From Gammaproteobacteria bacterium Gsub (lineage in GTDB: Bacteria; Pseudomonadota; Gammaproteobacteria; PS1; Pseudothioglobaceae), in NCBI GenBank assembly GCA_002007405.1, contig JYIN01000012.1, forward strand, positions 39,258-103,257: DNA of 64,000 nucleotides, written 5' to 3'. Below are positions 1-64,000 of the stretch, in pieces; the first letter of the stretch is position 1, and each line of letters starts with the position of its first letter. Made by a program: the position numbers and the translations under genes. Below the pieces are notes generated by a model. That model saw only the letters and a program-made list of their open reading frames with translations. It made no database searches and was not told the DNA's origin.

Positions 1-720
1 TAATAAAGATGACATAAAAACCTTATCATCAGCATGAATGTTTAAATTTTTTAAAACAGAGTCTATTATTTCCCTGGATGAAGAATATTTAGTAAGTCCT
101 ATAATTGAAGGTTCAGAAAAGGCATTGTTTATAATATCAGGTATGTCTGGAATAACCTTGTTGTAATTTTCTTTTAGAAAAGATGATAATGCATCTACAT
201 AAGGCATATCAGCATTATCATGGTCGTTGGCACTTAGTAAACTATTTAATTTAAGTATTGTTGTTAGATGTGAGCCATCCATGATTCTAATTTCTCTGTT
301 GGCTTCTGAAAGAATACTTAATTCCATTAAGAACATAATTCCCTGAGATAGTCTAGTGTTAGCAACATGATGAGGAAGAGCTGTTTGCCACTGCTGATAC
401 TGTTTAGAGGCTATAGGCCATGATTGTGAGTGATTGCCAGACAATCCGTCTACACCTACTGCTATAGATAACATTACATCAGCACTGGTTTTGTGGTCTA
501 TTATATTGGCGCCATCTACTGCCATGATTGAATCAGTATATTCATCATTTAAACAATGACAAATCAACATATTTTTTTCTAGAATTTCTCTAGACTGAGA
601 CAATTCGTTCTCATTTAGATTGATAGTATTTGCTAATTTTTCTGCGGTATTAGAGGCATTACTCAACATTTGAATAATTAGGTCTTCAGGCAAGTATGCA
701 TAATTCTTATTCTCAGACAT
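1..720 (-). CDS. NurA-like nuclease, partial (3' end off the window)
   Basis: I translated this frame by hand; it is open for 240 codons from ATG at 718-720 to the window edge, with no stop. Three short motifs fit the NurA 5'-3' nuclease fold: AVDGAN near residue 67, IMDGSH near residue 146, and a GLTKYSSSREI segment near residue 209. The two DG motifs carry the metal-binding aspartates in that family, and the Lys in the third resembles the conserved late lysine. NurA proteins process DNA ends, usually with a HerA-type hexameric helicase, which would be expected to the left of the window. The start overlaps the stop of the DUF4338 gene by 8 bases, so the two are co-translated. The family call rests on motifs only. 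Confidence 0.55.
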   Translation of the reverse strand, partial: MSENKNYAYLPEDLIIQMLSNASNTAEKLANTINLNENELSQSREILEKNMLICHCLNDEYTDSIMAVDGANIIDHKTSADVMLSIAVGVDGLSGNHSQSWPIASKQYQQWQTALPHHVANTRLSQGIMFLMELSILSEANREIRIMDGSHLTTILKLNSLLSANDHDNADMPYVDALSSFLKENYNKVIPDIPDIINNAFSEPSIIGLTKYSSSREIIDSVLKNLNIHADDKVFMSSLL

Positions 721-1891
721 TATTTAAATCTTTTATAATGTTCTGACAATTTAATATATCTGTCTTCAATTCTGTTAAATAGTTATCCCTATCAAAAAAC
801 AACTTTTTAGAGGGGTAATCGTTATTTAGTCTTTTAACTAGCCATCTATCTTTCCAGAAAGCTGTTACAGATTCTTCATTTCTATCTGATATCCACTCAG
901 GCGCGGCATTTTTATGTATCACATCAGGTAAGTTTTTTACTAGTTCAAACAGGTAAACTCCTCTTTTTATTCCGTGGTCAGCGCCATTTCTAAAGCCAAG
1001 CATATTCATAGATTTGCTAATAATTTTCATTTTTGCTGAGGGACCATTACCATAACATCTTCCCACCTGTTGTCCCTCAGATATCAAATAATTTACTAAA
1101 CTTTCATATAAGGTATTTGGGATGTGAAATGAACCACTTCCATTTGAGTAGCCTATAAATTTACACACATTCTCTTCTTTATACTTAAGTCTATTGTAGA
1201 TGCTGCTTTTTCCAAAGGCTCCAGTTGTAGTAATAAATAGTAAATTTGCGGGAATTTTTCTGTTTAATAATAATGTTTTTTGTTTGTTGTATTTATTATG
1301 AAAAGTTTCAATTATTTTATTAGTTGTTATTAAGGACGATACCAATTTTCCACCTAAGAAATTGTTATATGGAGGTAGGGCACCAATTCTTTGAGCACTT
1401 AAAGATTGATTTACCCAGAAATCTTTATTCTCTTTTTTGATACCAAGATATTTATCTCTTACTTTCCAATTTAAAATGGGGCTTTGTAGTCCTATTAATC
1501 CTATTGGAGAGTTGTGATAGTCATCCCATATAATGAAACGCATTTGCCTACCATAAGATTTTTCAAATGGTAGGCTCCACCACACTAAGTTCCACCATCT
1601 AAAAATATCTGCATATTTAGTGTTTGGTTTGACTTCAATTATTCTAGGAGATATTTTTAATGGTTCTAATTGATTGCTATCAATCAAATATTCCTTTATA
1701 AGTTCGGTTTTTGAATTAATAAAAGATAAACTACTTACTATTCTTTCAGCTCTAGAGGTTACATGAACTTTTTTTTTGTTGCTTTCGATATGATCTAAGT
1801 GAAATTTATTATTCTCAAATAGAAAGCCTTGAAATTCAAGGTATTTGATTACTTTATCTTTAAGTTCTGTTTGAGAGATACAATATTCCAC
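713..1891 (-). CDS. DUF4338 (DruA-like) protein
   Basis: A 392-residue protein. The central and C-terminal part has the layout I associate with DUF4338, the family of DruA from the Druantia anti-phage system: an 'IIWDDYHNSPIGLIGLQSP' segment, then SAQRIGALPPYNNFLGGKL, an LLFITTTGAFGKSSIYNRLKY segment in place of the usual conserved block, and a C-terminal GRCYGNGPSAKM region. The biochemical activity of DruA is not something the sequence reveals. The gene leads a minus-strand operon into the NurA-like gene with an 8-base overlap. Defence is therefore a reasonable guess for the pair, but the other Druantia genes are not visible here. Confidence 0.6.
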   Translation of the reverse strand: MEYCISQTELKDKVIKYLEFQGFLFENNKFHLDHIESNKKKVHVTSRAERIVSSLSFINSKTELIKEYLIDSNQLEPLKISPRIIEVKPNTKYADIFRWWNLVWWSLPFEKSYGRQMRFIIWDDYHNSPIGLIGLQSPILNWKVRDKYLGIKKENKDFWVNQSLSAQRIGALPPYNNFLGGKLVSSLITTNKIIETFHNKYNKQKTLLLNRKIPANLLFITTTGAFGKSSIYNRLKYKEENVCKFIGYSNGSGSFHIPNTLYESLVNYLISEGQQVGRCYGNGPSAKMKIISKSMNMLGFRNGADHGIKRGVYLFELVKNLPDVIHKNAAPEWISDRNEESVTAFWKDRWLVKRLNNDYPSKKLFFDRDNYLTELKTDILNCQNIIKDLNNV

Positions 1892-2223
1892 TAAAACGTT
1901 AATTTAAGAAAATTATAATCATTCTAACATATTGATACTCAAAAGTTCTTATTATGCAATGATTGCCAAGGAATGATTTGCCTAAAAACACACGAATCAA
2001 ATTATTTGTCAAAATGTTCAAAAGTAAAGTTGCCAATTATCAAAAATATAAATAAACCTAGCATTGTTAGGAGCCGTACTTTTAAAAGTGGGTGGATGAT
2101 AGGTGCTAAAAATATCCTAAATTTGTAGATTAAAAATCTCATCTAAAATTTGCACACGACAAACCCCGCACCGTGGGCTATGTTGCCTTGTTAAGTTAGT
2201 GTGGTGGGGAGAGTTAAGTTTAA
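1892..2223. other. Intergenic region, no gene seen
   Basis: About 330 AT-rich bases between the DUF4338 operon and tRNA-Ser. I see no open frame of useful length and no convincing RNA gene. It must hold the promoter of the minus-strand DUF4338 operon near 1892-1960, but no clear -35/-10 pair stands out. A GC-richer patch at about 2160-2210 lies just downstream of the tRNA and may be its terminator region. Confidence 0.4.
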
Positions 2224-2313
2224 TGGCGGAGAGAGAGGGATTCGAACCCTCGGTGCCGTTTAAGGCACACCCGCTTTCCAAGCGAGCAAATTAAACCACT
2301 CTGACATCTCTCC
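2224..2313 (-). tRNA. tRNA-Ser(GGA)
   Basis: On the minus strand the sequence folds as a class II tRNA. The acceptor stem GGAGAGA pairs with TCTCTCC, followed by discriminator G and an encoded CCA (2224-2226). The anticodon loop TTGGAAA gives anticodon GGA, the long variable arm is typical of serine tRNAs, and the T arm has GTTCGAATC. The total length is 90 bases including CCA. It sits between metG and the DUF4338 operon. Confidence 0.95.
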
Positions 2314-2335
2314 GAAAGGAGGCAATATTATAAAC

Positions 2336-3985
2336 CTATCTCTGATTTTGTTTTGAGGCGTTCAGCATATTTTCAATTTGACCCTCTTCAATTCGCTCCA
2401 TTAACGGCTTGAATCTATTAATTTGGTGTTTGGTTAGCGGATGTTTGATTTCATCCCAGCTGAGGGTATCAACATTTAAAAACATTTGTGCTTGTTGTGC
2501 CATCGTTGGTAATATCGGCTTTAGGTAGGTTATTAGCACTCTAAAGAGATTGATTGCAAGTGATGCAACATCATGGACTTGTGCTGCCTTGTTGGCTTCT
2601 TTAATCATTTGCCAAGGTTTTTGTTGGTCAATATATTGGTTGGCACTGTCAGCGAGTTTCATAATTTCACGCATTGCTAAGTTGTAATTTCGTGCTTCAT
2701 AAAATGTGGCAATTTCATCGCCTTTATTTACAAATTTATGATATAGCCTCCCCCCAACCAAATGAGCAGAAAGAGTTTTGTCAAATCTTTTAACAATAAA
2801 ACCTGCACTACGAGAGGCGATATTAACCACTTTTCCGACTAAATCAGAATTAACCCTTTGCTTAAAATCCTCCAAGTTTAGGTCAATATCATCAATCTTG
2901 GCATTGAGTTTATAAGCATAATAATAACGCAAATATTCAGGGTTTAAGTTTTCTAAATAAGTTCGTGCGGGGATAAAAGTGCCTCGAGATTTACTCATTT
3001 TTTGTCCATTAATAGTTAAAAACCCATGTGCAAAAATGGCGTTAGGGGTACGGTAGTTAGCCCCCATTAAAATCGCTGGCCAAAATAGAGCATGAAAATA
3101 GACAATATCCTTGCCGATAAAATGATACAGTTCGGTTTGTGAATCTAAGTTGAAATATTCATCAAAATCCAAGTTTTGATCGCTACAGAGCTTTTTAAAA
3201 CTTGCCATGTAACCAATCGGCGCATCTAACCAAACATAAAAATATTTCCTCTCTACATTGGGAATTTGAAAGCCAAAATACGGAGCATCGCGCGAAATAT
3301 CCCATTGTTTCAAGCCTTGTTCGAACCACTCTGTTAGTTTATTTTTGACCTCTGTTTGTAGATGCCCCGCATTTGTCCAAGCTTTGAGTCTGGTCTCAAA
3401 CTGTGGCAAGTCAAAAAAATAATGCTGAGAATCTTTGCTAATTGGTGCCACATCCGATAGTGTTGATTTGGCATTTTTTATCTCGGTGGGTGAGTAAGTC
3501 GCACCGCAGACTTCGCAATTATCACCATATTGATCAGTAGCCCCACATTTTGGGCAGTCACCTTTGATAAAACGGTCCGGCAAAAATATTTGTTTTATAG
3601 GGTCAAACGCTTGAGAGACGATATGTGATTTAATAAAGCCAGCAGTGTTGAGTTGGTTATAAATATCTGTTGAAATGGCTTTATTTTCTTTACTATGGGT
3701 GGAGTGGTATTGGCTAAAATCAATAGAAAAATCCTTAAAATCAGCAAGGTGGCGTTTGTGTACATCATCAATCAATACTTCTGGGGTGATGCCTAACTCA
3801 TCGGCTTTTAGCATAATGGGCGTGCCATGGGCATCATCGGCACATACATAATGGCACTCATGCCCCATCATGCGCATAAAACGCACCCAAATATCGGTTT
3901 GGATATATTCCAATAAATGCCCCAAATGAATTTCGCCATTTGCATAAGGCAGTGCTGAGGTAACGAGAATTTTTCGCTTTGGCAT
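2336..3985 (-). CDS. metG: Methionyl-tRNA synthetase
   Basis: Charges tRNA-Met with methionine in the cytosol. The 549-residue protein has the class I HIGH signature as HLGH near residues 20-23, and the KMSKS loop is exact near residue 328. A zinc knot with two CxxC pairs (CPKCG, CEVCG) lies near residues 142-162. The length matches the short form of bacterial MetRS that lacks the C-terminal dimerisation and tRNA-binding domain of the long E. coli enzyme. It starts with ATG and is divergent from mrp, leaving about 70 bases for both promoters. The gene looks intact. Confidence 0.95.
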
Positions 3986-4055
3986 GGTAATATTAAGGTT
4001 TAGTAATATCGCTTTACGATAAAATGAGTCATTTTACTTAACTGGACTCAGGACA

Positions 4056-5126
4056 ATGGCAGATTTAACACAGGCTAATATCAAAAAAATCCTATCAACA
4101 GTAATTGATATTTATACTGAGCAAGGTATAACAGCAGACAATATCAGTATCAACGGCGACAAAGTTACAATTGACATTAAACTTAACTATCCTGCAAAGA
4201 GTTATCATCCGATTTTATCAAAAGCAATAACAGCTGCTTTAAATACCGCTGGTATCAAGAATATTAGGATTAATATCAGCACTAAAATTGCCAAATATAC
4301 CACCCAAAAAGGCGTGGATGTATTGCCAGAAGTTAAAAATATTATTGCCATTGCTTCAGGCAAGGGTGGGGTAGGCAAATCCACTACTGCGGTTAATCTG
4401 GCATTGGCCTTACAAGTAGAAGGGGCAAAAGTAGCCATTTTAGATGCAGATATTTATGGTCCCTCACAGCCTAGAATGCTCGGCGTTTCTAAACTAAAAC
4501 CAGAAACTACAGGTGAAGGCAAGTTATTACCCATTCTAGCTCACGGTATGCAAAGCATGTCTATTGGTTATTTGGTCGATGAAAAATCCCCAATGGTTTG
4601 GCGTGGTCCTATGGTAACACAGGCTTTAGAACAAATGTTAAGAGACACCCTTTGGCGTGGGGTTGATTATATGATTATTGATTTACCGCCCGGCACTGGC
4701 GATACCCAGCTGACACTGAGTCAAAAAATCCCAGTTAGCGGCTCAGTTATTGTTACAACGCCACAAGATATTGCCTTAATTGATGCTCAAAAAGGTTTGA
4801 AGATGTTTGAAAAAGTCAATATTCCAATTTTGGGTATTGTTGAGAATATGGCGTTACACATTTGTTCTAAATGTGGTCATAAAGAGGCGATTTTTGGTTC
4901 TGGTGGTGGTGAGACTATGGCGAAAGATGCGAATGCCAATTTTTTAGGTGGATTGCCATTAGACATACAAATTCGCACTGATTTAGATGAAGGCACTCCA
5001 ACAGTTGTCAAAGATCCTGATGGCAAAATAGCCGAAATCTTTAAAGAAATTGGCAGAAAAATTACTGCTAGATTAACCCAACAAGAAAAATCTCTTAGCG
5101 CGTTCCCAAGTATTACCATTGAATAA
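4056..5126 (+). CDS. mrp: Iron-sulfur cluster carrier ATPase Mrp/ApbC
   Basis: Mrp proteins bind and transfer Fe-S clusters to apoproteins in the cytosol. The 356-residue protein has an N-terminal MIP18-type domain (about 1-85), then a deviant Walker A motif GKGGVGKS near residues 102-109. A DADIYGPSQPRM switch region follows, and DLPPGTGD near residue 210. A CxxC pair (CSKCG) near residue 270 is where the bridging cluster binds in this family. The start ATG follows a GGACTCAGGA stretch. The divergent neighbour is metG, an arrangement common in gammaproteobacteria. Confidence 0.93.
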   Translation: MADLTQANIKKILSTVIDIYTEQGITADNISINGDKVTIDIKLNYPAKSYHPILSKAITAALNTAGIKNIRINISTKIAKYTTQKGVDVLPEVKNIIAIASGKGGVGKSTTAVNLALALQVEGAKVAILDADIYGPSQPRMLGVSKLKPETTGEGKLLPILAHGMQSMSIGYLVDEKSPMVWRGPMVTQALEQMLRDTLWRGVDYMIIDLPPGTGDTQLTLSQKIPVSGSVIVTTPQDIALIDAQKGLKMFEKVNIPILGIVENMALHICSKCGHKEAIFGSGGGETMAKDANANFLGGLPLDIQIRTDLDEGTPTVVKDPDGKIAEIFKEIGRKITARLTQQEKSLSAFPSITIE

Positions 5127-5236
5127 ATAAATGTAAGTGGAGGGGCATTTTTTCTTTAAAAAAGTTATTCCTATTTGAATGGGTGATAATTTGGGTAAAA
5201 TAGTTCAGGTTTTATATTAAATACGGAAGTGATACG

Positions 5237-6403
5237 ATGGCTTGGAATGATGAAAAAAATCAAAACCCTTGGAATGGCAAGGGGCAAACACCACCAGAAT
5301 TAGATGAAGTGATTAAAGATTTTAAAAATAAATTTAATCGTATTTTTGGTGAAAAAAAAACCTCAAACTCTAATACCAGAAAATCTAAAAAAGTGCCCCC
5401 AAATAGTCTTAAATATATTTTTGTTCTAATATTATTGGTTTGGTTATTATCAGGCATTTATATTATTGGTCCTGCTGAAAAAGGGGTGGTATTACGCTTT
5501 GGCGCATTCCAAAAAGAAACTTCTGAGGGTCCGCACTGGCATATTCCCTATCCAATTGAAACCTTAAACAGAATTAATGTTGAACAAATTAGAACCGCAC
5601 AAATTGGCTATCGAGATGCCAGTGTTTATCGGCGTGGTGGTAATGTTTCGTCTGAATCCTTAATGCTCACCAAGGATGAGAATATGATTGATGCTAAGTT
5701 TGCAGTGCAATATAAAATCAACGATGTCCAAGCCTATTTATTTAATGTTGCCGTCCCTGATGCCACTTTGCGTCATGTGGTTGAAAGTGCCATTCGTCAA
5801 GTGGTGGGTAAAAATACGATGGATTATATTTTGACCGAGGGTCGAGTTGATATTGCTGAGAGTATTAAAGATAAATCCCAAGAATTATTAAACACTTACC
5901 AAGCCGGCTTACAAATTACCACTGTTAATATGCAAGATGCACAACCACCAGAGCAGGTCCAGGCTGCGTTTAGCGATGCAGTAAAGGCGCGTGAGGACAA
6001 ACAACGCCTTATTAACGAGGCACAAACTTATGCTAACGATATTTTGCCAAAATCGCGGGGTAAGGCAGTGCGGGTATTAGAAGAGGCAAAGGCCTATAAA
6101 TCACAAGTTATATCTAAATCTGAGGGTGAAGCAGCACGCTTTAGACAGATTTTAATCGAATATGAAAAAGCACCCAATGTTACCAAAGAGCGTCTATATC
6201 GCGAAGCTGTAGAAGGCGTATTAGCCAACACCAGTAAAGTGGTGATGGATTCAAAGACCAATTCAATGATGTATTTGCCGATTGATAAATTGCTTGATGC
6301 AAAAAAACCGCGTACTGAAGTTATTATTCAAGAAACACGACCAGAGCAACCTAATGTAAAAAGTGGTGTTAGAAACATTTTCCGTAATAGAGAGGTCAGA
6401 TAA
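5237..6403 (+). CDS. hflK: FtsH protease modulator HflK
   Basis: HflK forms with HflC a periplasm-facing membrane complex that encloses and restrains the FtsH protease. The 388-residue protein has a Gly/Asn-rich cytoplasmic N terminus and one membrane segment near residues 58-78 (YIFVLILLVWLLSGIYIIG). An SPFH/Band-7 domain follows, starting with the typical GPAEKGVVLRFG, then a coiled coil rich in Ala/Glu/Lys (about 255-315). The stop overlaps the hflC ATG by one base, so the two are coupled. A purine-rich GGAAG precedes the start. Length and layout are normal. Confidence 0.93.
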   Translation: MAWNDEKNQNPWNGKGQTPPELDEVIKDFKNKFNRIFGEKKTSNSNTRKSKKVPPNSLKYIFVLILLVWLLSGIYIIGPAEKGVVLRFGAFQKETSEGPHWHIPYPIETLNRINVEQIRTAQIGYRDASVYRRGGNVSSESLMLTKDENMIDAKFAVQYKINDVQAYLFNVAVPDATLRHVVESAIRQVVGKNTMDYILTEGRVDIAESIKDKSQELLNTYQAGLQITTVNMQDAQPPEQVQAAFSDAVKAREDKQRLINEAQTYANDILPKSRGKAVRVLEEAKAYKSQVISKSEGEAARFRQILIEYEKAPNVTKERLYREAVEGVLANTSKVVMDSKTNSMMYLPIDKLLDAKKPRTEVIIQETRPEQPNVKSGVRNIFRNREVR

Positions 6404-7260
6404 TGCAAAAAATATTTTTAATCATCAGTGTTGTTGTTGCCCTAGTATTGAGTTCTGCACTATATACTGTGAGTGAGATTCAAACTGCTATCAAATTGCG
6501 TTTGGGTGAAATTGTTACTGTTGAAGAAACCCCAGGGCTTAAATTTAAAACCCCATTTGTTAATAATGTGGTGAAATTCGACAATCGTATTCAAACACTT
6601 GACACTCCTGCAGAGCGGTTTTTAACTGGCGAGAAGAAAAATGTGATTGTAGATTCGTATGTTAAATGGCGGATTACCGATGCCAAGAAATTTTACAAAT
6701 CAACTGGTGGTGATTTGGATAGAACTAATAACCGTTTGGCACAAATCATCAAAACCGGTCTTAAAAGTGAGTTTTCTAAACGCACCATTGCTGATGTTGT
6801 CTCAGGTGAGCGTAGCGAAATTATGGCGAATATTACCCAATTAGCCAAGAAAAATATTACCGAGTTTGGGATTGAAATTATTGATGTGCGGATTAAGCGT
6901 ATTGATTTATCTAAGGAAGTCTCTAATTCTGTGTATCGCCGTATGCAAGCAGAGCGTCAGCGGGTTGCCAAAGAGTTTCGTTCAAAAGGTGCTGAGGAAG
7001 CTGAGATTATCCGTGCAGCAGCAGACAAACAGCGCACCATTATTTTGGCAAATGCCTATCGTGATTCTGAAAAAATTCGTGGCGAGGGAGATGCGGTTTC
7101 TGCCAATAACTATGCTAAGGCATATAGTAAAAATGAAAAATTTTATAGTTTTTACCGTTCATTAGAATCATATAAAAAATCATTTGCCAATCAAAATGAT
7201 ATTTTTGTGCTGAACCCAAATACGGAGTTTTTCCGTCATTTTAACCCTCAGATTAAATAG
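6403..7260 (+). CDS. hflC: FtsH protease modulator HflC
   Basis: Partner of HflK in the FtsH-regulating membrane complex. The 285-residue protein begins with a membrane anchor at about residues 4-22. The SPFH domain (AIKLRLGEIV, then ETPGLKFKTPFV) and an Arg/Glu-rich coiled coil (RMQAERQRVAKEFRSKGAEE) follow. Translation is coupled to hflK by a one-base TAATG overlap. Several alternative-frame open stretches inside it are shadows. Confidence 0.92.
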   Translation: MQKIFLIISVVVALVLSSALYTVSEIQTAIKLRLGEIVTVEETPGLKFKTPFVNNVVKFDNRIQTLDTPAERFLTGEKKNVIVDSYVKWRITDAKKFYKSTGGDLDRTNNRLAQIIKTGLKSEFSKRTIADVVSGERSEIMANITQLAKKNITEFGIEIIDVRIKRIDLSKEVSNSVYRRMQAERQRVAKEFRSKGAEEAEIIRAAADKQRTIILANAYRDSEKIRGEGDAVSANNYAKAYSKNEKFYSFYRSLESYKKSFANQNDIFVLNPNTEFFRHFNPQIK

Positions 7261-7305
7261 ATAAAAACCCAATAAATTTTATAGTGTAAGAGACTTTTAT
7301 ATAAG

Positions 7306-8256
7306 ATGAGTGCTTGGCGACTGCCTGATGGAATTGATGAATTAAGCGGCAAGCGGGCGCAGGAATTTGAGTCCATTAGGCGCAAACTTTTGGATTTATA
7401 TTCCGATAGAGGCTTTGGTTTGGTTATCCCACCAATGGTAGGCTATGTTGATTCCTTACTACTGACCAGCGATGTAGTTGATGAAAAAACCTTTAAATTT
7501 TTAGACCCTGCCAGTGCCAAAATGCTCGGCATTCATGCTGATATCACCCCCCAAATCGCGCGTATTGATGCCAAATACGATAGCGATAAAATAAAAAAAT
7601 ATTGTTATGTGAATGCCATATTACAAACTAAGGCAGATGATTTTTACGCATCACGCTCGCCCATTCAAGCAGGGGCTGAGCTATATGGTTGTGCCGATAT
7701 TAGTGCGGATGTTGAGGTTATCCAGTTAATGCTTGAGAGTTTAAAATTGCTGTCAATCAAACCCATTGTATTGAGTTTAGGCAATATTGCCATTTTTAAT
7801 GCTTTAGTTGCGCAACAAGACTTAATGGATTCACAGGTGGCAAATTTACGCCAAATTTTTATTCGTCGCTCACATCCAGATTTGGCATTATTTTTAACCA
7901 AAAATACCTTAGATAATGCTGACAAATTTTCTGCACTGATGCAATTAGAAGGCGACGCTCGTGTTTTGGACGATGCCTTAGATATTTTTAATGATTTACC
8001 CGAGGCAAAATCTGCTATTGAAGATTTAGCCAAAATTAGTGCCGTTTTAGATACAAAAGATATTGAGATAAAAATTGACTTTGCAGAATTAAAAGCCTAT
8101 GAGTATCACACTGGTGTTGTGTTTTGTGCCTATCACCAAAATTATTCAAAAGCCTTAGCACAAGGCGGTCGTTACAATGGTATCGGCAAACTTTTTGGTA
8201 AATCAAGACCTGCCACTGGTTTTTCATTTGATCTTAAGTTTTTGTCTCAAAAATAG
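7306..8256 (+). CDS. hisZ: ATP phosphoribosyltransferase regulatory subunit HisZ
   Basis: HisZ is the catalytically inactive histidyl-tRNA synthetase paralogue that binds short-form HisG and makes it active and histidine-sensitive, the first step of histidine synthesis. The 316-residue protein has the class II synthetase motif 2 region (YCYVNAILQTK) and a late GGRYNGIGKLFGKSRPATGFSFDL block. It is shorter than the usual 380-400 residues, so the C-terminal part is reduced. The order hflC-hisZ-purA is a common gammaproteobacterial arrangement, here interrupted by methylase debris at 8257-8877. Confidence 0.88.
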   Translation: MSAWRLPDGIDELSGKRAQEFESIRRKLLDLYSDRGFGLVIPPMVGYVDSLLLTSDVVDEKTFKFLDPASAKMLGIHADITPQIARIDAKYDSDKIKKYCYVNAILQTKADDFYASRSPIQAGAELYGCADISADVEVIQLMLESLKLLSIKPIVLSLGNIAIFNALVAQQDLMDSQVANLRQIFIRRSHPDLALFLTKNTLDNADKFSALMQLEGDARVLDDALDIFNDLPEAKSAIEDLAKISAVLDTKDIEIKIDFAELKAYEYHTGVVFCAYHQNYSKALAQGGRYNGIGKLFGKSRPATGFSFDLKFLSQK

Positions 8257-8387
8257 TGTTTCATTTGAAGGAATAATACAATTGTCAAATTTATGATATT
8301 TAATGGTGAAAGTGGCAAAATAATTAAGCCATCCAGCCCCTTTTCCAAAGGTATTATCCTTATCTGGCAATCAAATTATTTAGTTGT

Positions 8388-8549
8388 AAAAATGATATTG
8401 TTTTTGACCCTTTCTCTGGCAGTGGAACAACATTAATAGTGGCTACAAACTATGGGCGAGGCAGTAGGAATAGATATGGATAAAATTATTGTAAATTGGT
8501 AAAAAATAAAATAATAAGTGAAGTTGATGGGTTATTTTGCAAAATGTAG
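8388..8549 (+). pseudogene. Decayed DNA methyltransferase (C-terminal remnant)
   Basis: Read in shifting frames, the sequence gives the C-terminal part of an N6-adenine/N4-cytosine methylase. KNDIVFDPFSGSGTT (motif I, FxGxG) comes first, then after a frameshift EAVGIDMDK, then after a shift back NYCKLVKNKIISEVDG, ending at TAG 8547-8549. No upstream catalytic DPPY/SPPY segment can be read. The remnant lies exactly between hisZ and purA, so it marks an old restriction-modification insertion into the chromosome. Confidence 0.75.
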
Positions 8550-10189
<1,640 letters not shown>

Positions 10190-10197
<8 letters not shown>

Positions 10198-12310
10198 AGA
10201 CCCTTATCATAAGAAAGAATTGGAGAAATACACCAATCCAGTTCCGTCTCGAAAATATATTCTCGAGATCTTTAAAGAAAAATCTCTTACTAAATTTGAA
10301 TTGTATGATTTATTACAAATTGACGACCATCAAAAAAAACCTTTAATGCACCGCTTAAAAGCCATGGTGCGTGATAAGCAACTCAGTTGTAATCGTAATG
10401 GCATATATCGTAAATTCAGCGGCAAATCTGGCATTATGACTGGCACTGTGATTGCCAATCCTAAAGGATTTGGTTTTATTACTTTAGACAAGGGTGGTAG
10501 GGATTTACGCCTTAGTGTTCAACAAATGCAGCAGGTATTTCATGGTGATAAAGTCCATGCACGCCTGCTTAATCAACGCGGTGATGCACAGATTGTTAAG
10601 GTTATTGAGAGTATTAAAACTGTAGTAGGGCGTTTGCACATAGAAAAAGGCGGTGCTTTTGTGGTGGTTGATGACAGATATATTAGGCACAATATTAATA
10701 TTCCAAAAATTGGCAAAGAATACAAAGACGCACAAATTGTGATTGTTGAAATTTTAAAATCACCCACGCAAAAAAGCTTGGCACAAGGCAAAATTATTCA
10801 AGTATTAGGCACTTATATGGATGAAGGCGTGGAGATAGATTCCGCCTTGTATCGTAATGCTATCCCTGTTGATTTTTCCAAAGCAGCACTTGCACAAGCT
10901 GCTAAATTCCCCAGTAGGGTTACCAACAAAGACAGGCAAAATAGGGTTGATATTACCAAAATGAAGTTAATTACCATTGATGGCGGAGATTCGCAGGATT
11001 TTGATGATGCGGTATATGCTGAATCCACCGAAGGCGGCTGGAAATTGGTAGTTGCCATTGCTGATGTATCGCATTATGTTAAAGAGGGGTCGCCTTTAGA
11101 TAAAGATGCTTTTGAGCGTGGTAATTCGGTTTATTTTCCGCATCGTGTTGTGCCTATGTTGCCTGAGGTTTTGTCAAATGGTTTGTGTTCTATCAACCCT
11201 AATATTGAGCGTTTGTGTATGACTTGTGAGATGAATATTGACACCCAAGGTAATTTAGTAGGGTTTCAATTCTATCCCGCTGTTATGTTTTCGCATGCGC
11301 GCCTAACTTACACCAAAGTTGGCAAAATTTTACAACAAAATGATACCGCCTTGACTCGACAATATGCGGGCGTGATGGATAATTTACGCACTTTGTATGA
11401 TTTGTATAAAGTGCTCAAAGATGCCAGAATCAAACGCGGAGTGATGGATTTTGACCGTATTGAGAGTCAGATTTTATTTAAAGATAATGGCAAAATTGAT
11501 AATATTATTCCCTTCCCTCGTAACGATGCACACAAACTGATTGAAGAATGTATGCTTATGGCAAACCAAGCCACGGCCAAGTTTTTAGCCCATCACGATG
11601 AGGATTTTCTCTATCGCATCCACCCCAAGCCAACAGCAGAAAAAGTTGAAGCAACGCGCCAATTTTTGAATGCACTCAGCTTAACTCTTGAGGGAGGTGC
11701 CCAGCCTGAGTCAAAAGACTTTGCCAAAGTTTTAGAAAACGCCAAGGGCAGAGGTGATGAAAATATCATCAAAACCGTAGTTTTGCGCAGTATGAAACAA
11801 GCGGTTTATACCCCTGCTAATGAAGGGCATTTTGGCTTAGCTTTTGATGACTATACGCATTTTACCTCACCCATTCGGCGTTATCCTGATTTGCTTGTGC
11901 ATCGTGCTATTAGGCGGGTTTTGAAAAAAAAACCCAGAAAACCTAGTAAAAAAATGGTTGAAATAGGCACTCACCTATCAATGACTGAGCGCCGGGCAGA
12001 GAGTGCCTCACGCGATGTTGAGCAATGGCTAAAATGTGAATACATGCGCGATAAAATTGGGGTGTTGTTTAATGGCATTATCTCAGGTGTTACAGGTTTT
12101 GGTATTTTTATTGAACTCAGCGATGTTTTTGTTGAAGGGATGATTGCCATGCGTGATATGAACGATGATTACTATATTTTTGATGACATTCACCACCAAT
12201 TAAAAGGTGAGCGTAGTGGCAAAATCTACCGTCTTGGTGATAGTATTAAAATCCAAATTGCCTCAGTCAATTTAGATGAGCGCCAAATAATCTTCATCCC
12301 CGCTGGATAA
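10190..12310 (+). CDS. rnr: Ribonuclease R
   Basis: A processive 3'-5' exoribonuclease able to degrade structured RNA. The 706-residue protein has an N-terminal winged-helix region, cold-shock-like OB domains, and an RNB catalytic domain whose metal-binding aspartates are in [15 protein letters not shown] near residue 265. [14 protein letters not shown] block near residue 565 and a C-terminal S1 domain (about 625-705) complete it. The ATG at 10190 overlaps the purA stop by 8 bases and is preferred over an upstream TTG at 10187. The overlap suggests co-transcription with purA. Confidence 0.93.
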
Positions 12311-12476
12311 AATTAAAAGTCTTAACCAATTTAATATCCTAAAAAAATAGTTGTTACAATTCTGGTTTTTTAATCATTGACTATTATTATGCAAAGGTCT
12401 TTATGTATTTTTTGTGTAAAGATTAAATATTTAAAGGTCTAAAAAGTATAATAATTATTTTTTATAAATCTAGGCT
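12311..12476. promoter_or_regulatory. Intergenic region before purD
   Basis: About 165 AT-rich bases. The segment holds several candidate -10 boxes (for example TATAAT at 12448-12453), so a purD promoter probably lies here. I could not fix a matching -35 with certainty. No terminator hairpin for rnr is obvious. Confidence 0.35.
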
Positions 12477-13811
12477 ATGGTGAAAAAACAAAATTTTTTG
12501 ATTGTGGGTAGTGGCGGTAGAGAAAGTGCCTTTGCTCTAAAATTATTTGCAGAAACAAAGCTTTACGCTTTTATCGGTCATGAAAATCCCACCATTGTAG
12601 ATTGTGTTACTAAGTCAGGCGGAAAATATATTGTTGATGATGTCTGTAACGGACAGGCAGTGGCAGAATTTGCCGTCGATAATGCTATTGATTATGCTTT
12701 TGTCAGTGCCGACGACCCATTAGCAAATGGTGTGGTTGATGCCTTACTTGAGAAAAATATTAAAACCGTTGGAGGGACGAGGGATGCCACAAGAATAGAA
12801 TGGGATAAAATCTATTCTATTGAGATGATGCAAAAAACATCCCCCGAATTCACGCCATATTATCAAGTTGTGCAAAATAAAACTCAGTTGCCGGCTATCA
12901 TCAAAATGTTTGAAGACAAAAATATGCAAATTGTGGTTAAACCACAAGGTTTAACAGGTGGAAAAGGGGTTAAGGTGATGCCAGATCACCTGCCAACATA
13001 TGTTGATTGTGCCGATTATGCCACCCAGTTGTTAGAGAAATCTCCAAACGAGGAAATTTTATTGGTGGAAAAACTAAACGGCATTGAATTTACCATTATG
13101 GGGCTTACCGATGGGCAAAATTTGATTCTGGCACCTGCAAGCTATGATTATCCATTTAGGTTTGAAGATGACTTGGGCGCTGGTACTGGTGGGATGGGGT
13201 GTTTTACTAATAATGAGGCAAAGTTGCCTTTTATGAGTGATAAAGATTTGCAAGATTGTAAAATCATCATGCAAAGGATTATCAGGCAAATCCAAAATGA
13301 AGGTTTGTTTTTTAACGGTGTACTTAATGGTGGATTTTTTAAAACCCAACACGGCATTCAATTTATGGAATTTAACGGGCGTTTTGGGGATCCTGAAGGA
13401 TTAAATATATTGACCATTTTAAAAAGCTCTTTTGCAGATTTAATTAAGCGCATGTGGAATAAAACTTTGTCGGCTGACAAGGTGTATTTTACTAACAAGG
13501 CTTGTGTTGTTAAATATCTTGTGGCAAAAGAATATCCGCAAGAAAGCAAGGCGCCAAGTGTATTCACTTTGGATGAAGAGGCAATTTATGATATGGGGGT
13601 TAAAGTATTTTTTGCTGCTGCGGTTAAATTGGGTGATGGTCGGTATCAAACTTTGAAAAAATCACGAGTCATTGCCTTTGGTGCTGTTGCTGATAAAATA
13701 GCCGATGCTGGCAGTCTTGTTAATCAGGCCATTGAAAAATTTGTGCATGCTGATTTAGATTACCGAGCTGATATAGGCGCTCAAGAAAATTTAGATAAAT
13801 TGTTGTCCTAA
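12477..13811 (+). CDS. purD: Phosphoribosylamine-glycine ligase
   Basis: Catalyses the second step of purine synthesis, joining phosphoribosylamine and glycine with ATP. The 444-residue protein begins with a Rossmann-like FLIVGSGGRESAFALKL segment, has the ATP-grasp glycine-rich loop GLTGGKGVKVM near residue 160, and the metal-binding signature EFNGRFGDPEG near residues 297-307. Several loops (VGGTRDATRIEWDK) differ from the common proteobacterial form and look closer to divergent or archaeal-type PurD. The ATG is preceded only by a weak ribosome-binding site. It stands alone, away from other pur genes. Confidence 0.85.
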   Translation: MVKKQNFLIVGSGGRESAFALKLFAETKLYAFIGHENPTIVDCVTKSGGKYIVDDVCNGQAVAEFAVDNAIDYAFVSADDPLANGVVDALLEKNIKTVGGTRDATRIEWDKIYSIEMMQKTSPEFTPYYQVVQNKTQLPAIIKMFEDKNMQIVVKPQGLTGGKGVKVMPDHLPTYVDCADYATQLLEKSPNEEILLVEKLNGIEFTIMGLTDGQNLILAPASYDYPFRFEDDLGAGTGGMGCFTNNEAKLPFMSDKDLQDCKIIMQRIIRQIQNEGLFFNGVLNGGFFKTQHGIQFMEFNGRFGDPEGLNILTILKSSFADLIKRMWNKTLSADKVYFTNKACVVKYLVAKEYPQESKAPSVFTLDEEAIYDMGVKVFFAAAVKLGDGRYQTLKKSRVIAFGAVADKIADAGSLVNQAIEKFVHADLDYRADIGAQENLDKLLS

Positions 13812-14096
13812 TCCATTTTCGCTTTTTGTGGTATTAGATAAAGACCTTTACAAACTATTAGATGTTTGGCTGTGATTTAGTGGTCTTTAAGGTATAAGCC
13901 CCAAATTTTATAGTGATAATATGGTTATTTTTTTACCTAATTTGTATAAAATTGAATTTTGCATTTATTAAGTTTAAAAGGTGGATGCTAATTCTTTATA
14001 ACAAGTTTTTAAATTTTAAATCTCTTAGGATGCCCCCTCCTTTGTTTAGTCGTCATTGGATAATAATCAAAAAAATATTTAATACTTTTTATATAA
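13812..14096. other. Intergenic region before uvrC
   Basis: About 285 AT-rich bases. A 64-codon open stretch at 13913-14107 has low-complexity, hydrophobic content and no ribosome-binding site, and I do not consider it a gene. The uvrC promoter should be in the last 100 bases. A loose inverted repeat (AAAGACC / GGTCTTT) spans about 13839-13891. Confidence 0.35.
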
Positions 14097-15881
14097 ATGT
14101 TTGTTGAAAATAAACTTAAAAATCTAACCCATTCTCCAGGAGTCTATCAAATGCTGGATAAACAGGCGCAGGTGATTTATGTTGGCAAGGCAAAAAATCT
14201 GAAAAAACGCCTCTCAAGTTATTTTAATAAACAGCATACCGATGTTAAAACCAGGGCTTTGGTCTTTAATATTAAAGATTTTGAGGTTATTATTACCGAT
14301 ACTGAAACTCAGGCCCTGCTGTTGGAAAATGAACTGATTAAACAGTATAAGCCACGATATAACATTCTATTGAAAGATTCCAAAAGTTACCCCTACATTT
14401 ATATCAGCAATGACAAACATCCTAGGGTCGGTTTTTATCGTGGGCAGAAAAATAAAAATGAGCAGTTTTTTGGTCCCTATTCATCTGCTAATGTGGTGCG
14501 AGATTCTTTATTGTTGTTAAAAAAAATCTTCAAAGTGCGTCAATGTACTAATAGCGTCTATCGGGCGCGTTCAAGACCTTGTTTAGAATATCAAATTGGG
14601 CTGTGTAGCGCACCGTGTGTAGGCAAAATAAGTGATAAAAATTATGCTCAAGATGTATCAATGATGGCACTATTTTTAAATGGTAAAGGCCGGCAAACCT
14701 TAGATAAAATCTCAAACAAAATGCAACGCGCATCAAAGAATTTGGATTTTGACACGGCTGCACATTATCGTGACCAACTTATTCGTCTGCGCAGTATTCA
14801 GGAGCAACATAGCACACAATCAATGAATAATATGGATGTAATTAGCATTGTTGAGCAACAAGGCATCCATGCAATTGAGGTTTTGTTTGTTCGTTCAGGC
14901 AAACAAATTGGACAGGCTTGTTTTTTTCCGAAACATGCCAAAGGTAAGTCTTCTCAATTGGTTTTATCGGCTTTTTTGCCATTGTATTATTTGGGAAAAA
15001 AAATGCCAAAGCAATTACTTGTTAGTGAAAAACTCAAAGATAAAAATCTAATAGCCTCAGCTTTGTCAGTTAAAATTATTGACACACCACAAAAAAACAA
15101 GCGTCATTTTCTAAAAATTGCTACTCTCACTGCCGTGCAAAATCTAAAGCAACATCTGAGCGTAAAATTTACTAAACGGGCGCAATTATTGCAATTACAA
15201 AAAACCCTTAATTTGGAATCGTTACCTAATTATATGGAATGCTTTGATATTAGCCATACTATGGGTGAGGCAACTACAGCTTCTTGTGTGGTGTTTGCAA
15301 AAGGTCTGCCTAAAGTTCAGCAATATCGTCAATTCAATATCAAAAATATTACCCCAGGTGATGATTATGCGGCGATGAATCAGGCAGTATATCGGCGTTA
15401 TTCTCGGCTTTTTCAAGACCATAAACCGCTCCCTAATGTGGTGTTTATTGACGGTGGCTTAGGGCAACTTAATCAGGCGATTATGGCACTAGATTCGATT
15501 GGCGTTGAGGGCATTGTTTTGGTTGGTGTGGCAAAAGGTGAGGGACATAAAACAGGGTTAGAAACCTTGATTTTGATTGAAGATGGCAAGGTTAAAAAAA
15601 TCAATCTGTCGCCTTATAACCAAGCATTGATGTTGGTTAATCATATTCGTGATGAAGCCCATCGATTTGCAATTAAAAATCATCGTAAAAAACGCAATAA
15701 AAAGCGTACAACCTCGCCACTTGAGGCTATTCAAGGTGTGGGGGAAATGCGTAGAGCGGCATTGCTTAATTATTTTGGCGGATTACAAGAAGTCCAAAAA
15801 GCCAATATTGATGAGATTGCTAAAGTCAATGGCATTAGCCAGCAATTAGCGACTAAAATAGCAAAAAGTTTTAGGCAATAA
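14097..15881 (+). CDS. uvrC: Excinuclease ABC subunit C
   Basis: Makes both incisions around a lesion in nucleotide excision repair. The 594-residue protein has the GIY-YIG nuclease at the N terminus (GVYQMLDKQAQVIYVGKAKNL, about 15-36). A cysteine-bearing linker (CLEYQIGLCSAPC) and a UVR motif near 200-235 follow. The RNase H-like C-terminal nuclease (ECFDISHTMGE near 381, VFIDGGLGQL near 450) and tandem helix-hairpin-helix motifs at the end (IQGVGEMRRAALLNYFGG) complete it. The length is typical. Confidence 0.94.
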   Translation: MFVENKLKNLTHSPGVYQMLDKQAQVIYVGKAKNLKKRLSSYFNKQHTDVKTRALVFNIKDFEVIITDTETQALLLENELIKQYKPRYNILLKDSKSYPYIYISNDKHPRVGFYRGQKNKNEQFFGPYSSANVVRDSLLLLKKIFKVRQCTNSVYRARSRPCLEYQIGLCSAPCVGKISDKNYAQDVSMMALFLNGKGRQTLDKISNKMQRASKNLDFDTAAHYRDQLIRLRSIQEQHSTQSMNNMDVISIVEQQGIHAIEVLFVRSGKQIGQACFFPKHAKGKSSQLVLSAFLPLYYLGKKMPKQLLVSEKLKDKNLIASALSVKIIDTPQKNKRHFLKIATLTAVQNLKQHLSVKFTKRAQLLQLQKTLNLESLPNYMECFDISHTMGEATTASCVVFAKGLPKVQQYRQFNIKNITPGDDYAAMNQAVYRRYSRLFQDHKPLPNVVFIDGGLGQLNQAIMALDSIGVEGIVLVGVAKGEGHKTGLETLILIEDGKVKKINLSPYNQALMLVNHIRDEAHRFAIKNHRKKRNKKRTTSPLEAIQGVGEMRRAALLNYFGGLQEVQKANIDEIAKVNGISQQLATKIAKSFRQ

Positions 15882-15888
15882 AAATACC

Positions 15889-16068
15889 ATGTTTTTAATT
15901 AGAATCTTAATCATCGCCCTCGTCATCGGCACTATTGTATGGTTTGTGAATAATAAAATTTTAGGTAAAAATTTGGTTTTTGCAAGGGTTATCTCAGTCA
16001 CATTGATTGTTACCGGTATTATTTATCTGTTGCTTGGGGGTTTATCCTATTTAATTGAAGGAAATTAG
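15889..16068 (+). CDS. Small two-segment membrane protein
   Basis: A 59-residue frame starting with ATG 8 bases after the uvrC stop. It has two hydrophobic stretches (about residues 2-18 and 28-50) separated by a short Asn/Lys loop, so it is probably a double-spanning inner-membrane protein. I do not recognise a family. The proximity to uvrC suggests co-transcription. It ends ten bases from the convergent HAD gene. Confidence 0.6.
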   Translation: MFLIRILIIALVIGTIVWFVNNKILGKNLVFARVISVTLIVTGIIYLLLGGLSYLIEGN

Positions 16069-16077
16069 ATAGAGACT

Positions 16078-16620
16078 CTATGTTTTTTTAGGCAAAATCA
16101 GTGTGTTTAAATGTTTGGTTTTTCTGATTATTTTGTTTGATACATTTACCAAAATTGCTAAGTTTGATGCTTCCCACACGGGTAAGTCACGCCTATGGTC
16201 GCCCATATAATCAAAGCCTTGTCTGCCAAAACGGGAAATCAATTTTGTCGCCTTATTATGAGCGGAAAGATTAAAACGGGCATTGCTTGCCATCACATCA
16301 TCAAATAACATTAAATGTTTGGCAACAGCAAAGGCATAAAGTTTGTGTGTGGCAGTAGCAAGAATAATCTTATCATTTTTTTTCTGGCGAATTTTAATAT
16401 AGTCAATGACGGCTTGATTATAGGGCAGTATGCTAACATCAATCGGAAAGCGTTTAACTAACTGGTATTTGAGGTAGCCCTTGCCGCACAGCAACCAAAA
16501 AGGGTAGGCAAACGCCAGAAGCGGGTTTTTTTTTAACACGCCAACGGACGACTCGTATAATAAATCGGTAGTAATTAGGGTGTGGTCTAAATCTACGATT
16601 AGAGGAATATTATGATTCAA
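16078..16620 (-). CDS. HAD-family hydrolase
   Basis: The 180-residue protein starts with VDLDHTLITTD, the HAD nucleophile motif DxDxT near residues 9-13. It carries motif II in IILATATHK near residue 87 and a motif IV-like GDHRRDLPVWEAS near residue 140. The fold is that of the soluble HAD part often fused to UbiA-type prenyltransferases; here no membrane prenyltransferase domain follows. The substrate is unknown. The start overlaps the uup stop by 11 bases, so it is translated in a uup operon. Confidence 0.75.
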   Translation of the reverse strand: MNHNIPLIVDLDHTLITTDLLYESSVGVLKKNPLLAFAYPFWLLCGKGYLKYQLVKRFPIDVSILPYNQAVIDYIKIRQKKNDKIILATATHKLYAFAVAKHLMLFDDVMASNARFNLSAHNKATKLISRFGRQGFDYMGDHRRDLPVWEASNLAILVNVSNKIIRKTKHLNTLILPKKT

Positions 16621-18463
16621 GTTTGCTCCATTTTTGATAATATTCCTCTAATTCAGACTCTAATCTGGCAAGCTCAATAAGCATCTGTTGCGATTGTGGT
16701 TGTTGGAAAAATTCGGGCGCCGACAGTTGCTGTTGAATGGCATCAATTTGAATTTCAGTTTTTTCAATTTTTTCAGGTATTTTTTGTAATATCTGCTGTT
16801 GTTTATAACTGATTTTTTTATTTTTTAGCCTTGTGTTCGTAGGTTTGGGTTTTTTTACGCTGGCAGGTTTTGGTGGCTGGGCTTGTTTTTGAAGCAGATA
16901 ATCGTCATAGCCACCTGCATACTGGTTAATGATTCCGTCTCCGTCCATGACTATGGTTGTGCTAACGATATTATTAAGAAAAGTTCTATCATGGGAGATT
17001 AAAACCAAACTGCCAGTGTAATCAAAGAGCATTTCTTCAAGTAACTCTAGCGTTTCCACATCAAGGTCATTGGTTGGTTCATCAAGCACTAATAAATTGG
17101 CAGGCTGGGATAGAATTTTGGCTAACATCAGCCGATTTTTTTCACCTCCAGAGAACATTTTAATCGGTGTCATGGCTTGTTTTCCAGTAAATAAAAATTG
17201 CCGCAGATAGCCGATAATATGCCTGTTTTTTCCACCAATATCAATGTGTTCGCGACCTTCTGAGACAAAATCCATAGCCCGCATATTCATATTAGAGTCC
17301 AAATTTTGGCGCATTTGGTCAAAATAAGCCAGTTTTATGGTCTTTGAGCGACGAATAGTGCCACTATCAGGCTGAATGGCACCTAATAAAAGTTTGATAA
17401 GGGTGGTTTTACCGCTGCCGTTACCACCAATAATGCCGATTTTTTCACCTCTTAGAACCAACATAGAAAAATCTACAAGCAATTTTAATCCAGCAATTTG
17501 ATAGTTGATTTTTTTCACTTCAAACACCAATTTAGATGCGTGTTTTTCATCATCTAAAGCCTGAATTTTAACCTTACCTGGTTTTTTACGGCGATTGGCA
17601 AATGAATTACGCATGGTTTGTAGAGCGCGCACTCTGCCCTCGTTACGGGTGCGTCTGGCTTTGATTCCTTGACGAATCCACGCTTCTTCTTGGGCTAATT
17701 TTTTGTCAAATCGTGCATCTGCTATTTCTTCAGCGTGCTGTTGTTCGTCTTTGCGTTTTATATAATCTGTGTAGCCACATTCAAACACCGTCAAATGACC
17801 ACGGTCTAGATCAAATACCCGATTAGCAATGCCGTTAATAAATGAACGGTCATGGCTGATTAAAATCAAAGTGCTGCTAAAATCTTTGAGCATTTTTTCA
17901 AGGTTAAGAATTGTATTAATATCTAAATGATTGGTTGGCTCATCTAAAAGTAATACATCAGGCTCGTTAATCAAGGCACGCGCTAGCATAACCCGCCTGC
18001 GCCAGCCACCAGAAAGGGTTGATAATATAGAATTTGGGTCAAGGGTAAAACGGTTTAGCAACGCCTCAATTTTATGCAAATATTCCCAACCATTGGCTTG
18101 GTCAATTTGGGTTTGTAATCTAGCTGCTTGGGTTAATTGATTGTGCTTGGTTAAGTGCTGATATTTCGCCAGTACCAACCCAATATCACCTAACCCTTCA
18201 GCGACAATAGTAAATAAGTTTTTATCACTATTGGCTGGTGGGTTTTGTGGTAGATAACTGATTTTTGTGCCATTTTTAATTTTTAATTCGCCATCATCAG
18301 GGTCAATGATGCCAGCCAACATGCGCATAAAACTGGATTTTCCCTCTCCATTTCGCCCAATCAAAGCAATTTTATCTCCCTTGTGGATATTGGCACTTAC
18401 GCCACTTAAAATTGGTTTATCAGAAAATCTAAGGAAAATATCATCAAGAGTGATAAGCGGCAT
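16610..18463 (-). CDS. uup: ABC-F ATPase Uup
   Basis: ABC-F proteins bind ribosomes or DNA branch structures and have no membrane domain. The 617-residue protein has two nucleotide-binding domains. Walker A motifs are GRNGEGKSS near residue 36 and GGNGSGKTT near residue 347. Signatures are LSGGWRRRV and FSGGEKNRL, and Walker B motifs are LLLDEPTNHLD and LVLDEPTNDLD. A charged linker lies between the domains and a Lys/Gln-rich C-terminal coiled-coil tail (about 540-617) is characteristic of Uup. It leads the operon with the HAD gene and is divergent from ccmH. Confidence 0.9.
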   Translation of the reverse strand: MPLITLDDIFLRFSDKPILSGVSANIHKGDKIALIGRNGEGKSSFMRMLAGIIDPDDGELKIKNGTKISYLPQNPPANSDKNLFTIVAEGLGDIGLVLAKYQHLTKHNQLTQAARLQTQIDQANGWEYLHKIEALLNRFTLDPNSILSTLSGGWRRRVMLARALINEPDVLLLDEPTNHLDINTILNLEKMLKDFSSTLILISHDRSFINGIANRVFDLDRGHLTVFECGYTDYIKRKDEQQHAEEIADARFDKKLAQEEAWIRQGIKARRTRNEGRVRALQTMRNSFANRRKKPGKVKIQALDDEKHASKLVFEVKKINYQIAGLKLLVDFSMLVLRGEKIGIIGGNGSGKTTLIKLLLGAIQPDSGTIRRSKTIKLAYFDQMRQNLDSNMNMRAMDFVSEGREHIDIGGKNRHIIGYLRQFLFTGKQAMTPIKMFSGGEKNRLMLAKILSQPANLLVLDEPTNDLDVETLELLEEMLFDYTGSLVLISHDRTFLNNIVSTTIVMDGDGIINQYAGGYDDYLLQKQAQPPKPASVKKPKPTNTRLKNKKISYKQQQILQKIPEKIEKTEIQIDAIQQQLSAPEFFQQPQSQQMLIELARLESELEEYYQKWSKLES

Positions 18464-18498
18464 AAGTTAAAATTAATTCTTTTAAATGGAATTTTTGC

Positions 18499-18939
18499 AT
18501 GTCTTATTTTATGCGTTTTATCCTATTAATTGGTTTAATTCAACCAATTTTTGCCGTTGATATTGAGGCAAAAATTTTTGCCAATTCCGAACAAGAGCGG
18601 CGTTATCGTGCTTTAATTGATGAAATTCGTTGTCCAGTGTGTCAAGGTCAAAGTATTGGCGGATCGAATGCTGGATTGGCGAAAGATTTACGCCAGCAGG
18701 TTCGAGATATGATTATTAAAAACAACAGCAATGATGAAATTCGCCAATTTATGGTTAATCGCTATGGTAATTTTGTGATATTTAAGCCACCCATTAACAA
18801 AAATACTTATCTTTTATGGTTTGCCCCGTTTGTATTTTTAATCCTAACTGCCCTTTTTTTTGTCAGGTCGATTCTATCTAAAAAGCAAAATACTAATTCA
18901 GCAGTAGATACCAGAAAAGCCAAAGCGTTGTTAAAATGA
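18499..18939 (+). CDS. ccmH: Cytochrome c maturation protein CcmH
   Basis: CcmH is a membrane-anchored periplasmic thiol oxidoreductase that prepares apocytochrome c for haem attachment. The 146-residue protein has a signal peptide (about 1-19). Its RCPVCQGQSIGGSNAGLA block contains the active CxxC near residues 44-47, and a C-terminal membrane segment (YLLWFAPFVFLILTALFFV) follows. Other ccm genes are not nearby. The stop overlaps the ATG of a decayed TPR gene, which would have been ccmI-like. Confidence 0.9.
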   Translation: MSYFMRFILLIGLIQPIFAVDIEAKIFANSEQERRYRALIDEIRCPVCQGQSIGGSNAGLAKDLRQQVRDMIIKNNSNDEIRQFMVNRYGNFVIFKPPINKNTYLLWFAPFVFLILTALFFVRSILSKKQNTNSAVDTRKAKALLK

Positions 18940-19542
18940 GCCTTGAAAATGAGTTGAGCAATTTTTATCTGCCACCCATACCGACAGAAAAAATGGAGTG
19001 GTCTTTGGCAATTTAGACTTAGAATAAAGTGTTACATTATCCAGCCACTAAAGATGATTTAAAAGCCAATGCACACTTAAATTCAGGCAATTTGCACCAG
19101 TTACAAGGCAGTGATGATTTGGCATTTGAGAGCATGTTAAATTCCATTGAAGCCAACAGTGCACAGGCGTATTTTGCCTTGTCCACTGGGCACAAAAGCA
19201 GCATTTGAGTTTGTGATTGGCTATTTTAAAAAACATTGACATTAGAAGACAGCGGTGCTTTTAATAATTTGGGTAATGTTATGATAGATAAATTCAGTGC
19301 TGCAATTAACACCTATACCCAAGTCATAACCCTTGATTCAAACTATGTTGTTGCCGTGTATAATTGTGCCAGTGTATGGCAAATCGGGCAAAGACGAGTT
19401 AAGGTTAGAATATTTAAACAAAGCCATTCAATTGGATGCAAATTTTTACCGTTCCTACTATAATCGCAGTATTTTGTCTTTGCGTGTGGGAGAGGCAACA
19501 AAAGCCGAGCAAGCGCTCACAAAAGCCAAAACATTAGGCTAA
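18936..19542 (+). pseudogene. Decayed TPR protein (CcmI/NrfG-like)
   Basis: The ATG at 18936 overlaps the ccmH stop (ATGA), showing an ancestral coupled gene. The frame breaks after about 26 codons (stop near 19014). TPR-like pieces continue in other frames: AHLNSGNLHQLQGSDDLAFESML near 19070-19140, then ITLDSNYVVAVYN near 19325-19365, and NKAIQLDANFYRSYYNRSI after another shift. The gene behind ccmH is commonly ccmI, which has TPRs, so this is probably a dead ccmI-type gene. Confidence 0.7.
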
Positions 19543-19564
19543 CAACAATTAGAGAAAAACAACA

Positions 19565-21055
19565 ATGAATAACCAAGATGACGACAAACTCATTGCTGAG
19601 AGAAAAGCAAAATTAACCGCTTTGAGGCAGCTGGGCAATCCTTTTGTCAATGATTTTAAACCTAAAAATTTAGCCCAAAAAATCAGCTCTGATTATGGAC
19701 AATTTTCTAAAGCAGAATTGGCAAAGAAAGATATTAAAGTGTCGGTGGCAGGGCGACTCATGCTTAAACGGGTAATGGGCAAAGTCAGTTTTGCTCATTT
19801 ACAAGATTCCAGCGGGCAAATCCAGTTGTTTGCAAGCCGTGATGAGTTGCCTGATGGGGTTTATAACGAGCAATTTAAAAAATGGGATATTGGTGATATT
19901 ATTGGGGCTACTGGGGTATTATTCAAAACTAAGGTGGGCGAGTTGTCGGTGCGCTTGAGCAAAATTCAATTACTCAGCAAATCTTTGCGTCCGTTGCCAG
20001 AGAAATTTCATGGTTTAGCAGACCAAGAAATTCGTTATCGGCAACGCTATTTAGATTTAATTATGAATGAAAAATCGCGTAATATTTTTAAACGCCGCGG
20101 TGAGATTATAGCTTATATTCGTAATTTTTTTAATAAAAATCAATTTGTTGAAGTGGAAACACCGATGTTACAAACCACCCCCGGTGGGGCAGTTGCAAGA
20201 CCATTTGAGACTCATCATAATGCGTTAGATATGCCTATGTATTTGCGTATCGCCCCCGAGCTTTATCTAAAAAGATTGGTGATTGGCGGTATGGATAAGG
20301 TGTTTGAGATTAACCGCAGTTTTCGTAATGAAGGGCTGTCCAGAAGACACAATCCAGAGTTCACTATGATTGAGTTTTATCAGGCTTATGCTACTTATCA
20401 CGAGCTGATGGATTTGACTGAGGCTTTGTTTCGCGGTATTGCATTAGATGTGTGTGGTGAATCTACCATTCATTATCAGGGTGATGATTTTGATTTTTCC
20501 AAGCCGTTTCAAAGCCTTAGTATGTTTGATTCAATTCTTCAATACAATCCTAATTTATCAATAGCAGATTTGAGTGAGGGAAATGCTAAGAAAACTGCTA
20601 AAAAACTCAATATCAAAATCCAAGATAATTGGGGGTTAGGCAAAATTCAAATGGCGATTTTTGAGACTACTGTGGAACAACAACTCATCCAACCTACTTT
20701 TATCACCGCCTATCCCACTGAAGTATCACCACTTGCAAGGCGTTGTGATGACAACCCATTTATTAGCGATAGATTTGAGTTATTTATCGGTGGACGTGAA
20801 ATTGCCAACGGATTTTCCGAGCTTAATGATGCCCAAGACCAAGCCCAACGCTTCAAAGTACAAGTGGCAGAAAAAGAAGCTGGCAATGATGAGGCGATGT
20901 TTTATGATAGCGACTACATTCGTGCCTTAGAATATGCCATGCCACCCACGGCAGGCGAGGGTATTGGCATTGATCGCTTGGTGATGTTATTTACCAATTC
21001 GCCGTCTATCCGTGATGTTTTATTATTTCCCCACATGCGCGTAAAATCCAAATGA
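19565..21055 (+). CDS. lysS: Lysyl-tRNA synthetase (class II)
   Basis: Charges tRNA-Lys. The 496-residue protein has an N-terminal OB-fold anticodon domain ([21 protein letters not shown], about 62-82). Class II motif 2 is [20 protein letters not shown] near residue 257 and motif 3 is [15 protein letters not shown] near residue 465. A ribosome-binding AGAGAAAAAC precedes the ATG. The stop overlaps the downstream MazG-like ATG by four bases (ATGA). Confidence 0.95.
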
Positions 21056-21390
21056 ATAAAAACTCTTATCAATCTATGTTGAATGTGGTGCAGGCGTTTC
21101 ATGATAAGCACGATTTTAAAAACCGTGGCGGTGAGGATTTGCCCTATAGAGTGGCATTGATGGCAGAAGAATTAGGGGAAATATCAGCTTGCATTACCAA
21201 GGGCCGTGCAGTTGAAGATTTGGCTGAAGAATCAGCGGATTTGCTGATTTTACTTATCGGCACTGCAATTAGCGCAGGTTTTGACCTCAACCAAGCATTT
21301 TGGGACAAAATGGAGAAAATTGGTCAGCGTCAGGCAAAAATGGTGGCTGGTAAAATTCGCGTCTCAGAGTTTCGCGGCGTGGATAAATAA
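21052..21390 (+). CDS. MazG-like nucleotide pyrophosphohydrolase
   Basis: A 112-residue all-alpha NTP pyrophosphohydrolase of the MazG superfamily. The metal-binding pattern is seen as MAEELGEI near residue 38 and [10 protein letters not shown] near residue 63 (ExxE followed by ExxD). Such enzymes hydrolyse non-canonical or surplus nucleoside triphosphates. The exact substrate cannot be told. It is coupled to lysS by an ATGA overlap and followed closely by cmk. Confidence 0.8.
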
Positions 21391-21406
21391 ACAAATAAAT
21401 GAGCAG

Positions 21407-22072
21407 ATGATTCCCATTCTAACCATTGATGGTCCCAGCGGCGTTGGAAAAGGCACAGTTGCAAGGATTGTGGCACAAAAACAGGGTTGGCATTTATTAG
21501 ATTCTGGGGCAATTTATCGGGCATTTGCACTGGCAGTGCAAAATAAAAGAGTTGATATTACTGATACTGATGCTTTAGAGAAAATCGCTCAAAAACTTGA
21601 TTTAGAATTTAAACCAACAGCGGACGGTGAACTGCTAAATGTATATTTAGATGGTAAAGAAGTCTCTAGTATTTTACGCACCGAGCAAATTGGGGAAATA
21701 GCATCTAAAATTGCCACTGTCAGTGCAGTGCGCACTTTGCTATTAAAGCGCCAACAAGCTTTCGCCAAGCCTCCTGGCTTAGTGGCTGATGGGCGTGATA
21801 TGGGCACAGTGGTTTTTGTCAATGCGGCATTTAAAGTGTTTTTAACAGCCAGTGTTACCGAGCGTGCCAATAGGCGACTCAAGCAATTGCAAAAACAAGG
21901 GCATCCAGGTATAATGGCGCAAGTCTTGGCGGAGGTGGAGAGGCGGGATAGGCGTGATTGTTCGCGCCAGCATGCCCCACTCAAGCCAGCCAAAGATTGC
22001 CTTATCATTGATACCAGCGAGTTATCAATTGATGAGGTTGTTACTCAGGTGATGAAAATAATCAAAGTTTAG
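21407..22072 (+). CDS. cmk: Cytidylate kinase
   Basis: Phosphorylates CMP and dCMP. The protein is 221 residues from ATG 21407, whose frame opens with IPILTIDGPSGVGKGTVARIV (P-loop GPSGVGKGT near residues 9-17). The DGRDMGTVVF motif near residue 128 and the lid RRDRRDCSR near 185 are typical. A longer frame back to 21281 would overlap the MazG-like gene and is not needed. Gene order cmk-rpsA-ihfB is a classic proteobacterial arrangement. Confidence 0.93.
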   Translation: MIPILTIDGPSGVGKGTVARIVAQKQGWHLLDSGAIYRAFALAVQNKRVDITDTDALEKIAQKLDLEFKPTADGELLNVYLDGKEVSSILRTEQIGEIASKIATVSAVRTLLLKRQQAFAKPPGLVADGRDMGTVVFVNAAFKVFLTASVTERANRRLKQLQKQGHPGIMAQVLAEVERRDRRDCSRQHAPLKPAKDCLIIDTSELSIDEVVTQVMKIIKV

Positions 22073-22156
22073 GCGGCTAAACTTTTTTATAAACTAACCC
22101 GATAAGTCCCAACTAATACCGTTGTTGGAGGATTTAGCGGTCAATATCAAAAAAAT

Positions 22157-23830
22157 ATGTCAGAATCATTCCAAGCATTATTTGAAAATAGCAAAGAACA
22201 ACAAAATGTACGAGTAGGTGCTTTAATAATGGGTACCGTGGTCAGTATCAATCGCGAAAAAGCAGTTATCAATGTTGGCTTAAAATCAGAGGGATTTATC
22301 CCTTTAGAGCAGTTTAAAGACGCAGAAGGTAAATTAGAAATCAATGAAGGGGATATAGTGGAAGTTGCCCTTGAATCAATTGATGATGGATTGGGACACA
22401 CCTTATTGTCTCGTGAAAAAGCCAAACGCATCAAATTATGGCAAGCATTAGAAGCGGCAATGAATACTAAAGAAGTGGTTACTGGTGTGGTTACTGGTGC
22501 AGTAAAAGGTGGGCTAACCATTGATATTGGCGTGATTAAAGCGTTTTTGCCCGGTTCATTGACGGATATGCGTCCAGTTAAAGATTTTTCATATTTAATA
22601 GGTCAAGAAATTGAGGTCATCGTTATTAAAATGGATGATATTAGAAATAATATTGTTGTCTCTAGAAAGGCAGTTTTACAAAAAGCCAATTTTGCGGACC
22701 GAGAGGCCTTACTTGAAACGCTTGAAGAAGGCAAAGAAGTTGAAGGCATTGTTAAAAACCTTGCAGATTACGGCGCCTTTATTGACCTCGGTGGTGTTGA
22801 TGGCTTATTGCATATTACCGATATTTCTTGGCAGCGTGTGAGCCACCCTAGTGAAAAATTAACAGTTGGTAACAAAATTAAAGTTAAAGTGCTGGGCTAT
22901 GATAAAGAAAAAATGCGTGTCTCGCTTGGTCTCAAACAACTGAGTGCAAGTCCTTGGGAGGGTATTTCTGAGCGCCTACCTATTGGCAAAAAAGTTACTG
23001 GCGTGGTTTCTAACCTAACCGATTATGGTGCATTTGTGCAGGTTAAAGAGGGTGTTGAGGGCTTGGTTTATGTTTCTGAAATGGATTGGACAAATGCCAA
23101 TGTGCGTCCTTCTAAGATTGTCAAACTCGGTCAAGAGGTGGATGTGGTGATATTAGATGTACAAGAGTCTAAGCATCGTATTTCACTGTCTATGAAGCAA
23201 GCACAAGTCAACCCTTGGGAGTCTTTCGAAGCCATGCATAATAAAGGCGATAAGATTAGCGTAACCATTAAATCAATTACCGATTTTGGTTTATTTGCTG
23301 GTCTTCCGGGCGGTATTGATGGTTTAATTCACTTGGCAGATATTTCATGGGACAAGCAACCTGCAGAAGAATTGGTTGCGAATTATTCCAAAGGTCAGGA
23401 ACTTGAGGTGGTGATTTTAAATATTGACGCTGAAAAAGAGCGCATCTCTTTAGGCATTAAACAAATCGTTAGAGACGATTTTACATCATATACAGCCTTA
23501 AACAAAAAAGGCACTATTGTTAAAGGGGTGGTTTCTGAGGTAGATACACATGGTGCGGTAGTTACTTTGGCAGAAGGTATCACTAGCTACTTAAAAGCAA
23601 GTGAGATTTCTAAAGAACGCGTAGAAGATGCTACCACAAAATTAGCGGTGGGTGATGAGGTAGAAGTGATAATCACCAATATTGGGCGCAGACCACGCAA
23701 TATTTCTGTTAGTATCAAAGCCAAAGAATCTGCTGAAGAAAAAGCCGCTATGGCAGATTATAATAAGCAATCTTCCGAAAAAGTTACTGGCTCTACTTTG
23801 GGCGATTTATTAAAACAAGCCAAAGAGTAA
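22157..23830 (+). CDS. rpsA: 30S ribosomal protein S1
   Basis: Binds mRNA and brings it to the 30S subunit. The 557-residue protein has six S1 OB-fold repeats. Repeats 3-6 are the most regular, each opening with a V(E/T)G(I/V)V...DYGAF or equivalent: VEGIVKNLADYGAFIDLGG near 194, VTGVVSNLTDYGAFVQVKEG near 279, then SVTIKSITDFGLFAGLPGG near 366. The length is normal. An AGGATTT and a purine run lie upstream. Confidence 0.95.
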   Translation: MSESFQALFENSKEQQNVRVGALIMGTVVSINREKAVINVGLKSEGFIPLEQFKDAEGKLEINEGDIVEVALESIDDGLGHTLLSREKAKRIKLWQALEAAMNTKEVVTGVVTGAVKGGLTIDIGVIKAFLPGSLTDMRPVKDFSYLIGQEIEVIVIKMDDIRNNIVVSRKAVLQKANFADREALLETLEEGKEVEGIVKNLADYGAFIDLGGVDGLLHITDISWQRVSHPSEKLTVGNKIKVKVLGYDKEKMRVSLGLKQLSASPWEGISERLPIGKKVTGVVSNLTDYGAFVQVKEGVEGLVYVSEMDWTNANVRPSKIVKLGQEVDVVILDVQESKHRISLSMKQAQVNPWESFEAMHNKGDKISVTIKSITDFGLFAGLPGGIDGLIHLADISWDKQPAEELVANYSKGQELEVVILNIDAEKERISLGIKQIVRDDFTSYTALNKKGTIVKGVVSEVDTHGAVVTLAEGITSYLKASEISKERVEDATTKLAVGDEVEVIITNIGRRPRNISVSIKAKESAEEKAAMADYNKQSSEKVTGSTLGDLLKQAKE

Positions 23831-23875
23831 GTTTTAGAGTCAATTGCATGGTGTGTTGTAATTGGTATTTTAATT

Positions 23876-24163
23876 ATGAAAAAAAGCGATTTTATTCTTA
23901 ATTTATCTGCAGATGCCAAACTCTCAAAAGCCGATGCTAAGACCTCTACTGAGATTATTATAGCAACTCTAACAAAGGCTATTGTTTTAGGCGAAAGGGT
24001 TGAAATTAGAGGCTTTGGCAGTTTTTATAAAAAATATCGTCCAACACGCTTAGGCATTAACCCCAAAACTGGAAAAAAAATACAAATTGAGGAGAAATTT
24101 GTGGCGTTTTTTAAGTCAGGGAAATCGCTTAGAGAAATAGTAAATACAACAAATAAGAGCTAA
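23876..24163 (+). CDS. ihfB: Integration host factor beta subunit
   Basis: A DNA-bending protein of the HU/IHF family that forms a heterodimer with IhfA. The 95-residue sequence shows VEIRGFGSF near residue 43 and the DNA-contacting arm RPTRLGINPKTGKKI (about 58-72). Position behind rpsA supports the beta subunit over HU. IHF is often needed by integrative elements and integrons, and the element here starts immediately downstream, but that is context only. Confidence 0.9.
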   Translation: MKKSDFILNLSADAKLSKADAKTSTEIIIATLTKAIVLGERVEIRGFGSFYKKYRPTRLGINPKTGKKIQIEEKFVAFFKSGKSLREIVNTTNKS

Positions 24164-24170
24164 TTGTTGA

Positions 24171-24200
24171 TTGATTTTTAAAATAGCGCTAAGGTATAAT
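24171..24200 (+). promoter_or_regulatory. Promoter of tRNA-Lys
   Basis: A -35 box TTGATT at 24171-24176 and a perfect -10 box TATAAT at 24195-24200, with an 18-base spacer, stand 14 bases upstream of the tRNA 5' end. This is the clearest sigma-70 promoter in the window. Confidence 0.75.
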
Positions 24201-24214
24201 GCCACCTTTTTTAT

Positions 24215-24290
24215 GGGTCGTTAGCTCAGTTGGTAGAGCATCGGACTTTTAATCCGCTGGTCGAGCGTTCGAATCGCTCACGACCCACCA
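24215..24290 (+). tRNA. tRNA-Lys(TTT), probable element insertion site
   Basis: A 76-base cloverleaf with acceptor GGGTCGT/ACGACCC, D arm with AGCTCAGTTGGTAGAGC, anticodon loop CTTTTAA (anticodon TTT), T arm GTTCGAATC, and encoded CCA. The conjugative element starts immediately after it (parA at 24342). PFGI-1/SPI-7-type elements commonly insert at tRNA 3' ends, tRNA-Lys included, so this is the likely left attachment site. I found no second copy of the tRNA 3' end to the right in the window. Confidence 0.95.
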
Positions 24291-24341
24291 CTCTTGGCAA
24301 CCTGTTTCATAAATTCATCCTCATGAATAAAAGGATTGTTT

Positions 24342-25121
24342 ATGAAAATAATATCAATAGTATCAACCAAAGGCGGTGTAGGTAAGACAACCCTTACTGC
24401 TAACCTTGCTGGTAATCTGTATCAACAAGACAAAAAAGTCTTGATGATTGATGCGGACCCCCAACCTAGCCTCTCATCCTATTACAAAATAACCAAACAA
24501 GCAAATGGTGGTTTAACAGAAGTCTTTGTTGACCCTGCCAAGATCAACGACTGTATTAGTGAAACTCAATATGGTGATTTGATTTATTCAAACGATCCTC
24601 ATAATCAAATACAATCATGGCTCACCAACCAAGGCGATGGACGATTTAGATTAAAAATTGCGATCAAAAAGCTCGTAAAAAAATACGACTACATCTTAAT
24701 CGATACACAAGGCGCCAAAGGTAATTTACAAGATGCGGCCGTTCTGGTTGCAAACCTACTCATCACACCTATTTTGCCAGAGGCAACAACTATTAAAGAA
24801 TTGGAACGTGGCACGTTATCAATGATAGACGGATTGAAAGGCTGCGAAGAAGTAGGTATTAAGGTCCCAAATTTATTGGGTGTCGTCTACCGACTTGACA
24901 ACACTACAGATGCATCCCAATTTACCAATCTACTATTTACTAAAAATAGTGAAAAATACCAAATACTCACCACAACCATTCCTCAATCGGTGGTGTTTAA
25001 AGAAGCAATCACCCAACAAATACCAGTTACTGAGTTTTTGAATGGTAATAAAAAAACAGTGCAGAAAGCCCAAAAAAGTGCTGACGCTATTATTGAACTT
25101 TCTAAGGAGTTGAATCTATGA
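24342..25121 (+). CDS. ParA partition ATPase
   Basis: Walker-type partition ATPase that moves or stabilises the element. The 259-residue protein starts MKIISIVSTKGGVGKTTL with the deviant Walker A at residues 9-17, then MIDADPQPSLSSYY and YILIDTQGAKG. An AAGGA at 24331-24335 supports ATG 24342 over the TTG at 24336. ParA is typically the first gene at one end of PFGI-1-class elements. A short 24-codon frame overlaps its stop. The ParB partner is separated from it by the replication origin and Rep gene. Confidence 0.9.
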   Translation: MKIISIVSTKGGVGKTTLTANLAGNLYQQDKKVLMIDADPQPSLSSYYKITKQANGGLTEVFVDPAKINDCISETQYGDLIYSNDPHNQIQSWLTNQGDGRFRLKIAIKKLVKKYDYILIDTQGAKGNLQDAAVLVANLLITPILPEATTIKELERGTLSMIDGLKGCEEVGIKVPNLLGVVYRLDNTTDASQFTNLLFTKNSEKYQILTTTIPQSVVFKEAITQQIPVTEFLNGNKKTVQKAQKSADAIIELSKELNL

Positions 25122-25192
25122 AAACACCTATCAAGTTTTTGCCTTACTACTCTAGAAGTAGTAAGGACTTTTGGTTAGCCGGCAGGTTATAA
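25118..25192 (+). CDS. Very short ORF coupled to parA
   Basis: A 24-codon frame whose ATG overlaps the parA stop (ATGA) and which follows an AAGGAG. It may be a stub of a lost gene or a small leader peptide. It contains a 10-bp perfect inverted repeat (25142-25166). No family is recognised. Confidence 0.3.
   Translation: MKTPIKFLPYYSRSSKDFWLAGRL
25142..25166. repeat. Inverted repeat inside the short ORF after parA
   Basis: Arms CCTTACTACT (25142-25151) and AGTAGTAAGG (25157-25166) pair perfectly around a 5-base loop. No T run follows, so it is not an intrinsic terminator. It may be a protein-binding operator or a partition site. Confidence 0.5.
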
Positions 25193-25231
25193 GATCAATG
25201 GGCTTGAGGGGGTATAAAAAGGAACTTTGTT

Positions 25232-25690
25232 ATGCAAATTAAACCAATATCCATAAAACAAGCAAATGCTTTTGTTGACAAATACCACCGTCACAATAAA
25301 ACAGTTAGAGCTGCGAAATTTTGCATCGCAGCTCTAACAAATAATAAAGAAGAAGAAATGGTAGGGGTTCTTGTTGCGGCCATCCCAAATGCTAGGCTTT
25401 TAAACGATGGTTGGTCTATTGAATTTACTCGAGTTTGCACAGATGGCACGCCCAATGCATGTTCATTCTTGATTGGAAAGGGCAGAAGGGTTGCACAAGC
25501 AATGGGGTACAAGAAAATCATTACCTACACTAGAGCAGATGAGACCGGCGCTTCCATGAAAGCAAGTAATTTTAAATTAGTTTATATACAAAAATACCCC
25601 AGAACATGGAGGAGTGCTCATGGACGAGACAGAACAGCTATTTTACCTTTTGAGGAGATTATAAAAAAAAGATGGGAGTGTTATTTATGA
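25232..25690 (+). CDS. XF1762-like (GNAT-fold) protein
   Basis: The 152-residue protein resembles the XF1762 family of mobile-element proteins. It starts with a conserved YHRHN motif near residue 18, then VGVLVAAIPNARLLNDG, FTRVCTDGTPNACSFLIGKG near 75-92, and the IITYTRADETGASM block. The fold is acetyltransferase-like, but no activity is established that I know of. An AAGGA precedes the ATG. It sits between parA and the iterons. Confidence 0.7.
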   Translation: MQIKPISIKQANAFVDKYHRHNKTVRAAKFCIAALTNNKEEEMVGVLVAAIPNARLLNDGWSIEFTRVCTDGTPNACSFLIGKGRRVAQAMGYKKIITYTRADETGASMKASNFKLVYIQKYPRTWRSAHGRDRTAILPFEEIIKKRWECYL

Positions 25691-25701
25691 TTGATTTTGT
25701 T

Positions 25702-25971
25702 GGAAGCAAAAACACTATAGTTAGCCATTACAAAAGCCTGATAACACAAGGCTTGTGCGGGCTAACTAACCATGGGAGCAAAAACATCATAGTTGGGAGC
25801 AAAAACATCATAGTTAGCCATTACAAAAGCCTGATAACACAAGGCTTGTGCGGGCTAACTAACCATGGGAGCAAAAACATCATAGTTGGGAGCAAAAACA
25901 TCATAATTGGGAGCAAAAACATCATAATTGGGAGCAAAAACATCATAATTGGGAGCAAAAACATCATAGTT
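25702..25971 (+). repeat. Iteron array, probable replication origin
   Basis: A 21-bp direct repeat beginning GGGAGCAAAAACATCATA and ending RTT occurs seven times: 25774-25794, 25795-25815, 25867-25887, 25888-25908, 25909-25929, 25930-25950 and 25951-25971. A degenerate copy lies at 25702-25722. The last five are exactly head to tail, and the 21-bp period equals two helical turns. A Rep_3-type initiator gene starts 87 bases downstream, the standard arrangement of an iteron origin. An open frame across the array is an artefact of the repeat. Confidence 0.85.
25723..25866. repeat. Duplicated 51-bp nested dyad within the iteron array
   Basis: Two identical 51-bp segments (25723-25773 and 25816-25866) separate iterons. 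Each is a nested inverted repeat: an outer GTTAGCC/GGCTAAC pair (using the end of the preceding iteron) encloses an inner AGCCT/AGGCT pair. They may be melting or binding sites of the origin. Confidence 0.7.
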
Positions 25972-26058
25972 CATGTTTTAAGTTGTTGTTTTTACTTAAT
26001 AAATCCAAACCGAAACATACTTAAAGACTCTTAAATAATATTAAAGACTTGAGAACTT

Positions 26059-27195
26059 ATGACAACTAAAAAATACGAAATACAAAGATCAAATTTGTTA
26101 ATTGAAGCAGATTACAACATTCCTAATGTTTATGCATACCGATTGGCACTTGTAGGCATGAGTTCAGTGTGCACTAATTTGTTAAACAATCCTGAAGACG
26201 AAAAAGCACTAACAGTTAAAATAAAAACAGAGCACCTAAAAAAACTATTCCCGAGCTTTAAAAAAGCACGATCTTCAATTCACCCAAGAATTGACAAAGC
26301 AACAGATGATATTGGAAAAAACAATACCTTAAAAATCCAAAAAGATGATGGTAATTGGAAAAAAATAGCGTTTATTGACGAGATGGAATACAGGAATTTT
26401 GACGAACTCATTATCCATTTTAATAAGAAAACTAGGCAATATTTTAATACCAATTCAAAATTTACCAGATATTTAATCAATGACACAGCAAGATTGCAAT
26501 CATACCAACAAATACGAATTTATGAGCTTTGCATCCAATACATTAAAGTTGGTGCAAGAAAAATTGACATACCAACATTTAAAAAGTTTATTGGTATTCA
26601 AAAAAACAAACCCACATCAGTTTTAATTCGAGATCTAAAAGCTTGCATTAAACAGATTAACCAAAAAACTAATATTAAGGTTGAATTTGAAACTATAAAA
26701 ACTGGCAGAAAAATCACCGACATCAAATTCAAAATGTGTCGCAATGATACTCATCCATTGGATGAAATCAATCAGCAACACCAAAGTGTTAGTTTAAAAA
26801 CACAGCTGAAACAATTAGGGTTTACGGCAGAGAAAATAGAACCACTTTTAAAAATTCCCAAAGAAATACTTAGTGTAGTAGTTATTGAAACCCAAAAAGC
26901 CAAAGGTAAAGGATTTAAAAAATCTATGGAAGCCTGCTTTTTTTGGCACCTAAAACACTTAAACAAAGACAAAAAACAAATAGAGCCTTATAAGCTTTTG
27001 CAATTGTTTAAAGGTAATTTAAGCATTAAAGAGAAAAAGTTATTGTGGGAAGAGTTCTACAACCAACTTACTGACGAAGAAAAGGAAGCTTACTCTCACG
27101 AAAATAGAGACAAAAACAAAACTGTCAAAGCAGCTCTAGATCAAGATTTTAACAATAAGTTTAACCGCTGGATATTTGAAACAAAACTTTCATAA
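26059..27195 (+). CDS. Rep_3-family replication initiator
   Basis: A plasmid-type initiator expected to bind the upstream iterons and open the origin. The 378-residue protein has two winged-helix-like halves. The first includes LRLALVG-like YRLALVGMSS near residue 26. The second has the hallmark LQSYQQIRIYELCIQY near residue 143 and the IDIPTFKKFIGI and GRKITDIKFKM blocks. A Lys-rich C-terminal extension (about 240-378) is unlike minimal RepB/RepE proteins. An initiator of this type inside a chromosomal conjugative element is unusual. Confidence 0.82.
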   Translation: MTTKKYEIQRSNLLIEADYNIPNVYAYRLALVGMSSVCTNLLNNPEDEKALTVKIKTEHLKKLFPSFKKARSSIHPRIDKATDDIGKNNTLKIQKDDGNWKKIAFIDEMEYRNFDELIIHFNKKTRQYFNTNSKFTRYLINDTARLQSYQQIRIYELCIQYIKVGARKIDIPTFKKFIGIQKNKPTSVLIRDLKACIKQINQKTNIKVEFETIKTGRKITDIKFKMCRNDTHPLDEINQQHQSVSLKTQLKQLGFTAEKIEPLLKIPKEILSVVVIETQKAKGKGFKKSMEACFFWHLKHLNKDKKQIEPYKLLQLFKGNLSIKEKKLLWEEFYNQLTDEEKEAYSHENRDKNKTVKAALDQDFNNKFNRWIFETKLS

Positions 27196-27205
27196 GGAAA
27201 AAACA

Positions 27206-29038
27206 ATGACTACAACAACACAACAAAAAACAAACAAACAAATGGTTGATATAAGAAAAATACAACAGGCAATAAACCCTATAACCTTTCAAACTACAAC
27301 CAATTTGGAAACGCCAGAGTTTAACAAACATGGTGATAGTATCCGTCCAGTTATTAAGACCATACCAGTTAACCAGATCGATCAATATTCATTCAATCCA
27401 CGGAAAGTGGACAATAACCTCTTTAAAGAGATTAAACAGTCAATACAAGAAATAGGTTTGCAACAAATGTTCTCCGTTGTACGAAACCCTGACACAAAGC
27501 GCTACATTTTAAACAAGGGTGGTAACACCAGACTCAAAGTTATTAAACAACTGTTTCAAGAAACCAAAGAAGATAGGTTTGGAGCAATTCAATGTGTGGT
27601 GGAACCATGGGACGGGGAAATTAACAAAACTCAAGCAGTGATTGCGCATTTGGTAGAAAACGAAACAAGAGGTGAGTTGATTTTAGTGGATAAAGCTAAA
27701 GCATTAGTTGAGCTGGAGAAGGAGTTCAAAAAAGAGTCTGAGGAGTCTTTAGACTCTAGCAACAATTACAAAACAAAACACACTAAGAAAGAGTGTAAAG
27801 AGTCTTTACACTCTAGCAACAATTACAAAACAAAACACACTAAGAAAGAGTGTAAAGAGTCTTTACACTCTAGCAACAATTACAAAACAAAACACACTAA
27901 GCCTTTTTTAGAGTATTTGGCAAGTAATGGCTACCCAGTTAGTAAAGCTCAGCTTAGCGTGTTTCGATTCACCGCTAGCAAACTTGTTGGCAATTTAGAT
28001 TACTTTTTGAACCAAGGTTTAGGATCGCCACAAATTATCAAAATTCGTGGTGTCTACAATAATTTAAAGCGTTTAATCAAAGACACATCTTATGATGATC
28101 AATCTTTGGATAAAGATTTTTCAGCTGCTTTAAAGAAGTATAACAAAACAAAAAAATCTTTTGATTTTGAAAATCTTTTAGATACTTTAATAGAGCAATT
28201 ATCTGAAATTTATCCGTTCTGGGAGCTTTTTCATGGTAAAGAGGCTTTTAGAAAGGCTTTGTTGAGTAGTAAAAAACTCCCAGAACAATCAAAAAATACA
28301 AAGCCAGATAGCTCGAATTCAAATAACTTGGCTACACAGAGTCAATTAGGTAAGTCTAATATAAATATGCTACAGAAACAACTGCAGACACAAGAGACAT
28401 TAGAACCAGTTGCTCAAGAACAAGATGACATAAATACAGGCGCAGACACTAATCAACAAGTGCAGCAACCAACAACAGACAATAGCAGAGATAGTGCGTT
28501 GCAATTAGAGTTGCTTCGCAAACAAGCCCGGGTTTTGATCAATAAAATCACCAATAAAATACACATCAACAAAACAGTCCAAGAGATTGAAACTGGCTGT
28601 GGCTTTATTTTAATAGACACTTTTGATAAAAATAATTTTGAGCATTGGGGTGTGTGGTGGCTAATTCTAGGGTATTCACATGCAGCAGATTTACTAAACC
28701 CTATTATCGACCTAAAAGACATTAAACCAATTCCACCTTTGGAATTATCTGGAACAGGGCAAGAAACGCAAAGCTTTGATGAAATTAATGTTGACACAAA
28801 ATTAGAGGAGCTTTACTTTAATGTGAGCGCTGGACATATCGAAGATGTGGATGTTAATTTATCCAATATTAACAAGCTGTCTGATATGTATGAATTTAGA
28901 TCCACAAATTTGCAATGCGTGAAAGATATGTTAACGCCACATCTTTGGCAAGATATGACTGAGCTTGAGGCAGTTTGTTATCAAATAATAAGAGTTGTTG
29001 CAACAAGTGAAGATGTAACACTTTGGGGAAATGTCTAA
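27206..29038 (+). CDS. Large ParB-family partition protein
   Basis: The 610-residue protein has a ParB/Srx nuclease-like domain (VNQIDQYSFNPRKVDNNLFKEI near residue 55, LNKGGNTRLKVIKQL near 102) and a helix-turn-helix region. It matches the class of long ParB proteins of PFGI-1-type elements. Residues about 178-232 are a threefold repeat of 19 residues (KTKHTKKECKESLHSSNNY), encoded by a 57-bp tandem repeat. The C-terminal 250 residues are Gln/Asn-rich then globular. ATG 27206 has a good AAGGAAA upstream and is preferred over 27176. The stop overlaps the next ATG (TAATG). Confidence 0.78.
   Translation: MTTTTQQKTNKQMVDIRKIQQAINPITFQTTTNLETPEFNKHGDSIRPVIKTIPVNQIDQYSFNPRKVDNNLFKEIKQSIQEIGLQQMFSVVRNPDTKRYILNKGGNTRLKVIKQLFQETKEDRFGAIQCVVEPWDGEINKTQAVIAHLVENETRGELILVDKAKALVELEKEFKKESEESLDSSNNYKTKHTKKECKESLHSSNNYKTKHTKKECKESLHSSNNYKTKHTKPFLEYLASNGYPVSKAQLSVFRFTASKLVGNLDYFLNQGLGSPQIIKIRGVYNNLKRLIKDTSYDDQSLDKDFSAALKKYNKTKKSFDFENLLDTLIEQLSEIYPFWELFHGKEAFRKALLSSKKLPEQSKNTKPDSSNSNNLATQSQLGKSNINMLQKQLQTQETLEPVAQEQDDINTGADTNQQVQQPTTDNSRDSALQLELLRKQARVLINKITNKIHINKTVQEIETGCGFILIDTFDKNNFEHWGVWWLILGYSHAADLLNPIIDLKDIKPIPPLELSGTGQETQSFDEINVDTKLEELYFNVSAGHIEDVDVNLSNINKLSDMYEFRSTNLQCVKDMLTPHLWQDMTELEAVCYQIIRVVATSEDVTLWGNV
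27733..27900 (+). repeat. 57-bp tandem repeat inside parB, each with a hairpin
   Basis: Three 57-bp units lie in frame. At each unit boundary the DNA forms an inverted repeat. The second and third are perfect, with 11-bp arms AGAGTGTAAAG/CTTTACACTCT and a 3-base loop (27790-27814 and 27847-27871). The first (27733-27757) is a shorter variant with AGAGTCT/AGACTCT arms. Repeat number probably varies by slippage. Confidence 0.85.
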
Positions 29039-29607
29039 TGTCTAGAGAGTTAGATTCAACATTTACCCAAAGTGTTAGTGTGGACCTAGCTCGTTTGGCC
29101 TACAATTCGATTGCAGACGGCAATCTCCAACCATTACATGTTGTTGGTTTGGACGAAAGCAGTATTAAATGCATCAGCGTTTTAAAGAATACTGACAACA
29201 GATTGGTTGAATTGGCTTTTCAACAAGCGCTGTCTGTGCAAATATATGTTGACCCAGTGATTTTTAAACGAGTTTTAGTGAGTAACAAAAAGCTTTTTGA
29301 AAAGGAACATTTGTTGGAACAATTTGTTCTAAATGGCGCAGGGTTAGAAATGGTTAGGTATTTTTTCCCACAACATTCAAATCGGCAACATACTGAATTG
29401 CGCCAAAAGTTAGATGTGGTTGACTTCGAAGTTAAAAACAACAAAGTTAAAGTCACTTCAAAAGATGCTGATGATTTTTTCAAAAAGACTTGGGTTAGTA
29501 ATAAAAAAATCAATGCTAAAGATGTTTTAAAGTTCGCCACAGAAAATAACTATTTAATAAGTTCTGTCTGGCGGGAATTAAAAATATTTATTGAGTGTGG
29601 AAAGTAG
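29038..29607 (+). CDS. DUF2857-like element protein
   Basis: The 189-residue protein fits the DUF2857 family found directly after parB in PFGI-1-class elements. It has an N-terminal helical segment (LARLAYNSIADGNLQPLHVVGL) and a middle ALSVQIYVDPVIFKRVL. A late LLEQFVLNGAGLEMVRYFFP block resembles the LGAS-xx-M-xx-FFG motif. Function is unknown. ATG 29038 overlaps the parB stop and is favoured over an earlier in-frame start. Confidence 0.62.
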   Translation: MSRELDSTFTQSVSVDLARLAYNSIADGNLQPLHVVGLDESSIKCISVLKNTDNRLVELAFQQALSVQIYVDPVIFKRVLVSNKKLFEKEHLLEQFVLNGAGLEMVRYFFPQHSNRQHTELRQKLDVVDFEVKNNKVKVTSKDADDFFKKTWVSNKKINAKDVLKFATENNYLISSVWRELKIFIECGK

Positions 29608-29642
29608 AACAAGTTGAGAATGAGAGTGGCAGTAGTTTAGAA

Positions 29643-29699
29643 ATGAGAATGATTGAAATTCAAAAATGAGAATGATGGAATTTTGAAAATGAGAATGAT
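29643..29699 (+). repeat. Three phased direct repeats ATGAGAATGAT
   Basis: The 11-mer ATGAGAATGAT occurs at 29643-29653, 29666-29676 and 29689-29699, exactly 23 bases apart, with a fainter copy near 29617. Regular spacing of about two helical turns suggests binding by an oligomeric protein. They precede the gene at 29798. Confidence 0.6.
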
Positions 29700-29725
29700 T
29701 TCTCTTAAAGGGCTTTTAAGGGTAA

Positions 29726-29752
29726 GGGAGGGGGTAGGATTTACCCCCTCCC
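29726..29752 (+). terminator. GC-rich hairpin, possible terminator or attenuator
   Basis: Perfect 11-bp arms GGGAGGGGGTA (29726-29736) and TACCCCCTCCC (29742-29752) with a 5-base loop. It is very stable for this AT-rich DNA. There is no downstream T run, so termination would not be of the simple intrinsic type. It may instead regulate the following topB operon. Confidence 0.5.
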
Positions 29753-29797
29753 TTGAGGAAGTAAAAATTGAAACAAATTTAAATCAAGGAGTAAGAT

Positions 29798-30220
29798 TTG
29801 GAACATTTAACAAAATTAAAAAATGAATTGGCACAGGCCAAACAATCCTATAAATTATTACGCCAAGAAAGTGAACGCTTGCTTAGTGGATTCAAAAACG
29901 AATATCCAAATAATTCTAATTTGTTTCCATTGTCTTTGGCGCGCAATCCTGATAAATCGCACACGCCATTGTTTTGGCGATACTCGGTAATGATTAAGAA
30001 AAAGGAAGGACTAAGAGCTAAGGTTGATGATTTTTGGATACAAGTTAGAAAAATGAACGAGAAGGATTGTGCCAATTTAGCAGAATATGAATTGGGAAGA
30101 ATACGTTTGAATTATGAAATCGGCATTTGTGCTTACAAAGTCTTAAAGTTGGAGCAGCTTGTTAAGTCTTTGGAGTCTTGGGAAAATCATGTGAGAAAAA
30201 CAACAGGTGATGAAAAATGA
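29798..30220 (+). CDS. Unrecognised element protein upstream of topB
   Basis: A 140-residue helical, charged protein starting with TTG, supported by AAGGAG eight bases upstream (29789-29794). Heptad-like N-terminal helix (LTKLKNELAQAKQSYKLLRQE) and a Trp/Tyr-containing centre (PLFWRYSVMIKKKEG). The stop overlaps the topB ATG (ATGA). The position corresponds to small topB/ssb-linked genes in related elements (for example DUF3158), but I cannot confirm that assignment. Confidence 0.55.
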   Translation: MEHLTKLKNELAQAKQSYKLLRQESERLLSGFKNEYPNNSNLFPLSLARNPDKSHTPLFWRYSVMIKKKEGLRAKVDDFWIQVRKMNEKDCANLAEYELGRIRLNYEIGICAYKVLKLEQLVKSLESWENHVRKTTGDEK

Positions 30221-32175
30221 AGCTCTACATTTGTGAAAAACCCTCTCAAGGCAGAGACTTAGCTAGAAATTTAGGCGTTAGTGGCACGGGTGATGGATTT
30301 ATAGGTAACCAGTCTATTGCTGTTACTTGGGCAGTAGGGCATCTGGTTCAGCAGTTAGAGCCTGACGAGATTGATCCACAGTATTCAAAATGGAAAACAG
30401 AGCATTTGCCTATTGTGCCCAAAGTTTGGAACATGAAACCAAACCTAAAAACTAAAAAGCAATTAAACGTAGTGAAAGGATTATTAAAACGCAGTAACCA
30501 TGTAGTAATCGCAACAGATGGTGATCGAGAGGGTGAGGTTATTGGTCGCGAGTTATTAGATTATTTTAACTGGTCTGGCAGGATCTACCGACTCTGGCTA
30601 ACTGCGCTGGATGACGCAAGTATTCAAGTAGCGTTAAAAAACCTTAAACAAAGTGCCCAAACAAAGTCTTTGTATGATGCTGGGCTTGCAAGAGCACGAG
30701 CAGACTGGTTAGTAGGAATGAATACTACGCGAGCTTTAAGTATCAAAGCCCAACAACAAGGGTATCAAGGTGTTTTATCGGTTGGCAGGGTGCAAACACC
30801 AACATTGGCTATTGTGGTGAATCGTGATATTGAGATTGAAAACTTTAAGCCTAAAGATTATTATGATATCACAGGAGTTTTTAACGGCATCAAGGCTAAG
30901 TGGATAACGCCTGACGATATTACAACTAATTTCGATGATAATCGTTGTTTAAATTTAGATTTTGCAAATCAAATTGCAGACAAGGTTAGAAATGGAAACG
31001 CGAAAGTTACCATCTTTGAGACTAAGCGCAAAAAGGTTTCACCACCTTTGCTTTATTCACTCTCTGCATTGCAGCAAGCAGCGAGTAAAAAATTTGGCTT
31101 TGGGGCAAAGCAGGTATTAGATATAGCTCAATCGCTTTATGAAAAACACAAAGCAACCACTTATCCGCGTTCAGATTGTCAATATTTGCCATTATCGCAA
31201 TTATCTGAAGCTAAAGATGTGGTGAGCGCACTGTCTGGTATTGGTGGCGATATAAGGAGTTTGATTAACGGTATTGATTTAACTATTCAATCAAAGGTTT
31301 GGAATGATAAAAAACAAGGTGCACACCATGCAATCATTCCAACAACTAACAAACAAGTAAATGTTTCAAACATGAATACAGATGAAGTTAATCTTTACAA
31401 GCTAATCTGTAGTAGCTACATCGCTCAATTCTACCCTGATTATGAATATGATCAAACCAGTATTGAGATTAATGCTTCCAATGAAATATTTAGTTCAAGC
31501 ATTAATGTTGACATTAATTTAGGGTGGAAGGTTGTTACAGATCCTCAAACCAAATTAAAACAAAACACTGTGCCAAAAATAGAGCAAGGACAAGCGTTAA
31601 GTATTGATGCAGTGGATATTGAAGTTAAACAAACTAAACCGCCAGCAAGATATAACGAAGGCACATTAATTGCTGCTATGGAAAAAGCACATTTATTTGT
31701 GACTGATCCAAATCTAAAAAAGGTGTTAAAGGGTAATGAGGGAATAGGCACTGAAGCAACAAGAGCGAATATTATTGATTTGTTAAAAAAACGTAATTTT
31801 TTAACGGTTAAGAAAAAACAAGTCATATCCAGCGACACAGGCAGATCTTTAATATCAGCTGTACCAAGCGCTGTTAAAGACCCTGGTATGACCGCAATTA
31901 TGGAAAGCTCTTTATCAAAGATTGAATCAGGGGAACTGACGCTCGATGCGTTTATGAGTTGGCAAGTGGATTGGTTAGAAAAATTAATTGGGTCAATCAA
32001 ATCTCAAACAATTAGTATTGAGTCAAATATTAAAACAGTTGAGTGCCCAGAGTGTGGCAATCAACTAAGAAGAATTAAAGGTAAAAAAGGTTGGTTTTGG
32101 GCGTGTAAAGGATACTTTGACACGCCCAAGTGTAAGTTTGTGGCTAAAGATAAGGCTGGCAAGCCAGTAATGTAA
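30217..32175 (+). CDS. topB: DNA topoisomerase III
   Basis: Type IA topoisomerase that decatenates and relaxes single-strand-containing DNA. The 652-residue protein has a Toprim domain (MKLYICEKPSQGRDLA, ATDGDREGEVIGRE near residue 97) and RVQTPTLAIVVNRD. The active-site tyrosine is in TTYPRSDCQYL near residue 310. A C-terminal zinc ribbon (CPECGNQL, CKGYFDTPKC) closes it. It belongs to the element-borne TopB type, conserved in PFGI-1-class ICEs. Intact. Confidence 0.93.
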   Translation: MKLYICEKPSQGRDLARNLGVSGTGDGFIGNQSIAVTWAVGHLVQQLEPDEIDPQYSKWKTEHLPIVPKVWNMKPNLKTKKQLNVVKGLLKRSNHVVIATDGDREGEVIGRELLDYFNWSGRIYRLWLTALDDASIQVALKNLKQSAQTKSLYDAGLARARADWLVGMNTTRALSIKAQQQGYQGVLSVGRVQTPTLAIVVNRDIEIENFKPKDYYDITGVFNGIKAKWITPDDITTNFDDNRCLNLDFANQIADKVRNGNAKVTIFETKRKKVSPPLLYSLSALQQAASKKFGFGAKQVLDIAQSLYEKHKATTYPRSDCQYLPLSQLSEAKDVVSALSGIGGDIRSLINGIDLTIQSKVWNDKKQGAHHAIIPTTNKQVNVSNMNTDEVNLYKLICSSYIAQFYPDYEYDQTSIEINASNEIFSSSINVDINLGWKVVTDPQTKLKQNTVPKIEQGQALSIDAVDIEVKQTKPPARYNEGTLIAAMEKAHLFVTDPNLKKVLKGNEGIGTEATRANIIDLLKKRNFLTVKKKQVISSDTGRSLISAVPSAVKDPGMTAIMESSLSKIESGELTLDAFMSWQVDWLEKLIGSIKSQTISIESNIKTVECPECGNQLRRIKGKKGWFWACKGYFDTPKCKFVAKDKAGKPVM

Positions 32176-32191
32176 AAAATAAGGTAAGGAC

Positions 32192-32311
32192 ATGGCAACT
32201 TTAACTTGCAACTGCGACACAGATTATTATGATAAATGGCACGATGGTTTTAGTGTTGAAATTTATCAATTTAAAAGAGCCAGAAAATGCAGTTCGGCGT
32301 GTCAAACCTAA
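32192..32311 (+). CDS. Short cysteine-rich ORF, possibly truncated
   Basis: A 39-codon frame with an AAGG ribosome-binding site just ahead. It has CNC at residues 6-8 and a CSSAC near residues 33-37. The N-terminal CxCD...RARKC layout resembles small phage/plasmid zinc proteins that continue further, so it may be a truncated relative. No function is claimed. Confidence 0.4.
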   Translation: MATLTCNCDTDYYDKWHDGFSVEIYQFKRARKCSSACQT

Positions 32312-32766
32312 ATTAAACAGTATGGAATAAAAAAAAGAGTATAATCGGGTTAAAATGTAAATTTAGAGGCCGCAACACTTACGTTGCACCTTAAAGCCCT
32401 CATAGTAATATGGGGCAAAGTTAGATTGAAAGATAACCAGCTGTATGGCTGTCTCTAACGGCGAATTTAAAACGATGAGTTTTAATTTGTTATTAAGTTG
32501 TCTCAATAAGTTAGGCTTTTACAATCCTTACTAACTTATCAAGCCAGGATTATTAATGATCGCTTCGTGCGCTATTTTTTAATCCTCCTATTTCAAAAGA
32601 ATTTAGATAATGAAAATTATCTAATGTTTGGCATGTCGTCAATGGAGCAGTTATGCTCTTTTGATTTGTGCCATTTCCCATGCGGAGATAGATCCACCCT
32701 CCGTATGGGGGTGGTCCGTCTTCGGTTTTCGGCAATTATGCCATTTACAAAAAAAAGGAGACTATT
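32312..32766 (+). ncRNA. Structured intergenic region upstream of DUF3577
   Basis: About 450 bases without a credible gene but dense in inverted repeats. There is a GTTAGA/TCTAAC outer stem enclosing CAGC/GCTG (about 32424-32459), AAGTTAG/CTAACTT (about 32508-32538), and a GGATTA...TAATCC hairpin around a TTCG loop (about 32548-32584). An 11-bp CCCATGCGGAG/CTCCGTATGGG stem lies at 32677-32687/32699-32709 with one G-T pair. It also has a GCAACACTNACNTTGCACC motif (near 32373) similar to one near 33875. It could be a regulatory leader, an ncRNA or part of a transfer origin. Confidence 0.4.
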
Positions 32767-33408
32767 ATGTCAAATCAAAAAAACAACCAAGAAAGTAAAG
32801 GGGTTAAATACTACTCATCAGCTCATTCTGAGGGTGGGTTTTTAACTTCGCTAACCCTTGTTGAAAGTGAGCACGGAAGTGATTACTATGCAATGAAGTT
32901 TAAGGCGTTTAGAGGCAACTCTGAAAAGCCTTCAAACGCACTACACAGTGTTAGGGTTAATGGTGTTCAAGCTAAGGAAGTGATTGCACAAATCGCTGAC
33001 AAAGTTAATGCCCAGTTAGCGTCCAACAAAAAATTGTGGGACGAAAAAAGGGGTAAAGAAGCTTTAAGTATTGTTGTCGGTTTAAATGTTAGCGATACAA
33101 TTGCAAAAAGCTACATGAACAAACACACTGGTAAGCAGGTCAATTACATTGATGGCCGCTGCACCAGCATTGCTTATGTTCGCATTGGTGATGAAGTTGT
33201 TTTTCAAAAAGAAGCTAAGCAGGCTGATTCTACTCCTGTGGAGCAAGAAGCTACTCCCACACCAGTTGACGCCGAGGCTCCAACTGATGATTTGGAAAAA
33301 GAGGTGACTCTTGATCCAAAAGCCAGTGATTTCGAACAGCGTAAAGCTGAGTTGAAAGAAAAAGGCTATACTTGGAATAGCGACAAGCAAGCTTGGGTTT
33401 TGAAATAA
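32767..33408 (+). CDS. DUF3577 (STY4534-family) element protein
   Basis: The 213-residue protein fits DUF3577, a family present in nearly all PFGI-1/SPI-7-class elements and annotated as an ICE replication-associated protein. The core is VKYYSSAHSEGGFLTSLTLVE near residue 14, YYAMKFKAFRG, and a late YIDGRCTSIAYVRIGDEVVF near residue 126. A Pro/Glu linker follows, and then a short KGYTWNSDKQAWVLK end like a small nucleic-acid-binding tail. A GGAG lies just before the ATG. The stop overlaps the next ATG by one base. Confidence 0.72.
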   Translation: MSNQKNNQESKGVKYYSSAHSEGGFLTSLTLVESEHGSDYYAMKFKAFRGNSEKPSNALHSVRVNGVQAKEVIAQIADKVNAQLASNKKLWDEKRGKEALSIVVGLNVSDTIAKSYMNKHTGKQVNYIDGRCTSIAYVRIGDEVVFQKEAKQADSTPVEQEATPTPVDAEAPTDDLEKEVTLDPKASDFEQRKAELKEKGYTWNSDKQAWVLK

Positions 33409-33602
33409 TGCTACTACAAAGCTTTATTGACAAACTAACCAAACATTTTGGCAATGTTGGCTCAACATTGACTGCAGTAGCCCTAGGTTCTATAGTCTTT
33501 GAAGAGGTAGAATTATCCCAGTCTATTGATTTATTAATGGCTGGTATAATTCTCATTGTAACGGCATCTTTGTATTTATCAAAGGAGGGTAACAATGAGT
33601 GA
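33408..33602 (+). CDS. Small holin-like membrane protein
   Basis: A 64-residue protein with one or two hydrophobic segments (VGSTLTAVALGSIVF, LLMAGIILIVTASLYL) and a short charged tail. ATG overlaps the DUF3577 stop (TAATG). Similar small proteins sit near DUF3577 in related elements; the function is unknown. Confidence 0.6.
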   Translation: MLLQSFIDKLTKHFGNVGSTLTAVALGSIVFEEVELSQSIDLLMAGIILIVTASLYLSKEGNNE

Positions 33603-33711
33603 CTTGCACATTATGATAAGTATCGTTTTGTCACTTGCTTTTTTGACAGTTTCAGTAGGTTTTTATTTGAAACATAAAGAGAGCAAGCGGCACGAACTTG
33701 CTTCAGGCTAA
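33595..33711 (+). CDS. Small single-span membrane protein
   Basis: A 38-codon frame with a strong GGAGGG at 33584-33589 and an ATG overlapping the previous stop. It has one membrane segment (residues about 5-25) followed by a basic tail (KHKESKRHE). No family recognised. Confidence 0.55.
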   Translation: MSDLHIMISIVLSLAFLTVSVGFYLKHKESKRHELASG

Positions 33712-34508
33712 AAAACACTTTGTAAATCTTCAGCGGATTCGCAGAAGTAGATAAAGCAGAATAAGGATTGCGCGAACGCGGTCGAGTGTCTGTACTCACC
33801 CTTTATTATTAAAGGGTGTTTTAAAGCGCATTCAACAGAGTGCGCTTTAAAACACAGTTGTTAAACCAATTAAGACTGCAACACTAACATTGCAACCTTA
33901 ACCACTTGTGCAAACACTGCAATTAGGCAGTAAAATAGAGTGCCACGCATCCTCTAGCAATAGAGGGTGTTTTAAATTCAACAAAAGAGTGCTGTTGCAT
34001 AAGTAGCCTCTCTAAAATCTATTCTTGTGAGTAATTTTTAGAGAGGCTACTTAGTCTCTACATGAAAGCTACCCCATAGCATTCATAAAAACGGCAGATG
34101 ACCGTATCTGAAGCAGCCAAACGGTCCCCTTTGTGCAATCGGTCAGGTTGTGCCTAAAATAGGTTTGATCCCCACATAAGCAAAACCGAGTTAATAGATG
34201 CAATTTTTGGGAAGGAATTGTAATTAACTATGGGGAGATTTAACCAAATATTGGTTAATACTCAAGATGCTTTTTGGTCTTAAACACGGACTAATGGCTT
34301 GTATTTTCTAAGTTGCACTTTCTTTCGGGAAGGTGTTTTTAAGTGCATTTATCTAAGTGCACTTAAAAACACCACATTCCACAATAGCGTTAAACATCTA
34401 AGCACAAACTCACTAATAAAAATAAAGGTGGGTTTTTGTTATTTGAAAATCAAGCACACCACTATTTGGTGTGCTTGATTAGTGTTTTTTATCAGTTTAA
34501 CGCTGATA
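33712..34508 (+). other. Long non-coding region with an array of perfect hairpins
   Basis: About 800 bases before the pilus operon with no credible gene. Perfect inverted repeats: 9 bp at 33797-33805/33810-33818; 15 bp at 33816-33830/33841-33855; 6 bp at 33951-33956/33961-33966; 17 bp at 34001-34017/34036-34052; 16 bp at 34332-34347/34358-34373; 13 bp at 34448-34460/34468-34480. The first two overlap by three bases and are mutually exclusive. The string GGGTGTTTTAAA follows two of the hairpins. This could be a transfer origin, a regulatory RNA, or a remnant repeat cluster. Confidence 0.6.
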
Positions 34509-35264
34509 ATGGTGCGAATGAAAAAAACACCACAACTGCAACTACAGTTGCCAATAGTATTGTCAGCACTTATCTTATCAACACCACTACTGGCAAAGCA
34601 GAACCACAGTCTGGTAGATCGTTACACAAAAATTAACAATGTAGAAACGTTTGCACAAGCAAACCCACTAAATGTTGTAATAAGTACTAAATTTGCAAAA
34701 TCAATTATTACTGTTAAACAAGCTATTGAAGAATTGCTTATTCAATCTGGCTACACACTTAATAGTAATTATGAAGCTGAAAGAATTGGTAATTTTGCGC
34801 TACCAAAAGTACATCGAGAAATAGGGCCAATACCCCTTAAAAGAGCTATTAAAGTTATTCTAGGGAAGGCATGGGACATTCAAATCAATGAGACAACAAG
34901 AAGCATTCAAATTGTCCAAGCAGATTCGGAAGTGTTGCAGGTCTTAACACCCGATTCAAAAGCACTGATTGAAAATGTGGTCGAAACGGGCGTTTTAGAT
35001 GAAATTGTTGCAGTATCTATCAAAGACACATTACTGGTTGACGCATTAAAAAAAGTATTGCCTGTTGGTTGGGCTATTCAATTAGAGGATTCTACAGCTA
35101 CCTTAGCCAGAAAAACCGTAACTGTAACCTCGGAGGACCATAATCGTGAAACTGTTATCAAACAGGTTTTAGCAGATATTGATGCCGATATGCAGGTCCA
35201 AGGGTTCTTTTTTGAAAAACTAAAACTACTGGTTGTTCGTAGTAATCAAAAGGTTATTAAATAA
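34509..35264 (+). CDS. PilL-like pilus protein (PilL N-domain, TcpQ-like C-domain)
   Basis: First gene of the type IVb pilus operon. The protein of about 250 residues has a signal sequence (IVLSALILSTPLLA). The PilL-type block RYTKINNVETFAQANPLNVVI...TVKQAIEELLIQSGYTL follows, then a C-terminal TcpQ-like domain (VDALKKVLPVGWAIQLEDS). It is probably a periplasmic partner of the secretin. The start is not certain: ATG at 34509 and 34518 are both possible and no good ribosome-binding site is seen. The stop abuts the pilN ATG. Confidence 0.72.
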   Translation: MVRMKKTPQLQLQLPIVLSALILSTPLLAKQNHSLVDRYTKINNVETFAQANPLNVVISTKFAKSIITVKQAIEELLIQSGYTLNSNYEAERIGNFALPKVHREIGPIPLKRAIKVILGKAWDIQINETTRSIQIVQADSEVLQVLTPDSKALIENVVETGVLDEIVAVSIKDTLLVDALKKVLPVGWAIQLEDSTATLARKTVTVTSEDHNRETVIKQVLADIDADMQVQGFFFEKLKLLVVRSNQKVIK

Positions 35265-36827
35265 ATGAAAACATTAGCCGTATCCATATTAGCCACATTG
35301 CTTGTTGCTTGCAGTTCTAATACTACTCAAAATAGCGGTATTAAAAATTTACTCAATCAAGGACAGTCGCCCATTGTTTTTAGCAAGGAACCAACGCCTG
35401 TATTGGTTAGCGTTAAAAGTCTTCAAGACATTAAATTAAGTCAAAAAGTCAACATATTAATTAAAGGACCTATGAATATTATTGCCGCTATAGACTTTGC
35501 TGATGAGTCCTTATCGGTTTCTGTCGATGCTGGCGTTGATTTAGATAAAAAGTTTAATGTTAAGTTCAACAATCAGACATTAGACAAATACCTCACTTAT
35601 TTAGAAAACAAAACGGGATACGACATTAAGTTAATCGACAGCGTTGTCTATGTTCGATCAATTGTTCATAAAAATTTTAATTTGCAAACGCTTAGTCTTG
35701 ACACCTCACAAATAATAAGTAGTGCACAATCTGAAGTATCGTCAAATGGTCAAGCACCAACTGAAGTATCGTCAAATGGTCAAGCACCAACTGAAGTATC
35801 GTCAAATGGTCAAGCACCAATAATTCAACAGTCTACTGAATGGGACAAAATTGTAGATCAGGTCGGTGTTATTATGAATACTCATAACGACACGAACAGC
35901 AACAATACGCAGGATGGCAATAATGATCAATCCCCAAGTTCGTTGCGAAATAATAATGCCTCAAAAGTCCCAGATTCAGTGATAACTGATAATCAGAAAC
36001 TGGGCGTTATTACAGTGATGGGGTTGCCCAGCAAGGTTAAACAAGTTGAATTTTATCTTGACAATTTAATTAGTAAAAGCAATCGCCAAATTCACCTGCA
36101 GGTTCAAGTGCTTGATATTACAGTTGATGAATCTGTTGGCCAAGGCATTAACTGGAATTTAATATCGGATCAAAGCTCGCAGTTTCAAGTTGGCAATAAT
36201 GCTACTCAAATAATTGATGGCGCTGGCATTATTTCAATTGGTACACCAGTTGGCGGACTGATTGATTTAGGTAAAAAAATCACACTCGACATTATGCTGG
36301 AGTTGCTTGCCAAACAAGGCAAGGTCAGAGTGGACAACCAACCTAACATTACCGTGACCAATGGTGATGAGGCTTACATCTCGACAGGCGATGAGTTTAG
36401 TTATGTGTCTGGGATTGAAGCGACTCCAGATGACAGTGGCAATGTTATCACAACATCAGTAATTGATCGCATGAATATTGGTATTGAAATGCGCGTGACC
36501 CCCAAAATACTGCCTGATAATCGCGTTGTTGTCGGGATTGTGCCAATTGTGTCATCACTGAAATCATTTTCAACACTTACTAGTGGTTCCGGTGATTCAT
36601 TACAAGAGTTTCAAACCCCTAATGTTGCATTGCAAAAGCTTGCAACCAAAGTTATTGTGGAGAGTGGTAAAACCATTCATCTGGGCGGACTAATCGCTTC
36701 CAAAATCGCTAATGCAACAAAGGGGTTGCCAGACGGCGGTATTTTAGATGTGTTCTTTAAGTCCGCGCAAAAATCATTGGAACGTAGAGAAATTGTTATT
36801 TTGATCACACCTACTATTGTGGGCTAA
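35265..36827 (+). CDS. pilN: Type IVb pilus secretin lipoprotein PilN
   Basis: Forms the outer-membrane pore for the conjugative pilus. The 520-residue protein has a lipoprotein signal ending ATLLVACSS (lipobox LVAC). N-terminal N-domains follow, and then the secretin domain, with QVQVLDITVDES near 281 and VDNQPNITVTNGDEAYI near 355. The C-terminal GGLIASK and ERREIVILITPTIVG are typical. Between the domains is a threefold EVSSNGQAPT repeat (about residues 156-185), encoded by 30-bp tandem repeats at about 35731-35820, and an Asn-rich linker. Confidence 0.88.
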   Translation: MKTLAVSILATLLVACSSNTTQNSGIKNLLNQGQSPIVFSKEPTPVLVSVKSLQDIKLSQKVNILIKGPMNIIAAIDFADESLSVSVDAGVDLDKKFNVKFNNQTLDKYLTYLENKTGYDIKLIDSVVYVRSIVHKNFNLQTLSLDTSQIISSAQSEVSSNGQAPTEVSSNGQAPTEVSSNGQAPIIQQSTEWDKIVDQVGVIMNTHNDTNSNNTQDGNNDQSPSSLRNNNASKVPDSVITDNQKLGVITVMGLPSKVKQVEFYLDNLISKSNRQIHLQVQVLDITVDESVGQGINWNLISDQSSQFQVGNNATQIIDGAGIISIGTPVGGLIDLGKKITLDIMLELLAKQGKVRVDNQPNITVTNGDEAYISTGDEFSYVSGIEATPDDSGNVITTSVIDRMNIGIEMRVTPKILPDNRVVVGIVPIVSSLKSFSTLTSGSGDSLQEFQTPNVALQKLATKVIVESGKTIHLGGLIASKIANATKGLPDGGILDVFFKSAQKSLERREIVILITPTIVG

Positions 36828-36865
36828 ATTTAGCAAAGTTTAATAAAAAAAGGAGTAGTATAAAA

Positions 36866-37336
36866 ATGTTAAACATAAACAAAGCGATCATTGCTGGTCA
36901 TGTGGGTTCAGTCAAAATTCAACACACAAGCGGTGGTGATGCTGTGTTGAATTTATCCGTTGCTACTAACAAAAGGTGGAAAGACAAAGACGAAAAAATA
37001 AATATCTACACCCAATGGCATCGAGTTGTTGTTTTTGGCAAGCTCGCAACAGCTGTTAAAGACTTTGTCAAAAAAGGGACGGCAATTTATATCGAAGGCG
37101 AGATTCGCCATAGAAAATGGCAAGACAAAGATGGTGTTGACAGATGGATAGCTGAAATTATCATTTCAGGGAACCAGTCTATGCTACGTGTGCTTGACAA
37201 GAAGGAAAAGGAACAAGATCAAGAATCAGACGCAGATACACAAACACATCCAGAGCCAGAGCAAGTACAAGTAGATGAAGCTGACATTACTGGCGCAGAA
37301 CCACTGCCACCAGGTGAAGACGACATCCTTTTTTAA
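36866..37336 (+). CDS. ssb: Single-stranded DNA-binding protein
   Basis: The 156-residue protein has the SSB OB-fold (INKAIIAGHVGSVKIQH, LSVATNKRW, QWHRVVVFGKLA, GTAIYIEGEIRHRKWQDKDG) within about residues 1-112. A Glu/Pro-rich linker and an acidic tip (GEDDILF) follow. The tip departs slightly from the usual DDDIPF but keeps acidic plus hydrophobic residues. An AAAGGAG precedes the ATG. Its place inside the pilus operon, between pilN and pilO-like genes, is unusual; element SSBs are normally close to topB. Confidence 0.9.
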   Translation: MLNINKAIIAGHVGSVKIQHTSGGDAVLNLSVATNKRWKDKDEKINIYTQWHRVVVFGKLATAVKDFVKKGTAIYIEGEIRHRKWQDKDGVDRWIAEIIISGNQSMLRVLDKKEKEQDQESDADTQTHPEPEQVQVDEADITGAEPLPPGEDDILF

Positions 37337-37346
37337 TCGTTAAAAT

Positions 37347-38195
37347 ATGATAACGTTAACGCATCAAGGAAAAGACTACACACTGGTAGAAGACTTTTTA
37401 TCAATTGATAACAAAGCGATTGATAGCAGCCACTTTGTATCATGTCGCCTTACCATTAATGATAGAGAATATCAGTTCATCAATGCTTATGCCAGTGTTG
37501 ATCTTAAAAACCCTGTTGGTATTTGGCAAACTATTCTAACCAATCACGATGCGTTTGATTACAAAAAGGATTTTAAGTATCAATTCAAAATTGATGACCG
37601 AGTATTTTTAATTTCACACAGTGTCGAAAACGGCATTTCAATACATAATAATATTGAGTCTATTGATATTGATGAATTTGAGGCAATAAATGTTGATTTT
37701 TCTAATTTCAAGCGTTTTGACATTCTTAAAACACAGTCTCAAGAACGAGCCGAAAGAAATAAAACTATTAAAAAAAACATTGTTGTTAATTTAATAGTTT
37801 GGATAACACTTGTTTCTGGCGTGTTCTTTTTTTACCAAAGATCATCGACTGATTTTGATAAAACAAACCAAATGCTCTCGGGTTTAAAGTCACAAGTATC
37901 GGGTTTGCAATCCGAAATAAATAACACATTAGAAAATACTATTAAGAATGATGTTCGCTATCAACAAGCGCACATCAAGCGTTTATTTTTATTCCTTGAC
38001 AACGGTATTGAGATAAAAAAAGCAAGTTTTGATCTATCAAAAAGCCAAGGCAATATAACCGTTGATTTTGATGCGATTGAAACGGTTAAGTACATTGCAA
38101 AAATTAACCATTTCACCATTGAAATCGACCGTCATTTTAAAGATGTTATGGCCAATGTGTCTTGGACAGTGGAGCTAAAACACCATGACAGTTAA
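37347..38195 (+). CDS. PilO-like pilus assembly protein
   Basis: The 282-residue protein has a cytoplasmic N-terminal half (about 1-145), a single membrane segment (IVVNLIVWITLVSGVFFFY, near 150-168), a coiled coil (LSGLKSQVSGLQSEINNTLEN) and a small periplasmic domain. This layout and its place between the secretin and PilP match PilO of the R64-type thin pilus, although it is shorter than R64 PilO. It overlaps the next gene by 11 bases. Confidence 0.55.
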   Translation: MITLTHQGKDYTLVEDFLSIDNKAIDSSHFVSCRLTINDREYQFINAYASVDLKNPVGIWQTILTNHDAFDYKKDFKYQFKIDDRVFLISHSVENGISIHNNIESIDIDEFEAINVDFSNFKRFDILKTQSQERAERNKTIKKNIVVNLIVWITLVSGVFFFYQRSSTDFDKTNQMLSGLKSQVSGLQSEINNTLENTIKNDVRYQQAHIKRLFLFLDNGIEIKKASFDLSKSQGNITVDFDAIETVKYIAKINHFTIEIDRHFKDVMANVSWTVELKHHDS

Positions 38196-38649
38196 TTTAT
38201 CAAAATCTTTTTTAATAGCATTATTGGCCAATGTTGTAATCGCATCGGCTTTTTACCATATTGCTAATACTCAATTTAAAGCAGTTGACAGGCAACAATT
38301 ACAAAGTCAAATTAATTTAGAAAAACACAAATTTGCGACTTTAAAGTCGCAGTATAGCGCTGTTCAAGACAACGAAACCATTGGTAAATTTGATTTAGAA
38401 AATCAGTCTAAATTATTAAAAAACATCATTGCTAATTTTAAAGACTCAACCATTAGGCATTTAGATGCCAACAACAAAGGATACGCATTTGGCATTACTG
38501 GTGGGATTGAAACAGTCCTTTTGTTGGCTTATCAAATTAATCAGTTTATTACCAACAATAGAATCAAAGCGAAGGTTAGTGATATTTTAATCAATGGTGG
38601 ACAGGGTAGTATTAAAGTTCAAATTTATGGAGTTAACAATGACAACTAA
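38185..38649 (+). CDS. Inner-membrane pilus accessory protein
   Basis: A 154-residue protein with an N-terminal membrane anchor (FLIALLANVVIASAFYHIA), a coiled coil and a small alpha/beta periplasmic domain. This is the plan of PilO/GspM-type scaffold proteins. It may represent the second half of a split PilO. Overlaps neighbours on both sides. I do not recognise a specific family. Confidence 0.5.
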   Translation: MTVNLSKSFLIALLANVVIASAFYHIANTQFKAVDRQQLQSQINLEKHKFATLKSQYSAVQDNETIGKFDLENQSKLLKNIIANFKDSTIRHLDANNKGYAFGITGGIETVLLLAYQINQFITNNRIKAKVSDILINGGQGSIKVQIYGVNNDN

Positions 38650-39124
38650 AAACAAAATAAGTCTTGCTTTATTATTTTTAAGTCTGTTTTTATCAAAAGT
38701 AGTCATAGGCAATTCTGATGCAATTGAAAGATCAATTCAAAAAACAACACAACTACAAGCGTTAAAACATCAAATCGAAGTCGCTAAAGCTCAAGTAGAG
38801 TTAGCCAAGGCTAAAAAAGAATGCCAAAAAAATGGTGGCTGTATTGAAGCAGATACGTCCATTATTAATATCGACACAACAAAACAAAATGAAATTGAAA
38901 AAATCATAAGCATCAAACAACAATTGAATGAATTGAATGCATTATCAATTGATTCTATCATAAACGGCGCCGTCACTTTTGAGAACTTAGAGGGCAGATT
39001 TAGAACGGGTGATACGGTATTTAATGGTGTTAGCGTAATTGAAATTGATGGTTCAAAGGTTGTGCTTAACCTTGAATCTCAAAATCAAAATATCAGCAAA
39101 ACAATATTTATGGATTGGTTATAA
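38639..39124 (+). CDS. pilP: PilP-like pilus protein
   Basis: The 161-residue protein has a signal peptide (about 1-23), a Lys/Glu-rich coiled coil and a C-terminal beta domain. The pattern in that domain (INGAVTFENLEGRFRTGDTVFNGVSVIEID) resembles PilP of R64-type pili. Periplasmic, likely bridging inner-membrane proteins and the secretin. ATG 38639 follows GGAG and overlaps the preceding gene. Confidence 0.7.
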   Translation: MTTKNKISLALLFLSLFLSKVVIGNSDAIERSIQKTTQLQALKHQIEVAKAQVELAKAKKECQKNGGCIEADTSIINIDTTKQNEIEKIISIKQQLNELNALSIDSIINGAVTFENLEGRFRTGDTVFNGVSVIEIDGSKVVLNLESQNQNISKTIFMDWL

Positions 39125-39126
39125 GG

Positions 39127-40785
39127 ATGTGGGATAAATTTAATCAATTTCTAAAAGCAAACCGTATTGCAACTGACGGTCTTAGTCCCAACCTACTTAA
39201 CAATAATGAGTTAATAATTCCTCATTTAATTGGCCAGATTGGGGAGGATGTTGTTGTAGCAGCCTTAAGCAGTTTTGGGGTTTGTATATTCAACGATTCA
39301 CACAGGAATAATGTTTGTTACACCAACGATTCATTTGTTCTTGTACGAGAACAGACTGGTTCGGATTCGACAGTTGTTGCATTTTGTAAAAATCCATATT
39401 CTTCGCTGAGCATTTTTCAAGCGAACAATAAAGCAAGAGAAAAAAATCTTGGAAAAATTACTCAATTTGGCTTTATTAGCAGTAGTGACAATCTATTTAA
39501 TAAAAATAAAACCAAACCCGCCAAATCTTGGACCGACAACACTGCTCAAAAGCTAATTACAGATATTTTGATGCGAGCTAATGAAAATGATGTTAGCGAT
39601 ATTCACATATCGCCAAGAAATTCCGAAAATATCGCCATTTTGTTTAGGCAATTCGGCGAAGTTGTGGAGTCGGGATTTGATGATGTTTTGATTGATAATT
39701 ACCAACAGTTTGCCAATAGTTTAATTGTCATAGCTGGCGGCAATGGCGGTAATTACAATCGATATTTGGAAAAACAGTTTACTTATAAAAATTCAGGTGT
39801 AGATATTGCAGTGCGATTGCAACAGAACCCAACTATTTACAAATTTAGTGATGGAAAGTTGGTTCCTAGTTTTGTTTTAAGGATTCACAATAATAGAGCA
39901 AAACACAGCTTTAAACTAATTGATGAAATTGGCTTTTTACCAGAACATATAAAAACCCTAAAAACCGCGGCTCGCCAAAATTCTGGCGTTATTGTTGTTG
40001 CAGGACCGACAGGTTCGGGCAAAACTACAGCACTTTATGCGATTTTGGCCGAAGGCATGAGCCGAAGAAAGCGCTTAGTTCAAACCATTGAGGATCCTGT
40101 AGAAATTACAGTTCCCAGCATTGAACAAACTAACATCAACAAAAAGGCCGATATCACCTATGAAAACGCTATTAATGCAATATTAAGAAGTGACATTGAT
40201 ATTGCTCTCATTGGAGAAATTCGTAGTGCTGAAACTGCCAATGGTGTAATCGAACTAGATAGAGTTGGGCACTTGGTTCTTGCGACCATACACACTAAAA
40301 AAACAACCTCTATTATTGATAGACTTCAAGAATTTGGTATTAAGAATACACATATTGCTGATGCGTTATCGGTCATTATTTCGACTCGTCTTGTTAAAAA
40401 AGTGTGTCCAAATTGCTCAACAACCAGCACAACGGTCTCCGAGCTACATGAACATGAATGTGAAAACGGTGAACTGTTAAAAAAATTAAAAATAGTAAAA
40501 GGCAGTCGATACATCGGTCATAACGGTATTCAATCAACCGACCAGCTTGCAATTATTCAAGAACGAGGATGCGCTTATTGTGTTGGCGGTTATTCTGGTA
40601 GAGTTTTGGTAGCCGAAGTGTGTGAAATCGACAACACAATTCATAATTTGATTTCCTTAGGGACTGACAACTCAGAAATTCAAAATCAGATTCAAAATAA
40701 AAACATATGGCAACATGGTTTTGAGTTGGTGCGTCAAAGGGTTACTACACTTGACGCGTTAGAATTAGTATTACCAAAATGGTGA
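39127..40785 (+). CDS. pilQ: Type IVb pilus assembly ATPase PilQ
   Basis: GspE/PilB-family secretion ATPase powering pilus extension. The protein is about 552 residues, with Walker A VAGPTGSGKTTALYA near residue 292, Asp box and Walker B DIDIALIGEIRSAETA, and a His box LVLATIHTKKT. Two Cys pairs (CPNC, CAYC) form the zinc-binding loop. ATG 39127 lies two bases after the pilP stop; a TTG at 39115 is an alternative start. No partner retraction ATPase is seen. Confidence 0.88.
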   Translation: MWDKFNQFLKANRIATDGLSPNLLNNNELIIPHLIGQIGEDVVVAALSSFGVCIFNDSHRNNVCYTNDSFVLVREQTGSDSTVVAFCKNPYSSLSIFQANNKAREKNLGKITQFGFISSSDNLFNKNKTKPAKSWTDNTAQKLITDILMRANENDVSDIHISPRNSENIAILFRQFGEVVESGFDDVLIDNYQQFANSLIVIAGGNGGNYNRYLEKQFTYKNSGVDIAVRLQQNPTIYKFSDGKLVPSFVLRIHNNRAKHSFKLIDEIGFLPEHIKTLKTAARQNSGVIVVAGPTGSGKTTALYAILAEGMSRRKRLVQTIEDPVEITVPSIEQTNINKKADITYENAINAILRSDIDIALIGEIRSAETANGVIELDRVGHLVLATIHTKKTTSIIDRLQEFGIKNTHIADALSVIISTRLVKKVCPNCSTTSTTVSELHEHECENGELLKKLKIVKGSRYIGHNGIQSTDQLAIIQERGCAYCVGGYSGRVLVAEVCEIDNTIHNLISLGTDNSEIQNQIQNKNIWQHGFELVRQRVTTLDALELVLPKW

Positions 40786-40818
40786 TTTAAAAGATATAAA
40801 ACAACAAAGGAGAAAGAA

Positions 40819-41283
40819 ATGGATAGAAAACAGAAACAGACAATGATCCAACGAGGATTTTCATTGATTGAAGTGATAATAGTACTCGCGGCAGTCGCCG
40901 TTCTTGCGACTGTGGTGTATAACATGGGTGATTCAGCAAGGGGAGCAACAGCGCACGCACAAGTGCGAGAAGAGACCAAAGGTTTTTTTACGACTGGTGT
41001 TAGAAACTGTCTAACAAGGGTGCGTGGGGATCTGTCAACTTGTAATGCCGCTAGGCTAACTACGGTTAGTATTTCACCACTCACATCAACTGCAACACCT
41101 TGTGGTGATACTTGGTCGGCAGTTGCAACAGCGCCAAGTGTTGTAGTTACCTACCCACTTGATGAATGTGTTGATAACGATAGTTTTGGCACTGATTTGG
41201 CAACCGATTTATCCATACTCCACAAAGTTACTGCAACTTACGATACAACTACAGATGACTTAATAATTACATACTCAAGATAG
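40819..41283 (+). CDS. pilS: Type IVb major prepilin PilS
   Basis: The 154-residue prepilin has the leader-peptidase site RG/FSLIEVIIVL with Glu at mature position 5. The hydrophobic N-terminal helix and a pair of late cysteines (CGDTW, DECVDN) forming the D-loop follow. It has a strong AAAGGAG ribosome-binding site, fitting a major subunit. No prepilin peptidase (PilU) gene is in the window, so a chromosomal one must process it. Confidence 0.85.
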   Translation: MDRKQKQTMIQRGFSLIEVIIVLAAVAVLATVVYNMGDSARGATAHAQVREETKGFFTTGVRNCLTRVRGDLSTCNAARLTTVSISPLTSTATPCGDTWSAVATAPSVVVTYPLDECVDNDSFGTDLATDLSILHKVTATYDTTTDDLIITYSR

Positions 41284-41323
41284 ACAATAGCTTTAAATGT
41301 TGAATAGTGTTTATGTTTAATAT

Positions 41324-42505
41324 ATGTTTAATAAAATTTATAAAGTTAAGTACACAACAGCTACTTTAGGAGTCCTTACAGAGGTTGTAAGACTCGATCA
41401 TGGTAACTTGAGCAGTCGTGATCGCGGTGCAGACAAAAAAATGTTATTATCAGAAGCACTTAAGATCAACCATAACCAAATCATATCGATTACACTAGAG
41501 CTGGGTATTGTCAGCGACATTAAACAGCGAGATATGTCTGTTGTTTTGATGTCGCTTTATTCGGCAGCACTTTCTGGAGAAAATTTAATTGATTCATTGG
41601 TAGAGACACTTGACGATATTTATGGAGATGAAAACCTTAACAATAAGCTACAACAATTAAAACAACAAGGCCTAACCATTGCAGATATTTTTAAGCGTTT
41701 AAATGCACATCCAGTGATTGTCGAAATTATCCGCTCTGGAGAGCGGGCAAGTAATACTGCAGAAGCATTTGACGATGCTAATGATTTTTTATCATTAGAT
41801 CAAGAAACTAAAAAGGCTAGCAAAACAGGCATTGGTAAGTCTTCTATATATTCAATATTGGGAATAACTCTAATCTTTGTAGTGCCAATTTTTGGCGCTG
41901 ATTTTTTTAACGAGATACTTACTAGTATGAAAAGGGAAGTTGATAATCAGGTTGTTGATTATTTTAATTTTGTTAGCGATAATATTACTGCGATAATTGT
42001 TAGTCTCCTTGTTTTAATTGTTTTTGTTTTATTTGTAATATTCAACAAGCAAACCTATGCGATAGCGAAAAAACTACCTGTTTTTAGAGTCTTTGACCGA
42101 CTTTCATCAATCAAAAGGGCTATTGTATTTATGCCATTTTATTCGGCCCTTAATTTGTCTGGTGTGAACGACAAGAGCATCGTGCAACTTTATGCTGGTA
42201 TTGACAAAGAAATTGCAGCCCAATTATACGGTAGCATTAGCCTTGGCGTCTCACTGCCTGAAGCTATTCAGAAATCCAATATGCCAACGAACTTAACACG
42301 ACATTTGTCAACTGTTTTAAAAATACAAGAACATGCGTTAAGGCGCAAGGCTTTTGGTGGGTTGATAAAACTGTTGACAGCACGTGCTCTTAACGAGGGG
42401 AAAAAGATTTCAACTATGTTTAATATTTTGGGATTCTGCCTAATCTTATTAGGCTTCACGACCATTATTTTTTTCTATCAAACAATGCTCACAATATCGT
42501 TATAA
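41324..42505 (+). CDS. pilR: Inner-membrane pilus platform protein PilR
   Basis: GspF-family protein, 393 residues. It has the paired helical cytoplasmic domains (MSLYSAALSGENLIDSLVETL near 84, FMPFYSALNLSGV near 271). Membrane segments lie near 177-200, 222-245 and at the C terminus. It anchors the ATPase and pilin assembly. The order Q-S-R-V differs from R64, where pilR precedes pilS. It ends 3 bases before pilV. Confidence 0.85.
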   Translation: MFNKIYKVKYTTATLGVLTEVVRLDHGNLSSRDRGADKKMLLSEALKINHNQIISITLELGIVSDIKQRDMSVVLMSLYSAALSGENLIDSLVETLDDIYGDENLNNKLQQLKQQGLTIADIFKRLNAHPVIVEIIRSGERASNTAEAFDDANDFLSLDQETKKASKTGIGKSSIYSILGITLIFVVPIFGADFFNEILTSMKREVDNQVVDYFNFVSDNITAIIVSLLVLIVFVLFVIFNKQTYAIAKKLPVFRVFDRLSSIKRAIVFMPFYSALNLSGVNDKSIVQLYAGIDKEIAAQLYGSISLGVSLPEAIQKSNMPTNLTRHLSTVLKIQEHALRRKAFGGLIKLLTARALNEGKKISTMFNILGFCLILLGFTTIIFFYQTMLTISL

Positions 42506-42508
42506 ATT

Positions 42509-43399
42509 ATGAATCGCGTTAACCGACAATCAGGGTTCAGTCTAATTGAATTGGTTATTGTCCTTTTTATAATATCCTCAATTGCCGTAGTTACTGTGCG
42601 CGCTACAATTAGCAAAAATGCTATAGACAAAATAGCATCAGACGCAGAGCTAACTAAAAATGAAATTACTCAAATTCAACAAGCATCTGGCGGATATTTG
42701 GTAGACATGAATGAATGGCCAGATTTTGCCAATAATTGCGCAAACGCTATTACAACATTAACAAATGCCATGCCAACAGCTTATTTGCGTTTTATTAATA
42801 TTCAATCGCCATATCTAACCAATTATGTAACAAGTTGTAACACTAACACATTTGCAATTGAAGTTGAAACCGACTCAAACGATGCGGCATTGATTTTAAG
42901 CAATCAACTTGCTAATGCAGTTGCAACTGCAACCAACTTTGTTATTGCAGAAATTCCAAGACCAGAAGAACAACCAACTTTGGAGCAGTTTTTATTGCTT
43001 GATGGTAGCAGAGCAATGATGGGTAATTTAGACGTAGGGGGCAATGAAATTAGCAATGTTACAAGATTAACAGCGACAGACGTTAATTTTAATGGCCAAG
43101 ATTTGAAACTAGGGATTGGTAAATTTGTATCAATGGGATCGACTGCATTTAATACGCTCAATGCAGTAGTTAACAAACCTAATTGCACTCAAGGGAGTTT
43201 GGTGGGCACACCTGAAATTATTCTCAGAATACACGGCGTTACAACGATATTGGGTAGCCCGTTAGGGATTAGAAATGTATCTTGGTCGGCAGACTTTAAC
43301 AATATAAGTACAGCCCAATGGCAATTGTCGACAAACGGGCTTTCAGCCATTACAGGGCTTGCTGAGACTTATTGTGACTATGGAAATTGGAACAGATAA
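42509..43399 (+). CDS. pilV: Minor prepilin / adhesin PilV
   Basis: The 296-residue prepilin has the cleavage site SG/FSLIELVIVLFIIS and a mature Glu5. The body carries repeated beta-type segments (LDGSRAMMGNLDVGGNEISNVTRL, as in PilV shaft domains) and ends with a short domain containing two Cys. In R64 the PilV C terminus is the variable recognition tip; no shufflon recombinase is visible here. The stop overlaps the ATG of the first radical SAM gene (TAATG), so that gene is translated with the pilus operon. Confidence 0.8.
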   Translation: MNRVNRQSGFSLIELVIVLFIISSIAVVTVRATISKNAIDKIASDAELTKNEITQIQQASGGYLVDMNEWPDFANNCANAITTLTNAMPTAYLRFINIQSPYLTNYVTSCNTNTFAIEVETDSNDAALILSNQLANAVATATNFVIAEIPRPEEQPTLEQFLLLDGSRAMMGNLDVGGNEISNVTRLTATDVNFNGQDLKLGIGKFVSMGSTAFNTLNAVVNKPNCTQGSLVGTPEIILRIHGVTTILGSPLGIRNVSWSADFNNISTAQWQLSTNGLSAITGLAETYCDYGNWNR

Positions 43400-44469
43400 T
43401 GACTAAAGTTTCTGATAAATTTAATACCATCGCCTATGTTAGACCTACAGAAAAATGCAACTTGCGTTGCAAGCATTGTTTTATCCCGCCTAATGCGTCT
43501 GCCATGAGCAATGAGCAAATATTAATGATTCCAATGCAATTAAGTGCAGCAGGCGTGTCGGGCAATGTGCTATTGCAGTGGCACGGCGGAGAACCACTGT
43601 TAATGGATCCAGTTAGGTGTGAGAATTTAATTGTACAATTAAATAGCCTTGGATATGGTTTTCACATTAACTTTTTACACGGCGTACAAACTAATTTGGT
43701 TGTCTTAAAAAATTTCACCAAAAAGAAACGCGATAAGTGGTATCAAGTTTTGGCGACATATTTTGAACCTGATTTAATTGGTGTTTCTTGGGATTTAGAT
43801 ATCCGTGGCATTAACTTGAGACCGCAAGCACATTTTAATGGGTATTTTGAGCAAGCACTAAATTCTTTAAGAGCATCAAAGCATTTTTCTGAGGATTTTT
43901 CACCAGTTGTTACCATTACCGCGGCAAAACCATTTTTAAGGCATGTATCAGCACTAGATACAAGTATGCATTTTTTAAAGTGGTTGGATTTCTTAAAGTT
44001 AGATACCATCCATATAGAAAAGCTCACGCCGACTGGCGATGCGATTAAAAACTGGCATCAGATAGGCGTAACAAACGCTGAATATTCCAAAGCGATGGGT
44101 AAATTTTATTTGGCTTACAGGCGGTATAAAGATTTACACCCTAGTAGTCCTATTGCGACATCCCCATTTTGCGATTTAGAAGATGCACTCAAGAATGGAA
44201 AGCAAGATAATGTATGTGCTTCTGGCGCGTGTCGGACCAGTATGTTTACTTTCTCAAAAAATGGCATGGTGAAAAGTTGCACTGCCATCGCAGAACATAA
44301 TTTAATACAATTAGAGGGTCATCAAAACAAGGTTAGTGTCAGTTGTTTTGAGTGTGAGTTCAACAATATATGCAATGGCGGCTGTCCCGCACATAATAAT
44401 GTTGTTGACGAATCTATGGAGTGCTCTGGCGCTAAAAAACTTTTAACTTTAATTGGAGATCATTTATGA
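43399..44469 (+). CDS. Radical SAM/SPASM maturase 1
   Basis: The 356-residue protein binds a 4Fe-4S cluster at C20-x3-C24-x2-C27 (CNLRCKHC). A glycine-rich SAM site follows (WHGGEP near residue 61). The C terminus is SPASM-like, with cysteines in CASGACRTS, VKSCTAIAE, CFECEFNNICNGGCP and MECSG, enough for auxiliary clusters. This is the layout of peptide maturases (anSME, HxsB and SCIFF types). ATG 43399 overlaps the pilV stop by one base. It precedes the candidate precursor peptide, so it is the prime candidate for its first modifier. Confidence 0.85.
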   Translation: MTKVSDKFNTIAYVRPTEKCNLRCKHCFIPPNASAMSNEQILMIPMQLSAAGVSGNVLLQWHGGEPLLMDPVRCENLIVQLNSLGYGFHINFLHGVQTNLVVLKNFTKKKRDKWYQVLATYFEPDLIGVSWDLDIRGINLRPQAHFNGYFEQALNSLRASKHFSEDFSPVVTITAAKPFLRHVSALDTSMHFLKWLDFLKLDTIHIEKLTPTGDAIKNWHQIGVTNAEYSKAMGKFYLAYRRYKDLHPSSPIATSPFCDLEDALKNGKQDNVCASGACRTSMFTFSKNGMVKSCTAIAEHNLIQLEGHQNKVSVSCFECEFNNICNGGCPAHNNVVDESMECSGAKKLLTLIGDHL

Positions 44470-44705
44470 TTAACTCAAACAAACCACTGTCGGAGTGGAC
44501 TGAACAAGAAAAAAACGACCGAAGAGCGTTTTTGTCAAAATCTTTCAAAAGGGTCGTTGGTGCATCGGTGGCACTTTTAGCAACCAAAGTTCCTGCTTAC
44601 CAGCAAGAATTGGGTGAAGATAGTACAGATGTGGTTCCAGTACCTAATATTGGTGTTAATGTAACCCCCCCCCACTCAAGCCACTCAAGCAGGAGTTGGC
44701 GGTAA
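44466..44705 (+). CDS. Candidate radical SAM precursor peptide with Tat-like leader and HSS repeats
   Basis: A 79-residue peptide. Residues 17-42 look like a twin-arginine signal: NDRRAFLSKSFKRVVGASVALL with RR at 19-20, a hydrophobic core and Ala-rich end. The short C terminus runs PPHSSHSSRSWR, with two His-Ser-Ser units at 70-75, encoded by a tandem 9-bp repeat. This resembles His-Xaa-Ser precursors (HxsA), whose partners are radical SAM enzymes. A C9 run at 44665-44673 lies just before the repeats. One extra C would fuse the peptide in frame to the next gene; one fewer C would give a different 24-residue tail. The ATG overlaps the stop of radical SAM gene 1 (ATGA). Confidence 0.65.
   Translation: MINSNKPLSEWTEQEKNDRRAFLSKSFKRVVGASVALLATKVPAYQQELGEDSTDVVPVPNIGVNVTPPHSSHSSRSWR
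44665..44673 (+). repeat. C9 homopolymer in the precursor gene
   Basis: Nine consecutive C in AT-rich DNA, codons for Thr67-Pro-Pro-His70. Frame analysis of the three possible lengths gives three products: HSSHSSRSWR end, fusion into the downstream 213-aa protein, or an end containing TQATQAGVGGNHVKISKYC. Homopolymers of this length are prone to replication or transcription slippage. Confidence 0.9.
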
Positions 44706-44707
44706 CC

Positions 44708-45346
44708 ATGTTAAGATTAGCAAGTATTGTTTTGAATCAAAACCCTGATTTGATTCAGCCACCGAAAGTTGATGACAATATTGTTGTTATCAGCTTATTG
44801 GCTGATGCTAACGATATTATTGCGCCAGACATTATAGACGTGGCAATGTCTTATGCTGTTGCTGGTATTGATGTTGTCTTAGAGATGGATTTTGCCAATT
44901 ATGATTATTTTGATCATCAAAAGTTAGCGTCACTTATTTGTAATGGTGGGTGGTCGTTGTCTTTATTGCCACCACAAGATCTTAATAAAGATTCAACTGA
45001 CAAATATTGCCAAATAATTATTGATTGGTATCAATTTTGGCGTGGCGATGTTATGCTAAATTTTGACAAAATTATTTATCCAATAACACCATACGCTGAA
45101 TACTTAACCATTAACCATTTGATTGCCAAAAATAAAGAGGCAATATCCAAAGAAGATAGTGAGTCTTTAAAAATGTTAAGTAAAAATCCAACCGATCCAT
45201 ACGCTGTCAATTTTATTAAGAATATGCAAATCGATGTTGTTGGGGCTTTTAAATTAAAGTTAAATCAGAAAATCGAATCTGACAAAAGTTTCTACACAGA
45301 TGTAGATTTGTTAACTGATCTGACGGAACATGCAACTAGGCTTTAA
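44708..45346 (+). CDS. Unknown protein between precursor and radical SAM 2
   Basis: A 212-residue protein with no family I recognise. ATG 44708 is preferred, with AGGAG at 44691-44695; the same frame is open further upstream through the C9 tract into the precursor gene. It is acidic, with beta-alpha like stretches (NIVVISLLADANDIIAPDIID, GIDVVLEMDFANYDYF). No Cys cluster is present. It might be a recognition or scaffold protein for the peptide. It overlaps the next gene by 17 bases, consistent with one coupled operon. Confidence 0.6.
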   Translation: MLRLASIVLNQNPDLIQPPKVDDNIVVISLLADANDIIAPDIIDVAMSYAVAGIDVVLEMDFANYDYFDHQKLASLICNGGWSLSLLPPQDLNKDSTDKYCQIIIDWYQFWRGDVMLNFDKIIYPITPYAEYLTINHLIAKNKEAISKEDSESLKMLSKNPTDPYAVNFIKNMQIDVVGAFKLKLNQKIESDKSFYTDVDLLTDLTEHATRL

Positions 45347-46490
45347 TTTACATGTTAGGTTAACAACCGCCTGCAATGCTGATTGTAGTTATTGCTCTTG
45401 TGATTCGGATATTCCATCAGATCGAATGTCAATTACCGACCTAAAGAAGTCAATAAATTTTGCATTAAGTAATTTTCTTAAAAGAAGCAATCCAAAAGAT
45501 TATTGCAGTGCGGAAGTGATTGGCGGCGAAGTTATGATATTGCCAACAAGTTATCTGAAAGAGGCTGTTAATACAATAAGATCTGTTGTTGGCAACAAGA
45601 TTAAACATGTCGATGTTGGTTGTCAGAGCAACCTGATAGGTTCTGAAAAGAAGATTAATGCCTTAAAAGAGATTATTGATGATTACAGTATCGGTACATC
45701 AATAGACTCTTTTACAAGTAAAAGAACTATTAAGGGTGATGCAAATAAATACAGGAGATTAGCGGCTCAAGGCGCTAATTATCTGTCAAAAATATCAGGA
45801 GACACAATTGGGACGGTAATTGTTTGTGATAAAGACAATATTGTCAAAATAGTTGATGAATACAGAATTGCCCAAAAGGACCAAAGAAGAATCACCATCA
45901 GACCAGTTTTTACTGGTAAACACTCTATTGACTATCTAGAACCTAAACTATTAGGGAAATATTGGCGGGAACTGATTAACCTCTGGTTTATTGACGGGGA
46001 TATAGTCATTGAACCATTAATGCGCATGACTAAGTCGATGCTTGGTATGCGCAGTGAAGTTATAGGCTGCCCGTATTGGCGTAGTTGTTCAGCCAATAGT
46101 TTAGATATTGAGCCAAATGGTGATATTTATATCTGCCAAGAAATGGCAGACGCAGGAGTTGGCAAGATAGGTAATGCCATTGAAGGTCAGTGGGATGACG
46201 ATATGTTTTTACAGTTAAGCAAAAGACGTATAAATATTGACCAAGAATGCCAAGAATGCCAGTGGTATCGATATTGTCAAGGCGGTTGTATGATGGAATC
46301 AGCGACCGAATCAGGTAGCTTTTATTCAAAACCAGAAAATTGCACGGCTTGGAAAATAATATTTAAAACGATTGATGAGAATATTGCAAAGTATAGCAAA
46401 GATGCCTCTATTAAATGGATTCAAAATATCGAAAATTTAGATCGTGCAATCGTTGACCAGCCAAAAAGCATACCGGTAGCAACGAAATGA
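45330..46490 (+). CDS. Radical SAM/SPASM maturase 2
   Basis: The 386-residue protein has the cluster motif C15-x3-C19-x2-C22 (CNADCSYC). A GGEV SAM segment lies near residue 70. A strong SPASM domain follows: CPYWRSCSANSLDIEPNGDIYICQE, then CQECQWYRYCQGGCMMES and a last Cys in ENCTAW. This resembles the arrangement in PqqE/anSME-type proteins. The start overlaps the previous stop by 17 bases and its stop overlaps the next ATG (ATGA). Confidence 0.85.
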   Translation: MQLGFNLHVRLTTACNADCSYCSCDSDIPSDRMSITDLKKSINFALSNFLKRSNPKDYCSAEVIGGEVMILPTSYLKEAVNTIRSVVGNKIKHVDVGCQSNLIGSEKKINALKEIIDDYSIGTSIDSFTSKRTIKGDANKYRRLAAQGANYLSKISGDTIGTVIVCDKDNIVKIVDEYRIAQKDQRRITIRPVFTGKHSIDYLEPKLLGKYWRELINLWFIDGDIVIEPLMRMTKSMLGMRSEVIGCPYWRSCSANSLDIEPNGDIYICQEMADAGVGKIGNAIEGQWDDDMFLQLSKRRINIDQECQECQWYRYCQGGCMMESATESGSFYSKPENCTAWKIIFKTIDENIAKYSKDASIKWIQNIENLDRAIVDQPKSIPVATK

Positions 46491-47479
46491 TCCAAATTAA
46501 TAGGTTGTTTATCAATACTACTTGGTTTTGTAATATGGACTGCCCCAGATGTTATATCCCCCAAGACTTAAGAAGTGATAGTGCCTCAAAACTTGACACT
46601 GAATATCTTATAAAAATACTAAGGTATTCGGGTATTGACCAAAGCCATAAGACCGTTGTAATGTATATGGGTGGAGAACCTAGCGTCATTGGTAAGAAGG
46701 CTTTAAAACGATACATCAAAACAGTTAAATCTGTCTTGCCAAAAGTAAGACATACTATTGTCACAAACCTGTTTCATTTACCAAATTGGTTAATAGAATT
46801 ATCAATTAATGAATTTGGTGGACAAATAGAGACAACCTATGCCAATGGCAAAAAACAAACACTCAGTGGTAACGAAAAAAGATACCAAGAAAGGTTTATT
46901 AAGAATTTAACAACAATAATAGAAGCTGGCGTGAACTGCACAGTGAATGTTGAACTAAACCTTGAGACCATTAATGCTGGCGTTGAAGCAATAATTGATG
47001 TTATGAAGCGGACAGGCGCAAACGATTGGGCTTTTGATTTTTCAATCAAGTTTGATGAGTTTAACAACAACCCTGTTTATGACAGATTTAATCATCCGAT
47101 TCTTAAAAGTTCTACAACTTTGAAAGAATATTGGGGCTTTGTTAACGCGATTAAGCAGAATAAATGGGTTGCAAACAAGGTGAGAATTGCATCTCGCCAG
47201 GAAGGCTTTAATGTGTTTTCAAAAACAGGGATAACGATTAACCCTAATAATACTGTTACTACTAACCCGCTTTTTTCGACAATGAAAGCATTGCAATATC
47301 CTAATATTGAATCATTAAATCGTTCTAATTTAAATTTGATTAACCAACATCAAAGAAGGTCAGTTCTTAGGATGACATCCTGTTGTTCTAGCTGTATTGA
47401 ATTTGATGATTGTAAGGGTTTTAGTGCACATATCCCTATTCAGCAGGACAATCTTTGCGCTGGGGGTTTGACAATATGA
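46487..47479 (+). CDS. Radical SAM protein 3
   Basis: The 330-residue protein has C15-x3-C19-x2-C22 (CNMDCPRC) and YMGGEPS near residue 64. The C terminus has a reduced Cys set, SCCSSCIEFDDCKGF and a last NLCAGG, so any auxiliary cluster differs from radical SAM 1 and 2. The body between is basic and Asn-rich. It is coupled to the next gene by ATGA. Confidence 0.82.
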   Translation: MIQINRLFINTTWFCNMDCPRCYIPQDLRSDSASKLDTEYLIKILRYSGIDQSHKTVVMYMGGEPSVIGKKALKRYIKTVKSVLPKVRHTIVTNLFHLPNWLIELSINEFGGQIETTYANGKKQTLSGNEKRYQERFIKNLTTIIEAGVNCTVNVELNLETINAGVEAIIDVMKRTGANDWAFDFSIKFDEFNNNPVYDRFNHPILKSSTTLKEYWGFVNAIKQNKWVANKVRIASRQEGFNVFSKTGITINPNNTVTTNPLFSTMKALQYPNIESLNRSNLNLINQHQRRSVLRMTSCCSSCIEFDDCKGFSAHIPIQQDNLCAGGLTI

Positions 47480-48633
47480 GATTGGCCAATCAAGCAAATA
47501 TTAGCATTACCACGAATCGATCGTGCACGCTCCGTTGTGAACACTGCTACATTGAACCGCACTTATTCGCCTCTAAAGAGCAAATAACGGTTGATAATTA
47601 CAAACTATCATTTGATAGAGTTGACAACCTTTATCGGCTTGATCAAGGTTTAGAAGAAGTTGAGTGGGAAGTTATTGGTGGCGAAACCACCATGATGCCA
47701 TTTGAGTTTTGGCAACAAATGCTACCATGGACGATGGATAGAATTGATCGGTTTAACAAAGAACACAACTTATGGATTGATGGCAATTTAAACTTTTTAA
47801 CCAATTTAATTTGGTCTGATAAGCGCTACTTGGGACTAATTCAAGAGCATGCCAAGCATCCATTATTTACGCTTTACACCTCGTTTGAGCCAGATACCAA
47901 TCGATTTGGTAAAAACAATAAATTACTGAACACATGGGCAGATAGACTATCGTCAATTGATGCTAATAATAAAGCGGTCGATCTAATATTGACCAAGGGG
48001 TTGATAGATTTCGGTGCACAACGGGTGGTTGACTTATTATTGCCACTGGGCGTTGATGATTTTTCAATCAAGATGCTTTCACCATTCGGATCTGGCAAGG
48101 TTTTTTTTGATAACAACATGACTCCATTTAAAAGAATGGAAGACTTTGTTATAGAAATTGCAACGCTACTCCCTAGTGGCATTACTTTTACGCCTGGTGT
48201 TGAAATCGAGCATGCTTTTATAAACGGAAAGTCAGTTCAATGTAATGGCAACTTTAGATACGACTTATCAATTGAGCCAAATGGCGATACCCACTTTAAT
48301 GCTAATCAGACTGGAGACGAATCGGTTGGGCTTAACTTAGGTATTAATATTAATAGTGCTAACTGGGCTACTGAAGTGATGTTTGGCAATAGGGCGGAGC
48401 TCAGAACAAAGCTCACTAAACAGCATAGTTGTTGTGATGATTGTAAATATTTACCACGTTGTAATGGCGGTTGGCATCACTATAAATCGATTGATGTATC
48501 TCATTTAATGCAAGATGGCGGTTGTCCTGGACTAAAAGGGGTTTGGGACTATTTAGCAGACAAGTCAAACGGCAAATCAAATCATTCTACATTCCCAGAA
48601 TGGCGTAATCCAAATGGTGGTGTTTATGAGTAA
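47476..48633 (+). CDS. Radical SAM/SPASM protein 4
   Basis: The 385-residue protein has C17-x3-C21-x2-C24 (CTLRCEHC) and VIGGETT near residue 70. A late NGDTHFNANQTGDE and the Cys set SCCDDCKYLPRCNGGW ending GGCPG follow. ATG 47476 overlaps the previous stop (ATGA). An HH motif and the GGW sequence replace the common GGC of SPASM, a divergence shared with no other member of the cluster. Confidence 0.82.
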   Translation: MRLANQANISITTNRSCTLRCEHCYIEPHLFASKEQITVDNYKLSFDRVDNLYRLDQGLEEVEWEVIGGETTMMPFEFWQQMLPWTMDRIDRFNKEHNLWIDGNLNFLTNLIWSDKRYLGLIQEHAKHPLFTLYTSFEPDTNRFGKNNKLLNTWADRLSSIDANNKAVDLILTKGLIDFGAQRVVDLLLPLGVDDFSIKMLSPFGSGKVFFDNNMTPFKRMEDFVIEIATLLPSGITFTPGVEIEHAFINGKSVQCNGNFRYDLSIEPNGDTHFNANQTGDESVGLNLGININSANWATEVMFGNRAELRTKLTKQHSCCDDCKYLPRCNGGWHHYKSIDVSHLMQDGGCPGLKGVWDYLADKSNGKSNHSTFPEWRNPNGGVYE

Positions 48634-49630
48634 ACGATTGTTCCATATTAATGTTACGAGAAGATGTCAGCTTGCTTGCTCCCATTGTTATATTGACCAA
48701 GACATTAGAAACAATGCTGAAGCCATGCCTGTTCCCAAAATGGAAGAAATAGCAAAAGCAATTGGTGATATTGATGCCGATGTCCATATTATTGGTGGTG
48801 AGCCAACGCTAGTTAGTATTGACACGCATAAGCGATACTTGTCAATATTATCAAAGCTTAAAAATTCTAAAATTATGATTGTGACTGCATTACAAAATGC
48901 AAGAGCTGTCAAAGTCGCCAGTCTTTATGAGAACATAGCCACCTCGTATGATCCGTGTGCACGAACAGAGGTTAATAACGATAAATGGATTGCCAGAGTT
49001 AATAAATTAATTAGTCATGGCAATCGAGTGCATGTTTGCACATCTCTTAGCAAATCGGTTATTAATTACGGTATTAATAACTTATTAGACGAGCTATATG
49101 GTTTTGGCTTTAGATCAATTCATTTAGCGCCTATGGTGCCAACGTTAAATGCACTCAGTGAAACACCATGTCCGACAGATACCTCATTGGCGTTAATCAA
49201 GTCGGTCAAATGGGCAATTCGGAAAAGAAAAACAGATAAAGGTATTTTTATATCGCCGTATGATGGATTGCTACAAGGTATGGGAAATTATGACGGACTA
49301 AGATGTCCAGCAGGGGACAGCTGTGTCAATGTAGAGCCTAATGGCAAAGTGCACGCTTGTGTTGCTAAAGGCGGCGAACTTGCAGATGTTGTCACTGGTA
49401 AGATCGAACCAATTTCAACACAACTGAAGAGTAACACCTATATGCTTGAAGTGGCACAGCATAACAGATCAAGACCTGAATGTTTAGGCTGTGAGTTTTG
49501 GACAACTTGTAAGGGCGGGTGTCGTGTATTGGCAAATACAAAAATTGCACAAAACTCTAAAGAATGTGCTGGGTTCAAAACATTTTTAAATTATGTCAAT
49601 TCAACCCAAGGGAGGCAACATGCCACTTAA
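48626..49630 (+). CDS. Radical SAM/SPASM protein 5
   Basis: The 334-residue protein has C14-x3-C18-x2-C21 (CQLACSHC) and IIGGEPT near residue 55. The SPASM pattern is complete: CPAGDSCVNVEPNGKVHACVAKGG, then CLGCEFWTTCKGGCR and a final ECAGF. ATG 48626 overlaps the previous stop by 8 bases and is chosen over 48614. Confidence 0.84.
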   Translation: MSKRLFHINVTRRCQLACSHCYIDQDIRNNAEAMPVPKMEEIAKAIGDIDADVHIIGGEPTLVSIDTHKRYLSILSKLKNSKIMIVTALQNARAVKVASLYENIATSYDPCARTEVNNDKWIARVNKLISHGNRVHVCTSLSKSVINYGINNLLDELYGFGFRSIHLAPMVPTLNALSETPCPTDTSLALIKSVKWAIRKRKTDKGIFISPYDGLLQGMGNYDGLRCPAGDSCVNVEPNGKVHACVAKGGELADVVTGKIEPISTQLKSNTYMLEVAQHNRSRPECLGCEFWTTCKGGCRVLANTKIAQNSKECAGFKTFLNYVNSTQGRQHAT

Positions 49631-50309
49631 TTTAAACGCTTTATACAGAACTGGATTAACAAGCTGTTTACTTAAAGAAGAATTTGCATTAATGCTAAGA
49701 AACTATATCGACCAAGAACAATGGTCAGTTTGCGATGAAGAGGGTTTTTTAATACCAAATTGGATGCTAAAAGGGTTTCAAGCCTTATCCCCGACAAACA
49801 ACCCTGTATCTGAGTTTGAGAAAGAAAAAATCTTACAAAACAATATTAAGCGGTTTACCCCCGAGTGCTATTTTAAGTTTTTTCAAACAATATTCAACAG
49901 TCCTTTATACAATGCAGGTTTAGATAAATTGCACAACAGCAAACTTGAAGTCAACAGTATAGAACTATGGAATGGTGTTGGCAGTGGTGATAATCATTGG
50001 CATTGGGACGGTCCCGGCAATGCAGACGTTTATGCGTTAGTTTATTTAACTGATTACCAATCATGGCTGCAGGAATTTGGCGGGGGTTTTAAATATGGTG
50101 TGGCAGATCGTCTTGCGCAACAAGATGGTTATCACAATGTTCACGAGATTGGTGTTTTTTGCCCAGACAATGGCAGAATCGTTTTAGGCGATAATCGTAA
50201 TCCTTTATGGGTGCATAAAACAATCCCACTAACACAAGAAGCACCAGAAAAGATAAACAGATTTACTTTTTTAGTAAGCCTTACATTAGAGTGTATCAGA
50301 TATGATTGA
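49620..50309 (+). CDS. 2OG-Fe(II) oxygenase-like protein
   Basis: The 229-residue protein shows a jelly-roll dioxygenase facial triad. H128-x-D130 is in NHWHWDGPGN, and a distal H199 is in PLWVHKTIPL. An Arg214 in NRFTFLVSL is at the place of the 2-oxoglutarate-binding residue. GGGFKYG and GRIVLGD are typical strands of the fold. Such enzymes hydroxylate side chains, so it may be a second tailoring enzyme for the peptide. GGGAGG before ATG 49620 supports this start; it overlaps radical SAM 5 by 11 bases and radical SAM 6 by 8. Confidence 0.7.
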   Translation: MPLNLNALYRTGLTSCLLKEEFALMLRNYIDQEQWSVCDEEGFLIPNWMLKGFQALSPTNNPVSEFEKEKILQNNIKRFTPECYFKFFQTIFNSPLYNAGLDKLHNSKLEVNSIELWNGVGSGDNHWHWDGPGNADVYALVYLTDYQSWLQEFGGGFKYGVADRLAQQDGYHNVHEIGVFCPDNGRIVLGDNRNPLWVHKTIPLTQEAPEKINRFTFLVSLTLECIRYD

Positions 50310-51390
50310 AAAAGGAAGGCTCATACTTACAATGATGCCGAGTTTGTATTGCAAACTAGATTGCCCACATTGTTATTTAACCAAGGAGCAAAGAAAGTCT
50401 AAAAAGTGCTTAACATTAAAACAAATGCGAGTCATTTGTGACAAGATTGAGCAATATTATCAAGATAAAGATAATAATGCTGTAATAGACATTTACTGGT
50501 ATGGTGGAGAGCCAACCACAATGGGTACAAAATTATTCTCAAAATTGTGTGATGTCATTAACAAGACATTTAAACGACACAAGTTAAGGCATACGCTGTT
50601 AAGCGCTCTTGTTGGTGTTGATTTAGAAAAATGGACACCTATTGTTAAGAAATATTGTGATGGCAAACTACAAACATCTTACGATGGTTACATGCGCGGT
50701 GATCGTTATGACCAAGCATGGCAAAAGCAAGTTAGGTATGCAGTTTCTCAAGGTTTAGAAGTTAGTACTTTGAGTGTGTTTAACAAGTTTATTAAAAACG
50801 ATGGGCATCAAGCAACATTCGTTAAACTTGCAGAATTGGGCGTTAAAAAATGTGGCTGGCTACCATTTCAAAAAAATATTAGAAATGATGCTACAGGTAT
50901 GTTTGGGGAGCACTCAACAAGTATGCTGGAATTTTCAGAATTTATGATTAAGTTAACTAAGCTTAATACTTCTGTTGACGCCAAGGCAAGAATGTTGATT
51001 GCCAACGAACTGTTTATTAATTCTATGGATATTAACGGGTACAACATGTCAAACACTGGTGCACAAACAGTGTTTTTAATGCCTAATGGCGATATGGTGA
51101 TGCCTGATTACGACAAAGACAATGTCGAATATATGAAAACTTTTGGCAATATACTCGAACAATCGTTTGAAGAAGTTTTGATTGGAAAATCTCGAAGGGA
51201 CTGGATACGCAGACAAATTAATCGCAATGGCAACAAAGAGTGTTTAAATTGCGACAGTTGGAACTGTTGTTTAATGGAATTTTGGAAATGCAACAATAGC
51301 AATGACGATTGCTATGGTGCAAAACTGTATGTTGACTGGATTAAAAAACATTCTAAGCAAAAAGCAACGTGTGTTGAAAATATTGCTTGA
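50302..51390 (+). CDS. Radical SAM protein 6
   Basis: The 362-residue protein has C17-x3-C21-x2-C24 (CKLDCPHC) and WYGGEPTTMG near residue 72. The C-terminal cysteines are in ECLNCDSWNCCLMEFWKC and DDCYGA, again a variant SPASM set. It is the last gene of the coupled cassette. An AT-rich palindrome follows its stop. Confidence 0.82.
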   Translation: MIEKGRLILTMMPSLYCKLDCPHCYLTKEQRKSKKCLTLKQMRVICDKIEQYYQDKDNNAVIDIYWYGGEPTTMGTKLFSKLCDVINKTFKRHKLRHTLLSALVGVDLEKWTPIVKKYCDGKLQTSYDGYMRGDRYDQAWQKQVRYAVSQGLEVSTLSVFNKFIKNDGHQATFVKLAELGVKKCGWLPFQKNIRNDATGMFGEHSTSMLEFSEFMIKLTKLNTSVDAKARMLIANELFINSMDINGYNMSNTGAQTVFLMPNGDMVMPDYDKDNVEYMKTFGNILEQSFEEVLIGKSRRDWIRRQINRNGNKECLNCDSWNCCLMEFWKCNNSNDDCYGAKLYVDWIKKHSKQKATCVENIA

Positions 51391-51395
51391 TTTTT

Positions 51396-51415
51396 ATTAT
51401 ATAGTGCTATATAAT
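51396..51415. promoter_or_regulatory. Palindromic operator before the small regulator
   Basis: Arms ATTATATAG and CTATATAAT pair perfectly around TG. The palindrome also contains TATA-rich -10-like sequence and lies 34 bases upstream of the regulator gene at 51449, as expected for an autoregulated promoter. Confidence 0.55.
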
Positions 51416-51448
51416 TAACCAAGATGACAGGACAATATTAAAACAATA

Positions 51449-51658
51449 ATGGTAAATTCAAACACAAAACACTCTAAGGAATTAAGGCAAAAAACTGCCG
51501 CTCGTTGGAATAAAGAAAACATAGTTACCCTTTCCCTGAAATTTAATAAGCATAAATTGGAAGATAAGACAATACTTGAACGGTTTAAACAAATAGAGGG
51601 AAGCTCTCATAAAAATAAGCTTAGATTTTTATTAGACTTTTTCTCTGATAATAAATAA
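51449..51658 (+). CDS. Small DNA-binding-like regulator
   Basis: A 69-residue basic protein. The segment RWNKENIVTLSLKFNKHKLEDKTILERFKQIEG has the beta-strand-helix-helix spacing of ribbon-helix-helix repressors. The preceding palindrome supports autoregulation. It is not similar enough to a named family to say more. A lipoprotein metalloprotease gene follows 11 bases later. Confidence 0.5.
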   Translation: MVNSNTKHSKELRQKTAARWNKENIVTLSLKFNKHKLEDKTILERFKQIEGSSHKNKLRFLLDFFSDNK

Positions 51659-51669
51659 AGGAGATAAAC

Positions 51670-52509
51670 ATGATTAAAATTTATTCAAAAATGAAAACAT
51701 TTTTTTTAATGATAATTGTACCTACATTAGTAGGTTGTGGGGGTGGTGGGGGCGGTGGCGGTTCAGATGCCCCTCCAGCTCCAGGCATTAGATACATTAG
51801 CAGTGATACTGTTGATGCTAACGACATTTTGGAAAATATTAAAATAACTAATTTGCCTTCATGGGGGAGTGATACTCAACAACACCAAAACTTCAACCTG
51901 AAACGTTGGGATTATGAGACAACACTAATACCTGTTAAACACAAAGATGTGCCATTGGTAATTAAATCAATGGATGAAATAGAGGATAGACTGGGCTTTA
52001 CTATCTTTGATAGAGATAGCCTATCCAATGTTGCAGACGGTTCTGTTACTGCAGGGATTATTATTAGTATAGGCACTGCTAATTATGCCAATATTAATGG
52101 AGGTCCTGCTATAGGAGGAGAAAGGCAATGTGGGTTAGCTTCTGCTGGTATTCCATCACTTGAAAACCCAGACAACGCTTATTTTCCAAATTTTGTATAC
52201 GATGAAAACGGTGTGGTGAATGCTAAACTTTATATTCATCTGGGCTCTACTTTTCATCCAAGTGGTATTGATTGTTATAAGGGCAGTACAGATTTAACAA
52301 TTCATGAGTTTGGCCATGCTTTGGGCGTGCTTAGACACTTTACAGGAGGATTTAATGGTAACAGTAGGTATGCGTATACAGATCCTGATGGCACTAATGT
52401 GCTTTATGCTGAGACTCCAAACGATAATTTTTGGAACGTTTTAAGAAATATTTATAACAACAATATTAACGAAACAGCTGAAAACTTAACGATTACACAA
52501 TATTACTAG
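51670..52509 (+). CDS. Metzincin-like zinc metalloprotease lipoprotein
   Basis: The 279-residue protein has a lipoprotein signal (FLMIIVPTLVGCGG; lipobox LVGC) and a poly-Gly linker (eight Gly). The catalytic motif HEFGHALGVLRH lies at residues 212-222, the HExxHxxGxxH zinc signature of metzincins, with H212, H216 and H222 as ligands and E213 catalytic. It would sit on the outer membrane or in the periplasm. AAAGGAG precedes the ATG. It may process the exported peptide or pilus, or remodel the recipient surface; this is inference. Confidence 0.75.
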   Translation: MIKIYSKMKTFFLMIIVPTLVGCGGGGGGGGSDAPPAPGIRYISSDTVDANDILENIKITNLPSWGSDTQQHQNFNLKRWDYETTLIPVKHKDVPLVIKSMDEIEDRLGFTIFDRDSLSNVADGSVTAGIIISIGTANYANINGGPAIGGERQCGLASAGIPSLENPDNAYFPNFVYDENGVVNAKLYIHLGSTFHPSGIDCYKGSTDLTIHEFGHALGVLRHFTGGFNGNSRYAYTDPDGTNVLYAETPNDNFWNVLRNIYNNNINETAENLTITQYY

Positions 52510-52916
52510 GTGCCTGTCCCAACAGGAAATAGCAAAAGGCAAAATGGCTCAAAGGGCTAATTTAATAAGGGTAAGGGGTAGATTTTTTCTAAGCTCGCTA
52601 AACTCACTTGAAAAAATCCTTACCCCGAAAGGGCTTTTAAGGGAATTTTATCCTAATCAGATAAAATTCTAAAGGATTTCGGGGTTTGCGCTCCACTTCT
52701 GGGAAGTGGTCGTTTCGCGCAAAAAAGGCAAATCTCTGCAGCAACTATAAAATTTACACCTTTCGGATTTTCCGCATTGTCTCAATTCATCCATCAAAAC
52801 ACTGCAACCTTAAACCACTTCTAAAATAACCACACCACTATTTGGTGTGCTAAATGACTATGATTTTGGTCTTGGGCATTATCATATTTTAAAGAATTAA
52901 AAAAGCGTAACAAATA
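52510..52916 (+). other. Structured intergenic region before the T4SS operon
   Basis: About 400 bases with no gene. It contains GATTTTTTC/GAAAAAATC (52581-52589/52610-52618) and a long stem with CCCCGAAA (52623-52630) pairing TTTCGGGG (52677-52684). That stem encloses GAATTTTATC/GATAAAATTC (52643-52652/52660-52669). CCACTTC/GAAGTGG lies at 52693-52709. A 21-base hairpin at 52831-52851 is identical to one at 34455-34475, and the motif GCAACCTTAA precedes both. Candidates are a regulatory RNA, a terminator, or a transfer origin. Confidence 0.55.
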
Positions 52917-52932
52917 ATGCCCAAGACCAAAA
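52864..52932. repeat. 19-bp perfect inverted repeat covering the RAQPRD start codon
   Basis: Arms 52864-52882 and 52914-52932 are exact reverse complements (19 of 19), separated by 31 bases. The right arm includes the ATG at 52917-52919. In mRNA the hairpin would bury the start codon of the first T4SS gene. Confidence 0.85.
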
Positions 52933-53258
52933 CAACCAAAACCACAGTTAGTGCAATGCCAATAATAGCATTATTGGCATTGGCGTTAATCTCATTCCCA
53001 AAATTTGCTTTTGCACAGAATTTTTCACAAGCTAATGAATTGTTGTTATTGAGCAAGTTGGAGCAATATATACGCGATAGTAGCCATTTGATTAACAAGG
53101 CTCAAGCAATGCAAAGAGATGATGCAAGATACAAGTTTAGATACGAGTCGTTGCGACAAGATTTATCTGAAATTGCAGAAAGTATTAGAAGACACATTGT
53201 CAGGAACCAGCACGACCAAACGCCTCGAGCAATTTTGCCGTTGGTTAAGGATTATTAG
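52917..53258 (+). CDS. RAQPRD-family conjugation protein
   Basis: First gene of the T4SS operon. The 113-residue protein has a signal peptide (IIALLALALISFPKFAFA). A helical RAQPRD-type domain follows (LLLLSKLEQYIRDSSHLINKAQAM, ending IRRHI..Q...PRAILPLVKDY). A later in-frame ATG at 52956 would still leave a signal peptide and lies outside the start-covering hairpin. Function in the conjugation channel is unknown. Confidence 0.75.
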   Translation: MPKTKTTKTTVSAMPIIALLALALISFPKFAFAQNFSQANELLLLSKLEQYIRDSSHLINKAQAMQRDDARYKFRYESLRQDLSEIAESIRRHIVRNQHDQTPRAILPLVKDY

Positions 53259-53266
53259 GAAGGGCA

Positions 53267-53446
53267 ATGGAAGGCGTTGTTATTTTTAAAACAACTGTGG
53301 GTGTTTTGTATTTAATGTGGTTAGCTAATGTTGTTTTAATGACTCAAAAAACACTAAGTAACAATAGAATGAGTTTTAACGAAGCAGGCATGTTATGGAT
53401 GAAGGCCCTATTTACTCTGATGATTGTAATCATGATACTTATTTAA
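53267..53446 (+). CDS. DUF3262 / PFL_4701-like small membrane protein
   Basis: A 59-residue frame, with AGGAAGGG before the ATG. It has two hydrophobic segments separated by a short polar loop (QKTLSNNRMSFNEAGMLW). Size, topology and location between RAQPRD and the DUF2976 gene match the PFL_4701-type conjugation protein. Confidence 0.65.
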   Translation: MEGVVIFKTTVGVLYLMWLANVVLMTQKTLSNNRMSFNEAGMLWMKALFTLMIVIMILI

Positions 53447-53474
53447 CGTTTTTTAAAATAGGAAAAATAAAACT

Positions 53475-53828
53475 ATGATAATAAAAAAAATAATAAACTT
53501 AGTCGCCAAGATGAGCACGGTAGGCGCATCTTGCTTATTTTCGTTAACTGCTTTAGCGGCATTGCCCACCAGTATTCAAGGCGTAACCGTCAATGAAAAC
53601 GATCCAATAGGATCGCTTTGGGCGCTTTTCAAACTATTCATATTTTATGGATCGTGGGGTTCTGTAGTCATCGGCTTGGTGGCTGGTGGATATTACATTG
53701 TTGGCGCCTTAGGAGAATCTAGAAAAAGGAACGATTCATCCATTTTATGGAGCACAGTAATGAATGTATTTGCTGTATTGGTTATTCTGGTTATTATTTC
53801 TATATTAATAACGAACTTTATAGCATGA
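53475..53828 (+). CDS. DUF2976 / PFL_4702-like conjugation protein
   Basis: A 117-residue membrane protein with a signal peptide ending in a TALAALPT region and two membrane spans (FIFYGSWGSVVIGLVAGGYYIVG; VLVILVIISILITNFIA). It has the pilin/VirB2-VirB3-like plan of this family. Stop overlaps the next ATG (ATGA). Confidence 0.7.
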   Translation: MIIKKIINLVAKMSTVGASCLFSLTALAALPTSIQGVTVNENDPIGSLWALFKLFIFYGSWGSVVIGLVAGGYYIVGALGESRKRNDSSILWSTVMNVFAVLVILVIISILITNFIA

Positions 53829-54148
53829 TCACTGAAGATATTGGTGTGTACAAATCCTGCTCCTATGTTGAACTAGGGTTGCTTTATTTAATATCATTGT
53901 TAATACTTCTATTCGCTGTGTTGTCGATTCCTATTATTCCTGCAGGAATAGGAATAATAGCTTCTTCCATACTGGCTTTTTTTTTGTTAGCCATTCTTGC
54001 AGGCTGGTTTCAAGATAAAAAGCGTAATTTGCCCCAGCGGTTTTATTTAAAAAAAATAGCAATAGTACTTAACAAGCTTTTCGACATCAAAATTTACGAC
54101 TCAAAGTATTATGGATTTCGTAGCCGTTATAGCAATTATGACCTTTGA
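53825..54148 (+). CDS. DUF3487 / VirB3-like conjugation protein
   Basis: A 107-residue protein with two adjacent hydrophobic stretches (LGLLYLISLLILLFAVLSIPII, GIGIIASSILAFFLLAILAGW) and a basic tail. ATG 53825 overlaps the previous stop by four bases, so the longer frame back to 53747 is not used. Family position and topology match DUF3487. Confidence 0.68.
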   Translation: MITEDIGVYKSCSYVELGLLYLISLLILLFAVLSIPIIPAGIGIIASSILAFFLLAILAGWFQDKKRNLPQRFYLKKIAIVLNKLFDIKIYDSKYYGFRSRYSNYDL

Positions 54149-54156
54149 GCAATGTT

Positions 54157-54786
54157 ATGGTGCTGAAAATGAAAACTAAGGACATTATAAATAAAGCAAA
54201 AGAGATGCAGTTTAAAGAGAAAATTACATGGGTTGTAATTTTCTCTTTAATAATAATTGTATTGGTACAAACAATTGTTATCTTTTCTCTTGGCACCAAT
54301 CGTGTTCATAGAATTTCAATACCGCCAAGTATTGAGTTTGGTGCAATGGTTGACACCGATACAATCAATCCTTTTGAAATTTACCAAATTGCTGGAGCAA
54401 TTACCCAGCAGTTGTATTTGTGGCAAGATGGTGAGCAAGATTTTAAGAAGAACATTAATAAATTTAACGCATTTATCACACCTGCCTATAGGCAATATTT
54501 GTTGGCAGAATATAACAACCTGCTTAAGATTGGGCAACTAAAAGGTCGTGAGCGTAGCTTGCAACCAGTCAATATCTACAAGGAAAGTTCGGTTCAGAAA
54601 AACAATGATGGAGAATGGACTGTTGCAATTGATTTTCAGCACCAAGAACATATTGACAACCAAAGATTTAAAGACTTCGTCATAAGACATTTAATTAGAG
54701 TTGTTTACAGGCAAATCGATGGAGAGTCTAACCCGTGGGGCTTGCAACTTGATGTGCCTACAATCAAACCGTTACGACTTAAATGA
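54157..54786 (+). CDS. DUF2895 / PFL_4703-like (VirB8/TraE-type) protein
   Basis: A protein of about 209 residues with one N-terminal membrane segment (WVVIFSLIIIVLVQTIVIF) and a periplasmic domain with DTINPFEIYQIAGAITQQLYLWQDGEQDF. This is characteristic of the TraE/VirB8-like T4SS component. ATG 54157 is chosen; a TTG at 54145 and ATG 54169 are alternatives. The stop overlaps the next ATG by four bases. Confidence 0.72.
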   Translation: MVLKMKTKDIINKAKEMQFKEKITWVVIFSLIIIVLVQTIVIFSLGTNRVHRISIPPSIEFGAMVDTDTINPFEIYQIAGAITQQLYLWQDGEQDFKKNINKFNAFITPAYRQYLLAEYNNLLKIGQLKGRERSLQPVNIYKESSVQKNNDGEWTVAIDFQHQEHIDNQRFKDFVIRHLIRVVYRQIDGESNPWGLQLDVPTIKPLRLK

Positions 54787-55604
54787 GAAATTTAATGAAT
54801 AGAGTGTTCAACTTATTAAGTGTTTTGGTATTAGCACTGGCATTTGCATCTAATGCAAATGCCAGCTCATTGAGACTATTAAACACGCCAGGTGATCCAA
54901 TTCCATTAGGTTTAATAACAGGTCAAGAAGTTGAACTGTTTTTCGATGGCACAGGTTTGGAGGAAGTTGGTGTTCCTTTGAGCTTAAAAGACAAGATACA
55001 TACACAATCTATTGATTCGCGTTTGTGGATAACAGCTAAGGTCCCGTTCGACCCAACGCGTGTATTGGTGAAAGACAGTCTAGGCAATATCAATATATTG
55101 CTATTGAGTGCAAAAATAAAGATAACCAACAACACCAGTAACTTGCCCGTTAAATATCAAGTTGTAACAAAAAAAATAACGCCACAGAAGCAAAAACACC
55201 AAGCTGAGCAAAGCAACTGGAAACAACCAACTATTGTTGATTTAACCAGATTCGCAGCACAAACATTTTACGCGCCAGAGAGGCTTGTCAAACCAATTGG
55301 TGCTATCAGAGTGCCTATTGATACAACACCAGTTGGGCTGTTTGTTTGCTCAGAAAACATGGCCTGTAATGGCAATGTAGAGGCCATGCCAATGGCCGCA
55401 TGGCGTAGCCAGAACCATTATGTTAGTGCCGTTATGTTAAAAAACCAAACCAAGTCTCAAATCATGCTTGACCCTAGAGATTTACAAGGACGCTGGAAAG
55501 CGGCCACTTTTCAATTTAATCGTTTGGGCTCGGCAGGTCTGCCAACGGACATATCGGTCGTTTATTTAATTTCAGTATCACCATTTGGCCAAAGTTTAAA
55601 CTAA
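54783..55604 (+). CDS. PFL_4704-like (TraK/VirB9-type) protein
   Basis: A 273-residue periplasmic protein with a clear signal peptide (LSVLVLALAFASNANA). A beta-rich body and the family's late RDLQGRWKAATFQFNRLGSAG block follow. It is the expected VirB9/TraK equivalent, joining TraB-like protein and outer-membrane lipoprotein. One-base TAATG overlap with the next gene. Confidence 0.72.
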   Translation: MRNLMNRVFNLLSVLVLALAFASNANASSLRLLNTPGDPIPLGLITGQEVELFFDGTGLEEVGVPLSLKDKIHTQSIDSRLWITAKVPFDPTRVLVKDSLGNINILLLSAKIKITNNTSNLPVKYQVVTKKITPQKQKHQAEQSNWKQPTIVDLTRFAAQTFYAPERLVKPIGAIRVPIDTTPVGLFVCSENMACNGNVEAMPMAAWRSQNHYVSAVMLKNQTKSQIMLDPRDLQGRWKAATFQFNRLGSAGLPTDISVVYLISVSPFGQSLN

Positions 55605-56917
55605 TGAAACTTTTAAAAATTTTATCAATAATTGTAATATTTATTGTCTCGTTTTCTGTTTACCAGTTAAACAAGAGCGAGACAATAAATATTACTACGA
55701 CCAGCAACCCCCCAAATGCTGATGATTATAAAACTCGACAGGATGATAAAGACAGCATTGTGGAGAGCAACAAAGCATTGGTAACAGATTTCAGGAAAAT
55801 TAGAGAGGAAATAAGCCAAATTAATAGTCAACAACAACAGCAATTTGAGAAAATAAAATCTCTTGAATCTAAACAAGAAAATATCAACACTTTAACCAAC
55901 AATAATCTAGGCAACAATATGTCGGGTGCCGAACTGGTTGCGTTGGTTAAAGACACTGTCAACCAAAACTTGCCAACAACGATAGGCCAGAATAAACAAC
56001 CAACCAATTATAAAATTGGTCGTAAAAATAAAGGTGGCGATTCTCCCCTTGTTACTGTTGCAGAGGAATATGTGTGGCAATCTACTCTAACAAAGTCATC
56101 ACACGGTGATGTTGATGTAATAAATCATTCCAAAAATAATACTGCTATCAATAGTGAAGACACTTTTAAAAATAACATTAAGGCGGATAGCAACGAGGCA
56201 GACAGCAACATCCCAATGTACACAATACCTTCTAATACTCTTTTAGAAGGAAGGTTAATAACTGCTCTGTTGGGGAGAATACCTGTAGGTGGACAAGTAG
56301 TCGACCCGTATCGGTTTAGTATTCAAGTCACAAATGAGTCTTTCTTTGCGAATTATCATGCGACTAATCGATTCCAAGGGATGATGATGTCAGGAACAGC
56401 ACAAGGCGACCTGTTGCTTTCTTGTGTCAAAGCAACTATTGACTCCGTTACTTTTATTTTTGAGGACGGCACAATCAGTGACCACAAAATTACCGATGTC
56501 GCCATCTTAACAGACGAGTATGGGATGCCATGTATTAAAGGGACATTAAATACAAATGCCCCCACTTACTTAGGCGCAAGTGCACTGTTTTCAGGGTTGG
56601 ACGGTGCGGCTAACGCCTTTGCACGTGCTGAGCAAACAGTTTCTTCAGATGCCAGTGGCAATTCTACCAGCCAAGTTACTGGTGATGCTGTTAGATTTGC
56701 TGGGCTTACTGCACTGTCCAATAGTGTTTCCGATGTGCAAACATGGTTTGACCAGAGGGCTGAGTCATCTTTTGATGTGATTTTTGTGCCATCAGGCGAA
56801 AAGATTCAATTATTAACGCAGTCTAAGATTGAGATTGATTATCAAAAGCAAGGCAGAAGGCTAAACTATGAGTTAAGCAATTTAAACACTCAGGAGGTAA
56901 ATTATGAGCTTGATTAA
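55604..56917 (+). CDS. PFL_4705-like (TraB/VirB10-type) protein
   Basis: A 437-residue protein with an N-terminal membrane anchor and a Gln-rich coiled coil (EEISQINSQQQQQFEKIKSLESK). The VirB10-type beta-barrel domain follows, with YTIPSNTLLEGRLITALLGRIP near residue 205, and GLDGAANAFARAEQTVS. It ends with VPSGEKIQLLTQSKIEIDYQ. It should link inner and outer membranes of the channel. Confidence 0.78.
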   Translation: MKLLKILSIIVIFIVSFSVYQLNKSETINITTTSNPPNADDYKTRQDDKDSIVESNKALVTDFRKIREEISQINSQQQQQFEKIKSLESKQENINTLTNNNLGNNMSGAELVALVKDTVNQNLPTTIGQNKQPTNYKIGRKNKGGDSPLVTVAEEYVWQSTLTKSSHGDVDVINHSKNNTAINSEDTFKNNIKADSNEADSNIPMYTIPSNTLLEGRLITALLGRIPVGGQVVDPYRFSIQVTNESFFANYHATNRFQGMMMSGTAQGDLLLSCVKATIDSVTFIFEDGTISDHKITDVAILTDEYGMPCIKGTLNTNAPTYLGASALFSGLDGAANAFARAEQTVSSDASGNSTSQVTGDAVRFAGLTALSNSVSDVQTWFDQRAESSFDVIFVPSGEKIQLLTQSKIEIDYQKQGRRLNYELSNLNTQEVNYELD

Positions 56918-57284
56918 ATTACTACCACTACTGATACTGATGATACTATTACTATCCAGCTGTTCAAATAATTCAGATGACCAAGGCATAAAAATGGTTG
57001 ATCTGTATCAAAAACATAGTAATCAAAAACCCCCCAAATTAGTCCACCCTAAAACTGCTAACACTGCCCCAAAAACTACTAAGACTACTCAAAGGTTAAG
57101 TAACAACTTTGTTAGAGAGCAGCAAACAGAGCTTGAGAACCAATTCCCCAAATTACCCAATCCAACACTTAATATGTTCATATACCCGCACTTAACAAAA
57201 CAAGGTCACCCTGTCCCGGGATATTCGACAAACTTTAGGCTCTATCAAACCGACCAATACGCATTACCTACAGAGGTGTTTTAA
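56904..57284 (+). CDS. TIGR03751-like conjugative lipoprotein (VirB7/TraV-type)
   Basis: A 126-residue lipoprotein with signal LLILMILLLSSCSN (lipobox LSSC). It has a Pro/Thr-rich stalk and the end RLYQTDQYALPTEVF, like others of this family. AGGAGG lies just before the ATG, which overlaps the previous gene by 14 bases. TAATG overlap with the ATPase gene. Confidence 0.7.
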   Translation: MSLIKLLPLLILMILLLSSCSNNSDDQGIKMVDLYQKHSNQKPPKLVHPKTANTAPKTTKTTQRLSNNFVREQQTELENQFPKLPNPTLNMFIYPHLTKQGHPVPGYSTNFRLYQTDQYALPTEVF

Positions 57285-59914
57285 TGGGTCTTTTGGAAGC
57301 TTTAAAATCTGGCGCGCCCCTCACCAGAGGTGCTATTAAAACACCTCTGGTTTCGCATGAGCAAGGCGAGCGCCTATTTGCCCCTTCTTTTGTTGATTTG
57401 TTACCTGTTAAACATTGTATGGGCGATGGTATTTTTTATTTTAGAGATGGCGGGTTAGGTTGTTTATTTCAATTAGAGCCCATTAACTTAGAGGCAACAA
57501 CAGATGAATACAAAGCACAAATTTTAGAAGACATAGCTTTTGCATTGCAAAGCACAGTTCCTTATGAATACGATAATTTTTGGCTTTCACAGATGTTTAT
57601 TGTTAAAGAACAATCTGCAGATGAAGTTATGCAAAAACTCACAAAACATTGTGTTAAACACAATCAATTTTCTGAGTTTTACCTGCAAACGATGAGCTCA
57701 CATATTACGTCCTTGTCAAATGTAGAAGGCGCTTTTGTTGATAAAAACACAGGGGAGCCTTGGTCTTTATCGCAATTGTCAATTTACTTTTGTGTTTGGC
57801 AGGAAAAACCGCCAGTTAAGGAAGAACACCTTAGCAAGGAATTTGACGATCTCAAAGATTTGATTGTTATAATTAAGCATACTTTTTCCCAAGCTAATAT
57901 CAAACTCAATAGCTTAGGAGATCAAGGCTATATCAACCTTTTAAGTCAATTTATCAATAACAAAGCGCCTTCACATCACCCGAACATTCTTGAAGACGAA
58001 GATTTATCGGAAGTGGCCATCAAACACGTTGGCATCAGTGTAGGCAATGGTTGCTTTCATTTTTCAAAAAACGGTAATAGCAAATATGGTATTTATATGC
58101 CAGTAGATAAAATCCATAATCTTGACAGGATAAGGGTAGGGCATTTAAGTGCTGAGCAATCAAACAAATTATCGTTGTTTGATAAATTGCCAGTTGGTAG
58201 TATTTGGGCGCAGACAACTATCCATATCAGCCCAGACAGAGCTGATAAATATTTAGAAAAAATTGGCAAACAATCAATGGGTAATGATGAACATTCTAAA
58301 AACAACGGTGATCGTGCCGAAGAAGCCAGGAAAAAAGCTTCTGATGGTGACCTTGTATGCAGATTTGCTGGCGGTATCTATTTGTTTGGCAAAAACCAAA
58401 ATAAATTACTAAAAGATGCCAAAAAAGTGAAATCAATTTTTGCAGCGCAAGGACTAAGTGTTTTGGAACTTAAAGAAAACCCATTAGCACAGGATGATTT
58501 TATTAGGTCTATGCCAATGTGTTTTAACTATAAATTTGATCGGAGTTTTTTTGCCAAACGATCCTCATTGCAACATCTCTCAATTATAGCTGCATTATCC
58601 CCATTTTACGGTAGAAGCAAAGGCACTGGGACGCCAGGTGTCGTCAAATTCAACCGAGGTGGGGAGCCTTTAATGTTCGATCCAATACAAGATAAATATC
58701 AAAATGCTTTTGGTTTGTTATTTGGACCATCTGGCACAGGAAAATCAGCGTGGTTAATTGAGTTTTTGTTCAGTATGATGGCTATTTACAATCCAAAACA
58801 TGTATTTGTGATAGAAAAAGGCGATAGTTTTGGCTTGTTTGTTGACCATTGTAAACAACAAGGCTTGAGCACCAATAAAGTTGTTATTAAAGCGTCATCT
58901 GGCGATGTTCATCTACCGCCGTTCGCTAACGCCACAAGACTGATTACGGATCAAAACATTGATAAAGAACGAGACTTGTTAGGCGAGTTATTAATTGTTG
59001 CTCAATTAATGATTACTGGTGGTGAAGAAAGGGAAATAGCAAAGTTCGAGCGAGGCGATTGGGATACTGTTGGTGATGCTATTAAGTTAGCAGCTCAAAA
59101 CACGATTGATGACAACAGAGAAGTAACGCTAACAGAGGATGTAGTCCAAGCGTTAACGGAGCTATCAAAACAAGATGACTTGCTTGACAACGAAAAAGAG
59201 CGTATTCGCAAAATGGCAAAAGCGATGCGCGTCTACATTAGTTCTGATTTTAACAAACGTATATTTAACACCGAAGGGCGCTTGTTTCCAGAAGTCGCCA
59301 TCACTCAACTTGATGTTGGATTATTTGCTACAGATGGTTACGAATCACAATTAGTTGTAGCGTTTGTTTCATTGATGAATGATGTGAATAGGTTGGGCGA
59401 AAGCAACCAATTTGGTGGTCATCCTATTTTTGTTATTATCGATGAAGCGCACATTTTCACCAAACATCCATTAATCGTTAGCTGGATTTTAAAAATGGTG
59501 AAAATGTGGCGCAAATGGGGGGTTTGGGTTTGGTTCGCGACACCATCGTTAAAAGACTACACCGATACAGCGAAATCAATGTTTGAAACGATAGAATGGA
59601 TTGTCTGCCTACAAGTTAAAAAGTCTGAGGCTAAAGCTTTATCAAATTTAATTGATTTAAGTAAAGAACAGAACGAGTTAATGATGTCAATGAAGGGGTC
59701 TGATGGACAATATAAAGAAGGCGTTGTATTTAGTCAGGCAATCAACACATTGTTTAGAAGTGTTAGTATGCCATTGGCATTGGCATTGGCGATGACTGAA
59801 CAAAAAGAGAAGGCGACAAGACAAAAAATAATGCAAAACAATAACTGCTCAGAATTGGAAGCTGCATACCTTATCGCCGAGCAAATATTGGAATCAAGAA
59901 AAAGGGTGTATTGA
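57284..59914 (+). CDS. Conjugation ATPase, TraC/VirB4-type
   Basis: The 876-residue ATPase powers channel assembly and transfer. Walker A is FGPSGTGKSAWL near residue 481 and Walker B is HPIFVIIDEAHIF near residue 715. It ends with Glu/Lys-rich helices. The length and the N-terminal region match the PFL_4706-type VirB4 of this element class. The gene is intact. Confidence 0.9.
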   Translation: MGLLEALKSGAPLTRGAIKTPLVSHEQGERLFAPSFVDLLPVKHCMGDGIFYFRDGGLGCLFQLEPINLEATTDEYKAQILEDIAFALQSTVPYEYDNFWLSQMFIVKEQSADEVMQKLTKHCVKHNQFSEFYLQTMSSHITSLSNVEGAFVDKNTGEPWSLSQLSIYFCVWQEKPPVKEEHLSKEFDDLKDLIVIIKHTFSQANIKLNSLGDQGYINLLSQFINNKAPSHHPNILEDEDLSEVAIKHVGISVGNGCFHFSKNGNSKYGIYMPVDKIHNLDRIRVGHLSAEQSNKLSLFDKLPVGSIWAQTTIHISPDRADKYLEKIGKQSMGNDEHSKNNGDRAEEARKKASDGDLVCRFAGGIYLFGKNQNKLLKDAKKVKSIFAAQGLSVLELKENPLAQDDFIRSMPMCFNYKFDRSFFAKRSSLQHLSIIAALSPFYGRSKGTGTPGVVKFNRGGEPLMFDPIQDKYQNAFGLLFGPSGTGKSAWLIEFLFSMMAIYNPKHVFVIEKGDSFGLFVDHCKQQGLSTNKVVIKASSGDVHLPPFANATRLITDQNIDKERDLLGELLIVAQLMITGGEEREIAKFERGDWDTVGDAIKLAAQNTIDDNREVTLTEDVVQALTELSKQDDLLDNEKERIRKMAKAMRVYISSDFNKRIFNTEGRLFPEVAITQLDVGLFATDGYESQLVVAFVSLMNDVNRLGESNQFGGHPIFVIIDEAHIFTKHPLIVSWILKMVKMWRKWGVWVWFATPSLKDYTDTAKSMFETIEWIVCLQVKKSEAKALSNLIDLSKEQNELMMSMKGSDGQYKEGVVFSQAINTLFRSVSMPLALALAMTEQKEKATRQKIMQNNNCSELEAAYLIAEQILESRKRVY

Positions 59915-59917
59915 GGA

Positions 59918-60334
59918 ATGAAAATACTACTATTATTTTTGTTATTATCAGTTGGGGTTGATGTAGTGGCCAAAGAAGTTTGGTTGTTCGGCACAAAAGA
60001 TCAAATTTTTACCCAGAAACATAGACTGACCAACAACTGGACAATCAAACACTTTTTGATTGATGGCGGTGTAGATCTTGAAAATACACTTAGTCAAAAT
60101 TTGAGCAGTGACAAAAGAATGGCCACCGACCAAATGAATGCGTTTTTTCTGGCAAATAAAAATCAATTAGCGCAACAAGTAAAAAGCGCATGGCAAGGTG
60201 CGATTAACGCTCAATCTCTCAATATTGAAAAAGTTCCAGCCATTACCTTTGATGGAGGCAAGAGCGTTATTTATGGGGTTGTTAATACGGCCCAAGCCTT
60301 GCAAATTTATAACAAGCACAAGCCAAAACAATGA
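59918..60334 (+). CDS. PFL_4709-like (TrbC/DUF1525-type) conjugation protein
   Basis: A 138-residue secreted protein with signal ILLLFLLLSVGVDVVA and the pattern KEVWLFGTKDQIF...INAQSLNIEKVPAITFDGGKSVIYGV, typical of the family. Stop overlaps the next ATG (ATGA). Confidence 0.7.
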   Translation: MKILLLFLLLSVGVDVVAKEVWLFGTKDQIFTQKHRLTNNWTIKHFLIDGGVDLENTLSQNLSSDKRMATDQMNAFFLANKNQLAQQVKSAWQGAINAQSLNIEKVPAITFDGGKSVIYGVVNTAQALQIYNKHKPKQ

Positions 60335-61269
60335 TAGCAATGATAGTCAAACAATCAACAAGACCAACGACCGCTTTAGTCTTTCTGCTTACCGTTGCTA
60401 TAACTATGCACAACACTGTTAGTGCAAAGACTTTTAATGCTGGTGATTTGACCAATACCGCTTTTTCAGAAGACTGCATAGATTATTGTGTTGACGGTGC
60501 TTGCTTTTGGTTGGTGTGCGGGTTTTGGGGATGCAAGGTAAAAGTCACGCCACATATTAATCATAATTTGCCAGATTTTGTGGTCAGCAGTTATGACGAG
60601 CCGGGGGAAAATGCTTTTTTAGAAGCGCAATCGCTAGATTTAATGCCTGAGATTCAAGGTGGCAGTTTAAGTAGTGGCAAAAGAGCAAATAGTAGTATCA
60701 AATTTAAAGAAACAAGTGTGATAGGCAATCCTGTCGCTCATGCGATGAGCAAGTCAAAATATCTTTGTGATTCTAAAATCAATCCATACATGCCGTATTA
60801 CCTGTCTACCTTAGACGAGAAAATGTGGCGCAGCGGGCTAACTGATATGCTTTATCCCAGCACTTGGGTGCCTGGTATGAATGAGGTAAGTAGTAACGAA
60901 AATCAAACCAGCAGGTTTTTAGAATCATGGGGGTCGCTTTACCCAAGGATAGGATTTTTAAACCAAGACAATGAAGTCAAAGCGGCATCAGTGATTGCTG
61001 CAAGAGGGCTGGAGGTTCTTAACACAGGTGGAGCGAGGATTTATCAGAATCCAGGCTGTGTTAGTAATGATTGTATGAGAGATGGTAAATGGCAATTGGT
61101 CTCTCCAGTTTCAGAAAACTCTTGCTCATTCTTTGGCATTGAAAGTGTTGAAACATTACAACACAAAGTTGATGATGAAGGTCAATACGGGTGGACAGCG
61201 TGGCGCAATTATGGATGTTGTATTCCTGGCCCTGGCCATTTTATAGGCTCTACCATTTTCGGTTGTTAG
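60331..61269 (+). CDS. PFL_4710-like (TraU-type) conjugation protein
   Basis: A 312-residue periplasmic TraU-like protein. It has a signal peptide, then CIDYCVDGACFWLVCGFWGCKVKVTP, a Cys-rich start typical for TraU. YYLSTLDEKMWRSGLTDMLYPSTWVPG and a late Cys-rich CCIPGPG end follow. In related elements this gene is followed by PFL_4711 and TraG; neither is here. Confidence 0.75.
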   Translation: MIAMIVKQSTRPTTALVFLLTVAITMHNTVSAKTFNAGDLTNTAFSEDCIDYCVDGACFWLVCGFWGCKVKVTPHINHNLPDFVVSSYDEPGENAFLEAQSLDLMPEIQGGSLSSGKRANSSIKFKETSVIGNPVAHAMSKSKYLCDSKINPYMPYYLSTLDEKMWRSGLTDMLYPSTWVPGMNEVSSNENQTSRFLESWGSLYPRIGFLNQDNEVKAASVIAARGLEVLNTGGARIYQNPGCVSNDCMRDGKWQLVSPVSENSCSFFGIESVETLQHKVDDEGQYGWTAWRNYGCCIPGPGHFIGSTIFGC

Positions 61270-61300
61270 GTTAGTTATTGTAAAAAAAATAGGATGAAGT

Positions 61301-62095
61301 ATGGAAGCAAAAGAACAAAAGAACCCAGGGCCGCTTAAATATTCTATCGAAATAGAATTAAACACCAAAGAAGCGGCCGCACTTTTTTATGGCAGAAAAA
61401 AAACAGAGGATAACAGCGCGATTGTTGGCCTGAAGGATTTTGCACAAAAAATTAAATACATCAACAATGCGTCACACAATGACGATCCGTATGCTGATTA
61501 TTTTTTGTGCAAAATAGAATCCTCTTTAAAAGAAGTTAAACAGTTTTTAATAGACAAACAAGCGAAGTTGGAAGATCTAAATAGTGGATCCTTATTATCG
61601 GTCAACCAGGGCAGTTCAATCACACCAGTTGTTTTAGAAACCAAATTTGCTAGTGTGTATGCAAATATAGCGCTTAATCATCTTAAACTTGCCGATAATT
61701 TATTGCTAAGTTTGTATGCAATGAAGCATACAGGTTTAATGACCAGAGAGGTTACAAATAATGAGGTAAACAAAGTAAATAAAACAATGCGAAGAGCATT
61801 TTTATCGGCCGATGGGTATAAATTTTTTAACATCAATAGAAAAGATGTCGAGCAACAAACAGCGCGATATCGTCAAGCACATGTTGCCATGAAATTTACC
61901 TCTGAGTTGCCACCAGAGATTTTAGATAAGACGGGCAGGGCAGAACATGCGCCTAACATCGCCTTAGATCCAAATGTAGTTTTTAGAAAAAAAACTGCCA
62001 GCACTACTAGTGGTGCTGACCCTATTGCTACAGATGATAAGACAAATACTAAAACCAAAAAAATAACACCAAAGAAGCAGGAAAATGACAAATAA
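61301..62095 (+). CDS. PFL_4669-like element protein
   Basis: A 264-residue protein with the family's LKYSIEIELNTKEAAALFYGRK near residue 13, IVGLKDFAQKIKYINNASHNDDPYADYFL near 44, and HVAMKFTSELPPEIL near 195. A Thr/Lys tail follows. In related elements this gene lies near ssb and topB, so its place after the T4SS genes is a rearrangement. It overlaps the start of a methylase stub. Confidence 0.65.
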   Translation: MEAKEQKNPGPLKYSIEIELNTKEAAALFYGRKKTEDNSAIVGLKDFAQKIKYINNASHNDDPYADYFLCKIESSLKEVKQFLIDKQAKLEDLNSGSLLSVNQGSSITPVVLETKFASVYANIALNHLKLADNLLLSLYAMKHTGLMTREVTNNEVNKVNKTMRRAFLSADGYKFFNINRKDVEQQTARYRQAHVAMKFTSELPPEILDKTGRAEHAPNIALDPNVVFRKKTASTTSGADPIATDDKTNTKTKKITPKKQENDK

Positions 62096-62174
62096 AAACA
62101 GAACAATTGATTTATTTGCTGGCATGGGTGGCATAAGACTTGCCTTTGATAATGCAGGTTTTGAAACAGAGTAG
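62085..62174 (+). pseudogene. Cytosine-C5 DNA methylase stub
   Basis: A 29-codon frame starting with ATG inside the end of the previous gene. It contains TIDLFAGMGGIRLAF, motif I of C5-cytosine methylases, and stops at once. The rest of the enzyme is missing; an attC-like site begins 34 bases further, so the break may be a recombination joint. Confidence 0.8.
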
Positions 62175-62207
62175 AATAGCAAAGAGAATGTTTAATGTCT
62201 TGCACTA

Positions 62208-62264
62208 GGCTAACTAACCACCCCATCTGACCGCTAACGCGGCAGATGAATTCAAGCGTTATGC
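62208..62264 (+). repeat. attC-like site A (integron recombination site)
   Basis: The 57-bp site starts GGCTAAC, ends GTTATGC, and its right flank reads AATTCAAGC just before GTT, as in known attC sites (for example that of aadA cassettes). The centre is an imperfect palindrome ATCTGACCGC-TAAC-GCGGCAGAT with one unpaired base, like the extrahelical bases that orient attC. One mismatch to RYYYAAC and one to GTTRRRY. Confidence 0.6.
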
Positions 62265-62303
62265 CCTAAAAACAAAAACTCCAAAGTAAGGAAGTAAAAT
62301 AAC

Positions 62304-63028
62304 ATGTTGCCACTATTTGAAGAGAATAAAATTAATATTGTTAAGGCTAATAGTTTTTCAACTAATTTTGATGTCTTGGTTTTCAAAAGCAAGTTATAGA
62401 GGAATGTCGCAGAGTACTTAAAAATAATGGTAGTTTTTGTTGGCAGGTCGGCAATTATATAGAAAAGGGAGAGGTTTATCCTTTAGATATTTATTACTAC
62501 GACATTTTCAAATTTGATTTATCTATGTATTTAAGGAATAGGATAATTTGGCATTTTGGTCACGGATTACATGCAAAAAAAAGGTTTTCAGGAAGATATG
62601 AAACAATTTTATGGTTTACCAAATCAGATGACTATATTTTCAATTTAGACCCTGTCAGGGTGCCGTCAAAGTATCCTGGTAAGAGACATTATAAAGGTGA
62701 CAAAAAAGGGCAACCATCATGTAACCCGAAAGGTAAAAATCCTTCAGATATTTGGGAAATTGTTGCAAATGATTTTGACTCCTGTCTTTGGGATATTCCA
62801 AATGTAAAATCAAACCATCCTGAAAAAACTATACACCCATGTCAATATCCAATTGAACTAATAGAACGGATAGTTTTAGCTCTTACAAATGAAGGTGGTA
62901 TTGTTTTAGACCCATTTATGGGAGTAGGCTCAACTTTATTGGCGGCAATTCTCCATAAAAGAAAAGGAATTGGAATTGATAAAGAACAAGATTATTGTAA
63001 GCGGCGGTTGAATTTGCAAAAAATTTAA
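62304..63028 (+). pseudogene. DNA methyltransferase, internal deletion
   Basis: N6-adenine/N4-cytosine methylase. The start MLPLFEENKINIVKANSF at 62304 lies after AAGGAAG and stops at 62397. A second frame from about 62400 carries the rest: EECRRVLKNNGSFCWQVGNYIEKG, LRNRIIWHFGHGLHAKKRFSGRYETILWF, and the motif I region VLDPFMGVGSTLLAA. The piece with the catalytic S/DPPY between the two is missing, so it cannot be active. It is 5'-proximal in the possible cassette, as expected for a cassette gene. Confidence 0.8.
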
Positions 63029-63104
63029 GTTTAGTTTGCAAAAAAAAATGTTGCAGTCATCACCTCTATGAAGGAGAAAAAATGCACTAAATCTTTTAAC
63101 ATTT

Positions 63105-63662
63105 CTAGACAGGTTTACTATCGTGACTTAATAAGCCAAAAATAATAGATAATTTTTTGGCAATTTCTGGGTTATTGAAATTAAATTTTGCGATAACTTT
63201 TTTGTTTGTATCATCTTCCTCAAAACGATAGCCTCTTTCATCTGAAACAACAAAATGATGAAACTTTCCTGCTGTATTAATCTTTTGAATATTAAGATTT
63301 TGGTATTCTTCCTTAAGTTCTAAAAATGGATGATTATTCATCAAATTATTTTCAATTAAAATATCCAGTTTAGTGCCATCTTTTTGTAAAAATTCTTTAA
63401 CTTTTTTTAATAATTTTGGGTGTGCAAAAAAATCTGATTCTTGCTCTTTTGGACGCAATGAACCAGAAAAAATTTGAATAGATTTTTCAGCCATTTCAAA
63501 CAACTTGTAAATACCCCATAAGGCATGACTGGGTAAGCCATTGTCAAAATCTTTATTTTCCTTATTGGCATACAATTCATTAGCCAACTCGTAATAGGTC
63601 TTATGAGGGAATGATAGATTCTGATAATCTAATCCTTCTAAGTAGTTAACTTTTTCTAGCAT
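63105..63662 (-). CDS. Unknown protein in possible cassette
   Basis: A 185-residue protein of unknown family. The body reads YYELANELYANKENKDFDNGLPSHALWGIYKLFEMAEKSIQIFSGSL, then a basic helix (LKKVKEFLQKDGTKLDILIENNL) and HHFVVSDERGYRFEED. The pattern of sensor-like SGSL and RYxFEED blocks reminds me of small proteins in defence islands, but no motif confirms it. It lies opposite to the methylase and has a short AT-rich upstream region. Confidence 0.6.
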   Translation of the reverse strand: MLEKVNYLEGLDYQNLSFPHKTYYELANELYANKENKDFDNGLPSHALWGIYKLFEMAEKSIQIFSGSLRPKEQESDFFAHPKLLKKVKEFLQKDGTKLDILIENNLMNNHPFLELKEEYQNLNIQKINTAGKFHHFVVSDERGYRFEEDDTNKKVIAKFNFNNPEIAKKLSIIFGLLSHDSKPV

Positions 63663-63785
63663 CTATATATTTATAAAATGATAAAGGTAACACATTATAT
63701 TATAGTTATAGTCACCCGATAAAAATATTGGCAATTACATTATTAATTCCTAATGTTAATAATGTTAATAATGGGAATAATGGGG

Positions 63786-63903
63786 AATAATGGGGACAGG
63801 CTACTTTAAAATAATAATGGGGACAGGCTACTTTAATTTAAAAATAATAATGGGGACAGGCTACTTTAATTTAGTAAATAATAATGGGGACAGGCTACTT
63901 TAA
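63786..63903 (+). repeat. Four copies of a 24-bp repeat (GGGGACAGGCTACTTT)
   Basis: The 24-bp unit AATAAT + GGGGACAGGCTACTTTAA occurs at 63786-63809, 63813-63836, 63846-63869 and 63880-63903, with spacers of 3, 9 and 10 bases. The GGGACAGGCTACTTT motif is like sequences seen near REP-associated transposases, but no such transposase gene is visible. Spacer lengths are too short for CRISPR. Confidence 0.75.
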
Positions 63904-63947
63904 TTTAGACAATTACAGTAAAAACAATAACTTATGATACTAAAAGC

Positions 63948-64000
63948 ACCTAACAAATCATTCCACCTGACCGCTAACGCGGCAGATGAGTTTTGATGTT
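63948..64000 (+). repeat. attC-like site B, cut by the window end
   Basis: Starts ACCTAAC (fits RYYYAAC), followed by AAATCATTCC as in the left half of known attC sites. The centre has the same 23-base palindrome as site A, and it reaches GTT at 63998-64000, where GTTRRRY would be completed outside the window. Confidence 0.6.

What the first reader, a model, noticed from the sequence alone, without database searches (positions are those of the whole stretch)
43399..51390. Six-gene radical SAM cassette with a small precursor, translationally fused to a conjugative pilus operon
Seen: six different proteins with Cx3Cx2C clusters, most with SPASM-like C-terminal cysteines, one 2OG-oxygenase-like protein, one unknown protein and a 79-aa candidate precursor. 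Every junction overlaps, and the first gene overlaps the pilV stop. Known: radical SAM/SPASM enzymes install crosslinks, thioethers or epimerisations in RiPPs. Inferred: a multi-enzyme peptide modification system carried by the element, possibly for a secreted or surface-displayed product during mating, or for pilin modification. I know of no described system with six such maturases in a pilus operon.
Basis: partly seen in the sequence, partly recalled or inferred. Interest (0 to 1): 0.93.

Follow-up and report, generated by a model that had tools for sequence, protein, structure and literature searches.

The report
Pilus-linked radical-SAM peptide-modification system
Right behind the type IV pilus genes of a mobile DNA element sit six radical-SAM enzyme genes and one small gene whose protein ends in a signature (R-S-W-R) that, with a one-letter variant, recurs together with related enzymes on plasmids of other bacteria, so the set likely makes one heavily modified peptide that is predicted to be exported and would act at the pilus or cell surface.

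Summary
In detail: six CX3CX2C radical-SAM proteins, a 2OG-oxygenase-like protein, an orphan protein (p3) and a 79-aa protein follow pilV in a PFGI-1-class ICE. It is not a curiosity of one genome. Orthologous cassettes sit behind a prepilin gene in a Bathymodiolus symbiont and in eleven megaplasmids of Vibrio, Pseudomonas (IncP-2, pQBR103, pMPPla107 and others) and Rhizobium. Each of these records also holds a small protein with a Tat- or Sec-like start (judged by eye) that ends H-x-[SA]-R-[GS]-W-R. Used as a DNA pattern, this end revealed two precursors, tens of kb from the cassette, in each of three Vibrio megaplasmids, and one in a further genome. Core set: r1, r4, r7, r9, p3, precursor. 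Two more enzymes (a, b) were seen only where the tail has Cys repeats. Papers had noted the plasmid radical-SAM cluster beside the type IV pilus and called its role unclear; the passages that I read name no substrate. Best reading: a new RiPP-like class whose tail is modified by five to ten radical-SAM enzymes, exported, and used with the conjugative type IV pilus. That it modifies a peptide is well supported; chemistry and pilus role are inferred.

The parts
42509..43399 (+). pilV-like prepilin directly upstream; its stop overlaps r1's start
   Evidence: N_methyl PF07963 27.1 bits vs 21.2; TIGR02532 24.4 vs 16.3; 54% identical to the pilV of L004
43399..44469 (+). r1: radical-SAM protein with SPASM-like cysteines
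   Evidence: CX3CX2C; reciprocal best hit in L004, L011, L012, L017, L018, L019; orthologue clade of 7 rows, 100/99
44466..44705 (+). candidate precursor, 79 aa: Tat-like RRAFL start, DST motif, C-terminal PPHSSHSSRSWR
44708..45346 (+). p3: partner protein of an orphan family, without cluster cysteines
   Evidence: 26 homologues at E<=0.01 among 115 candidates; profile match to the plasmid p3 family, probability 96.3, E 1.6e-9; model pLDDT 80.8, best fold matches SuiB and SkfB
45330..46490 (+). r4: radical SAM/SPASM protein
   Evidence: TIGR04085 50.2 vs 27 bits; orthologue clade of 7 rows, 100/100
46487..47479 (+). r5: radical-SAM protein with a short C-terminal cysteine set
   Evidence: PF04055 40.1 vs 29.5; orthologue clade of 5 rows, 100/100; absent from the two Vibrio cassettes scored
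47476..48633 (+). r6: radical-SAM protein, absent from L004
   Evidence: CX3CX2C; reciprocal best hits in four Pseudomonas plasmids, 43-52%; clade of 5 rows, 96/99
48626..49630 (+). r7: radical SAM/SPASM protein
   Evidence: PF04055 32.4 vs 29.5, TIGR04085 37.6 vs 27; clade of 7 rows, 98/98
49617..50309 (+). ox8: 2OG-Fe(II) oxygenase-like protein
   Evidence: reciprocal best hit to the L012 2OG oxygenase, 22%, which passes PF13640; W128 H129 D131 ... H200 R215 invariant in 8 of 8; no Pfam hit of its own
50302..51390 (+). r9: radical SAM/SPASM protein
   Evidence: PF13186 28.5 vs 21.5; 41-42% to Vibrio and Pseudomonas orthologues; clade of 7 rows, 100/100; matches in 142 plasmid records, a few of them weak
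34482..42505 (+). rest of the type IV pilus locus (PilL2, secretin, assembly ATPase, PilR, PilS and others)
   Evidence: TIGR03748 80.2 vs 64.15; Secretin, T2SSE, T2SSF, N_methyl over cut-off
54783..61269 (+). conjugation genes of the ICE (TIGR03749, TIGR03752, TraC-type ATPase, TraU)
   Evidence: TIGR03744 657.1 vs 520.6, TIGR03749 159.4 vs 138.8, TIGR03752 242.2 vs 241, TIGR03756 214.3 vs 188.35; TraU PF06834

Best explanation
The cassette likely makes one hypermodified peptide: its radical-SAM enzymes would act in turn on the conserved C-terminal tail of the small precursor, which is predicted to be exported afterwards and to work with the type IV pilus of the element. Shown here: gene order, orthology across elements, the conserved tail H-x-[SA]-R-[GS]-W-R and the position behind pilin genes. 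Inferred steps: (1) p3, a small protein with a predicted half-barrel fold like that of RiPP maturases, presents the precursor to the enzymes; (2) r1, r4, r7 and r9, present in all 13 cassettes compared, modify the shared H-x-[SA]-R-[GS]-W-R end; (3) a and b, seen only with Cys-repeat tails, form bonds on the (C-[HY]-x-[AN]) repeats; (4) r5, r6, further radical-SAM paralogues and the 2OG oxygenase add element-specific changes; (5) the finished protein leaves the cytoplasm through Tat (the ICE and symbiont form; that Tat carries folded proteins is recalled) or Sec (other forms); (6) outside, the tail serves the pilus, most simply as a tip or surface ligand in mate recognition or as a pilus-bound component. 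Steps 1-4 rest on co-occurrence, step 5 on sequence motifs judged by eye and step 6 on position.
For: Same cassette in 13 element loci, with r1, p3, r4, r7 and r9 in all and the precursor linked in 11 (the two Rhizobium stretches counted as one). In the two Vibrio cassettes scored there (L011, L032) it is not in the cassette; both plasmids, and a third Vibrio plasmid whose cassette I saw only in part (L033), carry two precursors elsewhere. Each orthologue group forms its own clade across elements. Tail pattern: 13 of 13 records and 2 of 4 have a frame of 70-183 aa from its first start that ends in it (16 and 2 genes); every other hit (9 and 6) lay in a frame of 27 codons or fewer. The backward control gave 0 hits in the 5 records, 4 in the 13 and 1 in the 4. 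Between the window and L004, 11 of 12 core residues are identical while 9 of those 11 codons differ, 15 nt in all: selection on the peptide. 117 of the 120 listed homologues end in R[GS]WR (the word search favours this end). a and b occur with 11 of 11 Cys tails and 0 of 2 Cys-free tails, and also in G313, whose tail has Cys. A pilin-type gene (in G313 pilins and pilR) lies directly upstream in 14 of 14 systems whose upstream side I could see; the elements are related, so these are not 14 independent cases. The conjugation machinery differs: PFGI-1 class in the window, MPF_I typing or DotA/TraY genes on 8 of 11 plasmids, MPF_T on one, so the pilus is the shared neighbour. The own genome has TatC; 25 of 26 Cys-free homologues carry [RK][RK]xF near the start.
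Confidence: 0.6

Rival explanations
1. The product is a secreted antibacterial or anti-competitor RiPP (darobactin- or dynobactin-like) that an element uses against cells lacking it; the pilus locus is only its genomic home.
For: The best-scoring named models for most of the enzymes are RiPP maturases such as DynA and AmcB; radical-SAM RiPPs with antibiotic action are known (PMC8326336, passages).
Against: All equivalog scores are far below cut-off (DynA 96.5 vs 450); I saw no immunity or dedicated exporter gene in the gene tables, though I did not search for one; the last seven residues hardly vary among the listed homologues (the search favours this end), unlike an arms race; a pilin-type neighbour recurs in 14 of 14.
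Confidence: 0.18
2. The modified tail is a metal site or redox cofactor of a periplasmic protein (PQQ-, mycofactocin- or copper-peptide-like), with a job in envelope redox or metal supply rather than at the pilus.
For: Tails rich in His and Cys (C at positions -8 and -12 in 91 of 91 Cys-type tails); in G313 the block lies beside a pair that looks like a two-component system; thioredoxin-type genes beside one Vibrio precursor; a protein with a PEP-utiliser domain and a sub-threshold rhodanese match in some Pseudomonas cassettes.
Against: The tails of the window and L004, and of 26 of the 117 motif-bearing homologues, have no Cys, yet window and L004 keep r1, r4, r7 and r9; no conserved partner oxidoreductase in the cassettes read; does not explain the pilin neighbour.
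Confidence: 0.15
3. The enzymes modify pilins (PilV or PilS) and the small protein is an adaptor or regulator.
For: Translational overlap with pilV; the PilV of the window and of L004 also ends in W-N-R.
Against: The PilV-type proteins of the plasmids read end YCYYP, YCLY, YCLNDIKKTP or similar, without W-R; the PilV profiles align only over 87 N-terminal columns; the conserved peptide end is in the small protein.
Confidence: 0.05
4. Ordinary metabolic radical-SAM enzymes collected by chance behind pilV.
For: r7 scores best against the anaerobic sulfatase maturase model (53.5 vs 349 bits); a plasmid paper calls the cluster arylsulfatase/SAM (PMC4989453, passages).
Against: Orthologue-by-orthologue conservation across Alpha- and Gammaproteobacteria together with the precursor.
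Confidence: 0.02

Closest known systems
Radical SAM cluster beside the type IV pilus of pQBR103/pQBR57 and IncP-2 megaplasmids (PMC4989453, PMC7070040, PMC13391042; passages seen)
   Same: Same genes: pQBR103 (L019) and an IncP-2-type plasmid (L012) carry r1, precursor, p3, r5, r6, r4, ox8, r7 and r9 in nearly the window's order (r4 moved).
   Different: Those passages give no substrate or precursor and no link to ICEs, Vibrio or Rhizobium; they state that the role is unclear or undetermined. The window's cassette is smaller, Cys-free and in a PFGI-1-class ICE.
Dynobactin/darobactin maturases (DynA, DarE; NF041298, NF038005) and other SPASM RiPP maturases
   Same: Radical-SAM/SPASM enzymes beside a short precursor whose C-terminal tail would be the target.
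   Different: One enzyme makes both bond types in darobactin (PMC8326336, passages); here five to ten per cassette. All scores far below the cut-offs; ten precursors matched no known family over a cut-off.
His-Xaa-Ser system (HxsA-D)
   Same: H-x-S repeats in the window's tail and several radical-SAM enzymes.
   Different: HxsB 31.7 vs 370 and HxsC 25 vs 267.9 bits; no HxsA match for the precursor; the plasmid tails read have C-x-x-x repeats instead.
CXXX-repeat / Cys-every-fifth peptide systems (TIGR04115, NF038107)
   Same: Cys every fourth residue in the plasmid tails.
   Different: Maturase scores far below cut-off (15.6 vs 350 and 30.4 vs 600); the Cys-free members keep the shared enzymes.

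Membership tests
Radical SAM/SPASM RiPP system (broad kind) | CX3CX2C cluster motif in the maturases | tested here: met
   6 of 6 window proteins
Radical SAM/SPASM RiPP system (broad kind) | SPASM or twitch auxiliary-cluster domain | tested here: met
   TIGR04085 or PF13186 over cut-off in r4, r7, r9 (3 of 6); not shown over cut-off in r1, r5, r6
Radical SAM/SPASM RiPP system (broad kind) | conserved precursor gene with a conserved core | tested here: met
   13 of 13 records and 2 of 4 hold one; G041 and G051, with only part of the cassette, gave none
Radical SAM/SPASM RiPP system (broad kind) | post-translational modification of the core | not testable with these tools
   needs mass spectrometry
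His-Xaa-Ser system (Hxs) | HxsB and HxsC models over cut-off and an HxsA precursor | tested here: not met
   31.7 vs 370, 25 vs 267.9, no HxsA match
Dynobactin/darobactin maturation | DynA or DarE equivalog score | tested here: not met
   96.5 vs 450 and 41.7 vs 650
CXXX-repeat peptide system | TIGR04115 maturase over cut-off | tested here: not met
   15.6 vs 350 bits
PFGI-1-class integrating conjugative element | PilL2, TraC_PFL_4706, TIGR03749, TIGR03752, TIGR03756 over cut-off | tested here: met
PFGI-1-class integrating conjugative element | integrase, relaxase and both attachment sites | not tested
   a tRNA-Lys gene lies at 24215-24290; the rest of contig C5 was not examined
Tat substrate | twin-arginine motif before a hydrophobic stretch, and a TatC in the host | tested here: met
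   RRAFL in the window, [RK][RK]xF in 25 of 26 Cys-free homologues, TatC in G000; the consensus is recalled and no signal program was run
2OG-Fe(II) oxygenase (ox8) | HxD...H triad and family profile | tested here: inconclusive
   triad invariant in 8 of 8; orthologue passes PF13640; the window's own protein gives no Pfam hit

The most novel reading that the evidence does not exclude
A new class of ribosomal peptide, the R-[GS]-W-R tail peptides, built by up to ten radical-SAM enzymes acting on one tail, is a working part of conjugative type IV pili across Alpha- and Gammaproteobacteria, including the megaplasmids that carry multidrug resistance in Pseudomonas: a chemically crosslinked tip or mating ligand that no pilus model includes.
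Probability: 0.4. Interest if true: 0.95.

Novelty: new variant of a known kind. Interest (0 to 1): 0.86.

Why it matters
Plasmid papers from 2015 to 2026 report that a radical-SAM cluster beside the type IV pilus is conserved across very different megaplasmids, and say that its role is unclear (PMC7070040) or undetermined (PMC13391042). The precursor and its terminal signature give that question a substrate: a single peptide to purify, a small gene to delete and a list of enzymes to remove one by one. If true, conjugative elements make a dedicated, heavily modified peptide that would bear on how mating pairs form. It would also give enzymologists an unusually dense set of radical-SAM enzymes per peptide, with natural variants (Cys-free with five or six, Cys-repeat with up to ten) that help to separate their tasks.

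Tried and rejected
HxsA-D, dynobactin/darobactin and CXXX-repeat membership: scores far below cut-offs. Pilin as the substrate because PilV of the window ends in W-N-R: the PilV-type proteins of the plasmids read do not, and the profiles align only over the N-terminal part. Phage origin: no r9 relative in 50,697 phage records; no p3 or precursor relative in viral contigs. The phylum-wide precursor search (398 genomes) found nothing, but it missed the window's own precursor too, so it shows nothing. The class-wide pattern (56 genomes) gave two hits in two genomes; I did not look at their frames. r9 in 369 class genomes: 3 with a match, namely the window's own, G313 and a 59-residue piece with a stop in G012. 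r4 in 95 relatives: 3 with a match, the own genome included; p3 in 83 family genomes: 3, the own included. A solved-structure sequence search of ox8 gave no oxygenase. Foldseek for p3 gave nothing at E 0.001. Papers; the search for tail strings gave 32 papers, of which the 20 listed looked unrelated by title and abstract start; 12 were not seen. One search matched 222 papers on two of three terms; 10 were listed.

Counts that need care: one search saw 120 of 159 homologues; 39 were not listed. The Tat count used [RK][RK].F for the 26 Cys-free tails and RR.F for the 91 Cys tails. The tree used 54 proteins that passed a motif and length filter; L017 e and g were dropped by it. BLAST values are for small databases of my own. 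The Fisher test for a/b (p 0.013) treats related plasmids as independent and so overstates. L008 (G051, a p3 gene next to a truncated radical-SAM frame and what looks like a reverse transcriptase) and L010 (G041, contig ends) were left out of the cassette and upstream counts; L033 was fetched only in part.


Full report
What is there. The window lies in a 1.37-Mb genome in 14 contigs. Relatives that share the cassette are G056, whose contig C65 has the length and the proteins of the Bathymodiolus symbiont record NZ_FQTR01000065.1, and G041, both of the same family; 'Thioglobaceae' is my recalled name for that family, not a tool result. A tRNA-Lys gene (24215-24290) is followed by genes that look by eye like parA and parB, a topoisomerase gene, a type IV pilus locus and conjugation genes. 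PilL2, the TraC-type ATPase, TIGR03749, TIGR03752 and TIGR03756 pass their curated cut-offs, which marks a PFGI-1-class ICE. The cassette runs from 43399 to 51390: r1, precursor, p3, r4, r5, r6, r7, ox8, r9.

The precursor. The 79-aa protein has RRAFLSKSF near its start, a DST motif and the end PPHSSHSSRSWR. In the symbiont contig L004 the same slot holds a 70-aa protein ending PPPHASHSSRSWR. Over the last 12 codons 11 residues are identical, 9 of those 11 codons differ and they differ by 15 bases: the peptide is kept, not the DNA. Four p3 homologues whose frames run on upstream all permit R[GS]WR-stop in the shifted frame just before the conserved p3 start; 7 of 11,132 positions in the background do, these four among them.

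Relatives on plasmids. A tblastn search with r4 gave 147 plasmid records, among them E. coli and other records that I did not look at; r9 gave 142, a few of them weak; the IncP-2 precursor gave 129. I read the surroundings in eleven plasmids (with 88). Between r1 and p3, where the window has its precursor, the eight Pseudomonas plasmids and the Rhizobium plasmid have a 115-135-aa protein with a Sec-like start (by eye) and an end such as CHGACHGACHGSRGWR or CYSNCYSNCHGSRSWR. The two Vibrio cassettes have no such gene there. Used as a DNA pattern, the end found two proteins with signal-like starts in each of three Vibrio megaplasmids, ending HGSRSWR; in the one record that I looked up both are annotated as hypothetical. 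In all, 13 of 13 records and 2 of 4 (Rhizobium and G313) hold such a gene; all other pattern hits (9 of 25 and 6 of 8) lie in frames of 27 codons or fewer. The backward control gave 0 hits in 5 records, 4 in 13 and 1 in 4, so it is the open frame, not the bare match, that separates true from chance. G041 and G051 gave no precursor.

Orthology. Each of the window's six radical-SAM proteins is the reciprocal best hit of a different gene in each of the four Pseudomonas plasmids compared (L012, L017, L018, L019); in Vibrio L011 this holds for r1, r4, r7 and r9, in L004 for all but r6. In the tree of 54 proteins r1, r4, r7 and r9 each form a clade of seven rows (supports 100/99, 100/100, 98/98, 100/100) and r5 and r6 clades of five (100/100, 96/99), with the window's row in each and the symbiont's in all but r6; the tool warns of long branches between clades. 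r1, p3, r4, r7 and r9 occur in 13 of 13 element loci (the two Rhizobium stretches counted as one; there r7 and r9 lie apart from the rest). The extra enzymes a and b occur in the 11 with Cys-repeat tails and in neither of the two with Cys-free tails. p3 of the plasmids and p3 of the window family match as profiles (probability 96.3, E 1.6e-9).

The pilus. A pilin-type gene lies directly before the first cassette gene in window, L004, L011, L012, L013/L060, L017, L018, L019, L020, L021, L022, L032 and L053 (about 0.7 kb away in L053). It is annotated prepilin-type in six, 'type II secretion system protein' in three, and recognised by sequence in the other four (window, L004, L018, L053). In G313 r1 follows two pilin-like genes and a pilR-type gene (T2SSF 43.3 vs 25.2 bits). 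That makes 14 of 14 systems with the upstream side in view; they are related, not independent. The conjugation systems differ: PFGI-1 class here, MPF_I by PLSDB typing or DotA/TraY genes in 8 of 11 plasmids, MPF_T for pKF715A, untyped for two. So the constant neighbour is the pilus. Against an exclusive link: in G313 the block a, b, precursor, p3, r4 lies on another contig beside what look by eye like a two-component pair and an EF-P-like gene, with r7 and r9 on further contigs, and the Vibrio precursors lie tens of kb from the cassette.

Breadth. With 12 precursors as query, 159 proteins match at E 0.01 among 4214 candidates; of 120 listed, 117 end in R[GS]WR. Of these 117, 91 have Cys in the last 20 residues and 26 do not; H stands at -7 in 91 of 91 and 25 of 26. 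The search draws on shared five-residue words, so the uniform ends are partly by design. Ten of them show no NCBIfam or Pfam match over a cut-off.

Literature. PMC4989453 (passages) describes 16 arylsulfatase/SAM genes next to a type IV pilus region in pQBR57, shared with pQBR103. [quoted passage not shown] PMC13391042 (passages) says that the functional role is yet to be determined experimentally. The word RiPP does not occur in the main text of PMC4989453 or PMC13391042; I did not search PMC7070040 for it. Ten searches (listed under Tried and rejected) showed me no paper that ties such a cluster to a peptide; several lists were capped, and subscription papers and preprints are not in the library.

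Verdict. The sequence facts are firm. That the set modifies the tail of the small protein is the best reading (I put it near 0.85); that the product serves the conjugative pilus is likely but open (near 0.45). Together 0.6 for the stated explanation in its general form.

Noticed in passing
44665-44673: A run of nine C's lies directly before the core codons in a genome of about 37% GC. A protein of a 559-bp contig (P0001, 91% identical overall) agrees up to this run and then reads in what looks like another frame; slippage (phase variation) or sequencing error could explain it.
   Followed up: partly
51670-52509: Lipoprotein-like ORF with an HEFGHALGVLRH metalloprotease motif right after the cassette (Peptidase_M66 17.8 vs 20.6 bits, below cut-off); a candidate protease; after r9 L004 has a pilT-type gene instead.
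   Followed up: partly
L030 8349-12078: Beside one Vibrio precursor: two thioredoxin-type genes and a trypsin-like protease gene.
   Followed up: no
L012 9886-13350: A 1155-aa protein with a PEP-utiliser domain and a sub-threshold rhodanese match sits inside the IncP-2-type cassette; PEP-utilising genes lie at the same place in L013 and L019-L022.
   Followed up: no
L023 2929-5509: In G313 the r9 gene is followed by two more CX3CX2C proteins without a match to the cassette proteins.
   Followed up: no
L011 18046-18300, L012 18824-19141, L100 3253-3624: Small proteins with a similar hydrophobic segment, by eye, lie between r7 and r9 or after r1; they look like a further conserved membrane partner.
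   Followed up: no
L008 1075-3469: In G051 a p3 gene and a truncated r4-like frame lie beside what looks like a reverse-transcriptase gene: apparently a decayed remnant of the cassette.
   Followed up: no
25672-29038: Two ORFs near the left end of the ICE contain tandem short repeats (GSKNII units; ECKESLHSSNNYKTKHTKK units).
   Followed up: no
L012, L013, L019, L020, L021, L022 downstream of r9: A pilT-type ATPase gene and then an EAL-domain gene follow the cassette in these six Pseudomonas plasmids; I saw no pilT among the window's ORFs after r9.
   Followed up: partly
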